Shown piece after piece: positions 1 through 64,000 of a DNA stretch of 64,000 bases; within the stretch, counting starts at the first letter, position 1; the number at the start of each line of letters is the position of its first letter. The DNA comes from an uncultured Anaerolineae bacterium (GTDB lineage Bacteria; Chloroflexota; Anaerolineae; Aggregatilineales; Phototrophicaceae). The stretch spans positions 1 through 64,000 of the forward strand of contig CALDYP010000012.1 in the NCBI GenBank assembly GCA_937944445.1, given 5' to 3'. The notes beneath the pieces were generated by a model. The model saw only the letters and a program-made list of their open reading frames with translations, did no database searches and was not told the DNA's origin. A program made the translations under genes and the position numbers.

Positions 1-1634
<1,634 letters not shown>

Positions 1635-1742
1635 TATTTTTATTGATCCCTTTCTTTCTTACCTGTTACACTACTCAAGCAGACTTTTGATAAGTTTGTT
1701 ACTTGTGATTTTTTGACTCTCTTCTCATTTCGATTTTTAATT

Positions 1743-1859
<117 letters not shown>

Positions 1860-1999
1860 TCATCTTACCTCTTCATCCCCCTGCCTCGTTTGCGTTATAA
1901 GCAGGGTCGTCAATAAGCTTCCTCAACTGTCTTAAGCTTCTACCCTTGACCCTCATCCAACTTCAAGCTTTCTAGACATCAAAATTTTATATTTCGCGT

Positions 2000-2005
2000 T
2001 ATAGT
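2000..2005 (+). promoter_or_regulatory. Candidate -10 box (TATAGT) for the first S41 protease gene
   Basis: TATAGT lies in an AT-rich stretch 40 bases ahead of the chosen GTG start, with no good -35 hexamer at 16-18 bases. Its position overlaps a possible upstream GTG at 2004, which argues against using that codon as the start. Confidence 0.35.
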
Positions 2006-2045
2006 GAGAACTAACCAAATTGCAGCTAGTTTTGGAGAGTTCCCT

Positions 2046-4115
2046 GTGCGCTATCGTTCGATTGCGGTTTTGTTGTTTGCTAGTTTGTTTGCTGTATCGG
2101 TTTGGGCAATCAACGAAGACCCCGGCACACCCGCGCCGACGCCGACGCTGTCGCCCGCCCAAGCCACCCCAGCGCCGATCGAGGTCGGTTTTACCGCCAA
2201 CGTCATCAACGACGAGGGCGGCCCGGTGTTGATCCGTGGGGTGCTGCCCATCACCAACATCAACGTGAAGCGCGCCACGATGCGCCCTGTCATCATCCTT
2301 GAAGATCAAGTGAACTTCGTCGCGCGCAATTTTGAGGGCAAGATTGCCAAAGAAAGCCAAGTGTTGGCCTTTTTCACGAGCGATTTTTTTGCCGCTGCGC
2401 CTGTCGGATATGAGCTGAACCTGCCTGCGATGCCGCGCGGCACATTCCTCGACGTCGATCAAAATGGTCAGCCAGACCCCGGCGTTCAGATCTTCCAGAT
2501 CGGCTATTGGGATGACCGCTTCGGCCAAATTTACCTGAACGACAAAGAGATCTACGCATGGTCAACCGCCTACAGCAGCGCCCGCGCCGATGAAGACCCG
2601 CGCCGCATGGGCGAGCTGATCGGCGGTAAGTTGATCGTGTTCGCCGCGGAACCCGGGCAGGGCTTCCCGTCTGGCTTTGGCGAGGACGGCCTGCTCTTCA
2701 CTGCGGATGACCCGATCGTGACGCTGCCGGTGGGCTACTCGGTGGTCAACCTCGACACAAACCCCTTTACCTTTGACCGCGCGCGTGAGCAGGTGATCAA
2801 CCTGATCGAGCCGGACTCGCTGGTGCTGGACGACTTCTCGATGATGAACTACCTAGAAGCGTTTGACGCACTGATCGACAAGGCGCGGATCGGCTATTCG
2901 TTCACCGAGTACAAAGGCATCGACTGGGACGCAATCGCCGCGCAGATGCGCCCATTGTTCGAGGAAGCCGAACGCAGCCGCGACCGTCTCGCCTACTTCC
3001 GCGCGCTTGACGAACTCGTGATGCTCATCCCTGATGGCCATGTGGCCGCATATGGCTCGCCGTTGGTGGTGCAGGCGCGGCGGCAGCCGGTGGCGGGCAG
3101 CGTAGGGATGAACCTGCGCGAGCTGACCGATGGGCGCATCCTCGTCAACTTTGTGTTGGAGAACGGCCCCGCTCAGCGCGCCGGGATCCGTGTGGGCGCG
3201 GAGGTCATCGCTATCAACAACGTGCCGATTCAAGACTACCTGCGCACGGTGCGCCCGGCAACTGGCCCCTTCAGCAACGATGAGATGCTGCGGCTGGCGC
3301 AGGTGGCGTATGCGGCCCGCTTCCCGCTGAACACAACTGCCATCGTCACCTATCGCAACCCCGGCATGCCCGAACAGACCGCGCGGATGAGCGTCATCGA
3401 GGACAACTTTTCGCTGGCGTATGGGCAGGCGCTGCAAAACGGCACGCTGAACAGCTCGCAGTTTGCCGCGCCAGTGGAGTTCTCGTTCACGCGCAGCGGC
3501 GTGGGCGTCGTCAAGGTGAACACTTTCGATGGCAACGAGGCGCTGATCGTCTCAAGCTGGCACTTCTTCCTTGAGACGGCCAACCAGATCGGCTCGCCGG
3601 GGATCGTGATCGACCTGCGCAGCAACAGCGGCGGCTTCTCGTTCATCGCCAACCGACTGGCCGCCACGCTCTACGACGGCGAGGTAGAGCTTTACACGAC
3701 TGAGAGTTTTAACCGCGCTATTGGCGAGTTTTACGTCAGCCCGTTGGGGGTGGAGCGGCTGAAGAAAGACGAGGACGCGCCGACCTATCGCGGGCGCGTG
3801 GCCGTGTTGGTGGGGCCGGGCTGCGCCAGCGCCTGTGAGTTCTTCGCCTATGCGCTGACGCGCGAGGGGCGCTCGACGGTCATCGGCCAACATGGGACGT
3901 ATGCCATCGGCGGCGGCTGGTCGCCGACCTTCATGCCAGATGGCATCCGCTTCGCGCTGCCGACCAATCGCAAGTTTGACGCGGCGGGCAACATCGTCGT
4001 GGAGGGCGTCGGCATCCAGCCAGACATCCGCGTGCCGGTGACTGAGAGCAACTTCGCCAGCAGCGATGATGTGGTGTTGCAGCGCGCGTTGGACTTCATC
4101 GCCACCGGTCGTTAA
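2046..4115 (+). CDS. Secreted S41-family (tricorn/IRBP-like) serine peptidase
   Basis: The product is 689 aa with an N-terminal signal peptide ending near VWA. The GTG at 2046 is chosen because GGAGAG at 2034-2039 sits 6 bases upstream and the signal peptide then begins properly; an in-frame GTG at 2004 would overlap a -10 box. A Thr/Pro-rich stretch follows the signal. DGH (H332) sits before a PDZ-like segment (GPAQRAGIRVGAEVIAINN), and then the S41 core with GPGCASACEFFAYAL, where S595 is the expected nucleophile. The Lys of the CtpA Ser-Lys dyad is not seen in the usual GKG context, so a tricorn-type Ser-His-Glu arrangement is inferred. It is a close paralogue of the protein at 6379-8718. 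Substrates are unknown. Confidence 0.88.
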   Translation: MRYRSIAVLLFASLFAVSVWAINEDPGTPAPTPTLSPAQATPAPIEVGFTANVINDEGGPVLIRGVLPITNINVKRATMRPVIILEDQVNFVARNFEGKIAKESQVLAFFTSDFFAAAPVGYELNLPAMPRGTFLDVDQNGQPDPGVQIFQIGYWDDRFGQIYLNDKEIYAWSTAYSSARADEDPRRMGELIGGKLIVFAAEPGQGFPSGFGEDGLLFTADDPIVTLPVGYSVVNLDTNPFTFDRAREQVINLIEPDSLVLDDFSMMNYLEAFDALIDKARIGYSFTEYKGIDWDAIAAQMRPLFEEAERSRDRLAYFRALDELVMLIPDGHVAAYGSPLVVQARRQPVAGSVGMNLRELTDGRILVNFVLENGPAQRAGIRVGAEVIAINNVPIQDYLRTVRPATGPFSNDEMLRLAQVAYAARFPLNTTAIVTYRNPGMPEQTARMSVIEDNFSLAYGQALQNGTLNSSQFAAPVEFSFTRSGVGVVKVNTFDGNEALIVSSWHFFLETANQIGSPGIVIDLRSNSGGFSFIANRLAATLYDGEVELYTTESFNRAIGEFYVSPLGVERLKKDEDAPTYRGRVAVLVGPGCASACEFFAYALTREGRSTVIGQHGTYAIGGGWSPTFMPDGIRFALPTNRKFDAAGNIVVEGVGIQPDIRVPVTESNFASSDDVVLQRALDFIATGR

Positions 4116-4140
4116 GCACGGCGGAACCTGCTAAGATGAG

Positions 4141-4171
4141 TGCGCATTCCCTGCGGGGGTGCGCATTTTTT
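4141..4171 (+). terminator. Rho-independent terminator after the first S41 gene
   Basis: TGCGCATTCCC and GGGGGTGCGCA form an 11-bp stem (two G-T pairs) with a 3-base TGC loop, followed directly by six T. It starts 25 bases after the stop codon at 4115 and ends 22 bases before the next start, so the downstream glycosyltransferase probably needs its own promoter or readthrough. Confidence 0.85.
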
Positions 4172-4193
4172 GTTGTGAAGAGGTGGGGCCGTC

Positions 4194-6317
4194 ATGACGA
4201 GTTCGACACAGGCACAGCGCCGCAGCGGCTGGCGCTGGTGGGGGCCGCTGCTAGCGATCTTGGCGCTGGCTTTTGCGCTTCGCCTGAGCAAGCTGGCGGA
4301 GCAGGCGATCTGGTGGGATGAGGCGTGGTCGATCTTGCTCGCCGAGCAGAGCCTGCCAGACATCACGCGCACGATCGCCTTTGATGCCCATCCGCCGCTC
4401 TACCAGTGGGTGATGCATTTTTGGATCCGCGCGGTGGGCATCAGCGAGCTAGCGGCGCGCTATCTGTCGGTCTTGGCGGGGGTGGCGACCGTGGCGCTGA
4501 GCGTGGCGCTGGCGCGTCGCCTCACGCGCAGCCGTCATGCGGCGCTGGCAGCCGGCATGGTGACGGCGCTCTCGCTCGTCGGCATCGACTGGTCACAAGA
4601 GGCGCGTATGTACGCTGTGGGCGCGCTGTGGGCGGCGGCGGTGGTGTACGCCTACGCGCGCCTGCTGGATCGTCCCTCATGGCGTTGGGCGGCTGCGCTG
4701 GCCCTTGCCGCGGCCTGTGCCCCCCTGACGCAATACCTCGCGGGGTTTGCCGTGGTGGCAGTCAGTTTGCACGCCCTGCTGACCCAGCGCACGGGGGCGT
4801 TTTGGCGGCGGTGGCTGCTGGCGATGAGCGCCGCCGCCCTTCCGGTGGGCGCGTGGCTGCTCTACGCGCTGACGCTGGCAACGCGCACCCCACGCCCGAC
4901 CGACGCCGACTTGATCTACCCGCTGCAGCTGTGGTGGGCGACGCTCGTGAACGGCACATCCGCCCACATTGAGCAGTACGATTTGCCCGCGCTGATCTTG
5001 GCGGGGCTGGTGCTGGCGGGCGGTCTGATCGGGCTGATCCAGCGGCGGCGCGGCGCGCTGCTAGCGCTGATCTTGGTGGGGCTGCCGCCGCTCTTCTACT
5101 GGGCTGTGAACTTTGCGCTGGTGCTGCCCTTGACAGATCGCTACTACGCGCTGATGGCCCCGACCGCCCTCGTGGGGGTGGTTGTGTGCCTGTATGCGCT
5201 GGCGCAGGCGCGCGCGGCGCGCGGCGTGGTGCTGGTGGCAGGGGCCGCGCTGGGGATGTTCGCGCTGTTGGCCGTCTGGCGCGATTGGGACAGCCGCCGC
5301 CTGCAAGACGATTACGCGACGCTGATGCAAGCGGTTGACCTGCTGGCGGAGCCGGGCGATACGATCTTCTTCATCAGCGGCGAGCGCTACCCGCTCGTGC
5401 TCTACCCCCTGCGCAAGCTCTACTTCCCCGACCCGACGCCCTACCGCCTGCACGGCGTGCCCGCAGGCGACGACTGGAGGCCGATCCTCGAGCACCTCAC
5501 CGCCAACGTTGACCGCGCGTGGCTGGTGTTCGTGGAGCGTTCGCTGGGCGACCGCGACGGCGCGCGTGAGGCTTTCCTGCGGCGCGCCTACCGCGTTGAA
5601 GCGGAAGTGGCCATTGAGCACAACGGCTACGCCCTGCTGACGCGCCTTGACGCGCCGACTTACCCCGATCTGACGGTGACGCTGCCGCCTACAGTGCGCG
5701 CGCTGCGGCCCCCCGATGCGGTGCGCGTGGGCGTGCCCGCGGGAACCACAGCGACGCTCAGCGTGGGCGATGTGACGCTGCAACGGGTCACGCCCGCCCG
5801 CTGGGAGGTGGTCTCGTTCCCGATTTACGCCAGCTACCCCAACGGCGACTACTCGCTGACAGTGGGTGGGCAGCGCTTCCCGCTGCGGGTGACGCACGCG
5901 CAGCCGCCCTATGCGTTGGGCGCGCCGCTGGCCGACTTTGGCGCGCTGCGGCTGCACAGCGCAGCCGTCGTTGACCTCTATCAGCCGTGGCAGGGGCTGC
6001 GCCTGCGCCTGCTGTGGGAAGCCCCCGCGCCAACTGACGCGCCGATCAACGTGTTCGTGCACGTCGTCGGGCCGTGGAACCCGGCTGCGGGCAGCCCGCT
6101 GTGGGGCCAGCACGACGGCCCGCCGGTCGAGACGCCGCTGGGGCAGTGGCCGGCCGGCAGGGCCGCCGCCGAGACGCGCACTATCTACCTGCCGACGCTG
6201 CCGCCCGGCCAATATGAGCTGCGGGTGGGGCTTTACAACTGGCAGACGGGCGAGCGCCTGCGCCTGCCAGACGGCCAAGACAGCCTGCTGCTGCGCGCGT
6301 GGGCTGAGGCCCCTTGA
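4194..6317 (+). CDS. GT39/PMT-like polytopic membrane glycosyltransferase
   Basis: This 707-aa protein has about ten hydrophobic segments in its first 400 residues. Near the N-terminus are WWDEAWS and, about 25 residues later, FDAHPPLYQW; this acidic-residue-plus-HPP pattern is typical of the first extracytoplasmic loop of GT39/ArnT/PMT-type enzymes that use polyprenyl-phosphate sugars. The C-terminal 300 residues are soluble, beta-rich and probably extracytoplasmic. ATG at 4194 is preceded by a purine-rich GAAGAGGTGGGG. It lies between two paralogous secreted S41 proteases, suggesting a role in envelope protein or lipid glycosylation; acceptor and donor cannot be told from sequence. Confidence 0.85.
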   Translation: MTSSTQAQRRSGWRWWGPLLAILALAFALRLSKLAEQAIWWDEAWSILLAEQSLPDITRTIAFDAHPPLYQWVMHFWIRAVGISELAARYLSVLAGVATVALSVALARRLTRSRHAALAAGMVTALSLVGIDWSQEARMYAVGALWAAAVVYAYARLLDRPSWRWAAALALAAACAPLTQYLAGFAVVAVSLHALLTQRTGAFWRRWLLAMSAAALPVGAWLLYALTLATRTPRPTDADLIYPLQLWWATLVNGTSAHIEQYDLPALILAGLVLAGGLIGLIQRRRGALLALILVGLPPLFYWAVNFALVLPLTDRYYALMAPTALVGVVVCLYALAQARAARGVVLVAGAALGMFALLAVWRDWDSRRLQDDYATLMQAVDLLAEPGDTIFFISGERYPLVLYPLRKLYFPDPTPYRLHGVPAGDDWRPILEHLTANVDRAWLVFVERSLGDRDGAREAFLRRAYRVEAEVAIEHNGYALLTRLDAPTYPDLTVTLPPTVRALRPPDAVRVGVPAGTTATLSVGDVTLQRVTPARWEVVSFPIYASYPNGDYSLTVGGQRFPLRVTHAQPPYALGAPLADFGALRLHSAAVVDLYQPWQGLRLRLLWEAPAPTDAPINVFVHVVGPWNPAAGSPLWGQHDGPPVETPLGQWPAGRAAAETRTIYLPTLPPGQYELRVGLYNWQTGERLRLPDGQDSLLLRAWAEAP

Positions 6318-6378
6318 TTGCTTCTATTCCATCCTGTAGTACACTATAAACAGACTCACGTAACACTTAGGGGCTTTT

Positions 6379-8718
6379 ATGTTAAAGAACCGTTTGTTTG
6401 TGTTGGCAGTGGCCCTGCTGGTGATGCTGCCTGCTGTATGGGCCGTCGATGAAGACCGTGACACCCCGACGGCGGTGATCGTCAACGATGAGGGGGGCGT
6501 GCAGCGCATCACGGGCATCCTGCCGCTGCGCAACCCGAACATCAAAATCTACACCGTTGACCCCGTCATCATCCTTGAGGATCAAGTGAACTTCGTCAGC
6601 CGCGACATCCTTGCCGAGCTGCCCGCCGCGTCGCAGGTGTTCGCGCGCCTGCTGAACGATTTCTACGCGGAGGGCGACGTGGAGTACGAGCTGCTGCTGC
6701 CAATTGCGCCGCAAGGGACACTGCTCGACCTCAACTTTGACGACCGCGAGGACGTGGGCGTGCAGGTCTATCAGGTTGCCCACTGGGACAACCGCTACGG
6801 CGACGCCTTCCTCGACATCCGCGACGCTTACGGCTGGTCAGGCGCGTACAGCTCAGTCGCGGTAGCAGAAGACCCGCGCAAGCTGGGCGAGATCACCGGC
6901 GGCAAGCTCGTCCTCTTCGCGCCCGACGATCAGCAGACGATCGCCAGCGGCTTCGGCGAGGATGGCCTGCTCTTCACCGCGGATGACCCGCAGATGCGCA
7001 TCCCCGCCGGCTGGAGCATCCTGAACCTCGATGCCGAGCCATTCACGCTCGATCGCTCGAACAACGTCGTCGTGGACTTGATCGAACCGAAAGAGGCCAT
7101 CCCGCCCGACTTCAGCGGGCTGAGCTTCACGGAAGCGTTCGACGCGCTGATCGAGTGGGGCAAGCAGCGCTACGCCTTCACCGAGTTCAACGGCACGGAC
7201 TGGGACGCGCTGAGCGAGCAGTTCCGCCCGCGCTTCGTCGAAGCCGACACCAACGGCGACGTGCAGGCCTATGAGATCGCCATCGACGAGCTGGCCAAGT
7301 CGATCCCGGATGGGCACGTCTCAGCCGTGTCGGCCACGTCCAACGCGCTGGAGCAGCAGAGCATCGCCGGTGGGCTGGGGTTTGCCCTGCGCGAGCTGAG
7401 CGATGGGCGCGTGCTGGTGAACTTCGTCCTGCCCGGCAGCCCCGCCGACCAAGCCGGCATCGTCTTCGGCGCAGAGGTGACAGCCATCAACGGCCAGCCG
7501 ATTGATGACGCGATCGCCGCGGTGAACAGCGTGAACGGCCCCTACAGCAACCCCGACATTGAGCGGTTGGATCAAGTGCGCTTCGTGACGCGCTTTCCGC
7601 TCGGCGTGGATGTGGAAGTGACGTTCGTCAACCCCGGCGAGGCTGAGCAGACCGTGACGCTGACGACGGTCAACGAGCGCGACAGCCTGCGCTTCTCGCG
7701 GCAGTTCGTCTACGGCCAAGCGATCGCCACGGTCAAAAGCCCGCTGGAGTTCCAGTTCCTGCCGAGCGGCTACGGCTACGTGTCGGTGAACGACTTCTTC
7801 GGCAACGAGATGCTGATGATCAAAACGTGGGAGTTCTTCCTCGACGCGGCCAACGCGCTGGGGACGCCCGGCATCATCATCGACCTGCGCACGAACGGCG
7901 GCGGCTTCACCTTCATCGGCAACCGCATCGCCTCTTACCTCTACGATGAAGAGATCGTGCTGGGTTACAACGCCAGCTTCAACGAGTTCTTGGGCGAGTT
8001 CTACTTTGACCCGCGCTTCCCGGAGCGCATCCAGCCCGAGTTCAACGAGGCGCGGCGCTATCGTGGGCCGGTGGTCGTGCTGGTCGGGCCGGGCTGCGCC
8101 AGCGCCTGCGAGTTCTTCGCCTACGCGCTGACCCGCAGCGAGCGTTCCGCGGTCGTTGGTCAATACGGCACGAACAGCATCGGCGGCGGCGTGGAAGAGA
8201 TCCCTATGCCTGCGGGCATCACCTTCCGCATCCCGAGCGTGCGCCCGATTGACCCCGACGGCAACATCTACGTCGAGGGCACGGGCATCCAGCCGACGGT
8301 GGTCGTCCCTGTGACAGAGGAGAACATGGCCACGACAGATGACATCGTGCTCGAGGCGGCCATCGCCTACCTAGACGATCTGATCGCCAGCCAGCAGCCC
8401 GTGTTCGAGGCGGTGGAGGCGGGCAGCATCAGCGTCGGCGAGACGGTTGAGCTGAGCATCGGCGTCGGCGAACGGGTCTACGTGGACTTCAACACGGGCG
8501 CGGGCGGCGTGGTCAACATCGTGATCGAGTCCGAGATTGGCGCGTTCGTCAACATCCTGTCGCCTGATGGCGACGTGCTGGCCGACGGCACAAGCCCCGC
8601 GGATCCCGGTTGGGAAGAGCTGGAACTGCCGCCAGATTTCGACCTCGTGCTGGAGATTCGCACCGCCGAGGACGCCTTCAGCGGCACATTCACGCTGACC
8701 ATCGAGCCGATCGAGTAG
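6379..8718 (+). CDS. Secreted S41-family serine peptidase with C-terminal beta domain
   Basis: The 779-aa product starts with a clear signal peptide (LLVMLPAVWA). It aligns along its length with the protein at 2046-4115: the ED(R/P)-T start of the mature chain, the VIVNDEGG block, DGH (H313), a PDZ-like segment with SPADQAGIVFGAEVTAINGQ, and the nucleophile context GPGCASACEFFAYAL (S575). It has roughly 90 extra C-terminal residues, beta-rich and acidic, resembling a PPC-type secretion-associated domain. As in the paralogue, the CtpA-type Lys is absent. AGGGG lies about 7 bases ahead of the ATG. The gene ends six bases before a large palindromic repeat and converges on the ligase gene at 8786. 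Confidence 0.88.
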   Translation: MLKNRLFVLAVALLVMLPAVWAVDEDRDTPTAVIVNDEGGVQRITGILPLRNPNIKIYTVDPVIILEDQVNFVSRDILAELPAASQVFARLLNDFYAEGDVEYELLLPIAPQGTLLDLNFDDREDVGVQVYQVAHWDNRYGDAFLDIRDAYGWSGAYSSVAVAEDPRKLGEITGGKLVLFAPDDQQTIASGFGEDGLLFTADDPQMRIPAGWSILNLDAEPFTLDRSNNVVVDLIEPKEAIPPDFSGLSFTEAFDALIEWGKQRYAFTEFNGTDWDALSEQFRPRFVEADTNGDVQAYEIAIDELAKSIPDGHVSAVSATSNALEQQSIAGGLGFALRELSDGRVLVNFVLPGSPADQAGIVFGAEVTAINGQPIDDAIAAVNSVNGPYSNPDIERLDQVRFVTRFPLGVDVEVTFVNPGEAEQTVTLTTVNERDSLRFSRQFVYGQAIATVKSPLEFQFLPSGYGYVSVNDFFGNEMLMIKTWEFFLDAANALGTPGIIIDLRTNGGGFTFIGNRIASYLYDEEIVLGYNASFNEFLGEFYFDPRFPERIQPEFNEARRYRGPVVVLVGPGCASACEFFAYALTRSERSAVVGQYGTNSIGGGVEEIPMPAGITFRIPSVRPIDPDGNIYVEGTGIQPTVVVPVTEENMATTDDIVLEAAIAYLDDLIASQQPVFEAVEAGSISVGETVELSIGVGERVYVDFNTGAGGVVNIVIESEIGAFVNILSPDGDVLADGTSPADPGWEELELPPDFDLVLEIRTAEDAFSGTFTLTIEPIE

Positions 8719-8723
8719 GGCGG

Positions 8724-8772
8724 CCTCATCCCTCAACCCCTTCTCCCGCGGGAGAAGGGGCTGGGGATGAGG
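8724..8772. repeat. Dispersed palindromic repeat, family A (simple form)
   Basis: A near-perfect 49-bp palindrome: the arm CCTCATCCCTCAACCCCTTC continues into TCCC, then GC, and returns as GGGAGAAGGGGCTGGGGATG plus AGG. It sits between two convergent genes. It has no T tract, so termination from the hairpin alone is uncertain. Copies of the same arms occur at 26785, 31625, 38453, 42522, 46373 and 58074. Confidence 0.9.
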
Positions 8773-8785
8773 GGACGCGACTACG

Positions 8786-9988
8786 TCACGCGAGGCTGCG
8801 CTCGTCTTTGACGGTGCGCTCGTTGCCAATCGTGCCTTTTGGAACTGTCACCACCTCATCGATCCGCAGGCGGATGGCCTGCTGCGCCAGCACCTTGAGC
8901 TTCTCGGCGATTTCAGCGGCTTGGGACTCATCGCTCAGTTCGACGCGCACGGTCACAACGTCCTTGTGATCGGCGGAGCGGGTGATGACCGCTTGAATGG
9001 CGGTGATGACCGGGAAGGCCACCGTGGCGGCGCGCAGTTGGTTCGGGTGCAAGAACATCCCGCGCACTTTGATCGCCTCGCCGCTGCGCCCGAACAGGCC
9101 GAGCAGGTGCTGCTGGCCGTTCACCAGCTCTGGTGACAGCGCGCCGAGGTCGCCCGTGCCGAAGCGGATCAGCGGGTAGGCCTTGTTGAAGGTCGTAGCG
9201 ACGATCTCGCCGGTGCTGCCCGGCTCCACGTCTTGGCCGGTCTGTGGGTCGACGATTTGCAGGTACATCAGCGGCATGATGCGAAAGCCAGTTGTACCGC
9301 TGATGGTGTAGCCGATGAAGCCCAAGTCGGCGGTTCCATAGGCCGAGGTCGTCTTCATCCCGTATTGGCCTTCAAAGCGCGCCTGCTGCGAGGGCAGGTA
9401 CGGCTCGGCGCTAAAGAGGGCTTTCTTGAGCGGGTTGGCCTCGGGCGCGATGCCCATGCTCTCCATCTTGTCGAGGATCTGCATCAGGTAGCTGGGCTGG
9501 CCGACGAAGCCGTTCACCTTGAGCGCCATCGTCATCATGATCTGCAAGTCGGTGTTGCCCGGCCCAGTCGGGATGACCGTCGCGCCCACCCCGCGCAGCC
9601 CCTCATCGAGCAGCAGGCCGGCCGGCGTCAGGTGGTACATGAAAGTGTTCAGCACGCGGTCGCCGCGCCCAAAGCCGACGGCCTTCAGCGGCTCCAGCGC
9701 CAGCGTTGGGTCTTCCGCGGGCGGCTGGGGGTCGTAGATCGGCCCCGGTGAGATGTAGATGCGCGGCAGGTCGGCGGGGTCAATCGTCAGGAAGCCGCCA
9801 AAGGGCGGGTTCTGCGCGTGGATTTCAACCAGTGCGTCCTTGCTCAAAACGGGGATCTTCGACAGGTCGGCGGCGGTCTGAATGTCCGCGGGGGTCACGC
9901 CGGCCTTGTCGAGCTGCGCTTTGATGGATGGGGCGTGCGCGTAAGCGTGGGCGACAACCTCGCGGATTTTTGCGTCAAAGTCGATCAT
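8786..9988 (-). CDS. PaaK-like (phenylacetate-CoA ligase family) adenylate-forming protein
   Basis: The 400-aa product has the overall PaaK organisation: an N-terminal helical part (IPVLSKDAL), the YGTADLGFIGYT segment corresponding to adenylation motif A5, and RFGTGDLG corresponding to A7. The usual phosphate-binding loop SSGTTGKPT is replaced by SPGPIYDPQPP, so catalysis by the textbook mechanism is uncertain. ATG at 9988 is chosen because AAAGGA lies 8 bases upstream and the family N-terminus begins there. It is the last gene of the liv-type operon, 68 bases after livF. It may activate the imported carboxylic acid, or have a binding role; the substrate is unknown. Confidence 0.8.
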   Translation of the reverse strand: MIDFDAKIREVVAHAYAHAPSIKAQLDKAGVTPADIQTAADLSKIPVLSKDALVEIHAQNPPFGGFLTIDPADLPRIYISPGPIYDPQPPAEDPTLALEPLKAVGFGRGDRVLNTFMYHLTPAGLLLDEGLRGVGATVIPTGPGNTDLQIMMTMALKVNGFVGQPSYLMQILDKMESMGIAPEANPLKKALFSAEPYLPSQQARFEGQYGMKTTSAYGTADLGFIGYTISGTTGFRIMPLMYLQIVDPQTGQDVEPGSTGEIVATTFNKAYPLIRFGTGDLGALSPELVNGQQHLLGLFGRSGEAIKVRGMFLHPNQLRAATVAFPVITAIQAVITRSADHKDVVTVRVELSDESQAAEIAEKLKVLAQQAIRLRIDEVVTVPKGTIGNERTVKDERSLA

Positions 9989-10056
9989 GGGCTGTCCTTT
10001 CCGTTGGCGATTAGCAATAAGAAGGGCGCTTGATGCGCCCAACTGTTGATCTGAGC

Positions 10057-10905
10057 TTAACCCAACCAGCGTTTGCGGCGCTTGTAGTGTTTCACTTCTT
10101 TGTAGCTCTTGCGCTCGCCAAGCTGGTTGAGGCCGAGGTAAAACTCTTTGATGTCCTCGTTCTCGCGGAGCTGCTCACCCGGGCCGTCCAACACGACGCG
10201 CCCGTTTTCCATCACATAACCGTAATCAGCCACGGCCAATGCCGCCCGCGCGTTCTGCTCCACCAGCAGCACGCTCACCCCCTCGCCAGTGTTGATCTCT
10301 TTTATGATGTTGAAGATCTCTTCTACCAGCATCGGGGCAAGGCCGAGCGACGGCTCATCCAGCATCATGATCTGTGGGTGGGCCATCAGCGCGCGGCCGA
10401 TGACCATCATCTGCCCTTCGCCGCCAGAGAGGTAGCCGCTGGTGCGGTTGGCCAGATCCTTCAGCCGCGGGAAGTAGTGGAACACGCGCTCAAGGTCGTG
10501 TTTGTACTCTCGGCCGCCTTTGTACGTCATGCTGCCGAGGCGCAGGTTCTCTTCAACCGTGAGGTGGCGGAACATCGGACGGCCTTCGATCACTTGGACG
10601 ATGCCGCGCCGCACGATGTCCTCAGCAGACAGTTGGTCGATCCGTTCCGTGCCGAGGGTGATGCTGCCGCGGGTGATCTCGCCGACTTCCGCGCGCAGCA
10701 GGCCGCTGATCGCTTTCAGCGTGGTGGACTTGCCTGCGCCGTTTGGCCCAAGCAAGGACACGATCTGCCCGGGTTCCACCGTGATAGAGACGCCGCGCAG
10801 CACGAGGATCACGCTGTTGTAAACCACTTCAATGTTGTTGACGTGCAGCGCTGCACGGCCTTCGATTTTGGGCTTTTCTTGAACAACCTCGTGAGCCGCT
10901 TGCAT
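10057..10905 (-). CDS. livF: Branched-chain amino acid-type ABC transporter ATPase (LivF-like)
   Basis: The 282-aa protein has an ABC ATPase domain with Walker A GPNGAGKST, signature YLSGGEGQMM, Walker B IMMLDEPSLGLAP and the switch His region. The variant VIEGRPMFRHLTVEENL downstream of the Q loop is typical of LivF. A 20-residue N-terminal extension precedes the domain and a basic tail (HYKRRKRWLG) ends the protein. It should pair with LivG to power the LivH-LivM permease. It follows livK after 65 bases that hold a hairpin, consistent with lower expression than the binding protein. Confidence 0.92.
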   Translation of the reverse strand: MQAAHEVVQEKPKIEGRAALHVNNIEVVYNSVILVLRGVSITVEPGQIVSLLGPNGAGKSTTLKAISGLLRAEVGEITRGSITLGTERIDQLSAEDIVRRGIVQVIEGRPMFRHLTVEENLRLGSMTYKGGREYKHDLERVFHYFPRLKDLANRTSGYLSGGEGQMMVIGRALMAHPQIMMLDEPSLGLAPMLVEEIFNIIKEINTGEGVSVLLVEQNARAALAVADYGYVMENGRVVLDGPGEQLRENEDIKEFYLGLNQLGERKSYKEVKHYKRRKRWLG

Positions 10906-10928
10906 AGGGGATCAATCCTGAGCTAAAG

Positions 10929-10956
10929 GGCAGGGGCCAGCTGGCCAGCCCCTGCC
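10929..10956 (-). promoter_or_regulatory. Intercistronic hairpin between livK and livF
   Basis: GGCAGGGGC at 10929-10937 pairs perfectly with GCCCCTGCC at 10948-10956. In the transcript it lies 14 bases after the livK stop codon and is followed by only three T residues, so it looks like an mRNA-stabilising or attenuating hairpin and not a full terminator. This fits the common need for excess binding protein. Confidence 0.55.
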
Positions 10957-10970
10957 AGACTTGTAACGAG

Positions 10971-12350
10971 TTACTCTTGACGCATGCGCGCGGGGCGCAG
11001 GTCAGGTGCTTCGAAGAACGGGGTCAGCGGGACGAGCACCGGCACAAAGATGTTGGTTCCGTCTGCCTGTGGGATCTTCAGGGCGTCGTCGCCGCTGGTG
11101 GCGACGCCGTCCATCGTGGCGTTCAGGTAGGCCAACATGGCGATGCGCGTCAGGTTGGATGAACGCAGGCCGCTGCTGAAGTCGACCGTGTAGAGGCCGA
11201 GCGGCGCGTAGTTGATGGTGTCCATCGTCTCTTTGATGTCGCGGCCTGTGATCGCCTCAAGGCTGCCGACGCGGTTGAGCGTCCGGGCGTACAGCTCCAG
11301 ATAGAAGTCGACGATCGAGACGCCGAGGATGTAGGAAATGTTCTGCGTAGGCAGTTGACGATCGTTGGCGGCGGCCAGCTCGTTCACCAGCGCCACGCCG
11401 GGTTGATCGCGCTCTGTCCACCACAGGAAGGGCAGGTTGCCCACTAAACCGTTGGCCGAGGGCAGGCCATCCGGCCCGATGCTGGTGCGGCTGAGCAGCC
11501 CAACGCTCGTATCCAGCGCCCAGTTGACGCCAGCTATCTTCACCTCATCGTTCAAGCCGAGGTCGGTCACCGTCTTAGCGAGGAGCGCCGGGCCGCTGGC
11601 CAGCGAGTTGGTGTAGAGGATGGTCGCGCCCGCGTCTACCAAGTTCTGCACCTGCGTCGTGATGTCGGTGTCGGTCGGCAGGAAGATCTCAGGGGTTTCC
11701 AGCAGCGTCGCGCCCACCGATGCGCAGTACTCGATCGTCTCGGCTTTGAACGCCGCCTGACCGAACGCGCCCGGCCAGCTGATGTAGCCGATGGTCGGGT
11801 TGTCGCCGAACATGCCGCTGGTGGCGGCGAACTCGCAGAACGCGCCAAGCTGGTCAGGATACAGCGGGTTGGTGGCGTAAATCCAACTGGGCGTGCCGTC
11901 TTCAGCGTAGAGGCCTTCGACGCTGCCCGCGCTGATCAGGACGGGGATCTCGTCGGCTTCAACCTGCGAGCGCAGCAGTTCCGCGTCGCCGCTGGCGTAA
12001 AGGACGAGCATCTGCGGTTTGGGGTTGCGCCCACGGAAGGCGTTATAAGCCGCCTGCGTCTGCGCGAGGTCGCCGCCGGTGTCGCGGTTCTCGGTGGTGA
12101 TGGTCGCGCCGCAGATGCCGCCGCGCGCGTTGTAGTAGGCGATGGCGTCCGCGAGGCCGGCCAGCAGCGGCTGCGTAATGAAGGCATACGGCCCGCTGAT
12201 GTCACCGAAGTGGATGATCGGGATTTCCTTGCCCGTCAAATCCACCTCGCAGGGGGTATGCTCCATCCAATCGGGCAGGCTTTCCTGCGCGGCCATCGGC
12301 AGGGCGAGCACACTGCTGAGCAAGACAACAACCAAAAGTAACTTGCGCAT
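10971..12350 (-). CDS. livK: Periplasmic-type substrate-binding protein of the Liv-family ABC transporter
   Basis: The 459-aa product has a signal peptide ending PMAAQ, then IPIIHFGDISGPYAF, a typical start of the Peripla_BP_6 fold, with a two-lobe organisation along the chain (GYISWPGAFGQAAFKAETIEY in the hinge region). No lipobox Cys follows the hydrophobic core, so membrane tethering is not evident. It is longer than usual LivK (about 370 aa), the extra length being spread through the second lobe. It defines the ligand for the adjacent permease; neighbouring CoA ligases suggest an aromatic or fatty acid ligand in place of leucine, which is inference only. Confidence 0.88.
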   Translation of the reverse strand: MRKLLLVVVLLSSVLALPMAAQESLPDWMEHTPCEVDLTGKEIPIIHFGDISGPYAFITQPLLAGLADAIAYYNARGGICGATITTENRDTGGDLAQTQAAYNAFRGRNPKPQMLVLYASGDAELLRSQVEADEIPVLISAGSVEGLYAEDGTPSWIYATNPLYPDQLGAFCEFAATSGMFGDNPTIGYISWPGAFGQAAFKAETIEYCASVGATLLETPEIFLPTDTDITTQVQNLVDAGATILYTNSLASGPALLAKTVTDLGLNDEVKIAGVNWALDTSVGLLSRTSIGPDGLPSANGLVGNLPFLWWTERDQPGVALVNELAAANDRQLPTQNISYILGVSIVDFYLELYARTLNRVGSLEAITGRDIKETMDTINYAPLGLYTVDFSSGLRSSNLTRIAMLAYLNATMDGVATSGDDALKIPQADGTNIFVPVLVPLTPFFEAPDLRPARMRQE

Positions 12351-12458
12351 ATGTCAAAAACCTTTCTTTAAACAAACGTGCGATAGATAAAAGTGGATAA
12401 GCGATTGATCGATGTTAGCGGCGATAGGCACTCCTTTACTCCCTTGTGTCCTGATCCT

Positions 12459-13571
12459 TCAATTCGAGAAGGGGCGTATCTTCCACGCGATTTTGAAGAT
12501 CTCCCAGCGGTAGGCTAGGCCGCGCGGCTCGATGATGAGGAAGGCGATCAACGCGAACCCGAACAAGAACGGGCGCAGCGAGGACTCGATGTTCACCACG
12601 CTGATGAACGGCAGCAGCGGCGGCAGCACGTCTTTGAGCACGTTGGCAGCAGGCGGGATGACGTTCTGCGTCAGCAGGATGATGAAGGCCGCGCCGAACA
12701 GCGGCCCCAACGGGAACCCGGCCCCGCCCAGCACCAGCATCGCCAGCATCTGGATCGAATAGAGCAGCTCATAGGAATGGATGTTGACGGACTGCGTGTC
12801 GTAGGCCGCCAGCCCGCCCGCGATGCCAGCGTAGACGCTGCTGATGAAGAAGGCCATCAGCTTGTAGCGGAAGATGTTGATGCCCAGCAGCTCCGCGGCA
12901 AGGTCGTTGTCGCGGATGCTGACGAACGCCCGCCCGACGCGCGTCCGTAGGATGTTGCGCGCGACGAAGAACAACAGCACCGCCAGCGGCACAGCCACGT
13001 AGAAGTAAGCTGCGTCCGAGGTGAAGTTGAGCGGCCCCAGCATGGGCGTCGGCACGTCGATCGGCTTATCGCCGTTGGTGAGCGGGGCCAGCGGGTGGCG
13101 GATGATCCACGGGATGATGAACTGCGCCGCCAGCGTGGCCATCGCCAAGTAGAAGCCCTTCACCCGCAGCGAGGGCAGCCCGAACAGCAGCCCGATCACC
13201 CCGGTGAAGAGGCCGGCCAGCGGGATCCCTAACCAGAACGGGATGCCCAGCTCGCGGCTGCCGATGGCGGCGGTGTACGCGCCCACCGCCATGAACGCCG
13301 CATGGCCGAGCGAAATCTGCCCCGTGTAGCCCATCAGGATGTTGAGGCCTTGCACGGCGATGGCGAAGATGGCGATGTTGATGATCGTCCCGATGAAGGC
13401 AATCGGCACGATGTTGAGGCCAAACGGCCCCTCGCGCGAGAGCAGCGGCAGGATGAGCAGCGCGACGAACATGCCGTTCACCAGCAGGCGGCTCATTGGC
13501 GTGCGGTTGATGGCGATGTCTTGTTGGTAGTTGGTGTCGAACGTGCCCGCAGGGCGAATGTTGGCGCTCAT
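12459..13571 (-). CDS. livM: Liv-type ABC transporter permease (LivM-like)
   Basis: The 370-aa membrane protein has about nine to ten hydrophobic segments and the LivM signature region GLNILMGYTGQISLGHAAFMAVGAYTAA. The cytoplasmic coupling segment RAFVSIRDNDLAAELLGINIFRYKLMAF is also present. AAAGGA lies 9 bases before the ATG. It starts 3 bases after the livH stop codon, indicating cotranscription and probable translational coupling. A 108-base gap separates it from livK. Confidence 0.93.
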   Translation of the reverse strand: MSANIRPAGTFDTNYQQDIAINRTPMSRLLVNGMFVALLILPLLSREGPFGLNIVPIAFIGTIINIAIFAIAVQGLNILMGYTGQISLGHAAFMAVGAYTAAIGSRELGIPFWLGIPLAGLFTGVIGLLFGLPSLRVKGFYLAMATLAAQFIIPWIIRHPLAPLTNGDKPIDVPTPMLGPLNFTSDAAYFYVAVPLAVLLFFVARNILRTRVGRAFVSIRDNDLAAELLGINIFRYKLMAFFISSVYAGIAGGLAAYDTQSVNIHSYELLYSIQMLAMLVLGGAGFPLGPLFGAAFIILLTQNVIPPAANVLKDVLPPLLPFISVVNIESSLRPFLFGFALIAFLIIEPRGLAYRWEIFKIAWKIRPFSN

Positions 13572-13574
13572 CGC

Positions 13575-14780
13575 TTAGATCCTTTCAATGCGCTTCTCGC
13601 CGAAGAGACCTTCGGGGCGGATAATGAGCACGATCATCAACACGACGTAGGGCGCTAGCTCTGTGCCGGCGTTCGTCCCGCGGAACAGCAGGTTCGCCCA
13701 TTCCTGCACCAGCCCGATCACCAAGCCACCGACCAGCGCGCCCGAGATTGACTCAAGGCCGCCCAGCAGCACCGCCGGGAAGGCGCGCAGGGCTAGCAGC
13801 GGCATGTTAGCTACGTCGAGGTTGGTCGCGCCGCCTTGCAGTACGCCCGCCGTCCCGGCGAGGATGGCTGCGATGCCCCACGCCACCGCTAGGATGATGC
13901 GCACGCGCAGGCCGATGCTCTGCGCGAGCGTCTGATTTTCAGCGCTAGCGCGCATCGCCAAGCCCACATTCGTATAGCGGAAGAAGAGCACGAAGATCGT
14001 GAAGGCCACCAACGCCAGCACAAACGCGATCAGCAGCGGCGTCTGCACGATGATGTTGCCGCCCAAGTCGGGCGCTTCGATGCGGATCGGCGAGGGGATG
14101 CCGACGCGATCCAGCCCGCTGAAGATCGGCAGCGGAATGGCCACCGTGCCGTAGAGCAAGTTCGTCACCCCGCGCAGCACCTCCGCCACAGCCAGCGTCA
14201 TCAGCACGCTGGCGAACAGCGGTTGACCGATCAAGGGGCGGATGGTGAACCGTTCGATCATCAAGCCGATGAACACCGCGCCAGTCAGCGTGCCAACGAT
14301 GGCGCGAATGAACATCGGCAGTTGGTTGCCGACCTCTGCGTTGGGCAGGGTCATCAGCACAGTGAGCGCGACGACTGCCGCCGCCCCCAGCGCCAGCGAG
14401 CGCGGCTCGCGCAAGGTTTGCCAGCCGCCCAGCGACAGCACCATCACAACCGTTGCCGCGGCCAGCAGCGCCGCCGCCACTGGCGACACCTCTGCCACGC
14501 TGAAGAACGAGAAGAAGATCATCCCACCGAGGATCATCATGAAGCCGTGCGCGAAGTTGAACACGCCCGACGCCTTGTTGACGACCACGATGCCCAGCGC
14601 GATCAAGGCGTAAATCCCACCTACGAGCAGGCCGGTGATGGTCGTCTGTACGTAGCGCGACGGGCGCAGCTCTGCGAGCCGCTCTTGGATGGCAGCGAAG
14701 AACAGCACCGCGACGGCTAACCAGAAGACAGTGAGGACGAGGCGGCGATTTTGCTGGTAAAACGTCGTAAGCGATCCCAC
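13575..14780 (-). CDS. livH: Liv-type ABC transporter permease (LivH-like)
   Basis: The 401-aa protein has multiple transmembrane segments and the LivH-type blocks GLLVGGIYALIALGIVVVNKASGVFNFAHGFMMILGG and GLAMRASAENQTLAQSIGLRVR (each given only in part here). It is longer than a minimal LivH (about 300 aa) because of an N-terminal helix and an insertion with two extra hydrophobic segments after the first block. GTG at 14780 is preferred over TTG at 14786 because AAAGGA then lies 8 bases upstream and not 2. It forms the heterodimeric channel with LivM. Confidence 0.9.
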   Translation of the reverse strand: MGSLTTFYQQNRRLVLTVFWLAVAVLFFAAIQERLAELRPSRYVQTTITGLLVGGIYALIALGIVVVNKASGVFNFAHGFMMILGGMIFFSFFSVAEVSPVAAALLAAATVVMVLSLGGWQTLREPRSLALGAAAVVALTVLMTLPNAEVGNQLPMFIRAIVGTLTGAVFIGLMIERFTIRPLIGQPLFASVLMTLAVAEVLRGVTNLLYGTVAIPLPIFSGLDRVGIPSPIRIEAPDLGGNIIVQTPLLIAFVLALVAFTIFVLFFRYTNVGLAMRASAENQTLAQSIGLRVRIILAVAWGIAAILAGTAGVLQGGATNLDVANMPLLALRAFPAVLLGGLESISGALVGGLVIGLVQEWANLLFRGTNAGTELAPYVVLMIVLIIRPEGLFGEKRIERI

Positions 14781-14825
14781 AATCAAAATCCTTTGAAAAA
14801 GACGACTGTTACTATTTGACGAAAG

Positions 14826-14852
14826 CCCGCCAGCCCCTTCACAACTGGCGGG
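14826..14852 (-). promoter_or_regulatory. Intercistronic hairpin between acyl-CoA synthetase and livH
   Basis: CCCGCCAG and CTGGCGGG form a perfect 8-bp stem around an 11-base loop, 7 bases after the synthetase stop codon in the transcript. It is followed by CTTTCGTC, a poor T tract, so attenuation or 3'-end protection is likelier than complete termination. Confidence 0.5.
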
Positions 14853-14859
14853 TAATTTT

Positions 14860-16854
14860 TCACGACACTGAGACGACGTTCAGATCCGTCTCGACAACGC
14901 CTGTGCGACCATCGCGGTACTTGACCTCCGCACGGACGCGCACGCTGGGCTTGTCCCCGTAGATGGCGTCGAGGATCTCGCCGTACTTCTGAATGAGCGT
15001 GCGCCGAACGAGCTTGCGCGTGCGCGTCAGCTCGCCTTCGTCGGCGTCGAACGCTTTGTGCAAGATCACGAACTTGCGGACGCGGCTCCACTCCGGCAGC
15101 GATTGGTTGACGCGCACCACGTCCTGCTTGATGAGTTCAGCCACTTCGGGCTTCTGCGAGAGGTCAACCATCGTCGTAAAGCTGAGGCCGCGCTTCTCCG
15201 CCCAGCGGGCGACGTTGTCGAAGTTGATGATGATGATGGCGCTCACGAAGTCCATGTCGAAGCCGCCGATGGTCATCACATCTTGGATGTAGGGGCTGAA
15301 CTTCAGGCGCGTCTCGATGTACTGCGGGCTGAAGCTCTGGCCGTTGGACAGCTCGATCAAATCCTTCACGCGCTCAAGGTAGATCAAGTGGCCGTCCTCG
15401 CGCATGTAACCGGCGTCGCCGGTGTGATACCAGCCCTCTTCGTCGATGGCCTCGGCGGTCTTCTCAGGGGCGCGGTAGTAACCTGCAAAGCGCGCCTGCG
15501 TACGGATGAGGATCTCTTGGTCGTCGGCGATCTTGATCTCCACCCCCGGCACGAGCACCCCGACCGTCTCGAGCTTGACGTCATCTTGCAGGTGGATTGT
15601 GCCCATCGTCTCGGTGCTGGCGTAAAGCTGGCGCAGCTGCACGCCCAGCGCGCGGAAGAAGCGGATGACATCCGGTGAGAGCATCGCGCCAGCCGTCAGC
15701 ACGTTTTTGGCGCGCGTCAGGCCGAGCTTGTCGCGCAGCGGCTGGAACACGGCCGCCTCGCCCAGCAGGCGCAGCGCCCGCAGGTGGGGCGGGATCGGCT
15801 GGCCGGCGTCCTCAAGGTCGATGATCTTGTACGCCACGGGCATGAACCACTCATACAGCTTGCGGTTGATCCACGTCGAGTCGTTGATGCGGAAGCGCAC
15901 GTTGGCGGCCAAGTTCTCCCAGACGCGCGTGGGGAAGAGCAGGCCGACGGGCGCAATCTCGCGCATGTCGTTAGGGACGGTGGCGCTGCTCTCCGGGAAG
16001 TTGACTGTCATCCCGCTGACGAGGTGCGGCGTAAAGCCGAAGGCCTGCTCCGTCAGCCACGCCATCGGGCTGAAGGACAGCCAGTTGTCCTTGTTCGTCA
16101 CCTGCACATAGCCGCGGTTCATGTAGTTGCCGTAGACCAGCTGCCAGTGGGTGATCATGGCGAACTTGGGCAGGCTGGTCGTGCCGCTCGTCATCGAGAG
16201 GATGATCGTGTCCTGCGGGTCAGTGGACTGTGCCAGCTCATCGAAGCGGTCGGGGTGCGTCTTCTTGTACTCGCGCCCCAGCGCTTCGATCTCTTCAAAG
16301 CTGGCCAGCCACGGGTCTTGGTAGTTCCACAGGCCTTGATCGTCCCAGTAGATGACGCGGCGCACGGTGGGGATCTTCTCGCGGATTTCGAGCGCTTTGT
16401 CCACCTGTTCTTGATCCTGCGCCACGATGAACGTTGCGCTGGTGGAGCTGACGACGTAGAGCAGGTCAGGGTTGGCCAGCGCATCGCTGAACACGCACAC
16501 CGTCTGCGCGTGGCAGGCGTGGACGCCGATCTGCGTCCAGTAGATTTGCGGGTCGTTCTCGCCGATGACAGCGACGGTCTCATCTGGCTGCAAGCCGAGG
16601 CTCACCAGCCCCATCGCAAAGTCGCTCACGTGTTGATAGACCTCATTCCACGTGTATTCCGTCCAGATGCCGTACTCTTTCTTGCGCATGGCCACTTGGT
16701 TGCCCAATTCGCGCACGCGCATCAAGAAATGTTTGCTGAGGGTGTTCTCGTGCTCTTTGGGCGGGTCGAAGTGGATGTTCAGCTGGCTGGTGTAGACTTT
16801 GCCGGGCTTGGTCGGGCGATAGGCGATCTGCTCGCTGGGTTGTGCAATGGTCAT
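14860..16854 (-). CDS. AMP-dependent acyl-CoA synthetase (long-chain fatty-acid CoA ligase type)
   Basis: The 664-aa enzyme has the adenylation core: phosphate loop SMTSGTTSLPK, motif YASTETMG, ARFAGYYRAPEKT with GWYHTGD downstream, and the C-terminal hinge LIYLERVKDLIELSNGQ. Length and layout match the long FadD15-like ligases with a large C-terminal domain. It should adenylate a carboxylic acid and transfer it to CoA. AGGAGG lies 8 bases before the ATG, and the start overlaps the livG stop codon by four bases (ATGA). Being inside a Liv transporter operon suggests activation of the imported acid on entry; chain type is not determinable. Confidence 0.9.
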   Translation of the reverse strand: MTIAQPSEQIAYRPTKPGKVYTSQLNIHFDPPKEHENTLSKHFLMRVRELGNQVAMRKKEYGIWTEYTWNEVYQHVSDFAMGLVSLGLQPDETVAVIGENDPQIYWTQIGVHACHAQTVCVFSDALANPDLLYVVSSTSATFIVAQDQEQVDKALEIREKIPTVRRVIYWDDQGLWNYQDPWLASFEEIEALGREYKKTHPDRFDELAQSTDPQDTIILSMTSGTTSLPKFAMITHWQLVYGNYMNRGYVQVTNKDNWLSFSPMAWLTEQAFGFTPHLVSGMTVNFPESSATVPNDMREIAPVGLLFPTRVWENLAANVRFRINDSTWINRKLYEWFMPVAYKIIDLEDAGQPIPPHLRALRLLGEAAVFQPLRDKLGLTRAKNVLTAGAMLSPDVIRFFRALGVQLRQLYASTETMGTIHLQDDVKLETVGVLVPGVEIKIADDQEILIRTQARFAGYYRAPEKTAEAIDEEGWYHTGDAGYMREDGHLIYLERVKDLIELSNGQSFSPQYIETRLKFSPYIQDVMTIGGFDMDFVSAIIIINFDNVARWAEKRGLSFTTMVDLSQKPEVAELIKQDVVRVNQSLPEWSRVRKFVILHKAFDADEGELTRTRKLVRRTLIQKYGEILDAIYGDKPSVRVRAEVKYRDGRTGVVETDLNVVSVS

Positions 16855-17624
16855 GCGGATACCTCCTGCCCTAGATAGGCCTTGATGACGCGCTCATCGT
16901 GACGGATTTCCTCGGGCGTCCCTTCGCCGATCTTCTCACCGAAGTCGAGCACGACGATCCGATGCGAGATGTCCATCACGAGGCCGATGTCATGTTCAAT
17001 GATCATGATGGTAGTGCCTTGTCGCTCATGGATGTCGAGGATGAAGCGCGCCATGTCTTCTTTTTCCTCTACGTTCATGCCAGCCATCGGCTCATCGAGC
17101 AGCAGCAGGGTCGGCTCTAGCGCGAGGGCGCGGCCCAGTTCCACGCGCTTGCGCAGCCCATAGCTGAGCGTGCCAACGCGCGCCTTGCGGATCGACTCCA
17201 TCTCAAGGAATTCGATGATCTCCTCCACGCGGCGGCGGTGTTCGATCTCCTCACGCTGCGCCGGGCCGTAAAACAGCGCGCCAGTCAGCAGGTTGGCCTT
17301 CATGTGGATGTGGCGAGCGGCCATCAGGTTGTCCAGAACGGTAGCGTTGGTGTAGAGCGCGATGTTCTGAAACGTGCGGCTGATGCCCAGCTTGGCGCGT
17401 TTGTAGGGCGGGATGCCTTTGAGCGACTTGCCTTCGAAGAGGATGTCGCCCTCCTGCGGGGTGTAGAACCCGTTGATGCTGTTCGTGAGGCTGGTTTTGC
17501 CCGCGCCGTTGGGGCCGATCACCGCGTGGATCGTCCCCTCTTCGATGTCGAAGGAGACGTCCTTGAGCGCTTTGATGCCCCCAAAGCTGAGCGAGACGTG
17601 GTCAATACGTAGCTTGACTGCCAT
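16851..17624 (-). CDS. livG: Liv-type ABC transporter ATPase (LivG-like), first gene of the operon
   Basis: The 257-aa protein has Walker A GPNGAGKTS, signature LSYGLRKRVELGRALA, Walker B LLLLDEPMAGMN and the switch block TTIMIIEHDIGLVMD. The LivG-type NSINGFYTPQEGDILFEG and ISRTFQNIALYTNATVLDNL segments distinguish it from LivF. GAGGA lies upstream of the ATG. It opens the seven-gene operon, with a good sigma-70-like promoter 58-86 bases ahead. Confidence 0.94.
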   Translation of the reverse strand: MAVKLRIDHVSLSFGGIKALKDVSFDIEEGTIHAVIGPNGAGKTSLTNSINGFYTPQEGDILFEGKSLKGIPPYKRAKLGISRTFQNIALYTNATVLDNLMAARHIHMKANLLTGALFYGPAQREEIEHRRRVEEIIEFLEMESIRKARVGTLSYGLRKRVELGRALALEPTLLLLDEPMAGMNVEEKEDMARFILDIHERQGTTIMIIEHDIGLVMDISHRIVVLDFGEKIGEGTPEEIRHDERVIKAYLGQEVSA

Positions 17625-17681
17625 TCAAAAAATCCTCAAGAAAGAACAAAAGCGCTAATTTGTGCATCTGTTTATATTTCA

Positions 17682-17710
17682 ACAATACCAGTAATGCGCC
17701 TGAACTGCAA
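17682..17710 (-). promoter_or_regulatory. Sigma-70-like promoter of the livG operon
   Basis: Reading the minus strand, TTGCAG and TATTGT are separated by exactly 17 bases in an otherwise AT-rich intergenic region. The predicted start lies about 50 bases ahead of the livG ATG. No other promoter-like pair is seen in the 96-base gap. Confidence 0.6.
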
Positions 17711-17720
17711 CTAACATTAT

Positions 17721-18551
17721 TTAATGTTTGTTTAGCCAGTCGATCATCTCTTGGATGATGGCCTCGCGCCCACGCTCGTTGACCAATTCATGGCGCAGCC
17801 CCGGGTAGGTGCGCAGCGTCTTGTCGCTGGTGCTGGCCTCGCGGTGGATGAAGTGCGCGCCGCTGATGGGGGTGAGTTGATCGTCCTCGCCGTGCATCAC
17901 CAACAGCGGGATGGCCAGCCGATGCGCTTTGCTGCGGATGTCCCGCCCGAGTTCGATCAACTGGTGCACCATGCCCACGCGCAGCCGCTGATGGTCAACC
18001 AACGGGTCGGCCTCGTAAGCGCGGACGGTCGCGGCGTCAGTGCTGAGCGTGTCGGTCGGCAGCGAGGGCACAAGGCGCAGCATCGGCAGGCGTGGCCCCA
18101 GTAAGCGCACTGCCGCCAGTGACACCGCGGGCTGCCCCTCGCCCAATGTGATGACCGTGCCCGTCAAGATCAGGCCGCGCAGCTCGCTCTGATAGGCCAG
18201 CGCGTACTTGAGCGCGATGCCGCTGCCCATGCTGTGGCCGTAGAGGAACACCGGCAGGCCGCGATGCTGCCGGACGAACTGCTCGTACAACTGGCGCAGG
18301 TCAGCTACAGGCTGATCGAAGCTGGCGAAGAAGGTGCGCGGGCCGCCGCTGCGGCCATGCCCGCGATGATCGGGCGCGATCACCAGATAGCCGGCCTGCG
18401 CCATCGCCCGCCCCACGTGGTCATAGCGCAGGCCGTGCTCGCCGATGCCGTGGACGATGAACACCAGCGCGCGCGGCGGCTCGTTGGGCGTCCACGTATG
18501 ATAGTGAAGCGTCAACCCGTCGCGGGTGGTGAGTTCTGCGCTGGCGTACAT
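17721..18551 (-). CDS. Alpha/beta hydrolase, monoacylglycerol lipase/lysophospholipase type
   Basis: The 276-aa product has the oxyanion block FIVHGIGEHGLRY, the nucleophile elbow GHSMGSG, an acid near MHGEDDQLTP and a terminal LRHELVNE His, so the triad is complete. The first block and spacing fit the Hydrolase_4 (monoglyceride lipase) family. No signal peptide is present, so it is cytoplasmic. ATG at 18551 is chosen because GAGAGG precedes it and the upstream in-frame codons overlap the FHA gene. It follows that gene by 11 bases and is probably the last gene of the clpC-kinase-FHA operon. Confidence 0.88.
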   Translation of the reverse strand: MYASAELTTRDGLTLHYHTWTPNEPPRALVFIVHGIGEHGLRYDHVGRAMAQAGYLVIAPDHRGHGRSGGPRTFFASFDQPVADLRQLYEQFVRQHRGLPVFLYGHSMGSGIALKYALAYQSELRGLILTGTVITLGEGQPAVSLAAVRLLGPRLPMLRLVPSLPTDTLSTDAATVRAYEADPLVDHQRLRVGMVHQLIELGRDIRSKAHRLAIPLLVMHGEDDQLTPISGAHFIHREASTSDKTLRTYPGLRHELVNERGREAIIQEMIDWLNKH

Positions 18552-18562
18552 GGGACTGCCTC

Positions 18563-18958
18563 TCAAAACGACAGCGGCGGGTCGAGCCGCAGCCACGTTC
18601 GGCCGATGCGAAAGAGCGTCCCCGGCCGCAGGCTCACGCGGCCAATTACCGGCCCGTCTTCTTTTTCGATGAACGTCCCGTTGCGGCTGTCCACGTCTTC
18701 CAGCCAGAACATCAAGATGCTCGGTTGGCTGGTGTTGTCGACGGCGGTCACAGGCCGCGCCGAGCAGATCAAGCGGGCGTGGACGCGCGACACCTGATGA
18801 TCGAACGGCAGGTAGATGTCGCAGCCCTCGCGCCGCCCGATGACCAGCGTCGCCTCCTCGCCGATATCGGGCTGGGGGAACATCAACGATTTGCCATCGA
18901 GCGGCCCGCTCATGAAGGTGATTGCAATGTCAGGACGGGATTTGTTGCGTTTGGTCAT
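18563..18958 (-). CDS. FHA-domain (phosphothreonine-binding) protein
   Basis: The 131-aa protein is almost entirely one forkhead-associated domain: VIGRREGCDIYLPFDHQVSRVHARL contains the conserved GR and SRxHA residues, and VEDVDSRNGTF-like LEDVDSRNGTFIEKED contains the phosphopeptide-contacting SxNGT. There is an insertion of about 15 residues between the His strand and the NGT strand. FHA domains bind phosphothreonine, and the gene overlaps the kinase gene by four bases, so it is a likely reader of that kinase's targets or of its autophosphorylation. Confidence 0.93.
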   Translation of the reverse strand: MTKRNKSRPDIAITFMSGPLDGKSLMFPQPDIGEEATLVIGRREGCDIYLPFDHQVSRVHARLICSARPVTAVDNTSQPSILMFWLEDVDSRNGTFIEKEDGPVIGRVSLRPGTLFRIGRTWLRLDPPLSF

Positions 18959-21900
18959 TTCGAGTCATCTCCCAGCTCGCGCTGGACGGCGTTCAGACGC
19001 TCCCGCGATAAGACGTGGTTGGGGTCAATCGACAGCGCTCGCTCCAGCGCGTCTATGGCGTCCTCAAGCTGGCCGCAGCTTGCGAGGCTGTCCCCGTAAT
19101 TGTACCAAAACCAAACGGACTTGGGATCGTAATAGACGGCCCGCTGATAAGCGGCGAGCGCCTCACCAAAGCGCTTGAGCTTCATCAAGCACAGCCCCTT
19201 GCCGTTCCACGCCCAAGCATAGGTCTCGTCTAACGCCAGCGCGCGATCATAACTAGCGAGGGCCTCCTCATAGCGGTTGAGGCGGCGCAGCGCGTGGCCG
19301 TGACGTGCCCACACGTTGGGGTTGGCCGCGTCAACCATCAGCGCACGTTCGATCACCGCCAGCGCTTCGGCTGCTTGGCCGCTGTCGAGCAGCAGCGTCA
19401 TCAGGTTGATGTAGTACCACGTCACTTGCGGGTCGTGCTCGATGGCCTGCTCATAGCAGCGGCGCGCTTCCTCGTGGCGGCCCAGCGCGCGCAGCGCCAG
19501 CCCCATGCCGTTCCAGCCCCAACTGTTGGTCGGCTGGAGTTCGACCGCGCGCTGATAGGCCTCAACGGCTTCATCGTACTGGCCTAAGTTGCGGTGAGCC
19601 TGCCCCAGCTTCACCCAGCTCTCCACGTGGTCTGGGGCAATGCTCAGCGCTTCCTTCAAGGCGGTGACGCTCTCATGGCTGCGGTTGAGCAGCAGCAGCT
19701 CATCGCCGTAGCTGTACCATGACCAGACATCGCGCGGGTCGATCTGCACCGCCTGCTCGAAACAGGCCAGCGCCTCCTCGTGGCGTTTCATCGCGCTCAG
19801 TGTCAGCCCTTTGCCATACCACGCCCACGTGTACGCTGGCTCCAGCGCGATGGCCCGTTCGAAGCTGCTCAGCGAGGCGTCAAACTGGCCGAGCTTGCGC
19901 TGCACTTGGCCCAGCTTGGCCCACAAGTTGGCGCTGCGTTCGTTCAAGCGCAGGGCATACTCCAAGAGCTTGAGCGCTTCCTCATTGCGGTTGAGCTGCA
20001 CGAGCATCTCGGCCTGCTTGTAGAGGTGCGACACCTGATGGCGGTCAATCGCAAACGCGCGGCCATAGGCTTCTTCCGCCCGCGCGTACTCTTTCATCGC
20101 CTCGTGGGTGCTGGCTAGCTCGCTCCACGTCCACGCTTGCTGAGCGTCGTGCTCAAGCGACGTTTGCAGCGCCGCTAACGCCGCGTCGAACTGGCCAAGC
20201 TGACGGCGAATGCTGCCCACCAGCGACCACGCCCGCGCGAAGTCTCCGCGGCGGCGCAGCGCTTCTTCCAGCATGACCAGCGCCTCTTGAGGCCGACCAA
20301 GCTGATAGAGCATGTGGCCGCAGTTGTACCAGTGCCACTCACGTTCAGGGTTGATGGCCGTGGCCTGCTTATAGCACTCCAGCGCTTCCTCGTAGCGTTC
20401 CATGTTTTCCAGCACCAACCCGCGCCCGTTGATCGCCCAATCGAAACCCGGATCCAGCTCAATAGCACGGTCATAAGCTTGGAGCGCCTCTCCGTGGCGG
20501 CGCAGATAGCGCAGCACTTGGCCCAGCTTGCCCCACGGCGCAGCTTGATCGGGCGCGAGGCGCGTCGCCTCTTGCGCCGGGTAGAGCGCGTCCACGTAAC
20601 GCTGCATCTCGACCAGCGTCTCAGCGAGGTTGTACCAATGCCAGACGACTTGCGGCTCATAATGCGTCGCGCGCTTGAACGCCGTCACTGCTTCCTCAAA
20701 CTTGCGCATGACCTTAAAAGTCAGGCCGAGGCCGTTGTAGGCCCATGCGTAGGTGGGTTCGAGCTTCAAGGCCTGCTCATAGGCTTGAACAGCGGCGGGC
20801 AAGTTCTGAGTTACGCGGTAGATCTTGCCGAGCTTGCCCCACGCTTGATGGTTGCGCGGGTCGATCTCCAGCGCAGTTTGCAGGCTCGCAACAGCTTGAT
20901 CTGGCTGCCCCATGCGAAATTGTAGATCGCCGAGGTTGTACCACGCCCACGTGTCGTTGGGGTCAAGCTGCACGCTGCGCTCGAAAGCGTCTAGCGCGCG
21001 CGCGTTCTGGCGCATGCGGTCGTAGATGATGCCTAACCCGTTCCACAGCCAGCCGTCTTCGGGCTGCAAGTCGAGGGCGCGGTGGTATGACTCTAGCGCG
21101 TCGTCGTAGCGCTCCAACAGGCGCAGCGCGCGCCCGCGCCGCCCCCAATAGCGCGCGTTATAACTGTTGATGGCGATGGCTTGGTCATAGGCCTCCAACG
21201 CTTCACTGTAGCGCCCTAGCTCGGTCAGGCTGTAGCCTTTGTCGATCAGCTCACGCGCTTCCAGCGCTTGGCCATCAGCCGCCAGCACGGGCAGCGGGCC
21301 GATGTGCGCCTCATACAACCGAGATAGCTGTTCCACCAGCGCTGACCAACTCGCCGGGCGGCGTTCGGGCGTTTTTTGCAAGCACGAATCGAGCAGCACT
21401 AGGAACTCACTCGGAAGGGCTGTCAGCGATTTCAGGGCGTAATTGGGCGTGACGCTGGTGTGCTGATGCTGCCATTCGGTCATGGTGCGCCCCTTGAACG
21501 GCGGCTGACCCGTCAGCATCTCGTAGAGCATACAGCCGAAGGAGTAAATGTCCGCGCGCAGGTCAATCGTGCGCGCGGTGAACTGCTCGGGCGACATGTA
21601 AGGCGGCGTGCCGACGAAAGCATGCGCGCGCGTCAGGCGGTCGTCGTGTTCCCCGCTGGCGTCATCGATGATCCCGTACTCAGAGGCTGGCTCTAACGAG
21701 CGCACGAGGCCGAAGTCCGTCACTTTGGCGATGCCGTCGTGCGTCACGAGGATATTGCCGGGCTTCAAGTCCCGATGCACCAGCCCGGGGATCTTCTGGG
21801 TGGCGTGCTGCATGCCGAGCGCGACATGGATGGCGAACAGCAGCGTCTTGTCCAGCGTCAGGCGGCGGTGCTCGATCCAACTGCGCAGGTCGACGCCCAA

Positions 21901-22992
21901 GCCTTCCATCCCGCTGATGTGTTCCAACATGATGTGCGGCCGGCCGAGGATCTTCTGCACTAGCAGCGCGCGGACGATGTGCAGGTGCTTCTCCAAGCGC
22001 ACCCACGTCAGCGCCTCTTGCTCAAAGCGGGCCACAGCGCGCTCGTTGTCCATAAAGCGCTTCTGAAAGCTCTTGATGGCAATCGGCATGCGCTGCTCGT
22101 GGTCGTAGCACAAGTAGACCACGCCCATCCCGCCCAGCTTGATCTCGTAGACCTCATAGCGCCCCTCGATGCGGTCGCCGACTTGGAAATCCGTCTCAGA
22201 GGCCGCAGGGCGCGCGGGGTGATGTTCGCCTGAGGGTGTCTTGCTGATGCCGTCGTCAGCGCTCAGCTCGATCGAGGCCAGCGGCAGCTCGTTCTCGGTG
22301 CGTTCAAACGCTTCCTCGGCGTTGGCCGAAGTGAGCGTTTGCTCGGCTGTGTTGAGGATGGCCTGACGGGCGGGGAGATTGGTTGAGGAAAGATTCGACA
22401 GTTCGTCGAAGCTCGTGTCATAGGCTGGCGCGTCGTCGCTGAAGGCGGTTGCCTCGTCGAACTGGGTTTCGCCGCCGGTCGTCGTAGAGACTTCGGGGCG
22501 GCGCGCGGCGTAGAGCGCCAGCAGCGGCGCGGTCATCTCACGCGACACTTTCAGGGTTGGCAGCATGTCTTCCCCATCTGACGCTGCCACCCACAGCCCG
22601 ACGGCAAGGTTGCGCTGGGTGGGGTAGGCTCGGGCGGCTTCGAGCACCCAATGCGCATAGTCTGCGGCGGCCCGCTGCGCCTGCGCGCGGTCAAATTCAG
22701 TCGGGGCTTTTTGCTCGGCCCGTCGATATGCAATCAGCGCTTTGCCGACGTAGAGGATCAGCAGGCGCTGGTTGTTCAGCCATGAGCGCTGCGCGCACAG
22801 ATCGCCTAACACAAAAGCGTAATCCACTTGATCGGGCTGGCGCAGCGCCAATTGGCCAATCAGGCGGATGTCAGGGTCGGGGTCGCTGGCAAACGGGTCG
22901 AGCGTGTCGGCGCTGTGGCGCTTGCGCAGCAAGGCGCGGCGCTCGGCCTCGGTCAGCGTGGGGAGGGTGCGGCGGCTCTGTGGTGGTCTCAT
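18955..22992 (-). CDS. Giant cytoplasmic Ser/Thr protein kinase with about 20 TPR repeats
   Basis: The 1345-aa protein has an uncharacterised N-terminal region (1-270) rich in Thr/Ser/Glu after residue 165, and a Hanks-type kinase domain at about 279-560. In the kinase are KLGGMGVVYL, K307, HRDLKPGN at 406-413, DFG at 426-428 and PPYMSPEQ, so it should be active. Residues 580-1340 are an almost uninterrupted run of 34-residue TPRs with the W-x2-L-G-x-Y and A-x4-P pattern. No transmembrane segment is seen, unlike most bacterial PknB-type kinases. The start overlaps the upstream clpC-like gene by four bases, and the FHA gene follows with the same overlap, indicating a tightly coupled signalling operon. 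Confidence 0.93.
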   Translation of the reverse strand: MRPPQSRRTLPTLTEAERRALLRKRHSADTLDPFASDPDPDIRLIGQLALRQPDQVDYAFVLGDLCAQRSWLNNQRLLILYVGKALIAYRRAEQKAPTEFDRAQAQRAAADYAHWVLEAARAYPTQRNLAVGLWVAASDGEDMLPTLKVSREMTAPLLALYAARRPEVSTTTGGETQFDEATAFSDDAPAYDTSFDELSNLSSTNLPARQAILNTAEQTLTSANAEEAFERTENELPLASIELSADDGISKTPSGEHHPARPAASETDFQVGDRIEGRYEVYEIKLGGMGVVYLCYDHEQRMPIAIKSFQKRFMDNERAVARFEQEALTWVRLEKHLHIVRALLVQKILGRPHIMLEHISGMEGLGVDLRSWIEHRRLTLDKTLLFAIHVALGMQHATQKIPGLVHRDLKPGNILVTHDGIAKVTDFGLVRSLEPASEYGIIDDASGEHDDRLTRAHAFVGTPPYMSPEQFTARTIDLRADIYSFGCMLYEMLTGQPPFKGRTMTEWQHQHTSVTPNYALKSLTALPSEFLVLLDSCLQKTPERRPASWSALVEQLSRLYEAHIGPLPVLAADGQALEARELIDKGYSLTELGRYSEALEAYDQAIAINSYNARYWGRRGRALRLLERYDDALESYHRALDLQPEDGWLWNGLGIIYDRMRQNARALDAFERSVQLDPNDTWAWYNLGDLQFRMGQPDQAVASLQTALEIDPRNHQAWGKLGKIYRVTQNLPAAVQAYEQALKLEPTYAWAYNGLGLTFKVMRKFEEAVTAFKRATHYEPQVVWHWYNLAETLVEMQRYVDALYPAQEATRLAPDQAAPWGKLGQVLRYLRRHGEALQAYDRAIELDPGFDWAINGRGLVLENMERYEEALECYKQATAINPEREWHWYNCGHMLYQLGRPQEALVMLEEALRRRGDFARAWSLVGSIRRQLGQFDAALAALQTSLEHDAQQAWTWSELASTHEAMKEYARAEEAYGRAFAIDRHQVSHLYKQAEMLVQLNRNEEALKLLEYALRLNERSANLWAKLGQVQRKLGQFDASLSSFERAIALEPAYTWAWYGKGLTLSAMKRHEEALACFEQAVQIDPRDVWSWYSYGDELLLLNRSHESVTALKEALSIAPDHVESWVKLGQAHRNLGQYDEAVEAYQRAVELQPTNSWGWNGMGLALRALGRHEEARRCYEQAIEHDPQVTWYYINLMTLLLDSGQAAEALAVIERALMVDAANPNVWARHGHALRRLNRYEEALASYDRALALDETYAWAWNGKGLCLMKLKRFGEALAAYQRAVYYDPKSVWFWYNYGDSLASCGQLEDAIDALERALSIDPNHVLSRERLNAVQRELGDDSK

Positions 22993-25415
22993 GGATGTGC
23001 TGCGAGCTGGCTAAACGTCAGGGTGTCGCCGTCGGCGCTGGCGACGATGCTGCCGCCGGGCGAGAAGGCATCTTGCAAGATCAAATTGCTGAGCGGGCGG
23101 GCCAGCAGGCGCTCAACGGCGCGGCGCAGCGGGCGCGCCCCGTTCACCGGGTCATAGCCCACGCGCAGCAGCAGATCCAACGCGCTCTCGTCGAGCGTCA
23201 GCGTGAGCTTCTGCACGCTCAGGCGCTGGCGCAGCTCGCTGAGCTGCAAATCGAGGATTTGCGCCAGCACGGGGCGCGTCAGCGGTCGGAAGGTGACGAT
23301 CTCGTCCAGACGGTTGAGGAACTCTGGACGAAAGTGCTGCTTGAGGTAGGGCGTGAAGTCCGGCGCGGGGGCGCCGTCGGTGTGCTGGCCGAAGCCTAAT
23401 GACTTGGCGTTCTCGCGCGTGCCGATGTTGCTCGTCATGATGAACACGGCGTGGCGCGCGTCGACCGGGCGACCGTGCGCGTCGCTCAGGCGGCCTTCGT
23501 CGAAGATCTGCAAGAACAAGTCGAACACCTCCGGCGCGGCTTTTTCGACTTCATCTAGCAGCACGACACAGTACGGGTTGCGGCGCAGCCCATCCGTGAG
23601 TTGGCCGCCGCGGTTGCTCTCTTTGTAGCCCGGGGGCGAGCCGATCAAGCGGGCGACTGTGTGGCTGTCGTGGAACTCGCTCATGTCAAGGCGCAGCATG
23701 GCGTCCTCTTTGCCGAAGAGAAACTCCGCCAGCGCCTGCGCGAGCTGCGTCTTGCCCACGCCCGACGGCCCGACGAACAAGAACACCCCTAGCGGTCGAT
23801 CCGGGTCGTTGAGTCCTGCCCGTGCCATCCGCACGGCCGCCGCGACGGTGTGTACCGCTTCACTCTGGCCGATGACGCGCCGCTCCAGCGCGGCCTCTAG
23901 CCCGATCAAGCGGCGCTTCTCGTCCATCGACAGCTCGTTGATCGGGATGCCTGTCCACTCTGCTAGCACCTCGACCACGTCACGCGGGGTGACCTCAAGC
24001 GTCTGCTCGGCGTCGTCAGGTGAGAGGGAGCGGATGACGACGCGCGCGCAGGCTTCGTCTAACAGGTCGAGCGCTTTGTCGGGCAGGCGGCGATCTGGTA
24101 GGTAGCGCACGGAGAGTTCAACGGCCTGTTCGATGGCCTGCTGGTCGATCTTGACGTTGTGGTGTGCCTCCAGTCGGCTGCGTTGGTCACTCAGGATCAA
24201 GATGGCCGCGGCGGGGGACGGCTCATTCACGTCAATCGTGCGGAAGCGGCGCGCGAGGGCCGGATCTTGGGCGATGGCGCGCCGATACTCTTCATGGGTG
24301 GTCGCGCCGATGCAGTTGATCTCGCCGCGGGCCAGCGCCGGCTTGAGGATGTTGGCCGCGTCAAGGTTGCTGTCGATGGTGTCGCCCGCCCCGACGATGG
24401 TGTGAATCTCGTCGATGAACAGGATGATCCGCCCGCTGCGCTTGACCTCCTCAACGATGCCGATGAGGCGTTCCTCAAACTGGCCGCGCAGGCTCGTCCC
24501 AGCGACGAGCGTGCCGATCTCGATCTGCACGATGCGTCGGTCAAGCAGCGGGCGCGGGGCCGTCCCGTTGGCGATGGAGTAAGCCAAGCCTTCCACGATG
24601 GCGGTCTTGCCGACGCCGGCATCCCCTAGCAGCAGCGGATTGTTCTTCTTGCTGCGGGCGAGCGTGCGCGCCAACGCGCGGATTTCCGTGTCGCGGGCGA
24701 TGGCGGGGGAAAGCTGGCCGCTGCGGGCTTGCGCCGTCAGGTCTCGTCCGTAGCGATCCAGCAGCGGCGTCTCTGAGTCGGAATGCTTGTAGTGTTCGCG
24801 GTGTTCGGCAAGCCGCTGCTCCAACCGCTGCCTAAGCGGTATGTTCCGAATTTCATCACTGTCGATTAATTCTAATCCGTCGAGCAATCCTCCCTCAGAG
24901 AAGGGGTCGTCCAGTGCCTCAAAATCAAGTTCGTCCAAGTCCGGCGGCGGGGACATTTCCTCCTCTTGGCAGTCCTCGCTCAATATGCGCTGTAACCATA
25001 GGTTGACGTCTATGCCGAGTTCAATCAGCTTGCGCACCGGCAGGCTTTCCCCCTCTTGCAAAATCGCCATGAGCACGTGCCGCTCACGAACCTCGCTGGT
25101 GTCTTGATCAGCGAGGAAGATCGCAATCGACAGTACCATGTCACAGCGCGGCGTGAGCGGCAGCACCTCGCCGGGCTGATCTTCCGACATACCCACCTCC
25201 TGCCGAATCGCACGGCGGACGTGGCGTGGGCTGAGTTTCGCCCGGCGCAGCCACTGGTAGGTGTCCCCTTTGTCGTTGCGGGTCAACGCGATAAAGATGT
25301 GTTCAACGCCGATGTAGTTATGACGCAGGCGGCGCGCTTCCTCCGCAGCCTGCGAGAGAAATTCATGGCATTTCTCTCGAATTTCGTTCTCTGGCAGCTC
25401 AGGCGACAGCGACAA
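22989..25415 (-). CDS. ClpC/ClpA-type double AAA+ unfoldase lacking a full middle domain
   Basis: The 808-aa protein has an N-domain (1-145, RHNYIGVEHIFIAL), an acidic linker (147-192), then two AAA+ modules: Walker A GDAGVGKT at 264-271 with Walker B ILFIDEIH, and Walker A GPSGVGKT at 549-556 with VVLLDEVEK. Between modules only about 20 residues (456-475) replace the ClpC middle/UVR region. LGF at 673-675 lies where ClpC carries its VGF ClpP-docking tripeptide, so proteolytic pairing is possible. The start is TTG at 25415 with GGAG 8 bases upstream. It heads an operon with a Ser/Thr kinase and an FHA protein. It is not ClpB, whose long coiled coil is absent. Confidence 0.9.
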   Translation of the reverse strand: MSLSPELPENEIREKCHEFLSQAAEEARRLRHNYIGVEHIFIALTRNDKGDTYQWLRRAKLSPRHVRRAIRQEVGMSEDQPGEVLPLTPRCDMVLSIAIFLADQDTSEVRERHVLMAILQEGESLPVRKLIELGIDVNLWLQRILSEDCQEEEMSPPPDLDELDFEALDDPFSEGGLLDGLELIDSDEIRNIPLRQRLEQRLAEHREHYKHSDSETPLLDRYGRDLTAQARSGQLSPAIARDTEIRALARTLARSKKNNPLLLGDAGVGKTAIVEGLAYSIANGTAPRPLLDRRIVQIEIGTLVAGTSLRGQFEERLIGIVEEVKRSGRIILFIDEIHTIVGAGDTIDSNLDAANILKPALARGEINCIGATTHEEYRRAIAQDPALARRFRTIDVNEPSPAAAILILSDQRSRLEAHHNVKIDQQAIEQAVELSVRYLPDRRLPDKALDLLDEACARVVIRSLSPDDAEQTLEVTPRDVVEVLAEWTGIPINELSMDEKRRLIGLEAALERRVIGQSEAVHTVAAAVRMARAGLNDPDRPLGVFLFVGPSGVGKTQLAQALAEFLFGKEDAMLRLDMSEFHDSHTVARLIGSPPGYKESNRGGQLTDGLRRNPYCVVLLDEVEKAAPEVFDLFLQIFDEGRLSDAHGRPVDARHAVFIMTSNIGTRENAKSLGFGQHTDGAPAPDFTPYLKQHFRPEFLNRLDEIVTFRPLTRPVLAQILDLQLSELRQRLSVQKLTLTLDESALDLLLRVGYDPVNGARPLRRAVERLLARPLSNLILQDAFSPGGSIVASADGDTLTFSQLAAHP

Positions 25416-25433
25416 TGAACAAGCTCCTACGCG

Positions 25434-25439
25434 ACTATA
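25434..25439 (-). promoter_or_regulatory. Candidate -10 box of the clpC-kinase-FHA operon
   Basis: TATAGT on the minus strand lies 18 bases ahead of the TTG start with GGAG in between. No convincing -35 hexamer is seen at 16-18 bases; the upstream sequence is AT-rich. Confidence 0.4.
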
Positions 25440-25495
25440 GAATGATCATTAGCACCTATGTATGTAAGTATAACGCATTTGCTGAGAAACTTGTT

Positions 25496-26692
25496 TCAGT
25501 TGGTGCCACCCAATGGCAGCGTGGGCAGGGGCGCGTCCGTCACCACACCCGCCGGCGGCAGGCTGGCCACGAGAAACGCCACCAGCAGCACGACCACCAC
25601 CAAGCCGACCAGCGCAATGAGCAGGGCGGCACGGCTGCTGGCTGGCACAGTGGGCAGTTCTTGGCGCGCGTTCTCCAGCAGCCAGCGCGTCATCAAGGCG
25701 GATTGCAGGCGCAGCGGCTGGCGCTGCGGGCGCAGGATGTGCCGGAACTCAAGGCCGCGCAGTTGGGCGGCGATGGCCGTTGTGTCCATCGGGTTGTCGC
25801 TCTGCGCCAGCCAGACCTCCACCGCTTGCGCGGTGATCTCACGGGTGGGCGCGTCGTGCAGCAGGTTGGTGATGGCCGTCAACACGACGCGCTCATCCCG
25901 GCTGAGGCGGTTCCAGCGGCAGCGCAGCGCGGCTTGGCTGCGGGCGTAGACGTACTCCAGCGCGTCGTCGGGGGTGTCCCCGCGTTGGATGGCGTCGACC
26001 AAGTCGTTGACTTGGCGCGGCATCCCGCCAGTTTCGAGGTAGGCGCGCTCGGCCAGCGCTGGCGGCACATACTCCAGCCGCGCGCTCAGAAGCTGCTCCA
26101 CCTCCAACCGCCCCAACGGGTTGAGCCGCAAGACGTGGTTCGGTTGAATCAGCGGGGACAGCGCGTTGAGGTGGGGGCTGTCCTCGTCGGCGCTGGTGAT
26201 GATGCTCAAGAAGGGGAAGGCCAGCGCCAGCTCCAGCAGATAGGCGGGGTGCGTGGGCGGGATCTTGCCCTCGCTGATGGCTTGGCCCATCAAGTGGATG
26301 TCGTCGAACAGCCAGATCACCCGCGCCTGCTGCCGCACATGCTGGCCGACGGTGGGCAGGAACACATCCCCCAACCAACGCGGCAGGTCACCAGCATTCG
26401 GCGCGGGCAGGCGGGCCGTGGCAAGGTCTTCGCGCTGAAGCGCTTGCCGTGTGGCATCAGCCAGCGCTTCTAGCCACGTGTCAAGGTTGGTGACGTGGTA
26501 GGGCGTGAGGGGCATCAGCACGCACACAAACCGCGGGTCGAGCGTGGTGATGCGCCGCAGCAGCGCGGAACGCCCCATCCCCTCCATGCTCTGGATAGAC
26601 AGAGCATAAGTGGCCGGCGCGTTGAGGAACTGGCGCAGCTCCGCCAGCAGCGCCTCACGACCGATAAAAGGGGGTGTCGTACTCTCGTTCAT
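25496..26692 (-). CDS. Membrane-anchored P-loop (AAA/STAND-like) protein with degenerate Walker A
   Basis: The 398-aa protein begins with FIGREALLAELRQFL, the start of STAND/Orc1-like ATPase domains. The Walker A segment is SMEGMGRSALLRR, where the invariant Lys is Arg. Walker B is present as VIWLFDDIH, and a winged-helix-like region follows (LSRDERVVLTAITNLLHD). One strongly hydrophobic segment near 358-382 is followed by a roughly 20-residue Pro-rich tail, so the bulk is cytoplasmic and the tail outside. ATG at 26692 begins the FIGRE domain at the expected distance; there is no Shine-Dalgarno but TATAGT lies 7 bases upstream, suggesting a leaderless mRNA. Function is unknown; ATP binding may be impaired. 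Confidence 0.8.
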   Translation of the reverse strand: MNESTTPPFIGREALLAELRQFLNAPATYALSIQSMEGMGRSALLRRITTLDPRFVCVLMPLTPYHVTNLDTWLEALADATRQALQREDLATARLPAPNAGDLPRWLGDVFLPTVGQHVRQQARVIWLFDDIHLMGQAISEGKIPPTHPAYLLELALAFPFLSIITSADEDSPHLNALSPLIQPNHVLRLNPLGRLEVEQLLSARLEYVPPALAERAYLETGGMPRQVNDLVDAIQRGDTPDDALEYVYARSQAALRCRWNRLSRDERVVLTAITNLLHDAPTREITAQAVEVWLAQSDNPMDTTAIAAQLRGLEFRHILRPQRQPLRLQSALMTRWLLENARQELPTVPASSRAALLIALVGLVVVVLLVAFLVASLPPAGVVTDAPLPTLPLGGTN

Positions 26693-26699
26693 GATGATG

Positions 26700-26705
26700 A
26701 CTATA
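26700..26705 (-). promoter_or_regulatory. Candidate -10 box placing transcription start at the ATG (leaderless)
   Basis: TATAGT on the minus strand ends 7 bases before the ATG at 26692, so transcription would begin at or next to the start codon. No ribosome binding site is present in the intervening bases. The -35 region is weak. Confidence 0.4.
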
Positions 26706-26784
26706 GCGGGATTTGTCTTTTGTGCCACTGCGGAGGAGAAGTGCCACCCTTGAATCTCCGCGGCCATTGATTGACAACTCAGGG

Positions 26785-26904
26785 CCTCACCCCGACGTTG
26801 CTTTGCGCCGTCGCCCCTCTCGAAGTGACCTGCCTCGCGGTCACCTGCAGAGAGGGGCAGCTGCCCCCTCCTCTACACGGGGAAAGGGGGTTGAGGGATG
26901 AAGC
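26785..26904. repeat. Dispersed palindromic repeat, family A (composite with apical insert)
   Basis: The 309-base interval 26693-27001 between divergent genes is mostly this element plus the promoter at 26941. CCTCACCCC at the left and GGGATGAAGCC at the right are the outer arms; TCGCCCCTCTC and GAGAGGGGC form an inner stem. At its apex sits a hairpin-forming insert (GTGACC/GGTCAC) at about 26824-26850, related to inserts in the copies at 31625, 46373 and 58074. The reading frame of the next gene is open across it, but the likely start is downstream. Confidence 0.75.
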
Positions 26905-26940
26905 CTACCTAGAAGTCCGCAGACACTTCCTGCCCCAGAA

Positions 26941-26969
26941 TTGCCAGCCGGTGCGCTTTCTGGCATACT
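26941..26969 (+). promoter_or_regulatory. Sigma-70-like promoter of the UPF0200-type kinase gene
   Basis: TTGCCA and CATACT are separated by exactly 17 bases, placing the transcription start about 25 bases ahead of the ATG at 27002. It lies just outside the palindromic repeat, supporting the shorter gene start. Confidence 0.5.
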
Positions 26970-27001
26970 GCGGCGGGTACTGGTCACAGAATGAGGCAAG
27001 C

Positions 27002-27562
27002 ATGCAGGGACGGGTGTTGGCGCTGGTGGGGATGGCTGGCTCAGGCAAGACGGTGTGCGCACAGCACTTGGAACAGCGTGGCTTCCCACAGTTTCGCTTC
27101 GGCAGCCTCGTCGTGGACGAAGTGGCGCGGCGCGGGCAGCCCATCACCCCACACAACGAGCGCATTGTGCGCGAGGAGTTTCGCGCCCGCTACGGCATGG
27201 ACGCGATGGCGCAGCTTGCGCTGCCACGGCTGCGCGCCATGCTCGCTGAACGGCCCTGTGTCGTGATCGACGGCCTTTACAGCTTCAGCGAGTACAAGAC
27301 GCTTCAGCGCGAACTCAGTGAACAGTTGATCGTCGTGGCGGTGGTGGCCGAGCGCGCCCTGCGCTATGCGCGGCTGGCGCAGCGCCCAGAGCGCCCCCTC
27401 ACCGCCGAACAAGCCCTAGAGCGCGACTATCAGGAGATTGAACACATCGAGAAAGGCGGCCCCATCGCCATCGCCGATTACACGCTGCTGAACAACAGCG
27501 GCGTGGCGGAACTGCTGGCGTCGCTTGACGCGCTGTTGGATCGGCTCACCTTCTACCCGTAA
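27002..27562 (+). CDS. UPF0200-like P-loop kinase (dephospho-CoA kinase/AAA_18 superfamily)
   Basis: The 186-aa protein starts with the P-loop LVGMAGSGKTVCAQHLE. It then has FGSLVVDEVARRGQPITPHN and REEFRARYGMDAMAQLALPRL, the arrangement of UPF0200-family proteins best known from archaea. CVVIDGLYSFSEY is the Walker-B-like strand and QRPERPLTAEQALERD supplies the Arg-rich lid. A nucleotide or small-metabolite kinase is likely but the substrate is unknown. The ATG at 27002 is chosen because the P-loop follows directly, GAGG precedes it, and a promoter lies at 26941-26969; a longer in-frame start would be translated from a dispersed repeat. It converges on the cheR-like gene, 18 bases apart. 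Confidence 0.82.
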   Translation: MQGRVLALVGMAGSGKTVCAQHLEQRGFPQFRFGSLVVDEVARRGQPITPHNERIVREEFRARYGMDAMAQLALPRLRAMLAERPCVVIDGLYSFSEYKTLQRELSEQLIVVAVVAERALRYARLAQRPERPLTAEQALERDYQEIEHIEKGGPIAIADYTLLNNSGVAELLASLDALLDRLTFYP

Positions 27563-27580
27563 AGATGCAAGTGATCGGCC

Positions 27581-28969
27581 TCAGTTCTCTAAGCGATCGG
27601 TCAGCATGTTGAGCACTTGACCGGCGGTGAGTTCGCTCAGCACGCTGATCGGCTGCTCGGGCGGCAGCTTTTGAACGAGCGTGCGCACGCGCTGCCAGAT
27701 GCGGTGTGCTTTGGGCAGGTCGCCGCTGCCCGTGTGGATCATCCCCAACATCAACAGCGACAGCAGATGATCGCGGTTGTAGTAAAGGGCGGCTTGCAGC
27801 TCTCTCTGAGCGAGAAACGTCTCACGCTCTTCGCTCAGCATCAGCGCGCGCAGGTAGTAGGCGTCGCTGTGGGTAGGGTCATAGCGCACAGCGGCGTTGA
27901 GGTGGGTGCGGGCCTCTGGGTAGGCTTTGCGATTGGCAAAGATGAAGGCCAGCAGCGTGTGCGCATGGGGCGCGTGAGGCGTCTCAAGCAGCATTTGCCC
28001 CAGCAGGCGCTCGGCGTGGTCAAAGTCCCCAGCGGTGAGGGCGGCCTCAACTTGCGTCATGTCTCCCTCGGGCGTTACAGGCAGCGCGCCCGCGGGCAGG
28101 CGTACTTCCGTTAACAGCCTAGTGAGCGGCTGCGTAGCGCGTTTGCGCGTCTTTTGGTAGATCGGTGAGTTCAGCGGCGCGTCGATTTGCCAGCGCTCAC
28201 GCCGACTGCGCAGCGCCTCCGCGCTGCCCAGCAGCAGCCAACCGCCCGGTCGCAGCAGGTGATACAGGTTGTCCTCGGCCATCTGCACGTGCCGCGCGGT
28301 GAAGTACAGCAGGATGTTGCGACAGAAGATGATGTCGAACAGCGGCAGCGCGGGCGGGTTGATGAGGTTGCCACGGATGAACGTCACGCGCTCGACGATC
28401 TCACGGCGCAGTTGATAGCTGTCCTCGTGTGGGATGAAGTAGCGGCGCAGGAACGTTTCGTTCACGTGGCGGAACGACCATTTGCGATAGACGGCCCGCT
28501 GTGCCTGCTGAAGCGCGGCCTCGTTGATGTCCATGCCGATGAGGTTGATCTGCCAGCGGTCGATGTCCGGCAGGAACTCGTTCAGCGCGATGGCGATGCT
28601 GTAGGGTTCCTCGCCGGTGGAACAGCCGACGCTCAGCACGTTCAGCTCGAACTCGCCGGCTTGGCGGCGCTTCAAGACCAGCGGCGGCAGCAGGCGCTCG
28701 CGCAAGAGGCGGAAATGCTGCGGGTCGCGCATGAAGTACGTTTCGCCGATGGTGAGGGCAGCCAGCAGGCGCTGCCATGTCGGCGACTCTTCGGGGCTGC
28801 GCTCCAGCTCGGCCAGCCACAAGTCAAGGTTGCCATACGAGAGACGTGCTAAAATGTGAGAGACGTCCGCCCTCAAGAGGCTGCTGACGGCAAGCCCTGT
28901 GCGACCCTCGATCAATTGGATGGCACGCTGTAAGCTATCGGTGGTCAATGAACTGCCATGAGTCATCAT
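27581..28969 (-). CDS. CheR-type methyltransferase with C-terminal TPR region
   Basis: The 462-aa protein has a CheR N-terminal helical part (1-90), then the SAM-binding motif LSVGCSTGEEPYSIAI, the acidic MDINEAALQQA strand, FDIIFCRNILLYF and LLRPGGWLLLGSAE. These are hallmarks of the chemoreceptor glutamate methyltransferase family. The C-terminal 180 residues are helical and TPR-like, as in CheR proteins of alternative systems. No chemoreceptor, CheA, CheW or CheB gene is nearby, so it is an orphan; methylation of some other protein is possible. There is no Shine-Dalgarno; TATAAT lies 12 bases ahead of the ATG, implying a very short leader. Confidence 0.88.
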   Translation of the reverse strand: MMTHGSSLTTDSLQRAIQLIEGRTGLAVSSLLRADVSHILARLSYGNLDLWLAELERSPEESPTWQRLLAALTIGETYFMRDPQHFRLLRERLLPPLVLKRRQAGEFELNVLSVGCSTGEEPYSIAIALNEFLPDIDRWQINLIGMDINEAALQQAQRAVYRKWSFRHVNETFLRRYFIPHEDSYQLRREIVERVTFIRGNLINPPALPLFDIIFCRNILLYFTARHVQMAEDNLYHLLRPGGWLLLGSAEALRSRRERWQIDAPLNSPIYQKTRKRATQPLTRLLTEVRLPAGALPVTPEGDMTQVEAALTAGDFDHAERLLGQMLLETPHAPHAHTLLAFIFANRKAYPEARTHLNAAVRYDPTHSDAYYLRALMLSEERETFLAQRELQAALYYNRDHLLSLLMLGMIHTGSGDLPKAHRIWQRVRTLVQKLPPEQPISVLSELTAGQVLNMLTDRLEN

Positions 28970-28981
28970 AAGGACGGATGA

Positions 28982-28989
28982 ATTATACT
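28982..28989. promoter_or_regulatory. Overlapping divergent -10 boxes for the cheR-like gene and the secreted protein gene
   Basis: On the minus strand TATAAT occupies 28982-28987; on the plus strand TATACT occupies 28984-28989. The two candidate promoters face opposite directions over the same bases, so expression of the two genes could be mutually exclusive. Neither has a clear -35 hexamer. Confidence 0.4.
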
Positions 28990-29066
28990 ATGACGAAACG
29001 GTAGCTAACAGCGCAGATTAAACACGGGAGCGCCCATTGAAGCGACAGGGATTGAGGAGTCAGGCC

Positions 29067-31619
29067 GTGCGTCGTCGGCGCTTGGCGCTGGGGTTGATGG
29101 CCGTGATGTGGGGGCTGCTGCTGGCGCAGCCTGCGCGCGCCCAAACGCCGATTGAGTTCACGGCGGGTGGGCCGCTGGCGTTCGGCGGCGCAGCATGGCA
29201 AGCCAACGGCCTCATCAACCGCGTCATCTTCTACCCGAACGACGTGATCGAGGTCGGGATGGCAGTCGGGATGCGCCTGCCCGATGGCGACGTCACCCTG
29301 CCGTATCGGATGCGCGCCGCGCTGGCGATCAAGCCGCTGCACACCTCCAACGGCTTGCAGCTCCCTTATGACCCGCGCGAGCCGTGGTCGCCGTTCACTG
29401 AGGCGGGCGTGGCGCTCAGCAACGTCAACCTGCCCGTGCGCCTGCTGCAAATCGTCGAGACGGACGAGATCACCGTGATCGACGACCGCACCCTGTCGTT
29501 TCGGTTGCTCTTTCGCGCGGCGCTGCCCGCTGACCTCGAGAGCGGCTACTACGCGCTGATGCTGCTTGGCAGCGCCGCGGTGGGCGACAGCGACCCGTTC
29601 GACTGGTACGAAAACCGCATCTTCAGCACGCGCGGGACGGGCGCGGCGGGCGACGTCGATCAGCGGCTGCCGCTGGTGCTGCGGGTCGGCGATGCGTCCC
29701 CGCCGCTGGTGGAGTGGGTGCTGAACGGGCAGGCACTCCCGCGGGAGTCGTTCGCGGCGCTCACACAGGGGCGGGCCATCGTGCAGCCGCCCGGGCCGAT
29801 AAACCTCGCGCCGGCGCTGGTGGCGCTCAACTTTCCGCCGCTGTTTCCGTCGGGCGGCCTAACCGGGCGCATCGAGTCGCTCGGCACGCGCCGCCTGCTC
29901 GGCACAGCAACCAACTCCGTGATCAACACAACGCCGCTGCCCATTACGACGTTCGTCGGGGGCGCGCCGCGCGGGAGCTTCTTTCAGCTTCAGACCGCCG
30001 ATCCAGCCTACGGCGTCGAGTTCGTCCGCTATGGGATCTACCGCGTGATCCTGCGCGGCACGCTCAACGATCAGTTCGGCAACCAGTACCGTGGCGGCGG
30101 CACGTATGAGATCGCCATTGCCGAGCCGCTGACGCTCATCCCGCGCATCCCAGACGGCTACCCGCTGCCGATCAACACGCCGCTGACGTGGGGGTTTGAC
30201 GCGCTGCCCAACGTGACGGGGCAAGCTGAGGTCGTCGTGGATTTTGCGCCCATCGACGGCAGCCCGCCGACGCAGCGCGTCTTCCTCGGCAGCGTGCGCG
30301 CGGGGCGCTTTCAAGCGTTTGAGCCGTTGACGTTCGACCGCGCGGGGGTGTATCGGGTGCGCTATCGAGCGCAGGCGCTCGACGCGGATGAACGCCTGTG
30401 GTTCACAGAGCGCGTCTCGGTCGGCGTGGTGGTTGACCCCGCCAGCCCGATCGTGGCGCATGGGCGGCGCGGCCTTGACGGGTACACGCGCCACCCGCAA
30501 GCCCATTTCGACAGCGCCGTATACCCCTACGACGCCGTGCTGAGCGAGACGCTGGTGAACGCCCCGTACCACGCAGGCGACCTTGTGACGTTCGCCCCGT
30601 CGGAGCGCGCAGCGCTGCGGCCGGTGCTGACCTTCCAAGACCTGCGCGGGGATACCGCGGCGCGGCTGCTCACGCGGCTGCGCGGCTTCAGCAACCCAGA
30701 GGGCGACCTTGAGGAACTGCTGCGGCGCGACAGCCTGCCCGTGCTCTACCCGAACGGCTACGGCTTCCTAACGTTGAGCGCCCCCGCCGGGACGATCGCC
30801 CTCACCGGGCAGGGCAGCGCCGACGGCGCATACACCCCGCGCGTGCCGCTGACCAACTTCCCGAACGGGGCGGCGCTGCTGTGGATGGGCGGCGTGCGCT
30901 TGAACGACCCCGCCCAGACGGCAGGCTACGCCGCGGGCGTGACCGTTGGCGGGCAGGGGGCGCGCGTCGAACGGGGCGCAGATGTGCCCCTGCGCTGGCT
31001 GACGCTGAACGGCGGCGACGGCGCGATCCTGCCGCTGCGCCAGTCGTTCGAGTGGTGGGTGCAGGCCTTTCCGCCGCGCGCGGGGGGCGCATACAGCGTT
31101 CGGCTGCAAGCGCCCAACGGCGTGAGCCTGCGCCTGCCCGCTCAGCCAGTCGGTGACTTCGGGTTGTATCGTGTGGCCGTGGACGGGCGCATCTTCGATC
31201 AAGCGGGCGTGTGGCAAGCCGCGCTCCAAGATGAGCTTGACCGCTTGACGCTCGTCAGCGCGCGTTGGATCGTCCTGCCGTCAGACGCGCGCCTGACGCT
31301 CAGCAGCCCATCTATTGTCCCCATCAGCGGCGGGCAGGCGACCGTGCGCGTGGACGTGCCTGCGGGCTGGCGCGGCGTGCGCGGCACGGTGATCGTCCAT
31401 CACCCACAGGGCACAGTGGACGCGCGCGAGGCCGCCGTAACAGGGGCGACGTGGAGCGTCACGCTCAACCGCGCGGAGTGGCTGCGGCGCAGTCCGTGGG
31501 CCGAGGTCGGGCCGCTGCGGGTGACACTGCTGCTGACCGGCGAGACCGCAGAGGGTCAGGCGTTGTTGGCCGCCCGCGAACTGACCGTGCAGGCCGGAAG
31601 GGTGATTTATGTGGATTAA
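29067..31619 (+). CDS. Large secreted beta-rich protein of unknown family
   Basis: The 850-aa product has an Arg-rich signal peptide (RRRRLALGLMAVMWGLLLAQPARA, shown in part) and no later membrane segment, so it should be exported. GTG at 29067 is chosen because AGGAG ends 7 bases upstream; an in-frame TTG at 29037 is a weaker alternative. The mature part is rich in short beta-strand-like stretches, with Ig-like segments near the C-terminus (RLTLSSPSIVPISGGQATVRVDVPAG, in part), but no family is recognised and no catalytic motif is seen. It is followed, across a 97-base repeat, by a secreted propeller-cytochrome gene and probably forms an operon with it. Confidence 0.75.
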   Translation: MRRRRLALGLMAVMWGLLLAQPARAQTPIEFTAGGPLAFGGAAWQANGLINRVIFYPNDVIEVGMAVGMRLPDGDVTLPYRMRAALAIKPLHTSNGLQLPYDPREPWSPFTEAGVALSNVNLPVRLLQIVETDEITVIDDRTLSFRLLFRAALPADLESGYYALMLLGSAAVGDSDPFDWYENRIFSTRGTGAAGDVDQRLPLVLRVGDASPPLVEWVLNGQALPRESFAALTQGRAIVQPPGPINLAPALVALNFPPLFPSGGLTGRIESLGTRRLLGTATNSVINTTPLPITTFVGGAPRGSFFQLQTADPAYGVEFVRYGIYRVILRGTLNDQFGNQYRGGGTYEIAIAEPLTLIPRIPDGYPLPINTPLTWGFDALPNVTGQAEVVVDFAPIDGSPPTQRVFLGSVRAGRFQAFEPLTFDRAGVYRVRYRAQALDADERLWFTERVSVGVVVDPASPIVAHGRRGLDGYTRHPQAHFDSAVYPYDAVLSETLVNAPYHAGDLVTFAPSERAALRPVLTFQDLRGDTAARLLTRLRGFSNPEGDLEELLRRDSLPVLYPNGYGFLTLSAPAGTIALTGQGSADGAYTPRVPLTNFPNGAALLWMGGVRLNDPAQTAGYAAGVTVGGQGARVERGADVPLRWLTLNGGDGAILPLRQSFEWWVQAFPPRAGGAYSVRLQAPNGVSLRLPAQPVGDFGLYRVAVDGRIFDQAGVWQAALQDELDRLTLVSARWIVLPSDARLTLSSPSIVPISGGQATVRVDVPAGWRGVRGTVIVHHPQGTVDAREAAVTGATWSVTLNRAEWLRRSPWAEVGPLRVTLLLTGETAEGQALLAARELTVQAGRVIYVD

Positions 31620-31624
31620 ACAGG

Positions 31625-31722
31625 CCTCATCCCCACTCTTCTTCTCTCGGCAGCTGGCCGCAGGGCAGGCCACTTCTAGGGACAAGTCCCCTCTCCACGG
31701 AAGAGGGGATTTAGGGGTGAGG
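31625..31722. repeat. Dispersed palindromic repeat, family A (with apical insert), upstream of the cytochrome gene
   Basis: CCTCATCCCC at the left and GGGGTGAGG at the right form the outer arms. The inner stem CCCCTCT/AGAGGGG at 31688-31708 forms a tight hairpin, and the insert GGCAGCTGGCCGCAGGGCAG lies at 31649-31668. It begins five bases after the stop codon of the preceding gene and runs into the following gene, whose likely GTG start (31717) is inside it. Confidence 0.85.
31703..31719 (+). promoter_or_regulatory. Repeat-borne ribosome binding site and GTG start, SD in a hairpin arm
   Basis: GAGGGG (31703-31708), an 8-base spacer ATTTAGGG and GTG (31717-31719) lie inside the repeat. The GAGGGG is the 3' arm of a CCCCTCT/AGAGGGG hairpin, so ribosome access would require its opening or translational coupling from upstream. 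The same arrangement and the same spacing occur on the minus strand at 58077-58093. Confidence 0.55.
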
Positions 31723-33039
31723 CCTCACCCCCTTCTTCTGGTAATGCTCCTGTTGTTGTTCTTCCTGCCCCCCCTGCGCGCACAGACTCCCGCGCCGCTG
31801 CTGACCCTGCCGAGCGCGAACGCCGTCGCCAGCGTGGGGCGTGCTTACGCTGTGCTGCCATCGGGCGAGGTGGCCGTAATCAACCCGACGGTGCTCAGCG
31901 TGGGCGTGGTCAACCTGCGGGCGCGGGCGCTCAGCCGTGAGGTGGCGCTGAGCTTTGCGCCGCAGCGCCTGCTGCTGCTGCCGGAGCGCGCGCGGATCGC
32001 CGTCCTGTCGGAGGGCGCGCCGCGCCTCGCCGTGATCGACGTGGCGACGCTGACCGTCACGCGCGAGATCGTGATCGACGTGCCGCTGCCTGTGGGCGCT
32101 TCTGCCCACAGCATGGCCGCCCTCAGCCCGTCGCGGGTGGTGGTCGGCCTGCCAGATCGCTTGGTCGAGGTGGACTTGCTGACGGGCGAGACGACGTCCG
32201 CCGCGCGCGACTTGAGCGAGGGCGTGCTGCTGGCAGCGTGGGGCGGCTATCGCTACCGCCTCACACAGGCGGGCGAGTTTGAGGTGATCGGGGCAGGCGG
32301 CGTGCGGGTGACGGCTCCGCTGCCGACCGCTGACCGCGTGCACCGCGTCGGCGTGCCCGCGTTGGACGCGCGCGCCGGCCTGCTTTACGTGCCGCTGACC
32401 CTGCGCGCCGCAGGCGACCCCGACCGGCTGCCGTTTGACGCCCAGTTCGACGCCGTGCTAGTCGTGGTCGATCTGGCGCGGCCCGGCGTGCGGAGCTGGA
32501 TCCGCCTAGACATGGCCGATGGCGTGTGGCATCTGCCGTCGGCGGCGCTGCTCAACGCCGATCGCACGCGGCTGCTCGTCACGTATGCCGCCAGCAACCG
32601 TTTGTCTGTGCTGGACGTGCGCGCCGGGCAGCGCGTCGTGACGACCCCGGTTGGCGCGCACCCGCTGGACGTCGGCTTCAGCGCCGATGGTCAATTCGCC
32701 TTCACCGTCAACCGCGTAGACCGCAGCCTCACGCTGTTGGATGGGCGCTTGTTCGGCGCGCCGGAGAGCATCCCGACGACCGAGCGCACGCCGCCGCCCG
32801 TCGTCAGCGTGGGCGAGCGCTGGTTCTACACTGCAGCAGACGCGCGCATCGCGTGGAACCACGCGCTGAGCTGCTACACCTGCCACGCGCCGCGCGGGGT
32901 GCTCGGTTCTTACATCACACGCAGCGACGACGACCTGAGCGCCTTCCTGCGGGCGCACATCGTCAACGCGCAGGGCGGCAGCGGCCTCAACGACGTCGAC
33001 TTGGCCGCGTTGGTGGCCTTCCTACGCACCCTGCCTTGA
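31717..33039 (+). CDS. Secreted beta-propeller-like protein with C-terminal mono-heme cytochrome c domain
   Basis: From the GTG the product is 440 aa with signal peptide MRPHPLLLVMLLLLFFLPPL ending at RAQ. Residues to about 370 are a run of propeller-like strands (RVVVGLPDRLVEVDLLTGE; LLVTYAASNRLSVLDVRAGQ) as in YVTN-type repeats. The C-terminus has CYTCH (C386, C389, H390), a covalent heme c site, inside a short cytochrome fold ending DLAALVAFLRTLP. No Met follows the motif, so the sixth ligand would be His or absent. The frame is open upstream to an ATG at 31609 that overlaps the previous stop, but that would put repeat-encoded residues ahead of the signal peptide. An extracytoplasmic redox or electron-transfer role is inferred. 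Confidence 0.8.
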   Translation: MRPHPLLLVMLLLLFFLPPLRAQTPAPLLTLPSANAVASVGRAYAVLPSGEVAVINPTVLSVGVVNLRARALSREVALSFAPQRLLLLPERARIAVLSEGAPRLAVIDVATLTVTREIVIDVPLPVGASAHSMAALSPSRVVVGLPDRLVEVDLLTGETTSAARDLSEGVLLAAWGGYRYRLTQAGEFEVIGAGGVRVTAPLPTADRVHRVGVPALDARAGLLYVPLTLRAAGDPDRLPFDAQFDAVLVVVDLARPGVRSWIRLDMADGVWHLPSAALLNADRTRLLVTYAASNRLSVLDVRAGQRVVTTPVGAHPLDVGFSADGQFAFTVNRVDRSLTLLDGRLFGAPESIPTTERTPPPVVSVGERWFYTAADARIAWNHALSCYTCHAPRGVLGSYITRSDDDLSAFLRAHIVNAQGGSGLNDVDLAALVAFLRTLP

Positions 33040-33080
33040 GCTACCCCAACCGCAACCGCTGCTAAATTAATCTTTAACCC

Positions 33081-33109
33081 TTGCAAAAATCCTCAAGGTG
33101 TCGTTATAT
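33081..33109 (+). promoter_or_regulatory. Sigma-70-like promoter of the DtxR-type regulator gene
   Basis: TTGCAA and TTATAT are separated by 17 bases, with a predicted start about 30 bases ahead of the ATG at 33146. No DtxR/MntR-type palindromic operator is obvious around it. Confidence 0.6.
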
Positions 33110-33145
33110 TTATCATAGACTTTTGTTTTATTGGTCTGAGGGGTC

Positions 33146-33826
33146 ATGTCCACTGACACGATGCGCGAGTATCTCGCCGAGACATATCGCCTTGCCTACT
33201 ATCAGCAGGGCGATGCATATGTTAGCACATCGGCGCTGGCGGAGGTGATGCGCGTTAGCGCCCCAGCCGTCACGCGCATGGTGCAGCGCCTGCGCGAGCA
33301 TGGCTATCTTGAGCATGAGCCTTACCGCGGCGTGATCCTCACCCCTGAGGGTGAGCGGGAAGCGCTGCGCACGATCCGCAAGCATCGCATCGTCGAGCGC
33401 TTCTTGGTCGACGTGATGAAGTTCGGCTGGCATGAAGTCCACGACTACGCCGACGACTTCGGCGCGAGCGTGAGCGACAAGTTAGCCGAGAAGATGAACG
33501 AGATGGCCGGCTTCCCGCGGCGCTGCCCCCACGGCGAGCCGATCCCGCGCCCAGATGGCACGATGCCGCGCGTCGTCGATGAGCCGCTGCACGAGGTGCC
33601 GGTGGGGCGCGAGTACGTCGTGAGCCGCGCGAACACCCACGACAGCCACATGCTGCGCTATCTGGACTCGTTGGGGCTGCGCCCGGGCACGACGCTGCAC
33701 TTGGTCGATCATGCGCCGTTCAACGGCCCGCTGCGCGTGCGCGTGGGCGATTCTGAACACTTCATCGGCCACGACTTATCGCACGTGCTGCGCGTCTGCA
33801 CCCGCGAGCAGTTCGACCTCGTTTAG
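33146..33826 (+). CDS. DtxR/MntR-family metal-dependent transcriptional regulator
   Basis: The 226-aa protein has the N-terminal winged helix (STSALAEVMRVSAPAVTRMVQRLREHGYLEHE, in part), a dimerisation/metal domain (HRIVERFLVDVMKFGWHEVHDYADDFGASVSDKL, in part) and a C-terminal FeoA/SH3-like domain (GTTLHLVDHAPFNGPLRVRVG). His and Glu residues in the second domain lie where the family binds Fe(II) or Mn(II). The GFPRRCPHGEPIP segment is typical of the family. No metal transporter gene is adjacent, so its regulon is elsewhere. GAGGGG lies 3-8 bases ahead of the ATG. Confidence 0.93.
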   Translation: MSTDTMREYLAETYRLAYYQQGDAYVSTSALAEVMRVSAPAVTRMVQRLREHGYLEHEPYRGVILTPEGEREALRTIRKHRIVERFLVDVMKFGWHEVHDYADDFGASVSDKLAEKMNEMAGFPRRCPHGEPIPRPDGTMPRVVDEPLHEVPVGREYVVSRANTHDSHMLRYLDSLGLRPGTTLHLVDHAPFNGPLRVRVGDSEHFIGHDLSHVLRVCTREQFDLV

Positions 33827-33832
33827 TTCCTG

Positions 33833-34210
33833 CTACGCGCGCGCAGAGAAGGCGTGCAGCAGGATCATCCCCCAGCCGATGACGAACGCGATCCCGCCGA
33901 ACGGCGCGACCGCCCCCATGATCCGCACGTTTTGCAGCGCCAGCAGGTACAAACTGCCCGAGAACAACACGATCCCCACGGTGAACGCGACGCCCGCCGC
34001 GTTGAGGTAGACCGAGTTCTGCTGCCCGGCCAGCAGCGCGACGATCAACAGCGCCACCGCGTGGATCAAATGGTACTGCACGCCCGTCTGATAGGTGCTG
34101 AGCCGTTCATTGGCCACCAGAATGGCGTTGAAGGCGTGCGCCCCGAACGCCCCCAACCCGACGCCTGACATCCCCGCGACCGCCGCCGAGATCAACAGTG
34201 CCGTTTGCAT
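33833..34210 (-). CDS. DUF423 (YgdD-like) small membrane protein
   Basis: The 125-aa protein has four hydrophobic segments and the DUF423 hallmark GLGAFGAHAF near the N-terminus, followed by YQTGVQYHLIHAVALL and a C-terminal PFGGIAFVIGWGMILLHA. The function of the family is unknown. AAGGAG precedes the ATG by 8 bases, and TATACT at 34242-34247 could be the -10 box. It converges on the DtxR-type gene with only six bases between stop codons. Confidence 0.92.
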   Translation of the reverse strand: MQTALLISAAVAGMSGVGLGAFGAHAFNAILVANERLSTYQTGVQYHLIHAVALLIVALLAGQQNSVYLNAAGVAFTVGIVLFSGSLYLLALQNVRIMGAVAPFGGIAFVIGWGMILLHAFSARA

Positions 34211-34252
34211 GTGATGCGCTCCTTACAAGTGTGTGCAGGTCAGTATAACGAA

Positions 34253-34279
34253 ACAAGCCACCGTGAACAGGTGGCTTGT
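34253..34279 (-). terminator. Rho-independent terminator candidate after hsp20
   Basis: ACAAGCCACC and GGTGGCTTGT form a perfect 10-bp stem around a 7-base loop. In the hsp20 direction the stem is followed by TTCGTTAT, a moderate T tract. It lies 43 bases past the hsp20 stop codon, with another hairpin (34283-34300) between. Confidence 0.6.
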
Positions 34280-34280
34280 G

Positions 34281-34302
34281 GGGGCAAGGCGCGCCTTGCC
34301 AG
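34281..34302. repeat. Small dispersed hairpin, family B
   Basis: GGCAAGGC, GC, GCCTTGCC form a perfect 8-bp palindrome. A similar element (GGCACGGC/GCCTTGCC) is at 60826-60843, beside GGACAGGGC-type hairpins of the same design. Confidence 0.6.
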
Positions 34303-34321
34303 TCTTGAGGTGATCGGGTGC

Positions 34322-34729
34322 TTACTTGCTCGCGCGGACGTTGATCTTCTTGGGCTGGCTGGCCTCAGCCTTCGGCACGATGATCGTCAGCAGGCCGTTG
34401 ACGTAATCCGCTTCGATCTTATCGCCCTGTACGGGCAGGCCAAAGCGCAGGCTGCGGCTGAACTTGCCATAACGGCGCTCACGGATCAGCAGGCGCTCGT
34501 TCTCTTGGCGGGCTTGCTCGTGGATTTCCGCGGTGATGGTCAGCACGTCGTCATCCAGCTTGACGTCGATGTGCTCAGGGTCAACCCCCGGAATGGGCGA
34601 CGTGACGATGTAATCCGTCTCGCGCTCGACTACATCCAACGCCAGCGTGACGTTTTGATTCGGGAAGCTCATGGCCTCATCAAAGAAGCGTTCGATCAAC
34701 GAATTGGTACGGGGACGACGCATCAACAT
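34322..34729 (-). CDS. Hsp20/alpha-crystallin small heat-shock protein
   Basis: The 135-aa protein has a short N-terminal arm (RRPRTNSLIERFFDEAM), the alpha-crystallin domain (LDVVERETDYIVTSPIPGVDPEHIDVKL, in part), the GLLTIIVPK strand near its end, and a C-terminal I-N-V motif (KKINV) that serves in oligomerisation. It is an ATP-independent holdase of the cytoplasm. A perfect AGGAGG lies 9 bases ahead of the ATG. The promoter region carries an inverted repeat right after the -10 box, a possible heat-shock operator; no CIRCE sequence is seen. Confidence 0.96.
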   Translation of the reverse strand: MLMRRPRTNSLIERFFDEAMSFPNQNVTLALDVVERETDYIVTSPIPGVDPEHIDVKLDDDVLTITAEIHEQARQENERLLIRERRYGKFSRSLRFGLPVQGDKIEADYVNGLLTIIVPKAEASQPKKINVRASK

Positions 34730-34753
34730 AGTTCAACTCCTCCTATAACTCAT

Positions 34754-34783
34754 GTGCAATCTGTCGTTTGCACTTTCACTATA
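34754..34783 (-). promoter_or_regulatory. hsp20 -10 box with adjoining inverted repeat (candidate operator)
   Basis: TATAGT at 34778-34783 (minus strand) is followed after 4 bases by GTGCAA, eight bases, TTGCAC at 34754-34773. The perfect 6-bp arms cover the expected transcription start and the early leader, so the site could bind a repressor or fold in the mRNA. Confidence 0.5.
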
Positions 34784-34865
34784 GCTTCTCGTGTGTATGA
34801 GCAGTTTATGCGCGGCATAAGAAATCTATCGGATTCCATAAAAAGACTGTCAGAGCGGTTTGCGG

Positions 34866-34871
34866 TATAAT
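34866..34871 (+). promoter_or_regulatory. -10 box of the hydantoinase A/B genes
   Basis: A consensus TATAAT lies 26 bases ahead of the ATG at 34898. The -35 region is poor at the optimum spacing. Confidence 0.45.
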
Positions 34872-34897
34872 CGTTGGCGACAAAAGGCAAGGGCACT

Positions 34898-36865
34898 ATG
34901 CGCGTTGGCGTTGACATCGGCGGCACATTTACGGATTTGATCACCCTCGATGCGGGTCGTCTGCGGCTGCACAAGCTGCCCAGCACGCCCGACAACCCTG
35001 CTAAGGCCATGCTGGACGGGCTGGCACACCTTGCAGGCGGGCTGGAGCGGGTGACGCAAGTCGCCCACGGCTCAACCGTGGCGACCAACGCCATCTTGGA
35101 GCGCAAAGGCGCGCGCACGGCCTTCATCACCACGGAGGGCTTTCGTGATCTGCTGTGGATCGGGCGGCAGAATCGGCCTGATCTCTACGCGCTCTACCCG
35201 CAGATCACGCCGCCGCTCATTGCCCGCGCCGACAGTTTTGAAGTCTCTGAACGCCTCGACCACGAGGGGAACGTGCTGCTGCCGCTGACCGGGCAGGCGC
35301 TTGGGCGGTTGGCGGCGCAGGTCGTCATGGGCGCGTATGAGTCGATTGCTGTCTGCTTGCTGTACAGCTTTCGCAATCCAACCCATGAGAAGCGCCTCCG
35401 CGAGGCGCTGGTGGCGACGGGGGCCTACACGCCGTCGCAGATCGTCCTCTCGCACGAGGTGCTGCCAGAGTTCCGCGAGTATGAGCGCGCCAGCACCACC
35501 GCGATGGAGGCTTACGTCCGCCCCAAAATGAGCCGTTACATCGGCGTGCTGCGGCAGAAGCTGCCGCCGCGGGCGACGCTGCACGTCATGAAGAGCGACG
35601 GCGGCCTGCTGAGCGCAGAGGCCGTCCAGCAGCGCGCTGCTCACACCGCCCTCAGCGGCCCCGCCGCGGGCGTCATCGGCGCGCTGCATCTGGCGCGGCT
35701 AGCAGGCTTTGAGCGCATCATGACGCTTGACATCGGCGGCACGAGCACCGACGCAGCGCTGTGCGTGGGCGATGTGCCGCTGGCGACCCACCAGCAGATC
35801 GACGGGCTGCCGCTGCGCTTGCGGATGCTCGACATCGAGACGATCGGGGCTGGCGGCGGCAGCCTCGCGCGGGTGGACGCGGGCGGATCGCTGCGCGTGG
35901 GGCCGCAGAGCGCCGGCGCGCACCCCGGGCCGGTGGCCTATGGGCGCGGCGGCACAACCCCCACCGTGACCGACGCCAACGTCGTGCTAGGGCGCATCGA
36001 CCCGGCGTCCTTCCTCGGCGGGCGGATGGCGCTGGACGTGGCCGCCGCGGAACGGGCGCTGGCGGCGTTGGGCGCGCAGATCGGACGGGACGCCGCCGCA
36101 ATGGCGCAGGGGGTGATCGACGTTGTCAACGCCCACATCAGCCGCGCGCTGCGCCGCGTGTCGATTGAGCGTGGCCACGACCCGCGCGAGTTTACGCTGG
36201 TGGCGTTCGGTGGGGCGGGGCCGCTGCACGCCTGTGAGGTGGCCGCGGAGCTGGGCATCCCGCTGGTGCTCGTCCCGCCGCACCCGGGGGTGATGTGCGC
36301 GCTGGGGCTGCTGATCGCCGATCTGCGGGTGGACATCAGCCAGCCGGTGATGGAACTGGCGACGACGGACGCCATCGCGCGGCTGCGCGGGCAGCAAGCT
36401 GTCTTGATGAAGCAGGGGCGCTTGGCGCTCCTGCAGGAGGGCGTGGCTGAGGCCGAGATGCGCTTTGAAGTCTCGCTGGACATGCGCTACCACGGCCAAG
36501 CCCACGAACTCAACGTGCCGCTGGCAGGGGCCATCGTGCGCAGCTTCCACCGTTTGCACGAACAAGCCTACGGCTACGCGCTGCCAGAGCGACCGGTGGA
36601 GATCGTGACGATGCGGCTGCGGGCGGTCGGCGCGCTGCCTGTGCCTACCTTTGCGCCGCAGCCAGCAGCGCCGCACACGCCAGAAATGCCCGTGATCGAC
36701 GGCGTGCGCCGCTACGCCCGCGCCGAGCTGCGGCCGGGCGCGCGCTTGGTCGGCCCGGCGGTCATCACCCAAGAGGACGCCACGACCTACCTGCCCGTCG
36801 GGTGGGAAGGCGTCGTTGATGGCTACCACAACTTGCAGCTCGGGCGTGCGCCGTTTCACCACTGA
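34898..36865 (+). CDS. Hydantoinase/oxoprolinase family protein, A subunit (HyuA-type)
   Basis: The 655-aa protein begins MRVGVDIGGTFTDLITLD, the ATP-binding start of the Hydant_A_N domain, and has VAHGSTVATNAILERKG. The second actin-like phosphate loop is MTLDIGGTSTDAAL, and FGGAGPLHACEVAAELG follows in the C-terminal half. The family uses ATP to open or carboxylate small amides and ketones (N-methylhydantoin, 5-oxoproline, acetophenone). ATG at 34898 matches the family start; AAGGGC lies just upstream. The B subunit gene follows after 15 bases. The substrate cannot be told. Confidence 0.93.
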   Translation: MRVGVDIGGTFTDLITLDAGRLRLHKLPSTPDNPAKAMLDGLAHLAGGLERVTQVAHGSTVATNAILERKGARTAFITTEGFRDLLWIGRQNRPDLYALYPQITPPLIARADSFEVSERLDHEGNVLLPLTGQALGRLAAQVVMGAYESIAVCLLYSFRNPTHEKRLREALVATGAYTPSQIVLSHEVLPEFREYERASTTAMEAYVRPKMSRYIGVLRQKLPPRATLHVMKSDGGLLSAEAVQQRAAHTALSGPAAGVIGALHLARLAGFERIMTLDIGGTSTDAALCVGDVPLATHQQIDGLPLRLRMLDIETIGAGGGSLARVDAGGSLRVGPQSAGAHPGPVAYGRGGTTPTVTDANVVLGRIDPASFLGGRMALDVAAAERALAALGAQIGRDAAAMAQGVIDVVNAHISRALRRVSIERGHDPREFTLVAFGGAGPLHACEVAAELGIPLVLVPPHPGVMCALGLLIADLRVDISQPVMELATTDAIARLRGQQAVLMKQGRLALLQEGVAEAEMRFEVSLDMRYHGQAHELNVPLAGAIVRSFHRLHEQAYGYALPERPVEIVTMRLRAVGALPVPTFAPQPAAPHTPEMPVIDGVRRYARAELRPGARLVGPAVITQEDATTYLPVGWEGVVDGYHNLQLGRAPFHH

Positions 36866-36880
36866 TTGGAGCCTGTGCTT

Positions 36881-38422
36881 ATGAGCGTTGACGCGATTTC
36901 GCTGGCTGTGTTTCAGAACCTGTTCGCTGGGGTGGCTGAGGCAATGGGCGCGACCCTCCAGCGCGCCAGCTTCAGCCCCAACATCCGCGAGCGGCTCGAC
37001 TTTAGCTGCGCTGTGTTCGACCGCGCGGGTCAGATGGTGGCGCAGGCCGCCCACATTCCGGTGCACCTCGGCAGCATGCCCGCCAGCGTCGCCCACGCGC
37101 TGGCGGCCTTCCCGCAGATGAACCGCGGCGATGTGGTCGTGCTGAACGATCCATACAGCGGTGGGACGCACCTGCCCGACATCACGATGGTCTCGCCCGT
37201 GTTCGACGCGGACGGCATCGCGTTCTACTTGGCCAGCCGCGCCCATCACGCCGACGTCGGCGGCATGTCGCCCGGCTCGCTGCCGCTCAGCACGGAGCTG
37301 TATCAAGAGGGGTTGATCCTGCCGCCGGTGCTGCTGCGCTTGTCCGGGTGGTTGAACGAGGGGGTGTTTACGCTCATCTTGGCCAACAGCCGCCACCCTG
37401 AGGAGCGGCGCGGCGACCTTGAGGCGCAGCTTGCGGCGCATCGCGTCGGCGAGGAGCGGCTGACAGACATCCTCATCGCCCACGGCACAGCGCGCGCGCA
37501 GGCCCACGCCGCCGCGCTGATCGACTACAGCGCCCGCCTCACCCGCGCGACGATTGCCGCTCTGCCCGACGGCGATTACGCCTTTGAGGACGCGCTCGAG
37601 GGCGACGGCCAGCGCGAGGCGCTCATCCCGATCCGCGCGGTGGTGCGCGTGCGCGGGGACGCGATGCAGGTTGACTTCACGGGGTCAGCGCCGCAGGTGC
37701 GCGGCAGCGTGAACGCCGTGCCCGCCATCGTGCAGAGCGCCGTCTGGTACTGCGTGCGGCTGCTGGCCGAGGAGCCGATCCCGATGAACAGCGGCTGCTT
37801 CCAGCCGATTGAAGTCATCACGCAAGCGGGCAGCGTCCTCGACCCGTACTTCCCGGCGGCGGTGGCCGTCGGCAACACGGAGACGAGCCAGCGTGTGGTG
37901 GATGTCGTGCTGGGGGCGCTGGCGCAAGCCCTGCCTGATCGCATCCCGGCGGCCTCACAAGGGACGATGAACAACGTCACGGTGGGCGGGGCGAACTTCG
38001 TCTACTATGAGACCATTGCGGGCGGGCACGGCGCGTCGCCGCTGGGCGACGGCCTGAGCGGTCGCCAGTCGCACATGACGAACACCCAGAACACGCCGGT
38101 TGAGGCGCTCGAGATGGCCTATCCGCTGCGGGTGTGGCGCTATCATCTGCGCGCGGGCAGCGGCGGCGACGGGCTGCACCGCGGCGGCGAGGGCATCGTG
38201 CGCGAGGTCGAGTTCCTGACGGAGGCCGTCGTGACGGTCAACAGCGAACGGCGACAGCTTGCGCCGTATGGGCTGCGCGGCGGCCAACCCGGCCAAGTTG
38301 GGGTCAACCGCTGGGTTCGTCGGCGCACGATCTCAGCGCTGGCGGCCAAAGCGACGTTCCGCGCGCGGGCGGGCCAGCGCCTTGTGATCGAAACGCCCGG
38401 CGGCGGTGGCTGGGGCGCGTAG
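36881..38422 (+). CDS. Hydantoinase/oxoprolinase family protein, B subunit (HyuB-type)
   Basis: The 513-aa protein carries the Hydantoinase_B signatures: SFSPNIRERLDFSCAVFD, HIPVHLGSMP, GDVVVLNDPYSGGTHLPDIT, SRAHHADVGGMSPGS, and a C-terminal GGxG-type end (RLVIETPGGGGWG). ATG at 36881 is chosen because GGAG lies 9 bases upstream, within the end of the A gene region. It should form a complex with the A subunit, making an ATP-dependent amidohydrolase or carboxylase. No transporter or associated metabolic gene lies beside the pair. Confidence 0.93.
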   Translation: MSVDAISLAVFQNLFAGVAEAMGATLQRASFSPNIRERLDFSCAVFDRAGQMVAQAAHIPVHLGSMPASVAHALAAFPQMNRGDVVVLNDPYSGGTHLPDITMVSPVFDADGIAFYLASRAHHADVGGMSPGSLPLSTELYQEGLILPPVLLRLSGWLNEGVFTLILANSRHPEERRGDLEAQLAAHRVGEERLTDILIAHGTARAQAHAAALIDYSARLTRATIAALPDGDYAFEDALEGDGQREALIPIRAVVRVRGDAMQVDFTGSAPQVRGSVNAVPAIVQSAVWYCVRLLAEEPIPMNSGCFQPIEVITQAGSVLDPYFPAAVAVGNTETSQRVVDVVLGALAQALPDRIPAASQGTMNNVTVGGANFVYYETIAGGHGASPLGDGLSGRQSHMTNTQNTPVEALEMAYPLRVWRYHLRAGSGGDGLHRGGEGIVREVEFLTEAVVTVNSERRQLAPYGLRGGQPGQVGVNRWVRRRTISALAAKATFRARAGQRLVIETPGGGGWGA

Positions 38423-38452
38423 GGGGATTGTAAGGGTATGACGTGCCACAGG

Positions 38453-38492
38453 CCTCATCCCTCAAGCCATTCAGGGGGCGCGCCCTAGCCGA
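38453..38492. repeat. Degenerate family A repeat half-copy
   Basis: CCTCATCCCTCAAG matches the left arm of the family A palindrome, and a GGGGGCGCGCCCTAG segment at 38474-38488 replaces the right arm. A similar truncated form with GGGGGCGCGCC is at 42522-42566. The remaining intergenic bases hold a promoter at 38548. Confidence 0.55.
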
Positions 38493-38547
38493 GTGCTTGA
38501 GTGCTCGGCGACACCCAAGCCATGCCCGCGCGAATGCAAACACTTGG

Positions 38548-38575
38548 TTGCCTTGAGCGCGCTTCAACGTATACT
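38548..38575 (+). promoter_or_regulatory. Promoter candidate of the membrane kinase gene
   Basis: TTGCCT and TATACT are separated by 16 bases, with the start expected about 23 bases ahead of the ATG at 38605, and AGGGGG between them and the start codon. Confidence 0.5.
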
Positions 38576-38604
38576 GTGCAATAGGGGATCAGGGGGCAAA
38601 CGGG

Positions 38605-41600
38605 ATGGACGTCGGCACTGTCATCGGGGAACAGTACACGATTGTTGAGCACATCGGGCGCGGTGGCATGGCCGATGTGTGGTCGGCACGCGACGCGCGG
38701 CTGCGGCGCATGGTGGCCATCAAGACGATTGCCGTCGGCCTGACGCGCGAGATCGACCCCGTGAAGATGTTCCGCAGCGAGGCGCAGACCATCGCCAGCA
38801 TGGAGCATCCCCATATCCTGCCGATCTACGACTTCGGCGAGCACGCGGGCAAGCTCTACATCGTGATGCGCTTCGTCACCGGCGGCTCGTTGGAGCGGCG
38901 CATCACGGGGCCGATCCCCCCTGATGAGGTGCTGCGCATCGGCGAGGCGGTGGCTTCCGCGCTGGACTACGCCCATCAGAACAAAGTCATCCACCTTGAC
39001 CTCAAACCCCCCAACATCCTGATGGACAGCGTTGGCTCGCCCTATTTGGCTGACTTTGGCCTTGCGACCGTGCTCGACCCGGAGGGGCGCGCGCGCAACC
39101 CCGGCAGCGGCACGCTGCTCTACATGGCCCCGGAGCAGCTCACGTCGGAGATCATCGACCGCCGCGCCGACATCTACAGCTTTGGCGTGATGATGTACCA
39201 CATGCTGGCCGGCAAACTGCCCTACGACGGCATGATCCCGCTGGCCCTGCGGCAGATTCAATTCGGCGACGTGCTGCCCGCGCTCAGCGAGAGCGTGCCC
39301 ACCCTGCCGGACGCGCTCACGGAGGCGCTGCGGCAGGCCACCGCCAAAGACCCCGCTCAGCGCCCGCCCACCCTTCACGCAGTAGTGGACGCCATGCGCG
39401 CCGTCCTCCAGCCGAGCACACCAGTGAGTATCGGGCGCGCCCTCGACACCGCCGAGTACGCCCTGCTCGACGCCGTCAACGCCGAGTTGGGGCGGCTGGC
39501 CGCGCTGGGCGACCGTGACCTGCTGGAGGCCGTCGACATCTACACGCGGGCGCGGCACAACTGGGCGGGTGGGCAAGGCCGCTTCTTGGTGAGCTTGACG
39601 CACTTCCTCATCATGAGCAGCTACTACCAAGATGCGCGCCGCTATGACCTATCGGTAGACCGCATGGGGTATCAGATGCTGCTGCGCGGCGCGCTGGAGT
39701 ACGATACCGACCTTGACGTGTGGTGGGCCTTCAACAGCGACGACGACCGCCGTTGGGTGTGCTTGCACACGCTGCGCAGCGGCTCCACCCCGGCGCGGAT
39801 TCGCGCGCTCTACCGCCTTGAGACGCTGCCCGACGACCCCAAACAGCCGACGATCCCGCGGCTGGTGGCGCAAGCGCTGGAGATCGAACCGGATGAAGAG
39901 GCGCGGCTCGCCATGCTGCAAGTCCTGACGACGCGCGCCCAACTGCTAAAAGACGCCAGCACCTACCAAATCCGCTCAGAGTTCATGGGGCGGCTTGTCA
40001 CGACGATGACGCGCTTAGGATTAGAGGTGCGCCCGCCCACCGTCTGGCGCGACCCAGTCTACACGCCGGAGATCGACCTCATGATCGCGCAGCAGGCCTT
40101 CGACGAGGACGCGCCGCGCGTGGCAGAGGCGGCGGCGCGCAGCATCGGGCGGATGCGTTCGCTGGTGGGGGTGCGCCACTTGGCCAACGAGCAGCGGCGC
40201 AAACGGCCCGGGGCGCTGCAAGCGCTGGCGCTGGTGCGCGATGAAGTGCCAGAACTGCCCGAGGTCGTCAGCGTGCAGGGGCGCGCCTATGCGTGGCTGG
40301 CCAACACCATCCGCCGCCTGACCGACCGCCCGCTCGATTTGATCCTGCGCTTCACGCTGGCGCTGCTGGGCGGCTGGATCGCCTTCGGCCAGCACATCTA
40401 CTCCACCTACTTCTCGATTGCACTCTTCACGCCGCAGCGCTGGGGCAACGCCATTGCGTCGGGCTTGACGATGGGGGTGTTCATCGGGCTGCTCGTGCTC
40501 GTGACGGACGAGTTCTCGCAGCGGCTGCGCGGCTTCTGGGCGTGGTGGCTGCGGCTGCTGATGGCCAGCGCCCTCGGGGTGGGCGTCGGGGTGCTGACGT
40601 GGGCGGCCTTTCGCTGGTTCTACAGCGGGCGCATCCCGGCGTGGGATCTGATGCGCTTAGGCGGGGCCGGCTTGGCGTTGGGCTTTGTGCTGGTCAGCGT
40701 GACGCGCTGGCCGCGCTGGCGGGCGCTGTGGCTGCCGGCGGCGCTCATCTACTTCCCGATTGCGCTCTCTTACCCCAACGACTGCCTACAAGACTTCGCC
40801 TGCTACTTCGCTGATGGCTCGATCTGGCTGCCTGCGTTCAACTACTTCCCCGTGGCGGGGATCGGGCTGGCGATCGGGCTGCTGGTCGGGTGGTTCATCC
40901 CGCGCAAGCGCGACGGCGAGCCGCTCATCCCGCTGCCAGATCGCGCCAAGATCGCGCTGGCGGGCGTCGCAGGGGCGCTGTGGTGCGCGCTGGTCTGGGT
41001 GATGTACGTCGGGGTGTTCCGTCAGGATTTCATCACCTACGACCACATCACGCTGTGGTTCTTCGGCTCGCTGGGGGTGGGGCTGCTGACGGCAGTGCTC
41101 ATGCAGCGGGCACAGGCGCTGGCCTTCGGCGGCGTGGGGCTGGCGGCGTTTGCGCTGCTGGCGCTCATCAGCACGCAGGCCGTCTTCGGGACGATCGACG
41201 CGCTAGGGATGGACTACTTCGAGCCGGCGGCGTTCGTCGCGCCGCAGAAAGAGCTGGGCGTCGACGGCGACCGCGACGCGCTGTTGAGCTATCTCTACCC
41301 GCCGCAGCTGCTCACGGTGGGCCTGCCGATGGTGTTCGTGATTGCGCTGGGGGCGTATGTGCAGCCGACCTATGCCGCGCTGGCCGCGTTCATCGGTCAG
41401 CCGCAGGTCAAGCGCCGCGGGCGTGAAGCGTGGCTGACGGGTGTGCTGCTCTACACGCTGTTCATGAGCGGGTTCATCAGCGTGTTCGCGCTGTTTTCGA
41501 TCCACGTCAACGTGTGGTACGGCCTGCTGTGGAGCTTGTGGGGTTTCTTGACCTTCGTCGCGGCGCTGGCGGCGTGGCGTTGGGCGCGCTGGGGGGCGCG

Positions 41601-42495
41601 GGCGCTGCTTGGGATGGGCGCGCTGCTGGTGGTTGGCGGAGTCCTCTTCGACCTGATGCACATCCTAGAGCCGCTCAGCCGCAGCCGTCCCGCCCCGCTG
41701 CTGGAGCCGTCGGCGCTGTGGGCGTGGGGCGCGTGGAGCGCCGCGCTGGGACTCTTCGCGCTTGGGGCGCTGCGCCGACAGCTCTGGGGGGGGATTGGCC
41801 TGATCGGGGTCATCGCGGCGTGGTATGGGCTGGCGATCTTCGGCGTGCTGCCGAGTTTCGCGCTAGGGCTGGCGCTGGCGCATCTGGCGCTGGTGGCGTT
41901 CGCCTTGCAGCCGCACATGGCTAACATGGAAGCGGGCCGCCTGCGCGCGTCGCTGGCCAACCTGCGGCCTGCGCCGTCCCCCACGCCGAGCATCGCCCTC
42001 AAAGATCGGGCAGTGGCTGCGCCCGCGGCTGTGCCCACGCTGCTCGACCTGCCCACTGACGTTCAGCAGCCTGAGACGCTCCCGCTGCCAACGCAGACCA
42101 TCGAACTGGAGGGGACGCCGCCCGCTGCGCCGCCGGCCACGCTGCCCGCTGACATGCTGGCGACTGTCCCGTTGGGCGATGAGCCAACCCCCGTCAAGCC
42201 CGCCGAGCCGTCCGCCCCGACACAGCTTGACCCCGCTCCGCCATCCGCTGCCCCGCGCGTCAAAGTTGAACTCAGCGGCCTGAAAGAGCGCGCTGCCCCC
42301 ACGGAGGCCAAGCCCGCCGCGCCGCGGGTCAAGATCGACACGAAGGGGTTGAAAGAGCGCGCCGCCCCGACAGAGGCCAAGCCCAAGCTCAAATTCGACG
42401 CGAGCGCGCTGCGGCGTGAGCCGCCGCCCATACAGGTTCAGCCCCCGCTTGAAGCGCCGAAAGACGACGACGAAACGGACGACGACCACTCGTAG
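38605..42495 (+). CDS. Polytopic membrane Ser/Thr protein kinase (non-RD)
   Basis: The 1296-aa protein has an N-terminal kinase domain (1-270) with GRGGMADV (18-25), K40, HLDLKPPN (130-137; the usual Arg before the catalytic Asp is Leu), DFG (150-152) and MAPEQ. Residues 280-560 are helical, possibly HEAT-like. About 560-1120 contain roughly twelve hydrophobic segments. The C-terminal 180 residues are cytoplasmic-looking, Pro/Ala-rich and charged, with two tandem 23-residue units (PRVK....GLKERAAPTEAKP) and an acidic end. Catalytic residues are intact, but activation-loop control should differ from RD kinases. Its stop codon TAG is part of a dispersed hairpin. Targets are unknown. Confidence 0.9.
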   Translation: MDVGTVIGEQYTIVEHIGRGGMADVWSARDARLRRMVAIKTIAVGLTREIDPVKMFRSEAQTIASMEHPHILPIYDFGEHAGKLYIVMRFVTGGSLERRITGPIPPDEVLRIGEAVASALDYAHQNKVIHLDLKPPNILMDSVGSPYLADFGLATVLDPEGRARNPGSGTLLYMAPEQLTSEIIDRRADIYSFGVMMYHMLAGKLPYDGMIPLALRQIQFGDVLPALSESVPTLPDALTEALRQATAKDPAQRPPTLHAVVDAMRAVLQPSTPVSIGRALDTAEYALLDAVNAELGRLAALGDRDLLEAVDIYTRARHNWAGGQGRFLVSLTHFLIMSSYYQDARRYDLSVDRMGYQMLLRGALEYDTDLDVWWAFNSDDDRRWVCLHTLRSGSTPARIRALYRLETLPDDPKQPTIPRLVAQALEIEPDEEARLAMLQVLTTRAQLLKDASTYQIRSEFMGRLVTTMTRLGLEVRPPTVWRDPVYTPEIDLMIAQQAFDEDAPRVAEAAARSIGRMRSLVGVRHLANEQRRKRPGALQALALVRDEVPELPEVVSVQGRAYAWLANTIRRLTDRPLDLILRFTLALLGGWIAFGQHIYSTYFSIALFTPQRWGNAIASGLTMGVFIGLLVLVTDEFSQRLRGFWAWWLRLLMASALGVGVGVLTWAAFRWFYSGRIPAWDLMRLGGAGLALGFVLVSVTRWPRWRALWLPAALIYFPIALSYPNDCLQDFACYFADGSIWLPAFNYFPVAGIGLAIGLLVGWFIPRKRDGEPLIPLPDRAKIALAGVAGALWCALVWVMYVGVFRQDFITYDHITLWFFGSLGVGLLTAVLMQRAQALAFGGVGLAAFALLALISTQAVFGTIDALGMDYFEPAAFVAPQKELGVDGDRDALLSYLYPPQLLTVGLPMVFVIALGAYVQPTYAALAAFIGQPQVKRRGREAWLTGVLLYTLFMSGFISVFALFSIHVNVWYGLLWSLWGFLTFVAALAAWRWARWGARALLGMGALLVVGGVLFDLMHILEPLSRSRPAPLLEPSALWAWGAWSAALGLFALGALRRQLWGGIGLIGVIAAWYGLAIFGVLPSFALGLALAHLALVAFALQPHMANMEAGRLRASLANLRPAPSPTPSIALKDRAVAAPAAVPTLLDLPTDVQQPETLPLPTQTIELEGTPPAAPPATLPADMLATVPLGDEPTPVKPAEPSAPTQLDPAPPSAAPRVKVELSGLKERAAPTEAKPAAPRVKIDTKGLKERAAPTEAKPKLKFDASALRREPPPIQVQPPLEAPKDDDETDDDHS
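42253..42390 (+). repeat. Two tandem 69-bp coding repeats in the kinase tail
   Basis: Units at 42253-42321 and 42322-42390 encode 23-residue copies sharing PRVK and GLKERAAPTEAKP; a third, partial unit (KLKFDASALRRE) follows. Synonymous differences between copies show they are not very recent. Confidence 0.85.
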
Positions 42496-42566
42496 GGACA
42501 GGGCGTGCCCTGTCCGTCAGGCCTCATCCCCCAACCCCCTCGTCTAGAGGGCTGAGGGGGCGCGCC
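42493..42566. repeat. Family B hairpin beginning at the kinase stop codon, then a truncated family A repeat
   Basis: TAG (stop, 42493-42495) is followed at once by GGACAGGGC, GT, GCCCTGTCC (42496-42515), a perfect 9-bp hairpin. CCTCATCCCCCAACCCCCTC at 42522-42541 is a family A arm whose partner is degraded. The pair fills the gap between convergent genes and may act in 3'-end formation, though no T tract is present. Confidence 0.75.
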
Positions 42567-42577
42567 GTGCCGCGGTT

Positions 42578-43042
42578 TCACACGTGCAAGAAGAGCCGCC
42601 CGCCGAACTCGTCAACAAGGCGGTTGTCGTATTCGTCGGCGTTGCGCGTCAGCGTGCTGATGATCTCGTAGGTCTCTTGCAGGTCAAGCCCGGCCAGCGT
42701 CCGCTCGGAGTAGAGGTAAACCAGATCGCCGTAGACGCCAAAGCGGATGTTCGGCACGATCATGTTGAGTTCCAGCAAGCGGCGGTAGAACGCCAGCAGC
42801 CCGTGATGCGGCAGGTACATGATCGGACAGAGCACTTGCAAGTAGTCGGTCTCTTGCTTGCTGGTGATGTAGACCTCGACCTGCGCCGAGCCGTAGACGA
42901 ACTTCCAGCCCATGCCGTCGGCAACGGGGATGCGGCTGGCAGCCGGGTCAACGCTGGCGGCGCGCAGCACCTGCTCGACGAGCTGGGCGGCGTGCTCTCG
43001 GCCGGAGGATTGCGGCTGACGGCCTCGGTTGAAGATGCTCAT
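42578..43042 (-). CDS. YbjN-domain (type III secretion chaperone-like fold) protein
   Basis: The 154-aa protein has the features of the YbjN family: a helical start, strands VYITSKQETDYLQVLCPIM and a FYRRLLELNMIVPNIRFGVYGDLVYLYSERTL segment (in part), ending with DEYDNRLVDEFGG. Such proteins are thought to bind partner proteins; none has a known enzymatic activity. It overlaps the upstream pseudoprotease gene by four bases, so the two are translated together and may interact. Confidence 0.82.
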   Translation of the reverse strand: MSIFNRGRQPQSSGREHAAQLVEQVLRAASVDPAASRIPVADGMGWKFVYGSAQVEVYITSKQETDYLQVLCPIMYLPHHGLLAFYRRLLELNMIVPNIRFGVYGDLVYLYSERTLAGLDLQETYEIISTLTRNADEYDNRLVDEFGGRLFLHV

Positions 43043-44184
43043 GTCGAAATCACCTCACAGCGTAGACATTTGCCGCGATACATGCCGACCTGCGCCCCGC
43101 AGCGCTGGCAGGGCGGGTGGGTCTCATTGTACAGCAGCAGGGTGTTGGCGTTCGCTTGTGGATAGCGCGGTTTTTGGGCGTACTGGGGCAGGACGGAGCC
43201 GCACGTCTCGCAGTAGAAGCCGCCGTAGATCAGGGCGCGGCTGCTGCTGCCGCACGCGGGGCAGTACGCCGGCACGTGAGGGGCCAACTGCTGCAATTCC
43301 GTTGCGTATTGGCCGAGCAGCGTCAGGATGGCCGCAGCGTGCAGGCCGAAGCGCTTCGGCCCCCCGCGGAAGGTGTTGTCCGTCAGCAGGCCGCACCATT
43401 GGCCCGCTGCGTCGTAGATCGGGTTGCCGCCCGCGTCGGGCAGGCGTTCGAGGGTGGTGGGGAACCAATGAGGCGCGATCACCTCACGGCGCGGCAGCAG
43501 CGTCGCCCGCAGCGCCTGCCCGCGGTGGTCGAGCACCGTGAGCGGCGCGTTCTCGGTCAGGCTGTCCGGGTTGGCCGCGGGGACGACCTGCCGCGCGTAG
43601 GCGTTGACGCGCACAAACGCCAGATCGTACAGGGGATAGGAACGCAGGACGACCCCTTGCAGCCCCTGCCCCCCCGACAAAAAGATGTCAATCAGCATGT
43701 TCATCCCGATGACGTGGCGCGTGGTGGCGATGATCCCCTGCGGGTGGACGATGCAGCCCGCCCCGACGCCGTTCGGCCCACCCGACACAGCCACGACGTG
43801 CAGCACATTCCCCACGTCGAGCGGCGGCTGACCTGCGAAAACGTCCGGCAGCGGCAGAGCTTGTTGGGTGATCGCCGTGAAGGGCGCGGCCATGCTGCTG
43901 GGGTTGGGGGCGGCCTGCTGCGCCGTGGGCGGCAGCTGCGCCGTCATGAGCGCGCTCATCCGCCGTCGGATGTCCTCATTGTTCGGGTCATAAGCCAGCG
44001 CCTGCCGCAGATGGTCGAGCTTGACCGCGGGTTGGGTGGCTGTCTCGGCTAGCCAGACGTGCGCCATCGCGCGCATCTCATCCGGCAGGTCGTGGCGCAG
44101 CGCGATCCGAATCAAGCGCGCGCCCTCTTGAAGTTGTTGGCTCTGGATGGATTGGATGCCTAGTTCGAGCAGTCGGCTGGTCAT
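43039..44184 (-). CDS. Trypsin-fold pseudoprotease with N-terminal helices and C-terminal zinc ribbons
   Basis: The 381-aa protein begins with a TPR-like helical region (1-80). A chymotrypsin-fold domain follows, with GAGCIVHPQGIIATTRHVIG (H157) and YDLAFVRV (D187). Where a nucleophile GxSGGP is expected it has DAGGNPIYDAAGQWCGLL, with Ala251 in place of Ser, so it should be inactive as a peptidase. Two CxxC pairs follow: CPACG/CETCG and CQRCG/CLRCE, each a likely zinc ribbon. No signal peptide. ATG at 44184 has no Shine-Dalgarno but a consensus TATAAT 6 bases upstream, implying a leaderless mRNA. It probably serves as a binding or scaffold protein. Confidence 0.8.
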   Translation of the reverse strand: MTSRLLELGIQSIQSQQLQEGARLIRIALRHDLPDEMRAMAHVWLAETATQPAVKLDHLRQALAYDPNNEDIRRRMSALMTAQLPPTAQQAAPNPSSMAAPFTAITQQALPLPDVFAGQPPLDVGNVLHVVAVSGGPNGVGAGCIVHPQGIIATTRHVIGMNMLIDIFLSGGQGLQGVVLRSYPLYDLAFVRVNAYARQVVPAANPDSLTENAPLTVLDHRGQALRATLLPRREVIAPHWFPTTLERLPDAGGNPIYDAAGQWCGLLTDNTFRGGPKRFGLHAAAILTLLGQYATELQQLAPHVPAYCPACGSSSRALIYGGFYCETCGSVLPQYAQKPRYPQANANTLLLYNETHPPCQRCGAQVGMYRGKCLRCEVIST

Positions 44185-44190
44185 GAGCAA

Positions 44191-44196
44191 ATTATA
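44191..44196 (-). promoter_or_regulatory. Consensus -10 box giving a leaderless transcript
   Basis: TATAAT on the minus strand ends 6 bases before the ATG at 44184. With start-site selection about 7 bases downstream of the -10 box, the first transcribed base would be the A of the ATG. Confidence 0.55.
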
Positions 44197-44304
44197 GCAC
44201 GGCAGCAGACGTTGGGCGCGTCGAACCTCTGCAGGCCGCAGGTCGCGTCCCTGCTTACTACAAGTTACAATGATGAGCAGTGTCCAACTTCACGACGGAG
44301 CGCC

Positions 44305-46350
44305 ATGCCCGCTGACGTTTTACCCGGCAAGCACTACCCCCTCGGCCCAACGGTGCACCCAGACGGGGTCAACTTCTGCGTGTTCAGCAAAAACTGCGCG
44401 CGCGTGGAGCTGCTGTTCTTCGACGACGTGGACGACTACCGCCCCAGCCGCGTGATCGAGCTTGACCCGGTGCTCAACCGTACCTTCTACTATTGGCATG
44501 TCTTCGTGCGCGGTGTGGGGCACGGGCAGATCTACGCCTACCGCGTCTATGGGCGCTATGAGCCAGAGAACGGCCTGCGCTTCGACGGCAGCAAGGTGCT
44601 GCTCGACCCCTACGCGCGGGCGGTGATGATGGGGAAGCACTACGACCGCAGCATGGGGCAGCGCTACGGCGTGGCCAACGTGCGCGAGTCGATGAAGTGC
44701 ATCGTCGTGGACACGAGCACCTACGACTGGGAGGAAGACAAGCCGCTCAACTTGCCCTATGCCCACACTGTGATCTACGAGATGCACGTGGGCGGCTTCA
44801 CCAAGCACCCCAACAGCGGCCTGCCGGACGGGCTGCGCGGGACGTATTCAGGCTTGATCGAGAAGGTTCCCTACTTGCAGCAGTTAGGCATTACCACCGT
44901 GGAACTGCTGCCCGTCGCCCAGTTTGACCCCTACGATGCCCCAGCGGGACGCATCAATTACTGGGGCTACGCGCCGGTGAACTTCTTCGCGCCCCACATC
45001 GGCTACAGCACCACCGGCAGCCCGCTGGACGCCATCACCGAGTTCCGCGACATGGTGAAGGCGCTGCACCGCGCCGGCATTGAGGTCGTGCTGGACGTGG
45101 TGTTCAACCACACCGCCGAAGGCAACCACGAAGGCCCCACCCAGTGCTTTCGTGGCTTGGAAAACCGCGCCTACTACATGCTAGAGCCGAACAACCGCGC
45201 CCGCTACGCCAACTACAGCGGCACAGGCAACACGCTCAACGTCGGCAACAGCATCGTCCGCCGTATGATCCTTGACAGCCTGCGCTACTGGGTGAGCGAG
45301 ATGCACGTGGACGGCTTCCGCTTTGACCTCGCCAGCGCCCTCACCCGCGACGAAGCCGGCCGCCCGCTCGCCAGCCCGCCCCTCATCTGGGAGATCGACA
45401 GCGAGCCGATCCTCGCCGGCGCGAAGCTCATCGCCGAAGCGTGGGACGCGGGCGGGCTGTATCAAGTGGGGTCGTTCGTCGGGGATCGCTGGGCGGAGTG
45501 GAACGGCAAATTCCGCGACGACGTGCGGCGCTTCGTCAAAGGTGACGAGAACACTGTGCCCGCGCTGGCCAGCCGCATCGTCGCCAGTCCGGACCTCTAC
45601 CACCCCAGCCGCGACCCGAACCGCAGCATCAACTTCGTGACCGCCCACGACGGCTTCACCCTCAACGACTTGGTGAGCTACAACCACAAGCACAACCTCG
45701 CCAACGGCGAGGACAACCGCGACGGAACCGACGCCAACTACAGTTGGAACTGCGGCGTAGAAGGCCCCACCGATGACCCTGATATCGAAGCGCTGCGCGT
45801 GCGCCAGATCAAGAACTTCTTGACGCTGCTGCTGCTGGCGCAGGGCACGCCGATGCTCGTGATGGGGGACGAAGTGCGCCGCACCCAGCACGGCAACAAC
45901 AACGCCTACTGCCACGACAGCGAGCTAAGCTGGTTCGATTGGTCGGCGGTTGAGCGCGAGCGTGAACTGCTGCGCTTCACCAAGAACTTGATCCGACTCA
46001 AGCGTTCGCGCTATGCCTATGTGATGGACGATTACCTCGTCAACAACGGCAGCATGCGGCTCACATGGCACGGCGTGGCGCTCGATCAACCCGATTGGTC
46101 GTCCCATTCGCGCTCGCTGGCGGTGCTGCTGCAAAGCACGATGGGCAGCGCTTACCTGATGATGAACGCCTTCTGGGAGCCGCTTGCGTTCGAACTGCCC
46201 GCCATGCCGTGGTATCGCCTGATCGACACTGCGCTGGCCAGCCCCAACGACTTCTGCCCGCCTTCAGACGCCCCGCGCCATCGCCAGCCGTTCTACCACG
46301 TAGAGCCGCGCTCGGTCGTGATGCTCGTCAACCAGCGCCGCCAGCGGTGA
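44305..46350 (+). CDS. glgX: Glycogen debranching enzyme (GH13 isoamylase type)
   Basis: The 681-aa enzyme has an N-terminal CBM48 domain (YPLGPTVHPDGVNFCVFSKN, in part) and a GH13 barrel. The four conserved regions are LDVVFNHTAEG, DGFRFDLASAL (nucleophile Asp), LIAEAWD (acid/base Glu) and FVTAHDGFTLND. It hydrolyses alpha-1,6 branches of glycogen or similar glucans in the cytoplasm. ATG at 44305 begins the CBM48 domain with GGAG four bases upstream. It is divergent from the pseudoprotease gene; no other glycogen gene is in the window. Confidence 0.95.
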   Translation: MPADVLPGKHYPLGPTVHPDGVNFCVFSKNCARVELLFFDDVDDYRPSRVIELDPVLNRTFYYWHVFVRGVGHGQIYAYRVYGRYEPENGLRFDGSKVLLDPYARAVMMGKHYDRSMGQRYGVANVRESMKCIVVDTSTYDWEEDKPLNLPYAHTVIYEMHVGGFTKHPNSGLPDGLRGTYSGLIEKVPYLQQLGITTVELLPVAQFDPYDAPAGRINYWGYAPVNFFAPHIGYSTTGSPLDAITEFRDMVKALHRAGIEVVLDVVFNHTAEGNHEGPTQCFRGLENRAYYMLEPNNRARYANYSGTGNTLNVGNSIVRRMILDSLRYWVSEMHVDGFRFDLASALTRDEAGRPLASPPLIWEIDSEPILAGAKLIAEAWDAGGLYQVGSFVGDRWAEWNGKFRDDVRRFVKGDENTVPALASRIVASPDLYHPSRDPNRSINFVTAHDGFTLNDLVSYNHKHNLANGEDNRDGTDANYSWNCGVEGPTDDPDIEALRVRQIKNFLTLLLLAQGTPMLVMGDEVRRTQHGNNNAYCHDSELSWFDWSAVERERELLRFTKNLIRLKRSRYAYVMDDYLVNNGSMRLTWHGVALDQPDWSSHSRSLAVLLQSTMGSAYLMMNAFWEPLAFELPAMPWYRLIDTALASPNDFCPPSDAPRHRQPFYHVEPRSVVMLVNQRRQR

Positions 46351-46372
46351 GATTGCGCCACGCTGGTTAGGG

Positions 46373-46520
46373 CCTCATCCCCCAACCCCCTTCTCCCGGC
46401 GCTGGCTGCAGGCAGGCCCGTTCGAGAAGGGGGCAATTTGCGGTCGCTGGGCAGGCAAAAAAGTCCCCTCTCCACGGGTGGCCGCATGGCAGGTCACTTC
46501 GCGAGGGGATTTAGGGGTGA
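46373..46520. repeat. Two family A repeat copies in tandem, each with an apical insert
   Basis: First copy: CCTCATCCCCCAACCCCCTT to GAGAAGGGGG, with the insert GGCGCTGGCTGCAGGCAGGC at 46399-46418 in its loop. Second copy: CCCCTCTCCACGG to GCGAGGGGATTTAGGGGTGA, with GGTGGCCGCATGGCAGGTCA at 46477-46496 in its loop. The element lies between convergent genes and its right end overlaps the last codons and TAA stop (46511-46513) of the glycosyltransferase gene. Confidence 0.85.
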
Positions 46521-47665
46521 GACTTGTCAGCCGCCGCCACCAGCGCGCGGTAGCCTTCTACGTAGCGCTCAGGCGAGAAGAAATCCAATGCGAAGCGGCG
46601 GGCGGCCCCAGCCAGCGCCTCAACGTGCGGATGCTGATAGGCGCAGCGCAGCGCCTCTGCCAGCGCAGGCACGTCGCCCGGCGGGATGAGCCAGCCCGTT
46701 TCGCCGTCGCGGATCAGCTCCGGGATGCCGCCGACGCGCGTGCCGATGACGGGCGTGCCAGTCAGCATCGCCTCCAGCACCACGCGCGGCAGCCCCTCCG
46801 AGAAGGACGGCAGCGCCGCCACCCGCGCGCGCGCGAAGTAGGCGGCCAGCTCGCGCTGGGGCACTTTGCCGACGAAGCGCACGCGCTCCGCCACGCCCAA
46901 CGCCTGCGCCTGCGCCACGAGCTGCGCCGCGTATTCCGCGTTCTGTGGCTCGCCGACGACGTACAGGGTCGCCTCAGGCGGGGCCGCCTGCGCGAACGCC
47001 TCGATCAGCAGGTGGACGCCTTTGCCCGGGCGCAGCACCCCGGCATACACCACGTCGACGCACTGGGCAGCTGGGCGCGCGCGCGGCACGTCGGCGAAGG
47101 CGCTCACGTCTGACCACGCCATGAAGCGCACGTGCGGCGCATGCGGCGCATAGGCCTTGCATCGTTCCTCCGTCGTCGCAGAGACGGCGCGCGTCGCGTC
47201 GGCATGGCGGAAGGCGTAGCGCGCGGCGGCCATCATCAAGCGCTGCACGAGCGGGCGCAGCGGCACGCGCCGCTGCAAAAAGAGGTCAATCTCAAAGTTG
47301 TTGTGGTTTTCGATCACCAGCCGCACCTTGTCGCCAAAGCGCTGTTTCATCCACGCGCCGACGACAGCTTCAAATGGGCTTTGGGCGATGAGCGTAACGC
47401 GCGCGCGCGGGGTGATGAGGCGGCGCAGCAGGCGTGGCATCTGCGCGTAGTAGAGGGCGTAGCGCAGCGCAGCGCGGCGCGGCGTCGGCAGCAGGTGGAA
47501 GGCCACCTCCTCGACGAAGTGCGCAGGCGTGCCAGCCGCGGCGAACCCCGTCACGAGGATTTCCTGTTCCAGCCCAGCGGCCAGCAGCCGCCACTTGGCG
47601 CGCTGCGTGTCGTCCAACGGCTGGCTGTAACGGGCGCTGCTCAGCCAGATCAGGGCGTGCGTCAA
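46511..47665 (-). CDS. GT4-family glycosyltransferase
   Basis: The 384-aa protein has the GT-B organisation of Glycos_transf_1 enzymes: an acceptor-side N-terminal half, then VVYAGVLRPGKGVHLLIEAF, VGKVPQRELAAYFARA, and the ALPSFSEGLPRVVLEAMLTG block with the two Glu residues of the donor site. The start is TTG at 47665 with AGGAAGG 6 bases ahead, and it overlaps the RNase Z stop codon by four bases. The last residues (SHP) and the stop come from a dispersed repeat. It is the last gene of an eight-gene operon with glycosidases and a GT39-like transferase, so a surface glycan is the likely product. Confidence 0.9.
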   Translation of the reverse strand: MTHALIWLSSARYSQPLDDTQRAKWRLLAAGLEQEILVTGFAAAGTPAHFVEEVAFHLLPTPRRAALRYALYYAQMPRLLRRLITPRARVTLIAQSPFEAVVGAWMKQRFGDKVRLVIENHNNFEIDLFLQRRVPLRPLVQRLMMAAARYAFRHADATRAVSATTEERCKAYAPHAPHVRFMAWSDVSAFADVPRARPAAQCVDVVYAGVLRPGKGVHLLIEAFAQAAPPEATLYVVGEPQNAEYAAQLVAQAQALGVAERVRFVGKVPQRELAAYFARARVAALPSFSEGLPRVVLEAMLTGTPVIGTRVGGIPELIRDGETGWLIPPGDVPALAEALRCAYQHPHVEALAGAARRFALDFFSPERYVEGYRALVAAADKSHP

Positions 47666-48657
47666 TAGATGCCTTCCTCGTCGATCAGGTCGTCTGTTGG
47701 CTCTGTTTGGGGGTCGATCTCGACCTTCTCCAGCGGCACGCTGCGCCCAACGCGGAAGCGATCCAAGTCGCGCACCACGTAGGCGTGCGGGAAGATGCCC
47801 TGCGCCTCGGCGATCATCTGCTTCTCGCCGTAGCGGCGGCTGATGTGGTTCAGCAGCAGCCCCTTCACGCCCATCTCAACGGCCAGCGTGGCGGCCTGCG
47901 CGGCGGTGATGTGGCCGTAGGACGCGGCCAGCTCGGCGTCTTGATGCAGGAAGGTCGCCTCGATCACCAGCGCATCCGCCCCAGCGACGACCTCGCGCAG
48001 GTTGTCCGTGCGGCCGGTGTCGCCGGTAAAGACGAGCTTTGTGCCTTTGATCGTCTCGCCGAGCACGTCGTCCGGGTGCACCTCGCGGCCATCGGCCAGC
48101 GTGATGCGCTCACCGCGCACGAGCCGACTGCGCTCGGGGCCGAAGGGCACACCCAGCGCAGCGGCGCGCTCGGGCAGAAAGGGGCGATGATCGCGCTCTT
48201 GGAACACGTAGCCCAAGCAGCCGCGGCCACGGTGCGTCACCGCAAATGCGCTGATCGTGAAGTGCTTGGCCTCGTAGATCACGCTCGGGCCTTCGACCGC
48301 GTGCAGGTTCAGCGGAATGCCCGACGAGCGGGCCGGCAGCACGACGCTGTAGAGCAGGTTGCGCACGCGCTCAATTGTCTGCGGGCTGCCCCAGATGTGG
48401 ACGTCGGCCATCGTCTCCCAGCGGGTATAAGTCGAGACGATGCCCGCCACGCCGAGGATGTGATCAAGGTGGGGGTGTGTGAGCAGGATGCGGTTCAAGC
48501 GCCGAAAGCCGATCCCCGCGCGCAGGATCTGACGCTGCGTGCCTTCGCCGCAGTCCACGAGGAAGCGTTCCTCGCCTGCCAGCACCGCCGCCGAGGACAG
48601 CCCTCGATGCACCGACGGCGCAGAAGCGGACGTCCCCAAAAAGACAATCTCAAACAC
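47662..48657 (-). CDS. rnz: Ribonuclease Z (tRNA 3' endonuclease)
   Basis: The 331-aa metallo-beta-lactamase-fold enzyme has FLGTSASAPS and LVDCGEGTQRQIL at the N-terminus, then the zinc motif LTHPHLDHILG (HxHxDH). It also has VTHRGRGCLGYVF, LVFTGDTG, the GHITAAQAA block, and NHISRRY near the end. This is the pattern of RNase Z, which removes tRNA 3' trailers. Start is GTG at 48657, two bases after the GT39-like gene. Its placement inside a glycan operon looks like operon membership by position, not by pathway. Confidence 0.94.
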   Translation of the reverse strand: MFEIVFLGTSASAPSVHRGLSSAAVLAGEERFLVDCGEGTQRQILRAGIGFRRLNRILLTHPHLDHILGVAGIVSTYTRWETMADVHIWGSPQTIERVRNLLYSVVLPARSSGIPLNLHAVEGPSVIYEAKHFTISAFAVTHRGRGCLGYVFQERDHRPFLPERAAALGVPFGPERSRLVRGERITLADGREVHPDDVLGETIKGTKLVFTGDTGRTDNLREVVAGADALVIEATFLHQDAELAASYGHITAAQAATLAVEMGVKGLLLNHISRRYGEKQMIAEAQGIFPHAYVVRDLDRFRVGRSVPLEKVEIDPQTEPTDDLIDEEGIY

Positions 48658-48659
48658 GC

Positions 48660-50675
48660 TTACTCACCAATCTCTACTGTGTATAGGATCAAGCGGTCGC
48701 CGCGCCGCTGCTGGGTGGCGTCGAATACCGGCAGCCGCGCCAGCGTCTGCTGCCGATACGCGCCGACGGACACCCAGTATGGGCCGGGCAGCAGCGTCGT
48801 TCGCAGTCGAATCGGCACAAGCTGCACGAACACGTCGCGCTCGCGCAGGTAGCTCACGTCCACGCTGATCATGTCGCGGTTGTCCGCCACGGTCACAAGG
48901 TCGCTCAAGAAGTGGGTGAAGAACTGCAAGTCTGGTGGAATTGCGCCGCTCTCGACGCGCCAATAGTTGACGACAGTGATCTCATCGCCCGGGCTGTAGC
49001 GGCGGTCGCGGTCGGGTTCGTTGCCGAGCCACGTGATGTTGCCGCCGAAGCGGATCGGCGGGTTAACCGGCGGATCAAGCTGGGTCGTCTCGCCGTAGCG
49101 CGCGGCCACCGTCGTGGTGAACATCCCTAGACGATCCGCGAGGATCGAAGCGACGTCCATCTCCAGCACGCGCGCGGGTGGCAGGTCGGCGTCGACGAGC
49201 GGCGTGCCCATCGTCAGCCACTCGCGCAGGTAGGGCGGCGCGGTATCGAGCGCGTCGGGTTCCACCAAGAGCACGCGGAACTGTTCGCCGCCGCGCGGGA
49301 AGATCAAGCCGGTGTTGCAATCGACGAAGCGCACGTTGGCCAGCGGGCGGCGGTTGGTCATGAGGATCAGGCGCTGCGTCGCATTCAGGGTGCGCCCCCC
49401 GCCGGGGCCGCTCACCTGCGGGTAGCAGATCACCGTCGGGATTGCGCCGGTCTGGCGGTCAAGGAAGCGCGCCAACTGGTGCAGGTCAGTCTCATAGGCC
49501 TGACGCACTGACGCTTGCGCTGGCCACACCGTGAGCAAGTCGCGCCCCGTCCAGAACAGGTTGAACCCGCCCAGCGCCACCAGCCCGACCGCCAGCACAG
49601 GGCGCAGCCGCTGCGGGGCGCGCGTCAGCAGCAGGTGCACCGCCGCCCCAAAGCACAGCGCCAGCGGAACCATCCACGCGGCCATGTCTGAGTAGTTGGG
49701 CGCAGCGTCCGCCAGCAGCGCCACCGGCGACATCGCCAAGAGGAACACCCCCACCAGCACGTAGCGCGCGTAGCGGCGGAACCACACAATCGCCGCCACG
49801 CCCCCCACGATGAGCAGCGCCGTAAGCGGGTCAAACAGCGGGCGGCTCGGCAGGTTGTGCGCGGGGTTTTGATCGCCGCTGACCATCAGCGCGGCAAGGC
49901 TGTTGAGCAGGCTGCCGCCGACGTCGTCGAACCCGCCGATCAAATGGCCGCCAGAGTTCAGCCCGGGCCGGTTGATGCTGAAGATCAAGTAAGGCATGGT
50001 CAGGATGATGACGATCAGCACGCTGAAGCCGATGTAGCTCAGGCGCTGACGGTCAAACGGGCGGCTGAGCACGGCATAGACGATGAAGATCATCGCGCCC
50101 AGCGCTGCCAGCAGCCCGACCGGGTGCAGGTAGAACGCCACGCCCAGCGTCGCCCCCAATGTGGCAAAGGCGGTCGTCGTCGCGGTTTCCTCACGGGCGA
50201 CGCGGTAGACGGGCACAGCCCGCGCCAGCGCCAGCATCACCACCACCACCACCAGCGGAACCAGCCCATCGATCGAGATGCTGCGCGCCAGCAGCGTCGG
50301 CCAGAAGCTCAGCGCCAGCAGCGCCATCGCCCCCAGCCCCGCCAGCACGCCGAACAAGCGCACTGCCAGCGTGTATACCAGCGTCAGCGTCACCAACGAC
50401 GCTAGGACGAACGTCCAGCGCAGCGCGAACGGCCCCGCCCCCGTGAAGGCCGTCGTGACGGCCAACGCCGTTGGGCCGAGCATCTCGACGCCGCGCCCGG
50501 GCGCTTCTTCAAACAAGATGGTAATCGTGCCGCGGCGCGCGGTCTCCATCAAGCGGATGGTCTGCTGTTCGCGCGCGGTCAGGCCAGCCGGCAAATCTGC
50601 CACCTGCGCCATGCGCAGCGCCGCCGCCAACAGCAGCAGCAGCAGCGCGATTCCATAACTCACCCGTGATGACAA
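48660..50675 (-). CDS. GT39-like polytopic membrane glycosyltransferase (divergent)
   Basis: The 671-aa protein has about eleven hydrophobic segments in its first 450 residues and a soluble C-terminal domain of about 220 residues. The arrangement, with TAREQQTIRLMETARRG in the first loop and ALRWTFVLASLVTLTLVYTLAVRLFG after it, resembles GT39/ArnT-type transferases, but the usual D-E and HPP residues of loop 1 are not conserved. The C-terminal domain resembles that of the protein at 4194-6317 in length and beta content. It is cotranscribed with RNase Z and a GT4 enzyme. Transferase activity is inferred from fold only. Confidence 0.7.
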   Translation of the reverse strand: MSSRVSYGIALLLLLLAAALRMAQVADLPAGLTAREQQTIRLMETARRGTITILFEEAPGRGVEMLGPTALAVTTAFTGAGPFALRWTFVLASLVTLTLVYTLAVRLFGVLAGLGAMALLALSFWPTLLARSISIDGLVPLVVVVVMLALARAVPVYRVAREETATTTAFATLGATLGVAFYLHPVGLLAALGAMIFIVYAVLSRPFDRQRLSYIGFSVLIVIILTMPYLIFSINRPGLNSGGHLIGGFDDVGGSLLNSLAALMVSGDQNPAHNLPSRPLFDPLTALLIVGGVAAIVWFRRYARYVLVGVFLLAMSPVALLADAAPNYSDMAAWMVPLALCFGAAVHLLLTRAPQRLRPVLAVGLVALGGFNLFWTGRDLLTVWPAQASVRQAYETDLHQLARFLDRQTGAIPTVICYPQVSGPGGGRTLNATQRLILMTNRRPLANVRFVDCNTGLIFPRGGEQFRVLLVEPDALDTAPPYLREWLTMGTPLVDADLPPARVLEMDVASILADRLGMFTTTVAARYGETTQLDPPVNPPIRFGGNITWLGNEPDRDRRYSPGDEITVVNYWRVESGAIPPDLQFFTHFLSDLVTVADNRDMISVDVSYLRERDVFVQLVPIRLRTTLLPGPYWVSVGAYRQQTLARLPVFDATQQRRGDRLILYTVEIGE

Positions 50676-50715
50676 TTACATGTCCTAACACACTGCGGAC
50701 TGAAGCAAGCGCCCA

Positions 50716-51222
50716 TTATAGCGCAGTTGCCGCCGCGCTGCAGGCCAGAACGGCCACACCCAGCGCGGCCAGCAGCCCCGTCAGCCGCACTTCAGCGCGG
50801 CGTAGGCGCTGCCACTCGGCGGGGTCGCCTTTGCTGTGTGCCATCAAGAGGCTGACGCGCTCCAGTGACGGCGCAACGCCGTATTGCAGCGCGACCCCCG
50901 CCGCCATCATCCCCACGATGAGCAGGTGCTTGAGCAGCATGATGCGGCTCCAATCGTTGTCGAACGTCAAAAAGCCGTCGTAGTTGGGGTCAGCCGTCAT
51001 CTGAAGCAGACCCGTCACCCACAGCGCGGCCAAGCACAAGTTGCTGATCGGGTAAAAGCGCTGGCGCAGCCGCGAGAGCACCCGATAGAAGGCGGGCTGC
51101 CCGTCGATGACGCGGCGCACCTCTGGGAACACCAGCAGCGTCGTCACCAGCAGCCCGCCGATGTAGACGACCGTCGCCAAAATGTGGACGAATAGGCTAA
51201 GGGCAAGACTTGACGAGTCCAA
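50716..51222 (-). CDS. CopD-like four-helix membrane protein
   Basis: The 168-aa protein has four hydrophobic segments and the start LSLFVHILATVVYIGGLLVTT, close to the first helix of CopD/PcoD-type domains with its conserved His. LLKHLLIVGMMAAGVALQ is the third helix with another His. A role in copper handling or as a heme-free relative is possible, not proven. The TTG at 51222 is chosen because GGAGG lies 9 bases upstream; this start is inside the end of the preceding glycosidase gene, giving a 26-base overlap. A longer start at 51276 would overlap by 80 bases. Confidence 0.7.
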   Translation of the reverse strand: MDSSSLALSLFVHILATVVYIGGLLVTTLLVFPEVRRVIDGQPAFYRVLSRLRQRFYPISNLCLAALWVTGLLQMTADPNYDGFLTFDNDWSRIMLLKHLLIVGMMAAGVALQYGVAPSLERVSLLMAHSKGDPAEWQRLRRAEVRLTGLLAALGVAVLACSAAATAL

Positions 51223-52402
51223 TGTATTCTTCCTCCGTCGCGTCGGGTTTGCCTTCTGGGACGACGAACTCATCACAGAACTTGGGCATGCGCATCATGG
51301 CCATCAACGCGGGGCTGTGGAAGCGGTCAAACGTGCTGAGCGACCACCAATATTCTTCATTGGATTGATCCCAGCCGGGCTTTTGCAGGTAGATGGCGCT
51401 CACCAAGCCCACCCACGGGCGCCAATGCTGGACGATGTAATCATACGCCCGCAGCATGTAGGCCTCGCGCTGCTGCTCCGTCACGGCGAACCAACTGTAC
51501 TCGGGGTGGATCGGGTCGGTCGTGTAGCCCATCTCGAGGATCGCCATCTGGCGGGCGCTGTCGTTGTAGAGCAGCATGATCTTGCGCAGATCCTCCACGC
51601 GGCGGAAGCTGGCCCAACGCCCGCGCCCGTCGCGCTCGGCGTCGTCAGGGCCGTACTCCGGCGCTGAGAAGCCCGGCGCGTGCACCCCGACGGCGTCCAC
51701 GTGCTGCTGAAAGCCCGCGCGGTACATCGCGTCGAGGAACACGTCATCGGGGACGGCAGTTGCGTCGTGCGTGCCAGTGGGGGCCAACCCCGCCGAGATG
51801 ACGCGCGCTGCCGGGTCAGCGGCGCGGATGGCCGCGCTGCACGCCGCCAGCAGCCGCGTGTAGCCCACAGCGTCCGGCGGTTGATTGCCCCACTCGCGGC
51901 TGAGGTTCGGCTCATTCCACACTTGATAGCCCACGATCCGCCCGCGGTAGCGCGCCGCCAGCGTGCCGCAGTAGGCCGCCCACGCCGCCAGATCGTCGGG
52001 CGGGGTGTCGTGCTTGTCGTCGCTGAAGGCGCTGCCGGGCGCAGCCCACGCGGGCACTTGGCCCAGCCGCGCCACCACGCGGATGTTGCGCCGCTCGGCC
52101 TCGTGCAGGATGCGATCCGCCTGCGTGAAGTCCCATTGGCCGGGCTGTGGCTCTAGATCGCGCCATGCGAAGGTCTGCTTGATCGTGTTGAAGCCCAGCA
52201 TGGTCACCGTGTCCATCTGGTAGCCGAAGTAGCCGGTATCCCACCAGCCGAACACTTGAATGCTGTACGTGAGGGATGGAAAGGCGGGGCTGCGGACGTC
52301 CGCGCCCCGAAACGGGTCAACAGGCCGCAGCGCCCACGCCGCCCCTGCCATCAGCAGCAGGGTCAGCAGCGCGCCGCCGCCCGCTAGGGTACGTCGGGTC
52401 AT
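51197..52402 (-). CDS. Secreted clan GH-A glycosidase-like protein 4 (operon order)
   Basis: The 401-aa product has a signal peptide or membrane anchor (LLTLLLMAGAAWA) and a TIM-barrel glycosidase pattern: LEPQPGQWDFTQADRIL in the strand 2 region, WNEPN with the acid/base Glu at E164, and AILEMGY with the candidate nucleophile E290. Overall it resembles GH5/GH39-type retaining enzymes. It differs from the three upstream relatives in lacking the CxTEFG/FTELGY nucleophile wording and the PT-rich linker. A Tyr/Trp-rich C-terminus (SAIYLQKPGWDQSNEEYWW) is unusual. The substrate is unknown. Confidence 0.82.
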   Translation of the reverse strand: MTRRTLAGGGALLTLLLMAGAAWALRPVDPFRGADVRSPAFPSLTYSIQVFGWWDTGYFGYQMDTVTMLGFNTIKQTFAWRDLEPQPGQWDFTQADRILHEAERRNIRVVARLGQVPAWAAPGSAFSDDKHDTPPDDLAAWAAYCGTLAARYRGRIVGYQVWNEPNLSREWGNQPPDAVGYTRLLAACSAAIRAADPAARVISAGLAPTGTHDATAVPDDVFLDAMYRAGFQQHVDAVGVHAPGFSAPEYGPDDAERDGRGRWASFRRVEDLRKIMLLYNDSARQMAILEMGYTTDPIHPEYSWFAVTEQQREAYMLRAYDYIVQHWRPWVGLVSAIYLQKPGWDQSNEEYWWSLSTFDRFHSPALMAMMRMPKFCDEFVVPEGKPDATEEEYIGLVKSCP

Positions 52403-52408
52403 CAGTGG

Positions 52409-53830
52409 TTACTGCCGTCCTGTGCGCCGATTGTAGTCGAACACCCATTCACCGATGGCGTCATACGCTGGACGGAAGGTGAAGCCCGGCCCGATGAGCG
52501 AGTACGGCACGTTGTCGTTGTCGGGGTTGTAGCCCGCCTGTGGGCCGTAGTTGAGGTTCCACACGATCGCCAAGCGGGTGAAGCCCGATTCCTCCATAAA
52601 GCTGAGCGCCTGCGGGAACCACTCGGCTTGCTCGGCGAGGGTGTTGTCCTTAGCGAACTCAAAGCCCGCGGGGTAGCCCTCTAAGTCCTCGGCCACCGCC
52701 CAACCGAACTCCGTCACGCACAGCTTCATCTCGCTGCCCGCCGCGCGGATGCGGTTGGCGTAGCCCTCTAATGTGCTGCGGAAGCTCCAACTGTGGTGCG
52801 GGTTGTCGAACGGCCCGCGGAACTGCGCGGTGGGGTCGTTGAAGCCCTCATCCCAGCGCACGAGGGGCGGCATGTTGTAGCCGTTGGCGTGCGCGCCGTA
52901 GCAATCGGCGTAGTTGAGCACGCCCGCCTGAATGAGCATATCGGTGTAGCGGAAGTCGTTGATAGCGCTCACGCCGTCGTCCCAGCCGGTCGGTGAGAGC
53001 GCGCCGGTGATGATCAAGATGCCCGGGTCAACCGCTTTGACGGCGTTGTAGGTCGCTTGCAGCAGCGCCACGTAGTTGCGCGCGCTCAACCCGTTGGGGG
53101 AAGACCACTCGCGGTCAATGTTCATCTCGTTCCACACCTCGATCGCGGCCACCTGTCCCGGGTAGCGCTCGATGACCTTCAGCACGAAGTCGACGTAGTC
53201 CTGCACGTTGGCGGGTGGCCCCTGCTTGCTGAGGTCAGCGCCCGGCTCGCGCGCCCAGTCCGGCGCGGTGACGATGCTCAAGGCCTGCTTGATGCCGAGG
53301 CGCTCTGCCGAGGGCATCACGAGGTCGAGAATGGCCCAATTGTACTCGTTGGGGTTCGGCTCAAAGTCGCGCCAGCGGACTTGCGTCTTGACCCACTCCA
53401 TGCCGAGGTCGTTGCGCACGCTGCGGTAGAAGCCGTCTTGGTTGTTGGGGTTGAAGTCGAGCGAGAACTGCACCTGAATGCCGACTTCAAAGCGGTTGTC
53501 GAACGCCGGGGCGAGCGTCGGCAGCGGGGTAGGCGAGGCGGCCTCCGGCGCAGGGATGCTGGGCGTGGGCGTGACGAACTGCGCCACGACCTGCGGTTCC
53601 ACGGTGGGGCTGGGGGTGACGGGCAGCGGCGTCTGGCTGGGGATCACCAGCGGCTGTGAGAGCGCCACGTTGAGGTTTTCATCGTCGCGCGGGGCGTTGG
53701 GCGAGCTGTACGTGAAGTAGATCGCCATGAAGGTTGCCAGCCCCATCACCAGCGTGATGAACGTCCACACCAGCACAAAGCTGCGCAGTTGGCGCTGCGT
53801 CTGTTTCACACGAAGGGTGTTTGTTGTCAT
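52409..53830 (-). CDS. Membrane-anchored clan GH-A glycosidase-like protein 3
   Basis: The 473-aa product has one N-terminal membrane segment (about 18-40) without a clear cleavage site, then a Pro/Thr-rich linker (about 60-108) and a TIM-barrel domain. The acid/base Glu is E235 in EVWNEMN and the nucleophile candidate is E374 in CVTEFGW. ATG at 53830 is chosen because AAGGAG lies 8 bases upstream; the longer frame has no membrane-compatible start. It lies 6 bases before the next gene. The topology puts the barrel outside the cytoplasmic membrane. Confidence 0.85.
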   Translation of the reverse strand: MTTNTLRVKQTQRQLRSFVLVWTFITLVMGLATFMAIYFTYSSPNAPRDDENLNVALSQPLVIPSQTPLPVTPSPTVEPQVVAQFVTPTPSIPAPEAASPTPLPTLAPAFDNRFEVGIQVQFSLDFNPNNQDGFYRSVRNDLGMEWVKTQVRWRDFEPNPNEYNWAILDLVMPSAERLGIKQALSIVTAPDWAREPGADLSKQGPPANVQDYVDFVLKVIERYPGQVAAIEVWNEMNIDREWSSPNGLSARNYVALLQATYNAVKAVDPGILIITGALSPTGWDDGVSAINDFRYTDMLIQAGVLNYADCYGAHANGYNMPPLVRWDEGFNDPTAQFRGPFDNPHHSWSFRSTLEGYANRIRAAGSEMKLCVTEFGWAVAEDLEGYPAGFEFAKDNTLAEQAEWFPQALSFMEESGFTRLAIVWNLNYGPQAGYNPDNDNVPYSLIGPGFTFRPAYDAIGEWVFDYNRRTGRQ

Positions 53831-53855
53831 GTTCGGGTCTCCTTGACCTTGCGAC

Positions 53856-56732
53856 TTATCGGGCGGCGGCCAGCGCATCACAGGCTGGGCAGCCCCCGCC
53901 CGGGCGGATGATGGCGAAGCCCGCCATCGGATCTGCCCCATAGTACGTGAAATCCACGTTCCAGACAATCATCATGCGCACGCGCCCGCTCTGCGAGAGC
54001 AGCGCCGCCGCCTCGGCCAGCCATGCGGCCTGCTGCCCCACCGTGACGCCGCTGGCCCACGCGAAGTACGGATCAAGCGGCGGGTAGCCCTCCGGCGTGA
54101 GGTAGCCTAGCTCGGTGAAGCACAGCGGCTTCTGCCCGCCGGTGATGTTCCAGTAGCGGTCGAGCAGCGTGCGCAGGTAGCGCGTGTAGTAGTTGTCGCG
54201 CGGGTCGCCGCTGGTCATGCTGGGCGGGACGATGCCCTCATTGTAGTGGACGCCCACGCAGTCGGTGTAGTTGAGGCCGCCCGCCGCCACCATCTCGGCC
54301 AGCCAGCGGTCGTCGTTCATCACGCGGCCGGGGTAGGCGGCCTCCGCGCCGGTGGGGCCGGGGGCGGCGCTGATGACAGCGACAGACGGGTTGCGGCTCT
54401 TAATGGCGTTGTAGGCGATGCGCAGCATGTTGGTGTAGGCCGCCCCGCTGATCTGGCCGGTCGGCCACTCGCGGTCAAGGTTCGGCTCGTTCCACACCTC
54501 AATCGCGTCGGGGCCGTAGCTGGCAATCGTCGCCAGCCAGTTGGCGTAGCCCGCGATGAAGCCGTCCCCACCCGCCGCGAGGTCGCCGGGGTTGCCCACC
54601 GTGCCGATGAGCGCCTTGAAGCCGCTCTGCCGCGCGAGGTTGATGTAGTTGGCGGCGGCGCTGGCGTCCGCGCCCGGCGAATAGCGCACCTGCACCTTGA
54701 GCCACGTCATGCCCGCGCGCTGCATGGCGCTGATGGTGGCGGCGCTGCTGGCGTTCGACACGTGCCCGCCGTACTCAAACTGCCCCACGCGGATGCTGCC
54801 CGCGCCGGGGCGAACGGCTCCCCAGTTGCCACCGCCGCCAGCGCTGCCCGCCGGGGCCGCTGTAGCCACGATGGGCGCGGGGGTCGGGGTGGCCGTCGGC
54901 AGGGGGGTGGGCGTGGCCGTCGGCAGGGGGGTGGGCGTCGCGGTCGGCTCGAAGAGGGCGACGACCGCGCCGCTGCGCGGGCTTTCCTCGACGTCCTCGC
55001 CGATGCCAGCAATCGCCACATTGACGGCATAGTTGCCGTCGGGCGCGTTGAGGACGGTCTCCAACTCTTGCCCGAGCGGGGTGATGATCTCTTGCAGCAG
55101 GCCGTTCGTCCCCTCAATCCGCCAGCGCAGCACTAAGTCCGTCGGTGAGACGGCCGGCGGAACCTGCGCGCGATAGTCGCGGATTGCGCTGCTAACGCCC
55201 TCGGCCAAATCCGACGCGAGCAGGTCATAGAAGGCCGCGCCCGCCAGCGCAAAACCCGCGCCTGCGTCCAAGCGCCAGCGCAGCGCGTTGCCGGTCATCA
55301 ACCAGACGCGGGCAGCGCGGCTGCCGTCCGCGTGGAGGTAGTCCACATACGGGGCGTTGAGGCGCGTGTCCACGCCGGCCAGCGCCGGGCGACCGTCTAA
55401 GCGCGCCCGAATCGTCGAGCCGGGCATGACTACCCCGCCCGCGGTCTGCGGCGCGCTGACGACCACGTTGCCCAGCGCAGCAAGGCCTTCATTATAGCCC
55501 ACCGAGGTATAAGCCGCGTTCAACTCGCGGATAGAACGGGCGGTCATGCCCATCATCAAGCGAGTGCGATCGACCTCGCGCACGGCCCACGTGAACATCG
55601 CGCGGGCGTATTCACGCTCGCCTTGCAAGTAGGCCTGCGGCTCAAGCGGCATGTTGACCTGCACGAAGTCGGCGTAGTGGCCGATCTGCTGCCAGTCATA
55701 CGCGCCAGTGTCCCACTCGCCGAGGTGGTTCATCGGCGCAGGGACGACTACGCCGAGCTTCATGCGCGTCGTGTTGAGCTGGCCGCGCAGCTCGCGCAGG
55801 AAGGCGCTGAAGTTGTCGCGCTGGTCGGCGCTCAGGCCGCGGTAGTCGATCCAAACGCCGTCAAATCCGCCCGCCGCCAGCGAGGCGATCTGGCGCGCGT
55901 GCTCGCGGCGCAGCGCGGGGCTGCTCAAGAGGAGGTTGACCGTCTCGGTGTCGAGCGCGCGCGGGTCGGCAAAGTCGCGCAGGATGGGCATCACCTGATA
56001 GTCCGCGGCGAGGTCGAAGCCGGGCGCGAGGCTGCCGGTCAGCGCGCCGTTGAGCATCGGCTGCAAGCCGGCTGGCGCGACGATGTCGGCGATTGCGGCG
56101 GCCTCGGCGGTCAAGAGTTGCGTGAGGTCGTACTGCACCACCACCAGCGGCGGGGGCGGCGCAGCTTGGAAGAGCGCCACCGCGTCGTACTTGCGCGCGG
56201 TGACGGCCTCGAAGCGGCGGCCATTGTAGCGCGAGGGGATGAACTCCCAGCGGGCGTTGGCGCGGTCATAGCCGTAGACGTCCAGCACTTCCGGTTGGGC
56301 GGCGCTCGGCTCGACCAAGCTGAAGCTCAGCAGGGCATCGTTGGGCTGGCGATACTGCACGCGGTAGACGTCGCTCAGCAGGGCGAGGGTGCGCGGCAGC
56401 GCGGCCTGTGCCTGCCGCACCCAGTCTGAGGCGTCACCGCCGTAGGCGAACGTCACCAACGGGACGCGCCCCAATGTCAGATCCACGGCTGGCCCGCTGA
56501 CCAGCGAGACGCGCAGCCCGTCTTCCGCTGTGGCGGCGCGGCTGCCCGGCTGGCTCAACGGGGTGTACTGCACGCCGAACAGCCGATCATAGAGGCTGAA
56601 GGGCGGCAGGAACAAGCCCACCAGCACCATCAGCCCTGTGATCAGCGCGGTGGTGATCAGAATGGTCGCGCCGCAGCCGCGCGGCAGGCCGTCCGCTTCT
56701 GCCTCGTCCAGCGACGGATCATAACTCGTCAT
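53856..56732 (-). CDS. Membrane-anchored two-domain protein: GH18-like (inactive) plus clan GH-A glycosidase-like
   Basis: The 958-aa protein has a membrane segment at about 22-44, then a GH18/YaaH-like barrel to about 480. In that barrel FDGVWIDYRGL carries Arg298 where the family's catalytic Glu is expected, so it should be inactive. A PT-rich linker built of PTATPTPLP units (around 600-640) leads to a second barrel, about 310 residues, with WNEPNLDREWPTGQ and FTELGYLTPEG; this is close to the protein at 56763-58079. Both end in CPACDAL. ATG at 56732 has AAGGGG 6 bases upstream. It is probably a glycan-binding plus glycan-cleaving surface enzyme. Confidence 0.85.
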   Translation of the reverse strand: MTSYDPSLDEAEADGLPRGCGATILITTALITGLMVLVGLFLPPFSLYDRLFGVQYTPLSQPGSRAATAEDGLRVSLVSGPAVDLTLGRVPLVTFAYGGDASDWVRQAQAALPRTLALLSDVYRVQYRQPNDALLSFSLVEPSAAQPEVLDVYGYDRANARWEFIPSRYNGRRFEAVTARKYDAVALFQAAPPPPLVVVQYDLTQLLTAEAAAIADIVAPAGLQPMLNGALTGSLAPGFDLAADYQVMPILRDFADPRALDTETVNLLLSSPALRREHARQIASLAAGGFDGVWIDYRGLSADQRDNFSAFLRELRGQLNTTRMKLGVVVPAPMNHLGEWDTGAYDWQQIGHYADFVQVNMPLEPQAYLQGEREYARAMFTWAVREVDRTRLMMGMTARSIRELNAAYTSVGYNEGLAALGNVVVSAPQTAGGVVMPGSTIRARLDGRPALAGVDTRLNAPYVDYLHADGSRAARVWLMTGNALRWRLDAGAGFALAGAAFYDLLASDLAEGVSSAIRDYRAQVPPAVSPTDLVLRWRIEGTNGLLQEIITPLGQELETVLNAPDGNYAVNVAIAGIGEDVEESPRSGAVVALFEPTATPTPLPTATPTPLPTATPTPAPIVATAAPAGSAGGGGNWGAVRPGAGSIRVGQFEYGGHVSNASSAATISAMQRAGMTWLKVQVRYSPGADASAAANYINLARQSGFKALIGTVGNPGDLAAGGDGFIAGYANWLATIASYGPDAIEVWNEPNLDREWPTGQISGAAYTNMLRIAYNAIKSRNPSVAVISAAPGPTGAEAAYPGRVMNDDRWLAEMVAAGGLNYTDCVGVHYNEGIVPPSMTSGDPRDNYYTRYLRTLLDRYWNITGGQKPLCFTELGYLTPEGYPPLDPYFAWASGVTVGQQAAWLAEAAALLSQSGRVRMMIVWNVDFTYYGADPMAGFAIIRPGGGCPACDALAAAR

Positions 56733-56762
56733 GAACGCCCCTTCTCAAAATGTCCACCACGG

Positions 56763-58079
56763 TCAGCGCCCCAGCGCGTCGCAGGCGGGGCAGCTTCCAT
56801 CTGGGCGGATGATCGCGTAGCCTGCCATCGGGTCATCGCCGTAGTTGGTAAAGTCCACGTTCCAGATGATGAGCACGCGCACGTTGCCGCTGCGGCGCGC
56901 CATGTCCACCACTTGGCGCAGCCACGCGGCCTGCTGGCCCACGGTGACGTTGCTCGCCCACGCGAAGCCGCCCGGCAGCGGGCCGAGGCCCTCCGGCGTC
57001 AGATAGCCCAACTCGGTGAAGCACAGCGGGCGGCTGCCACGGAACGCGCCAGAGTAGACGCTCACCATGCTCGGGTAGTAGCGCGTGAAGTACTCGCTGC
57101 GTGGGTCGCCGCGGGTGACGGTGGGCGGGACGATGCCCTCGTTGTAATGCACGCCCACGCAGTCCATGTAGTTGGCTGCGCCCGCGGCGGCCATCTGCTG
57201 GAGGAAGACGGCGTCATCACAGCCGCCGGCCTGACACCCGCCAAAGAAACCCGTTGGGGCGGGCGCGCCGCTGATGACGAGCGTGTTGCGGTTGGCCCCT
57301 TTGATGGCGTTGTAGGCGCGCGCCAGCAGTTGGGTGTAGGTCGCCCCGTTGACTTGGCCCGTGGGCCACTCGCGGTCGATGTTCGGCTCATTCCACACCT
57401 CGATCGCGTCCGCGCCGAGGGCGGCCAGACCCGCGACGAACCCCGCGTACTCGTCGAAGTAGCCATCGCCCAACACTTCTGAGGGCAGCCCCACCACGCC
57501 GAGCATGATGCGGAAGCCCTTGCTGTGCGCGTCGGCGATCAAGCCCGCGAAGTCGTTGGGGTTGCCGCCGCGGAAGTAGCGAACCTGCTTCTTGACCCAC
57601 GTCATGCCCGCGCGGCGCATCGCGTTGACTGTGCCCTCGTTCAGCGAGGCGACATGCCCACCGTAGCTGAAGCCGCGCACCGGCGACCCGGCCACGACCG
57701 GCGCGGGCAGGTTCCCGCCGCTGGGGGCCGCGGGCGCAGGCGGCGCGCCGCGGGGCGGGGCAGCCACTGTGATCGGCGCGTCACGGGCGATCACCGGCAG
57801 CGGCAGCACTTGGTTCAGCCGCAGCCCCAACGCCCCGAAGACCATCCAGCCCACTTGGCCGCGCTCGGTGATGCCGCGCACCCACTGGCCGTCCTCGTTG
57901 CGCCCGTCGAGCGCCACCGCAGTTCCAACGGGCAGCACCGTGATTCGATCCCACTCTGTGCCCGGCCCCGTGCGCAAGGTGAGACGCTGCTGCACCGTGA
58001 CGATCAAGCCCTCTTGGGCGCTCAGCGGCAGGCTGGTCAGCAGCAGCGCGACGAGCAAGAGCAGTATAGATGCCCTCAC
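56763..58079 (-). CDS. Secreted SH3b plus clan GH-A glycosidase-like protein, first gene of the glycan operon
   Basis: From GTG at 58079 the product is 438 aa: signal peptide MRASILLLLVALLLTSLPLS ending AQ, an SH3b domain (23-90, LRTGPGTEWDRITVLPVGT), a Pro/Ala linker, and a TIM barrel with acid/base E231 (WNEPN) and nucleophile candidate E356 (CFTELGY). The C-terminus is IIRPDGSCPACDALGR, shared with the next gene. The frame is open upstream to 58268, but a promoter at 58237-58264 would start transcription inside that region, and those codons are repeat-derived. The GTG and its GAGGGG site lie inside the repeat. SH3b suggests cell-wall binding. Confidence 0.85.
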   Translation of the reverse strand: MRASILLLLVALLLTSLPLSAQEGLIVTVQQRLTLRTGPGTEWDRITVLPVGTAVALDGRNEDGQWVRGITERGQVGWMVFGALGLRLNQVLPLPVIARDAPITVAAPPRGAPPAPAAPSGGNLPAPVVAGSPVRGFSYGGHVASLNEGTVNAMRRAGMTWVKKQVRYFRGGNPNDFAGLIADAHSKGFRIMLGVVGLPSEVLGDGYFDEYAGFVAGLAALGADAIEVWNEPNIDREWPTGQVNGATYTQLLARAYNAIKGANRNTLVISGAPAPTGFFGGCQAGGCDDAVFLQQMAAAGAANYMDCVGVHYNEGIVPPTVTRGDPRSEYFTRYYPSMVSVYSGAFRGSRPLCFTELGYLTPEGLGPLPGGFAWASNVTVGQQAAWLRQVVDMARRSGNVRVLIIWNVDFTNYGDDPMAGYAIIRPDGSCPACDALGR

Positions 58080-58175
58080 CCCTAAATCCCCTCTCCCGTG
58101 GAGAGGGGACTTGAGCCAACTTCTCCAACTGGCTTGCCTGCGGCCAGCCCGGGAGAAGGGGGTTGGGGGATGAGG
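58074..58175. repeat. Family A repeat in the leader of the glycan operon
   Basis: Read on the minus strand: CCTCATCCCCCAACCCCCTT, then an apical insert (GGGCTGGCCGCAGGCAAGCC, about 58150-58131), GAGAAGTTGG, AAGTCCCCTCTCC, ACG, GGAGAGGGGATTTAGGGGTG and AGG. The inner CCCCTCTCC/GGAGAGGGG pair is a perfect 9-bp stem with a 3-base loop. Its 3' arm is the only Shine-Dalgarno-like sequence ahead of the first gene. Confidence 0.88.
58077..58093 (-). promoter_or_regulatory. Repeat-borne ribosome binding site and GTG start, SD in a hairpin arm
   Basis: GAGGGG at 58088-58093, spacer ATTTAGGG (8 bases) and GTG at 58077-58079, all on the minus strand. The GAGGGG is wholly inside the 9-bp GC-rich hairpin, so translation should be low unless the hairpin is opened. 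Layout is identical to 31703-31719. Confidence 0.6.
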
Positions 58176-58236
58176 TGTCTTAATAAGTCTTTGTGTCATC
58201 TTGCCAAACCTGAGTAAACTGTTAACCTTGTCAGGC

Positions 58237-58264
58237 ATTGTAGCAAAGTTTTGCCACCTGTCAT
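58237..58264 (-). promoter_or_regulatory. Promoter candidate of the eight-gene glycan operon
   Basis: On the minus strand ATGACA and TACAAT are separated by 16 bases. The start would fall near 58230, leaving a leader of about 150 bases that holds the palindromic repeat. A weaker pair, TTGGCA and TATTAA, lies further downstream. Confidence 0.45.
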
Positions 58265-58306
58265 GCATGGGCCTTGTCTTTTCATCTGAAGCGTAGAGCA
58301 GTCGTC

Positions 58307-59083
58307 ATGAACGATCCGATCACCTTGCACGCTCATCCCAACGGCGTTTACACGCTCACGTTTAACCGTCCAGAGGCGATGAACGCGCTCAACCGCGCCG
58401 CCATGCTTCAGTTTGCGGATGTCATCCGCCAGCTTGAAACGGACGCCGCCCTGCGCGCGCTGATCGTTACTGGCGCGGGGGAAGCAGCCTTTTGCAGCGG
58501 CGGCGACCTTGTGGAGCTGCGCGCTCAGCCGACAGAAGCCGATGCCCGCGCCATGATCGACCTGATGGGCGACGCGCTGCACGCGCTGGAGCGGCTGCCC
58601 GTGCCGGTCATCGCGGCGATCAACGGCTACGCGCTGGGCGGCGGCAGCGAGATCGCCCTTGCGTGTGACCTGCGCATCGTCGATGAGGCTGCGCGCATGG
58701 GCTTCGTGCAGATCAACATGGCGCTGACCCCCGGCTGGGGCGCAGGCCAGCGGCTGGCGCGGCTCGTCGGCGCTCCTAGAGCGCTGGAGCTGCTGCTGGA
58801 CGGCCAACCGCTGAACGCTGAGGGGCTGCTGGCGTTGGGGCTGGCCAACGAGGTTGCCCCCCGCGGCAAGGCGCTGGAGGCTGCCCTGCGCCGCGCGCAA
58901 GCAGTTGCCGAACGCCCGCCGCAGGTCGTCCGCGCGATCAAAGCCCTGCTGCACGCCCATCGCACCCTGCCGTATGAGGCTGCCCTCCAAGCCGAGCGCG
59001 ACCTCTTTCCGCCGCTGTGGGCGCACCCTGACCACCTGCAAGCCGTGGAAGCCTTCTTCGCCCGCCAAGCGCGCAAAGGCTGA
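58307..59083 (+). CDS. Enoyl-CoA hydratase/isomerase (crotonase) family protein
   Basis: The 258-aa protein has the crotonase oxyanion segments FCSGGDLVEL and NGYALGGGSEIALACDLRI, the latter with the first catalytic Glu. The second catalytic Glu, normally in a QPEI-like context, is not conserved: the segment reads FVQINMALTPGWGAGQRL. It may therefore not be a classical hydratase; isomerase, thioesterase-like or decarboxylase activities exist in the family. ATG at 58307 fits the family start; the ribosome site is weak. It is divergent from the glycan operon and followed by a methyltransferase. Confidence 0.88.
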   Translation: MNDPITLHAHPNGVYTLTFNRPEAMNALNRAAMLQFADVIRQLETDAALRALIVTGAGEAAFCSGGDLVELRAQPTEADARAMIDLMGDALHALERLPVPVIAAINGYALGGGSEIALACDLRIVDEAARMGFVQINMALTPGWGAGQRLARLVGAPRALELLLDGQPLNAEGLLALGLANEVAPRGKALEAALRRAQAVAERPPQVVRAIKALLHAHRTLPYEAALQAERDLFPPLWAHPDHLQAVEAFFARQARKG

Positions 59084-59159
59084 CGCCTCACCCTTCGATG
59101 CGCGGCCTTTGTCGGGTAGGATGAACGCATCACAACAAGCACTGAAGGCAGTCGTCAAT

Positions 59160-59927
59160 ATGTCCGCGTTTTACACCACTGTGGCCCGCTTCTACGACGC
59201 TGAAACCGCCGACCGCGTGGACGATCTAGCGCTCTACAGCCGCCTCGCTGAGGAAGTCGGCGCGCCCATCTTCGACGTGGGATGCGGCACGGGGCGTGTG
59301 CTGCTGCATCTGGCGCAGGAAGGCCACCGCGCGCACGGCGTTGACAACGACGCGGCCATGCTCGCCCGCTTAGAGCGCAAGCTCACCGGCCTGCCTCACC
59401 TGCGCGAGTTCGTCACCTATGAGCAGGCCGACATCCTCACCTATCGCCCGTCGCAGCGCTACCGGCTGGCGCTGCTGACCTACAACGCGCTCATGCACTT
59501 CCACACGCAAGAGGCACAGATCACCTTGCTCAAGCGCCTGCGCGCGCTGACCGCCGAGGGCGGCCTGCTCGTGATCGATCTGCCCAACGCCGGCGAGACC
59601 TTCGCCACGCAGGACAGCGACGCCCTGCTGTTGGATCGCACCTTCATCGACCCCGAAAGCGGCCACCTCATCCTGCTCCAATCGCACAGCGTGCTCGACC
59701 GCACGACGCAGCTGCTGCACGTCAAATGGATTTACGACGAGGTCGACGCGGACGGCGTGGTGCGGCGGCTGATCGCGCCCCACGTCCTGCGCTACTTCTT
59801 CTACCCTGAGATGACCCTGCTGCTGAAGCTGTGCGGCTTCCGCGTCGAGGCGGTCTACGGCGGCTGCGAGGAAGAGCCGTTCGAGGACGGCTGTGAGCGG
59901 ATGGTGATCTATGCGCGCCCTGAGTAG
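59160..59927 (+). CDS. Class I SAM-dependent methyltransferase
   Basis: The 255-aa protein has FYDAETADRVDD at the start and the SAM motif I FDVGCGTGRVLLHLAQEG. Motif II is HGVDNDAAMLARLERKL, followed by YRLALLTYNALMHF and GGLLVIDLPN. This fits Methyltransf_25-like enzymes acting on small molecules. ATG at 59160 is preferred because the family normally starts just before the FYD block; AAGG lies 11 bases upstream. An ATG at 59121 is possible. It overlaps the following lipoprotein gene by 17 bases. Confidence 0.85.
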   Translation: MSAFYTTVARFYDAETADRVDDLALYSRLAEEVGAPIFDVGCGTGRVLLHLAQEGHRAHGVDNDAAMLARLERKLTGLPHLREFVTYEQADILTYRPSQRYRLALLTYNALMHFHTQEAQITLLKRLRALTAEGGLLVIDLPNAGETFATQDSDALLLDRTFIDPESGHLILLQSHSVLDRTTQLLHVKWIYDEVDADGVVRRLIAPHVLRYFFYPEMTLLLKLCGFRVEAVYGGCEEEPFEDGCERMVIYARPE

Positions 59928-60753
59928 CCTGTGCGTCGCGGCAGCGCTGCTGCTGACGGCTTGCGCAGGGGCGAACGATCCCACGCCTATCCCGACCTTT
60001 GCCGTCAGCGGCCCTACGCTGGAACCCAGCCCGACGATTCGGTTTCTCTCGTCCGGTGAGCTGTACGCCGACGTGACGCCTGAGGGCGCGAACAACCCGG
60101 CCAGCGCTGCGCTCCCCAGCGGGCAGTATCAACCGCCGCTGCTGGCCGCCCCCGCTGACCTGAGCGGCATGCGCGATGCCACCTTCCAGCTGACGAACGG
60201 CGTGGCGCTCAACGGCGTGGTGTACGAAGCCGTCAGCGATCAGCGCGTGCCCGGCGTGCTGCTGTTGGGGCCGCGCGCCGCCAATTGGGGCGAACTGCCC
60301 GCGCGCTTGGCGGGCTTGGGCTTCACGGCGGCAGCGGTGTCGATGACGCGCTTCGACTTCAACGCCGCCGAGGTGGCCACGCTGCTTGAGACGGTGGCGC
60401 TGCTGCCCAGCGTTGACCCGGCGCGGCTGGCGATCATCGCCGAGCTGGAGGCCGCCGATTGGGCGCTGGAGGGCTGCGGCCTCAGCGGGCTGTGCAAGGC
60501 GCTGGCCATCCTCAGCCCCACTAACCGCGCCCGCGCCGAGGCGAGCATGCCGCGCTTCGCGCCCCGCCCGCTGCTGATCGCCGCCGCCGAGGACGACGTA
60601 CAGAGCTATCCGCTTGCGCTGGCGCTGTCGGCGCAGGCGGCCACCAGCATCCAGTACGTGCCCGCGGTGACGGGGCGCGGCGCAGGCCTGCTCAGCCTCG
60701 CGCCAACGTTGGAATTTCAGTTGGTCGCGTTCTTGCAGGCCTCGTTACAGTAG
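59911..60753 (+). CDS. Lipoprotein with degenerate alpha/beta-hydrolase fold
   Basis: The 280-aa product has a lipoprotein signal peptide ending LLLTAC (C18), then a Thr/Pro-rich spacer. The body follows an alpha/beta-hydrolase outline: VPGVLLLGPRAANWGELPARLAGLGFTAAAVSMT (in part) and later RPLLIAAAEDDVQSYP. The nucleophile strand reads LAIIAELEAADWAL with no GxSxG, and no terminal catalytic His is evident, so it is probably non-catalytic. ATG at 59911 lies inside the end of the methyltransferase gene. Its TAG stop is the first triplet of a dispersed hairpin. Confidence 0.75.
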   Translation: MRALSSLCVAAALLLTACAGANDPTPIPTFAVSGPTLEPSPTIRFLSSGELYADVTPEGANNPASAALPSGQYQPPLLAAPADLSGMRDATFQLTNGVALNGVVYEAVSDQRVPGVLLLGPRAANWGELPARLAGLGFTAAAVSMTRFDFNAAEVATLLETVALLPSVDPARLAIIAELEAADWALEGCGLSGLCKALAILSPTNRARAEASMPRFAPRPLLIAAAEDDVQSYPLALALSAQAATSIQYVPAVTGRGAGLLSLAPTLEFQLVAFLQASLQ

Positions 60754-60845
60754 GGACAGGGCCTGCCCTGTCCGTAGTCCGTAGAGACAGAGCCTGCCCT
60801 GTCCGTGTTTTTCATCGCCACGATGGGCACGGCACGCCTTGCCCC
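60751..60845. repeat. Three family B hairpins starting at a stop codon
   Basis: TAG (stop of the lipoprotein gene, 60751-60753) is followed by GGACAGGGC, CT, GCCCTGTCC (60754-60773), a perfect hairpin. A second, slightly degenerate copy follows at 60784-60803 (GAGACAGAGC, CT, GCCCTGTC). A third of the GGCACGGC/GCCTTGCC type lies at 60826-60843. The rest of the gap to 60949 holds a promoter. Confidence 0.75.
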
Positions 60846-60895
60846 TACTACTACACACGTCCGCCCTCAAAGCATTCCCGTCTGGTCAAGCGCGG

Positions 60896-60924
60896 TTGAC
60901 TCTTTCATAATCAACTCCTGCAAT
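60896..60924 (+). promoter_or_regulatory. Promoter candidate of the DUF3048 gene
   Basis: TTGACT and TGCAAT are separated by 17 bases; the start would lie about 19 bases ahead of the ATG at 60950, with GAGGA between. Confidence 0.5.
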
Positions 60925-60949
60925 GTGCCATTGTTGAGGAATTTTGCTA

Positions 60950-62134
60950 ATGCGCTTGCTGACATGGACGCTGATGATCTGGCTTGGGGTGGTTTGTTCG
61001 GCCACGCTGCCGGCCGTTCAATCCAACAGCCTGCTTGAGCCAACGCCCACCCCCAGCGAAACGCCGGGGACGATCGGCCCGACGTTCGACCCCGCTACCA
61101 ACCCGCTGACCGGCCTGCCGCTGCCAGAGGCTGCGCAGTCCCGCCCGCCGATCATCGTCAAAGTTTCGAACTCGCCCGCTATCGTCCGTCCACAGTCGGG
61201 CATCAGCCTTGCAGACATCGTCTACGAACACTACACCGAGGTGGGCATCACCCGCTTCAGCGCCATCTTCCTGACGCATGCGCCGCGCCGCGTCGGGTCG
61301 ATCCGCAGCGCGCGCTTGATCGACTACGAGCTGTCGCCGATGTACGGGGCGCTGTTGGCCTTCTCGGGCGCGAGCTTGGGCGTGGACAAGCGTATCTACG
61401 GCACGCAGCACGTGATCAACATCCTGTGCCGCACCGCCGCTGACCCTGAGGCCTGCGCCCGCGACGTGTTCAACATCGGCCCCGTGGGCGATCTGCCGCC
61501 GTCAGACTTCGTCGACCGTGCCTACAAAGCCGCTTACATCGGGCCGCCTGTCTACTTCCGCGATGAGGCGCTGCCGATCCCGCACAACATGTTCGTTGAC
61601 CTTGAGGCGCTTTGGCAGCGCGCCGCCCGCGACGGCCACACGCAGCGCCCTCCGCTGGAGGGCATGCGCTTTCACTCGCAGCCGCCTGAGGTCGAGCACA
61701 CCAGCGGCATCTACGCGCAGGTGCGCTACCTGACAACTACCGCCGAGTGGCACTACCACCCGCCTACAGGCCGTTACTACCGCAGCACCAACGGCGAACG
61801 CCACTTCGACGCGCTGACTGAAACCCAAGCAGCCGCTGAAAACGTCTTGATCGTCTACGCAGGCCATTACCTGACCGACATCGTGGAAAGCGGCGGCGGC
61901 GACAATGTCCACTGGAGCGCGCAGATCACCCTCTGGCCGCGCGGCGAGGCCGTGCTGCTGCGTGATGGGCGCGCCTACGCCGTCGAGTGGCGGCGCGACA
62001 GCCGCTATGAGCTGCTCACGCTGTGGACTGCCGACGGGCAGCCGGTTCCGCTCAAGCCCGGTCAGACGTGGGTGCAGGTCGTCCGCACGCCCGAGCAGAT
62101 AGAACCGCCGTTCGAACAGATCATCGTGTATTAG
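60950..62134 (+). CDS. Secreted DUF3048 (YerB-like) protein
   Basis: The 394-aa product has a signal peptide, a short Thr/Pro-rich spacer, and the DUF3048 N-terminal domain: NPLTGLPLPEAAQSRPPIIVKVSN (in part), GISLADIVYEHYTEVGITRF, and RVGSIRSARLIDYELSPMYGALLAFSG (in part). The C-terminal domain begins around WHYHPPTGRYYRSTNG and ends PGQTWVQVV. The family is exported and of unknown biochemical function. GAGGA lies 9 bases before the ATG at 60950; an in-frame TTG at 60944 is weaker. Confidence 0.92.
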   Translation: MRLLTWTLMIWLGVVCSATLPAVQSNSLLEPTPTPSETPGTIGPTFDPATNPLTGLPLPEAAQSRPPIIVKVSNSPAIVRPQSGISLADIVYEHYTEVGITRFSAIFLTHAPRRVGSIRSARLIDYELSPMYGALLAFSGASLGVDKRIYGTQHVINILCRTAADPEACARDVFNIGPVGDLPPSDFVDRAYKAAYIGPPVYFRDEALPIPHNMFVDLEALWQRAARDGHTQRPPLEGMRFHSQPPEVEHTSGIYAQVRYLTTTAEWHYHPPTGRYYRSTNGERHFDALTETQAAAENVLIVYAGHYLTDIVESGGGDNVHWSAQITLWPRGEAVLLRDGRAYAVEWRRDSRYELLTLWTADGQPVPLKPGQTWVQVVRTPEQIEPPFEQIIVY

Positions 62135-62186
62135 AGCAATGTCTACGAAAAACTAGACCCAGAGCGCGCAAGCACTCGGCTGAGGC

Positions 62187-62285
62187 GCGCTCACCCCAGC
62201 GGGATTTCGCCCGCGGCGTAGACCCTGCCCGGCTCGACCACGACGCGGCTGCCCGTGTCCACCGTCGCCATCAGGTCGTCGCGCC
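62187..62285 (-). repeat. Direct repeat A: displaced copy of the rimO 3' end
   Basis: Bases 62187-62279 match 63007-63099 with two substitutions (62238 C/T, 62248 G/A). The next 7 bases of the rimO copy (AGGTCGT) are missing here, after which CGCGCC matches again. The copy would encode the last RimO residues but has no start or upstream part. It ends five bases before the toxin stop codon. Confidence 0.95.
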
Positions 62286-62290
62286 GAGGA

Positions 62291-62623
62291 CTACGGCAAG
62301 TAATAGACGCTGCCAGTGTCTGTTGATGGGTCGAACAGACCAGCGAAAAGAGTTAAGATCTCTACAATCGTGTGAGATGTGCGTTGAACCGAACGAGACA
62401 AGCACACGAGCGCATAAAAATCGGTGTGCTGGGCTGTACGGCCTGCAAACGGGTGATCGAACGTGACCATCACTAGTTCAAGCCGCGTTGCGTAAGCTAG
62501 GTGATCCTCATCAGCTCGGCCCGTCATATTGACATCAACCGCCATGACCGCTGTGATGCCGCGGCTTTGCAGACCCTTTGCGACGGAGCGGCTCACGTGC
62601 TCGTCAAGATAAAACCCGCGCAC
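62291..62623 (-). CDS. DUF5615 PIN-like toxin of a type II toxin-antitoxin pair
   Basis: The 110-aa product begins MRGFYLDEHVSRSVAKGLQS, matching the DUF5615 start with its acidic DE pair, and has VDVNMTGRADEDHLAYATRL and VMVTFDHPFAG, where the Asp residues form a PIN-like active site. Such proteins are predicted RNases. The C-terminus (about 25 residues past the fold) is longer than usual. Start is GTG at 62623, two bases after the antitoxin stop codon. The module is enclosed by a duplication of the rimO 3' end. Confidence 0.88.
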   Translation of the reverse strand: MRGFYLDEHVSRSVAKGLQSRGITAVMAVDVNMTGRADEDHLAYATRLELVMVTFDHPFAGRTAQHTDFYALVCLSRSVQRTSHTIVEILTLFAGLFDPSTDTGSVYYLP

Positions 62624-62625
62624 GC

Positions 62626-62964
62626 TTACTCTAGTGGGTCGTCGTCTGATTGAAATTTCTTCGGCAGCCTTTGGCGCGCTTGTGCGTGCTGCTGCGCGTC
62701 TTCGGCGATGTGGGCTTCAATCAACGCCTTGTTGCGTTCGTGGTAGAGCAGCGCAGCGACGACCTGAGGCACGGTGAGCGTCAATTCATGCGCCACAGCA
62801 GCGACTGGCAGCCGTTCAGCCAGTGCGACAATCGTTGCGATGTCTACCCGTCGCCCGCGAATATGTGGGCGACCGCTCATCAGCGTGTAGTCGATATAGT
62901 CTTCAAGGTCAACAATGTGATCAGCAGTTGGTTCCATTTTGGCTTGTTTGTCTCCGCTCTGCAT
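62626..62964 (-). CDS. DUF433 antitoxin
   Basis: The 112-aa product contains the DUF433 core: GRPHIRGRRVDIATIVALAERLP followed by the helix-turn-helix-like VAHELTLTVPQVVAALLYHERNKALIEAHI (both in part). This is a DNA-binding fold normally paired with DUF5615 toxins, so autoregulation is expected. The charged C-terminal tail is longer than in minimal members. ATG at 62964 is chosen, with GGATGA upstream and TACAAT at 62986-62991 as a -10 candidate; an internal ATG nine codons later is possible. Confidence 0.85.
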   Translation of the reverse strand: MQSGDKQAKMEPTADHIVDLEDYIDYTLMSGRPHIRGRRVDIATIVALAERLPVAAVAHELTLTVPQVVAALLYHERNKALIEAHIAEDAQQHAQARQRLPKKFQSDDDPLE

Positions 62965-63006
62965 CTGATGTCATCCATTCATTTTATTGTACAGCAGAGG
63001 TTTGAA

Positions 63007-63112
63007 GCGCTCACCCCAGCGGGATTTCGCCCGCGGCGTAGACCCTGCCCGGCTCGATCACGACGCGACTGCCCGTGTCCACCGTCGCCATCAGGTCGTA
63101 GGTCGTCGCGCC
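63007..63112 (-). repeat. Direct repeat B: 3' end of the intact rimO gene
   Basis: This is the partner of 62187-62285 in the same orientation. It covers the last 33 codons and stop of rimO plus four bases of 3' flank. The two copies enclose 721 bases (62286-63006) that contain only the toxin-antitoxin genes. Confidence 0.95.
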
Positions 63113-64000
63113 AGTGATCCGCACGGGCACGATCTCCCCGATGGGCAGTTCCCCTTCGATCAGCACGTAGCCGTCGATCTCTGGGGCGTCGCGGTAGCTG
63201 CGGCCTAAGCTGATCGTGCTGGCGGCGCGGCGCGCATGGGGGGCGTCGTTCGCGCCGTGGCCTTCGATCAGCACGTCCAGCGTCTGGCCGATGAACGCTT
63301 GATTCTTGGCGAGGCTGATGCCCTGCTGAAGCGTCATCAGCTGGTCGTAGCGCGCTTGCTTGACGTCGTCGTCCACTTGGTTGGGGAGAGCTGCGCTGGG
63401 CGTGCCGATCTCGTAGCTGTACTTGAACGCGCCGACGCGGTCAAATTGCAAATCACGCACGAATTGCAGCAGTCCCTCGAACTCTGCATCCGTCTCGCCC
63501 GGGTAGCCGACGATGAACGTGGTGCGCACCGCCAGATTGGGGATCATCGCGCGCAGCTTGCCGACTGTCTCATAGACCCATTCGACTTTGGCGGGGCGCT
63601 TCATCCGTTTGAGCGTCTCGCGGTGGCCGTGCTGGAGCGGCATATCGAGGTAGGGCAGCACCTGCGGGTGACGGGCCATCGTTTCCATCAAGCGCTCGGT
63701 GACGTAGCCGGGATAGGCGTACATGATGCGAATCCACGGGATGCGCGGGGCGGCGCTCACGATTGCATCGAGCAGGTGCGCCAGCCCGTCTTTCATCCCT
63801 AGATCGTAGCCGTAGTCGGTTGAGTCCTGCGCGATGAGCAAGATCTCTTTCACCCCCATCGCTTGCAAGCGCACGGCCTCCGCCACGATGCTTTCAACCG
63901 GGCGGCTGACAGCAGTCCCTTTGATCTTGGGGATGGCGCAGAAAGCGCACGGGCGGCGGCAGCCGTCGGCGATCTTGAGGTAGGCGCTGGCCCCCTGCAC
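63011..64000 (-). CDS. rimO: Ribosomal protein S12 methylthiotransferase RimO, C-terminal part (5' end outside window)
   Basis: The visible 329 residues begin just before the radical-SAM site. CX3CX2C is C-RRP-C-AF-C in the context YLKIADGCRRPCAFCAIP, followed by LLIAQDSTDYGYDLG and MYAYPGYVTERL, with LDMPLQHGH next. Further on is TTFIVGYPGETDAEF, and a TRAM domain ends the protein. These fit RimO better than MiaB. The enzyme adds a methylthio group to an Asp of ribosomal protein S12 using two iron-sulphur clusters. About 135 N-terminal residues with the first cluster's cysteines lie beyond 64000. Its 3' end is duplicated at 62187-62285. Confidence 0.94.
   Translation of the reverse strand: MQGASAYLKIADGCRRPCAFCAIPKIKGTAVSRPVESIVAEAVRLQAMGVKEILLIAQDSTDYGYDLGMKDGLAHLLDAIVSAAPRIPWIRIMYAYPGYVTERLMETMARHPQVLPYLDMPLQHGHRETLKRMKRPAKVEWVYETVGKLRAMIPNLAVRTTFIVGYPGETDAEFEGLLQFVRDLQFDRVGAFKYSYEIGTPSAALPNQVDDDVKQARYDQLMTLQQGISLAKNQAFIGQTLDVLIEGHGANDAPHARRAASTISLGRSYRDAPEIDGYVLIEGELPIGEIVPVRITGATTYDLMATVDTGSRVVIEPGRVYAAGEIPLG

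Follow-up and report, generated by a model that had tools for sequence, protein, structure and literature searches.

A Clp unfoldase, a TPR kinase and an FHA protein encoded as a conserved gene trio in Chloroflexota: a candidate phosphothreonine-dependent route to proteolysis

Introduction

In the window (the whole stretch of 64,000 nucleotides analysed, from a contig of an uncultured Anaerolineae bacterium), a ClpC-like unfoldase, a soluble Ser/Thr kinase rich in TPRs and a stand-alone FHA protein are encoded by overlapping genes. Do the three act together, and might the unfoldase degrade what the kinase marks? The well-established phospho-degradation tag of bacteria is phosphoarginine. If this reading is true, a second phospho-degradation route would exist, built from a conserved kinase, a phosphothreonine reader and an unfoldase that keeps a ClpP loop, and it would suggest a testable account of how type VI secretion came by the same parts. 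The literature search, which covered open-access papers, returned no Clp–kinase–FHA module outside type VI secretion.

Organisation of the locus

Four genes were confirmed, all on the minus strand: the Clp unfoldase (22989..25415; 808 aa, TTG start), the kinase (18955..22992; 1345 aa), the FHA protein (18563..18958; 131 aa; Pfam FHA, 4.2e-13) and a lipase-like alpha/beta hydrolase (17721..18551; Pfam Hydrolase_4). The TTG start of the Clp gene is matched by orthologues that begin at the corresponding residue. The Clp and kinase genes overlap by four bases, as do the kinase and FHA genes, and the ATG of the hydrolase at 18551 lies 11 bases beyond the FHA stop; coordinates and Pfam assignments thus agree with the original prediction for both junctions and for the position of the hydrolase. 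Gene calls were based on ORF length, and the genomes compared are MAGs; the source genome is a 3.2 Mb assembly of 92 contigs (81% complete).

The hydrolase was rejected as a core member, since it is weakly conserved and many relatives lack it or have a replacement, and is regarded as a neighbour. The trio is often accompanied by an AAA_16-like ATPase (25496..26767, minus strand) whose C-terminus bears a TM helix. KIN2, a kinase with a single TM segment that in many relatives lies divergent to Clp, was likewise discarded as a fixed fourth member, since the family of its ectodomain extends beyond the trio and the source genome has only weak matches. Positions 38605-42495 of the window encode another Ser/Thr kinase, 1296 aa long, in which Pfam matched the kinase domain only.

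Conservation and co-occurrence within the order

The loci of 40 relatives and a further 57 kinase loci from named genomes were examined, some genomes being present in both sets. The gene order Clp–kinase–FHA recurred across both. In the second set, Clp lay at most 1.5 kb upstream of the kinase at 40 of 49 testable loci and FHA at most 500 bases downstream of it at 38 of 47; the complete order, which the original prediction had proposed for checking across relatives, was conserved at 27 of 39.

Co-occurrence was scanned in 61 genomes by using thresholds of >700 bits for the Clp orthologue and >120 bits for the FHA orthologue, the kinase being detected via its N-terminal domain. The Clp orthologue was present in 46 genomes, 44 of which had the kinase and 44 the FHA orthologue; the 15 Clp-negative genomes contained neither (0/15 each; Fisher p 1.9e-12, computed without correction for descent). 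The exceptions were G002, in which FHA follows Clp and a kinase was not found, G027, whose contig stops inside the kinase, and G029, which is 75% complete. All three genes were retained, though unlinked, most clearly in G003, G007, G011, G016, G038 and G042, with 118 kb between Clp and kinase in G007. Presence and absence also alternate within genera: the trio is found in G000 and none of its genes in the congeneric G001, and in a second genus G048 and G053 have the trio and G058 has none of the three. Joint loss of an operon can be a single deletion event. A functional link that joins the kinase and the FHA protein to an unfoldase bearing a ClpP loop is well supported by this co-occurrence and by the recurrence of the trio in other phyla described below.

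Kinase loci of the Chloroflexota type were also found in records titled Pleurocapsa minor and Rhodobacteraceae (L147, L132), which are likely mislabelled or misbinned.

The Clp unfoldase

The Pfam domains of the unfoldase are Clp_N, AAA, AAA_lid_9, AAA_2 and ClpB_D2-small. Its N-domain (residues 9-145; 24981..25391), the predicted adaptor docking site, consists of high-pLDDT helices in the AlphaFold model and is followed by an acidic disordered linker to D1 (residues 147-213; 24777..24977; pLDDT <50 at 148-193 and 202-212). At the position of the ClpC middle domain there is only a short D1 segment (residues 456-486; 23958..24050). Its 31 residues, counted between DKALDLLDEA and WTGIP, compare with 29-36 in the orthologues measured, and with 83 in two ClpC proteins and 149 in ClpB of the same genome; between the D1 landmarks the model contains only helix 446-463 and then helix 477-488, with no extra helices. 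The middle domain is absent from this Clp, as had been claimed from its sequence.

The predicted ClpP-docking tripeptide LGF (residues 673-675; 23391..23399) lies in a flexible segment of the model (668-680). The earlier assignment of this loop is borne out by the orthologues, 39 of 39 of which keep xGF. The source genome has one clear copy of ClpP.

The kinase and its phospho-motifs

Pfam assigned Pkinase and TPRs to the kinase. A conserved all-helical N-terminal domain, here termed kNT (residues 1-165; 22498..22992), precedes a variable linker (residues 162-268; 22189..22509), the kinase domain (21313..22170; VAIK lysine, HRD, DFG) and a TPR superhelix (18988..21267). An orthologue of kNT gave no Pfam match, and a fold search against the PDB returned nothing significant. 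The catalytic residues were invariant in 16 aligned orthologues. No TM segment was found in 30 kinases of this type, and the TPR number was estimated at ~22 by length (770 aa/34), so that the earlier description of a soluble protein of 1345 aa with about 20 TPRs stands.

The pre-kinase linker is hypervariable in sequence yet bears motifs resembling phosphothreonine sites (GGETQFDE at residues 173-180 in the window). ET[RQ] occurred 18 times in 24 such linkers versus 1.85-1.95 in shuffled sequences, an approximately tenfold excess. The excess was repeated in 19 other kinases (13 versus 1.33 expected), although these are relatives of the first set and kinship makes the shuffles overstate independence. 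No clear excess was seen in the rest of the kinase, in kNT, in the Clp linkers or in the juxtamembrane region of KIN2. The suggestion that the acidic linker of Clp is the phosphosite was not upheld: ET[RQ] was found in none of 33 Chloroflexota Clp linkers, and the enrichment sits in the pre-kinase linker.

In bacteria of another family in the same phylum, kNT is joined to a few TPRs and no kinase is present (L099:8625-9698, L098, L100, L101).

The FHA protein

The phosphothreonine-binding residues of the FHA protein (GR, SRxH, SxN) occupy invariant alignment columns, by which the phosphothreonine pocket is judged to be intact. Across 23 orthologues no conserved Thr precedes the FHA core, and the protein has no conserved N-terminal phosphosite of the ETTS type.

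In the source genome, an FHA paralogue adjoins a Clp_N-TCAD9 protein without AAA domains (L080:5234-7461, on G000:C3). The same pair is present in G001, which has no trio. This arrangement fits a pairing of FHA with Clp_N.

Occurrence in other phyla and phylogeny of the unfoldase

A scan of named genomes identified the trio in a Vicinamibacteria MAG (order kinase–Clp–FHA) and in an Opitutia MAG (two kinases–Clp–FHA). Among the best Clp matches in 247 genomes of the phylum of the former there were one trio and two Clp–FHA pairs, and among those in 289 genomes of the phylum of the latter one trio; the distribution of the trio in these two phyla is sparse. At ~45 other Clp loci from these scans no FHA gene was found within 1.5 kb. 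The kinase of the Vicinamibacteria trio (L165:113-2857) carries two zf-C4_ClpX zinc domains at its N-terminus (1.3e-30), and motifs of the TRLAG/TRLG type occur in both the kinase and the Clp linkers of the two trios.

Trio Clps from the three phyla formed one branch (support 96/91) within a wider clade (98/99) that also contained L200, L183 and L232. L200 adjoins an FHA gene, L232 follows a PP2C gene, and L183 is the same gene as L191:6493-9423, which encodes in a Nitrospirae MAG a Clp whose C-terminal part is a guanylate cyclase domain. L194, which overlaps an FHA-like gene, and L203, with an FHA gene upstream, had earlier taken the same place in the tree, on long branches. The trio clade was separate from ClpA, ClpB/ClpC and ClpV; ClpV had a supported clade of its own, and ClpA-type sequences split off at 100/100. 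ClpV appeared as sister of the trio clade (94/88) in one tree with two ClpV sequences; this placement was abandoned, as ClpV had no stable place in two later trees, the earlier of which included a bad ClpV fragment that was then dropped and the later of which held four ClpV sequences.

Proposed mechanism and alternatives

A cytosolic module for signalling and proteolysis, in which a phosphothreonine-dependent adaptor route replaces ClpS or MecA, is a serious possibility, though we would put it a little below an even chance. The TPRs of the kinase would hold clients or a signal; the kinase would autophosphorylate Thr in the ET[RQ]-type motifs of its own pre-kinase linker and would also mark clients; the FHA protein would bind these phosphothreonines, whether in the kinase linker or on clients, and bridge to the Clp N-domain, handing the clients over; and Clp would unfold them into ClpP. 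Three precedents point this way: PknG recruits its FHA partner through an autophosphorylated N-terminal Thr (PMC8546545), recruitment of ClpV needs Fha1 (PMC3953482), and the clients of ClpCP are marked by McsB (PMC8370763). On the pattern of these systems, FHA docked on the kinase linker or on phosphorylated clients would bring clients to the Clp N-domain. The original prediction of phosphorylation-guided selection thus retains its functional link and loses its Thr sites in the Clp linker, while we infer, more cautiously, that clients would be selected by phosphorylation and then degraded.

The likeness to McsB–ClpC–ClpP of Bacillota lies in a kinase and a Clp that share an operon, and in kinase marks that there send clients to the protease (PMC8370763); that system differs in using an arginine kinase, in having no FHA protein and in a ClpC that keeps its middle domain. 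ClpC itself shares the xGF docking loop with the present Clp, which lacks the D1 middle domain. ClpA–ClpS–ClpP has two AAA domains without a middle domain and a ClpP loop, as here, whereas ClpA-type proteins form the separate clade noted above and no ClpS was found in the source genome (81% complete). It is more doubtful that a bacterial pathway of phosphothreonine-directed proteolysis exists in more than one phylum, with FHA as the adaptor that brings Thr-phosphorylated clients to a dedicated Clp–ClpP protease, and possibly with an ancestor in common with the kinase–FHA–ClpV set of type VI secretion.

That latter set suggests a different use of the same parts. PpkA–Fha–PppA–ClpV also combines a Ser/Thr kinase, an FHA protein and a Clp ATPase (PMC3953482), and in one T6SS locus the FHA gene tagH directly follows tssH; kinase and FHA might assemble and place Clp, without proteolysis, as a remodelling motor that dismantles a complex, in the manner of PpkA and Fha with ClpV. 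The tree that set ClpV beside the trio clade would have favoured this, but the position did not hold once more sequences were added. The xGF loop of all 39 orthologues is lacking in two ClpV sequences read, the kinase here is a soluble TPR protein, and the marker VipB/TssC was found in none of 31 genomes of the order (E. coli control positive), the source genome included, in keeping with the earlier statement that type VI secretion does not explain the set. We consider a remodelling motor unlikely. A circuit in which kinase and FHA are the output and Clp only clears the phosphorylated kinase or FHA, ending the signal, is less likely again. It draws on PknG–GarA/OdhI of Actinobacteria, in which FHA inhibits enzymes and which resembles the present set in its soluble kinase with a TPR C-terminus, its variable N-terminal region with Thr sites (here a disordered linker with pThr-like motifs as candidate sites) and its small stand-alone FHA protein (PMC8546545). 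That system has no Clp, however, and most PknG proteins have a rubredoxin domain, none being found in this kinase; moreover, the FHA partner here is without the conserved N-terminal ETTS-type site, and Clp–FHA pairs occur without a nearby kinase in G002, L200 and L203.

The overlapping operon layout could also reflect shared regulation of three stress proteins that are co-transcribed and not physically coupled. This appears improbable, given that the genes co-occur even where unlinked, that the kinase is fused to ClpX zinc domains in one phylum and that the FHA paralogue of the same genome is paired with a Clp_N-TCAD9 protein. TCAD9 is named after ternary complexes that belong to conflict systems. 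This domain name in the paralogue pair, together with PADLOC kinase models that resemble the kinase, would be compatible with a conflict or defence system having Clp as its effector arm, but the PADLOC matches are confined to domains of a generic kind (kinase, TPR and AAA) and none concerns FHA, and the chromosomal neighbourhood is stable across a family; we regard a defence role as very improbable indeed.

Related gene arrangements

In other Chloroflexi a kinase gene is followed by one for a shortened Clp-like protein (L168:2617-4203, L170:6369-7904, L172:8677-10236), which in L170 has lost Walker A. On a contig of a Lokiarchaeota MAG (L163:1-3210), an FHA-TIR protein adjoins a TPR kinase.

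Follow-up and report, generated by a model that had tools for sequence, protein, structure and literature searches.

Eight close-packed genes, G1 to G8, occupy positions 58079-46511 on the minus strand of the window, the whole stretch of 64,000 nucleotides from the metagenome-assembled genome of an uncultured Anaerolineae bacterium (Chloroflexota) that was analysed here. Spacings between successive genes, computed from refined gene starts, are 30, 25, 6, -26, 40, 2 and -4 nt. A preliminary description of this DNA had the coordinates, strand and count of eight genes right, and its gaps of 30, 25 and 6 bases and overlaps of 26 and 4 bases match the refined starts. Four of the eight genes (G1-G4) encode related TIM barrels with predicted export signals, behind front ends that are as first described. 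G1 (56763..58079, minus strand like all eight; GTG start) carries a predicted signal peptide, an SH3b domain and a PslG-like clan GH-A barrel with a CPAC tail; a longer open reading frame, reaching 58268, is possible. G2 (53856..56732) combines a predicted membrane anchor, a GH18-like domain, a PT linker and a clan GH-A barrel, likewise with a CPAC tail. A membrane anchor, PT linker and clan GH-A barrel are predicted for G3 (52409..53830), and a signal anchor for G4 (51197..52402), whose clan GH-A barrel is the closest of the four to PslG/GH39. Downstream lie G5 (50716..51222), a CopD/DUF4149-like multi-span membrane protein whose TTG start falls 26 nt inside G4; G6 (48660..50675), a PMT_2/ArnT-like GT-C membrane glycosyltransferase with a C-terminal extension; G7 (47662..48657), an RNase Z (tRNA 3'-processing) of metallo-beta-lactamase fold; and G8 (46511..47665), a GT4 glycosyltransferase (PF13692, 128 bits). 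A scan for single-gene promoters returned 1 promoter-like site against 1.0 in shuffles, i.e. chance level.

As proposed at the outset, the four barrels are related: G1 and G2 share 56% identity over 303 aa, and the other pairs ~31-32% by BLASTP (E 1e-17 to 1e-40). All four carry a W-N-E-x-N motif and a second motif, E-x-G. The Glu pair is kept in 28/28 G1, 31/32 G2, 35/35 G3 and 32/32 G4 proteins, each Glu being present in 126 of 127 barrels. In clan GH-A, the acid/base Glu follows strand 4 and the nucleophile Glu lies on strand 7. An AF2 model of the G1 barrel (pLDDT 95.8) places E96 after strand 90-93 and E221 within strand 217-224, so that the predicted fold agrees with the clan rule, and the pair is conserved in all four groups.

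A Foldseek search with the G1 barrel returned PslG as its first match (5.5e-15). Through the G1 model, PslG aligned with Z 24.6 (rmsd 3.2, 278 aligned), tied with the GH39 structure 5jvk at Z 24.3, the next match reaching 21.2. Sequence-profile matches to PslG were 2.8e-22 for G4, 1.6e-15 for G3 and 0.0011 for G1, the last a weak link. The Pfam GH39 family (PF01229) was matched by G4 at 27.6 bits (cut-off 26), with G1, G2 and G3 below; no Pfam GH family exceeded its cut-off in G1 or G3, and GH18 alone did so in G2. Judging from sequence profiles and the predicted fold, we conclude that the four barrels belong to clan GH-A with PslG/GH39 as nearest solved kin, although the fold lists allow other GH-A families, and we class them as GH39-like, not as GH39 members. 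An origin of the barrels in unrelated families, named beforehand as the outcome that would count against a common set, is contradicted by this shared kinship and by their mutual homology.

In a tree of 101 rows chosen by hand, G4 formed a single clade (100/100) spanning five families, and G3 required 2 changes. G1 and G2 lay close together and intermingled with lone relatives, so the tree does not establish a one-to-one origin of these two. The CPACDAL C-terminus noticed in two of the proteins is real and conserved in G1 and G2. It is no novelty of the operon, since 66 of the 75 kindred barrel proteins that do not come from the 34 cluster loci also have a CPxC tail (a set that includes proteins from five duplicate contigs and from some cut-off clusters). 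On sequence grounds, the CPAC tail is a general feature of the barrel family.

The closest comparison is PslG, a retaining endo-beta-glucosidase of family GH39 that belongs to the Psl cluster of Pseudomonas aeruginosa. The block's barrels share with it the clan GH-A fold and the two catalytic Glu, together with export and membrane association (both predicted here) and a position alongside polysaccharide genes. PslG is present in one copy, whereas the block encodes four paralogues with wall-binding front ends in a single-membrane host and is not surrounded by a complete Psl-type synthesis cluster. PslG and the G1 model are ~16% identical in structural alignment.

An SH3b domain (SH3_3) occurs in 16/17 G1 proteins and LysM in 19 of 48 lone relatives (set A9, 48 of the listed relatives' proteins); Pfam finds no wall-binding module in the window's G3 and G4. 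A hydrophobic N-terminal stretch is present in 28/28 G1, 25/32 G2, 34/35 G3 and 29/32 G4 proteins, and lipobox-like starts were read by eye in G3 and G4 of loci L143 and L145. Omp85 was found in 0 of 10 genomes, with controls positive in 7 of 14. Taken together, the SH3b and LysM modules and the membrane anchors, with no Omp85 in the genomes searched, suggest that the proteins act on the wall of the cell itself, and we infer export and a corresponding topology in vivo.

The N-terminal half of G2 matches PF00704 (35.9 bits) and SleL/YdhD-type proteins, and has the GH18 barrel fold (Z 29.2 to 4q6t, 5jh8 and 4s3k) of the SleL/YaaH/YdhD-type spore cortex enzymes. It differs from these in its PT-linked fusion to a clan GH-A barrel and in the loss of the catalytic Glu of DxxDxDxE, replaced by Arg in 31/32 proteins and by Ala in 1/32; we therefore rejected G2 as an active GH18. 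The same half of G2, with the SH3b and LysM modules, would suit a reading in which the barrels are peptidoglycan hydrolases that cut the wall backbone, or a modified wall glycan, in growth and cell separation. Cwp19, an enzyme with peptidoglycan activity, is among the Foldseek matches of the G1 barrel (rank 18, 5.2e-8), and a RodZ-like gene, named by eye, recurs near the cluster in 9 loci. Yet an exopolysaccharide endoglucosidase is the nearest kin in both sequence and fold, Pfam shows no wall-binding module in the window's G3 or G4, and the GH18 half is without its acid residue; we hold this reading to be unlikely.

The membrane protein G5 has PF05425 in 28/28 cases, the window protein scoring 36.1 bits for Pfam CopD (cut-off 32.1). 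It shares this domain with CopD/DUF4149 proteins but is short and single-domain, overlaps a glycosidase gene and scores 29.9 against the 195 bits of the NCBI CopD equivalog, so that an identity as copper CopD is rejected. G5 has His residues that are invariant among its relatives. The G4-G5 overlap, including the start codon, is conserved in 24/28 pairs. G6 carries PF13231 in 30/30 cases; like ArnT/PMT GT-C enzymes it has a PMT_2 domain (26.3 vs 26.1 bits) and a profile match to ArnT (5ezm, 9.7e-9). Its long C-terminal extension sets it apart, and a score far under the equivalog cut-off (17 vs 567 bits) rejects it as ArnT. G7 is the genome's best RNase Z match (NF000801, 255.9 bits, cut-off 252; TIGR02651, 274.3, below 293), conserves the HxHxDH motif (H61, H63, D65, H66) and is probably a co-transcribed housekeeping gene. 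The view that all members are glycan genes thus fails for G5 and G7, by family. A same-strand GT4 gene within 2.5 kb of G7 was present in 0 of the 22 loci with room to test, and the best relatives of G8 are located elsewhere in their genomes. G8 is a local addition outside the conserved block. Of the two transferases said to be cotranscribed with the barrels, the GT-C enzyme probably shares one transcript with them; because the GT4 gene is not conserved beside the block, an eight-gene unit is unsupported.

All seven genes G1-G7 stand in the same order and on the same strand in 21 of the 34 loci that hold at least five of them (loci with fewer were excluded), and gene order is broken in only one (L124). 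L042, L044, L047, L060 and L095 were dropped because their contigs equal in length those of L122, L124, L134, L135 and L140, of which they were taken to be duplicates. Twenty family regions were hand-picked from genomes with matches, of which 18 passed and L127 and L132 failed; set A3 comprised the window and 61 loci out of the 80 that were named. Barrel kin were present in 61/61 family genomes and the G3 profile matched in 144 of 150 class genomes, the core being reduced to G2-G3-G4 in other families of the class (L148, L149, L150, L152). Family f29 has no barrel kin. We conclude that G1-G7, excluding G8, form a block conserved across the window's family.

A priming sugar transferase (PF02397) lies between G5 and G7 in both loci read of family f37 (n=2) and close to the cluster in 3 of 4 f37 genomes; none adjoins the cluster in the remaining 19 of the 23 genomes searched. 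We conclude that in this family it replaces G6. PF02397 is absent from the window's contig, its own genome carrying the domain on contigs C45, C11 and C18; the priming transferase that a Psl-type exopolysaccharide operon holds within its cluster is therefore missing in the window and found in the f37 relatives.

Within the block, RNase Z and the CopD-like protein are no less conserved than the glycan genes, and a fixed gene order is by itself no proof of one pathway. The block could be a conserved neighbourhood only, its GH-A array, CopD-like, PMT and RNase Z genes co-transcribed for expression without a shared pathway; the occurrence of RNase Z away from the barrels in genome G070 and in the barrel-less genome G086 is in keeping with this. 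We judge it distinctly unlikely, considering the retention of the G4-G5 overlap and the fact that in f37 the position of G6 is occupied by a membrane sugar transferase of another type.

A role in secreted carbohydrate catabolism, with foreign polysaccharides as food, would fit the plant-glycan enzymes among the matched Pfam families and the slightly raised glycoside hydrolase numbers that PMC10608941 attributes to Anaerolineae. However, the block encodes neither a sugar importer nor a regulator or accessory exo-enzyme, its proteins appear to be tethered, not released, and barrel kin occur throughout the family in fixed order. We consider such a role quite improbable.

On slightly better than even grounds of sequence, models and analogy, we favour G1-G4 as surface-tethered PslG-like endoglycosidases that remodel a wall-attached polysaccharide of the cell itself. 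The analogy with PslG, the endoglucosidase of the Psl exopolysaccharide, builds on PMC11912335 and PMC9075953. The four proteins would be retaining endo-glycosidases of clan GH-A that are exported across the one membrane of the cell and stay on its outer face, held by a lipid, a membrane anchor or a module that binds the wall. They would cut the cell's own wall-attached polysaccharide as PslG cuts Psl, and this polysaccharide would thereby be released, shortened or remodelled. On that side of the membrane, G6 may transfer sugars from a lipid carrier, and G5 would act as a membrane partner whose translation is probably coupled to that of G4. The pseudo-GH18 half of G2 may bind a GlcNAc-containing wall glycan instead of cutting it, and RNase Z would be a housekeeping passenger of the block. 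Where the preliminary description had the set build and trim a polysaccharide, trimming is plausible and the better supported part; building is weak, with one PMT/ArnT-like transferase, and Pfam and curated-model searches identified no flippase, polymerase or chain-length gene in the window's operon.

A wider reading, doubtful when all its parts are taken jointly, is that of an undescribed class-wide envelope system of single-membrane Chloroflexota. An ancient set of three to four specialised PslG-like endoglycosidases with a G2-G3-G4 core, each tethered differently to membrane or wall, and a CopD-like membrane protein coupled to them in translation would jointly process a wall polysaccharide peculiar to the lineage. 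The set would decide filament or cell separation, just as PslG does with Psl-linked chains. None of the titles and abstract openings listed from one paper library for Anaerolineae or Chloroflexi with GH39, PslG-like proteins, or RNase Z and CopD describes the block. Anaerolineae are abundant and mostly uncultured, and their surface glycans are little known; a family-wide block supplies expressible enzymes with which to identify such a glycan, as well as a marker for it.

An interspersed repeat flanks the operon, one copy (58074..58180, minus strand) running into the start of G1 and a second, inverted copy (46380..46522, plus strand) lying at the opposite end. As ends of a mobile unit these copies are disfavoured: the genome has 13 copies of the repeat core, and conservation of the block is family-wide, so ordinary intergenic repeats are more likely.

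The window lies on one (C12) of the 92 contigs of a 3.2-Mb assembly that is 81% complete. Eight genes, here called G1 to G8, run along its minus strand from 58079 to 46511, with spacings of 30, 25, 6, -26, 40, 2 and -4 nt. Pfam and NCBIfam assign a barrel to each of the first four proteins, preceded by SH3b in G1, a membrane anchor and a GH18-like half in G2, an anchor in G3 and a signal anchor in G4; G5 is CopD-like, G6 a PMT_2 protein, G7 an RNase Z and G8 a GT4 transferase. The preliminary description had proposed that the four barrels are related, and pairwise identities, common motifs and a tree of 101 barrels bear this out. The G1 and G2 barrels are 56% identical, other pairs about 31–32% with strong E-values, and W-N-E-x-N and a second E-x-G are common to all four. 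In the tree, every G4 falls in a single clade (100/100) with members from five families, G3 forms nearly one clade, and G1 and G2 are adjacent and intermingled with lone relatives, i.e., barrel proteins encoded elsewhere. This topology suggests that the paralogy of G3 and G4 is ancient; the G1/G2 split is less clear.

Using a model of the G1 barrel (pLDDT 95.8), Foldseek returned PslG as the top match (5.5e-15), and VIA gave Z scores of 24.6 for PslG and 24.3 for the GH39 structure 5jvk, the rest being three units lower. Sequence profiles also reach PslG (2.8e-22 for G4, 1.6e-15 for G3). All four barrels look active, because both catalytic glutamates are retained (28/28 G1, 31/32 G2, 35/35 G3 and 32/32 G4 proteins). 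PslG is a retaining endo-beta-glucosidase (PMC11912335); it is located at the inner membrane and in the periplasm, and P. aeruginosa lacking it forms long cell chains joined by Psl (PMC9075953). The N-terminal half of G2 folds as a GH18 domain, its closest structures being SleL-type proteins and bacterial chitinases (Z 29.2); its catalytic glutamate is replaced by Arg in 31/32 proteins, and this half is most plausibly a binding domain.

An N-terminal hydrophobic stretch was found in 28/28 G1, 25/32 G2, 34/35 G3 and 29/32 G4 proteins, counts that mechanical start calls may depress, and in two loci of family f37 G3 and G4 have lipoprotein-like beginnings (by eye). Omp85 was absent from 10/10 genomes searched, with controls positive in 7/14, which agrees with PMC10608941 and PMC10284905, where Chloroflexota are regarded as monoderm. 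An SH3_3 front end is present in 16/17 G1 proteins and LysM in 19/48 lone relatives; one of the latter, in the window's own genome (C18:6739-7644 plus flanks), combines two LysM-like repeats (by eye) with the same barrel and the C-terminal CPAC tail. Judging from domain content, these front ends are predicted wall binders.

To assess conservation, we sampled 20 family regions and 80 named loci and, with five duplicate contigs removed, kept 34 loci with at least five of G1–G7. All seven genes are present, in order and on one strand, in 21/34; another 12 miss one or two, some at contig ends, and order is broken in a single locus (L124), where G6 and G7 are inverted at another place. Block orthologues among the family regions are mostly 27–71% identical; gene order has therefore outlasted much sequence divergence. 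G4 and G5 overlap by exactly 26 nt in 24/28 pairs, as in the window; the G5 start codon is mostly TTG, often with a GGAGG-like box ahead, and the kept overlap is a sign of probable translational coupling. The GT4 gene is outside the conserved unit, because none of the 22 loci with room has a same-strand GT4 downstream; the best match to G8 in a same-genus genome sits on a different contig. The unit first described is real, but its conserved part comprises seven genes.

Nor is it wholly a glycan operon, as had been supposed, given RNase Z and G5, whose family is CopD/DUF4149-like in 28/28 with invariant His and Lys residues. Of the proteins of the window's genome, G7 matches RNase Z best, and the same holds in the three other tested genomes that have it in the block; RNase Z lies away from the barrels in genome G070 and is present in the barrel-less G086. 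RNase Z is most likely a passenger. G6 is weakly ArnT-like, and in f37 a PF02397 priming sugar transferase replaces it between G5 and G7 (L143:6818-7459, L145:7116-7751); PF02397 occurs near the cluster in 3/4 f37 genomes and 0/19 other genomes searched. Since one slot holds either of two unrelated membrane sugar transferases, albeit in two lineages only, a glycan role is favoured. We conclude that the seven-gene block carries a tethered, multi-paralogue set of predicted PslG-like endoglycosidases. The best reading, held with modest confidence, is that this set trims the cell's own wall polysaccharide.

Named relatives belong to Chloroflexota, chiefly Anaerolineae MAGs, with one exception labelled Bacteroidetes. 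Barrel kin are present in 61/61 genomes of the window's family, and 107/201 genomes sampled from the phylum match the G3 barrel profile; scores drop sharply outside the order. The G3 profile is matched by 144/150 class genomes; all six misses belong to family f29, whose 12 listed genomes (including G086, G119, G146, G168, G187 and G204) are all unmatched. The block is whole or nearly whole in two further families of the order (L141, L142), f37 retains G2-G3-G4-G5 plus RNase Z (L143, L145), and other class members retain a G2-G3-G4 core (L148, L149, L150, L152).

Among recurrent neighbours, named by eye, are a RimO-like radical-SAM gene (16 loci) and a RodZ-like gene (9 loci); in 10 loci RNase Z has a gene of roughly 215 aa beside it or close by (e.g., L136:3743-4390). 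Divergent genes upstream in the window (58274-60753) encode an enoyl-CoA hydratase, a methyltransferase and a lipoprotein-like protein, recurring in 9, 22 and 17 clustered loci, window included. An isoamylase/GlgX-like gene (44212-46350), convergent with the operon, belongs to no recurrent neighbour family among the compared loci. An interspersed repeat flanks the operon on both sides, with its two copies in opposite orientations (46380-46522 and 58074-58180), and one of these copies contains the GTG start of G1; the 19-base repeat core has 13 copies in the genome at no more than one mismatch, against 0 for the reversed control.
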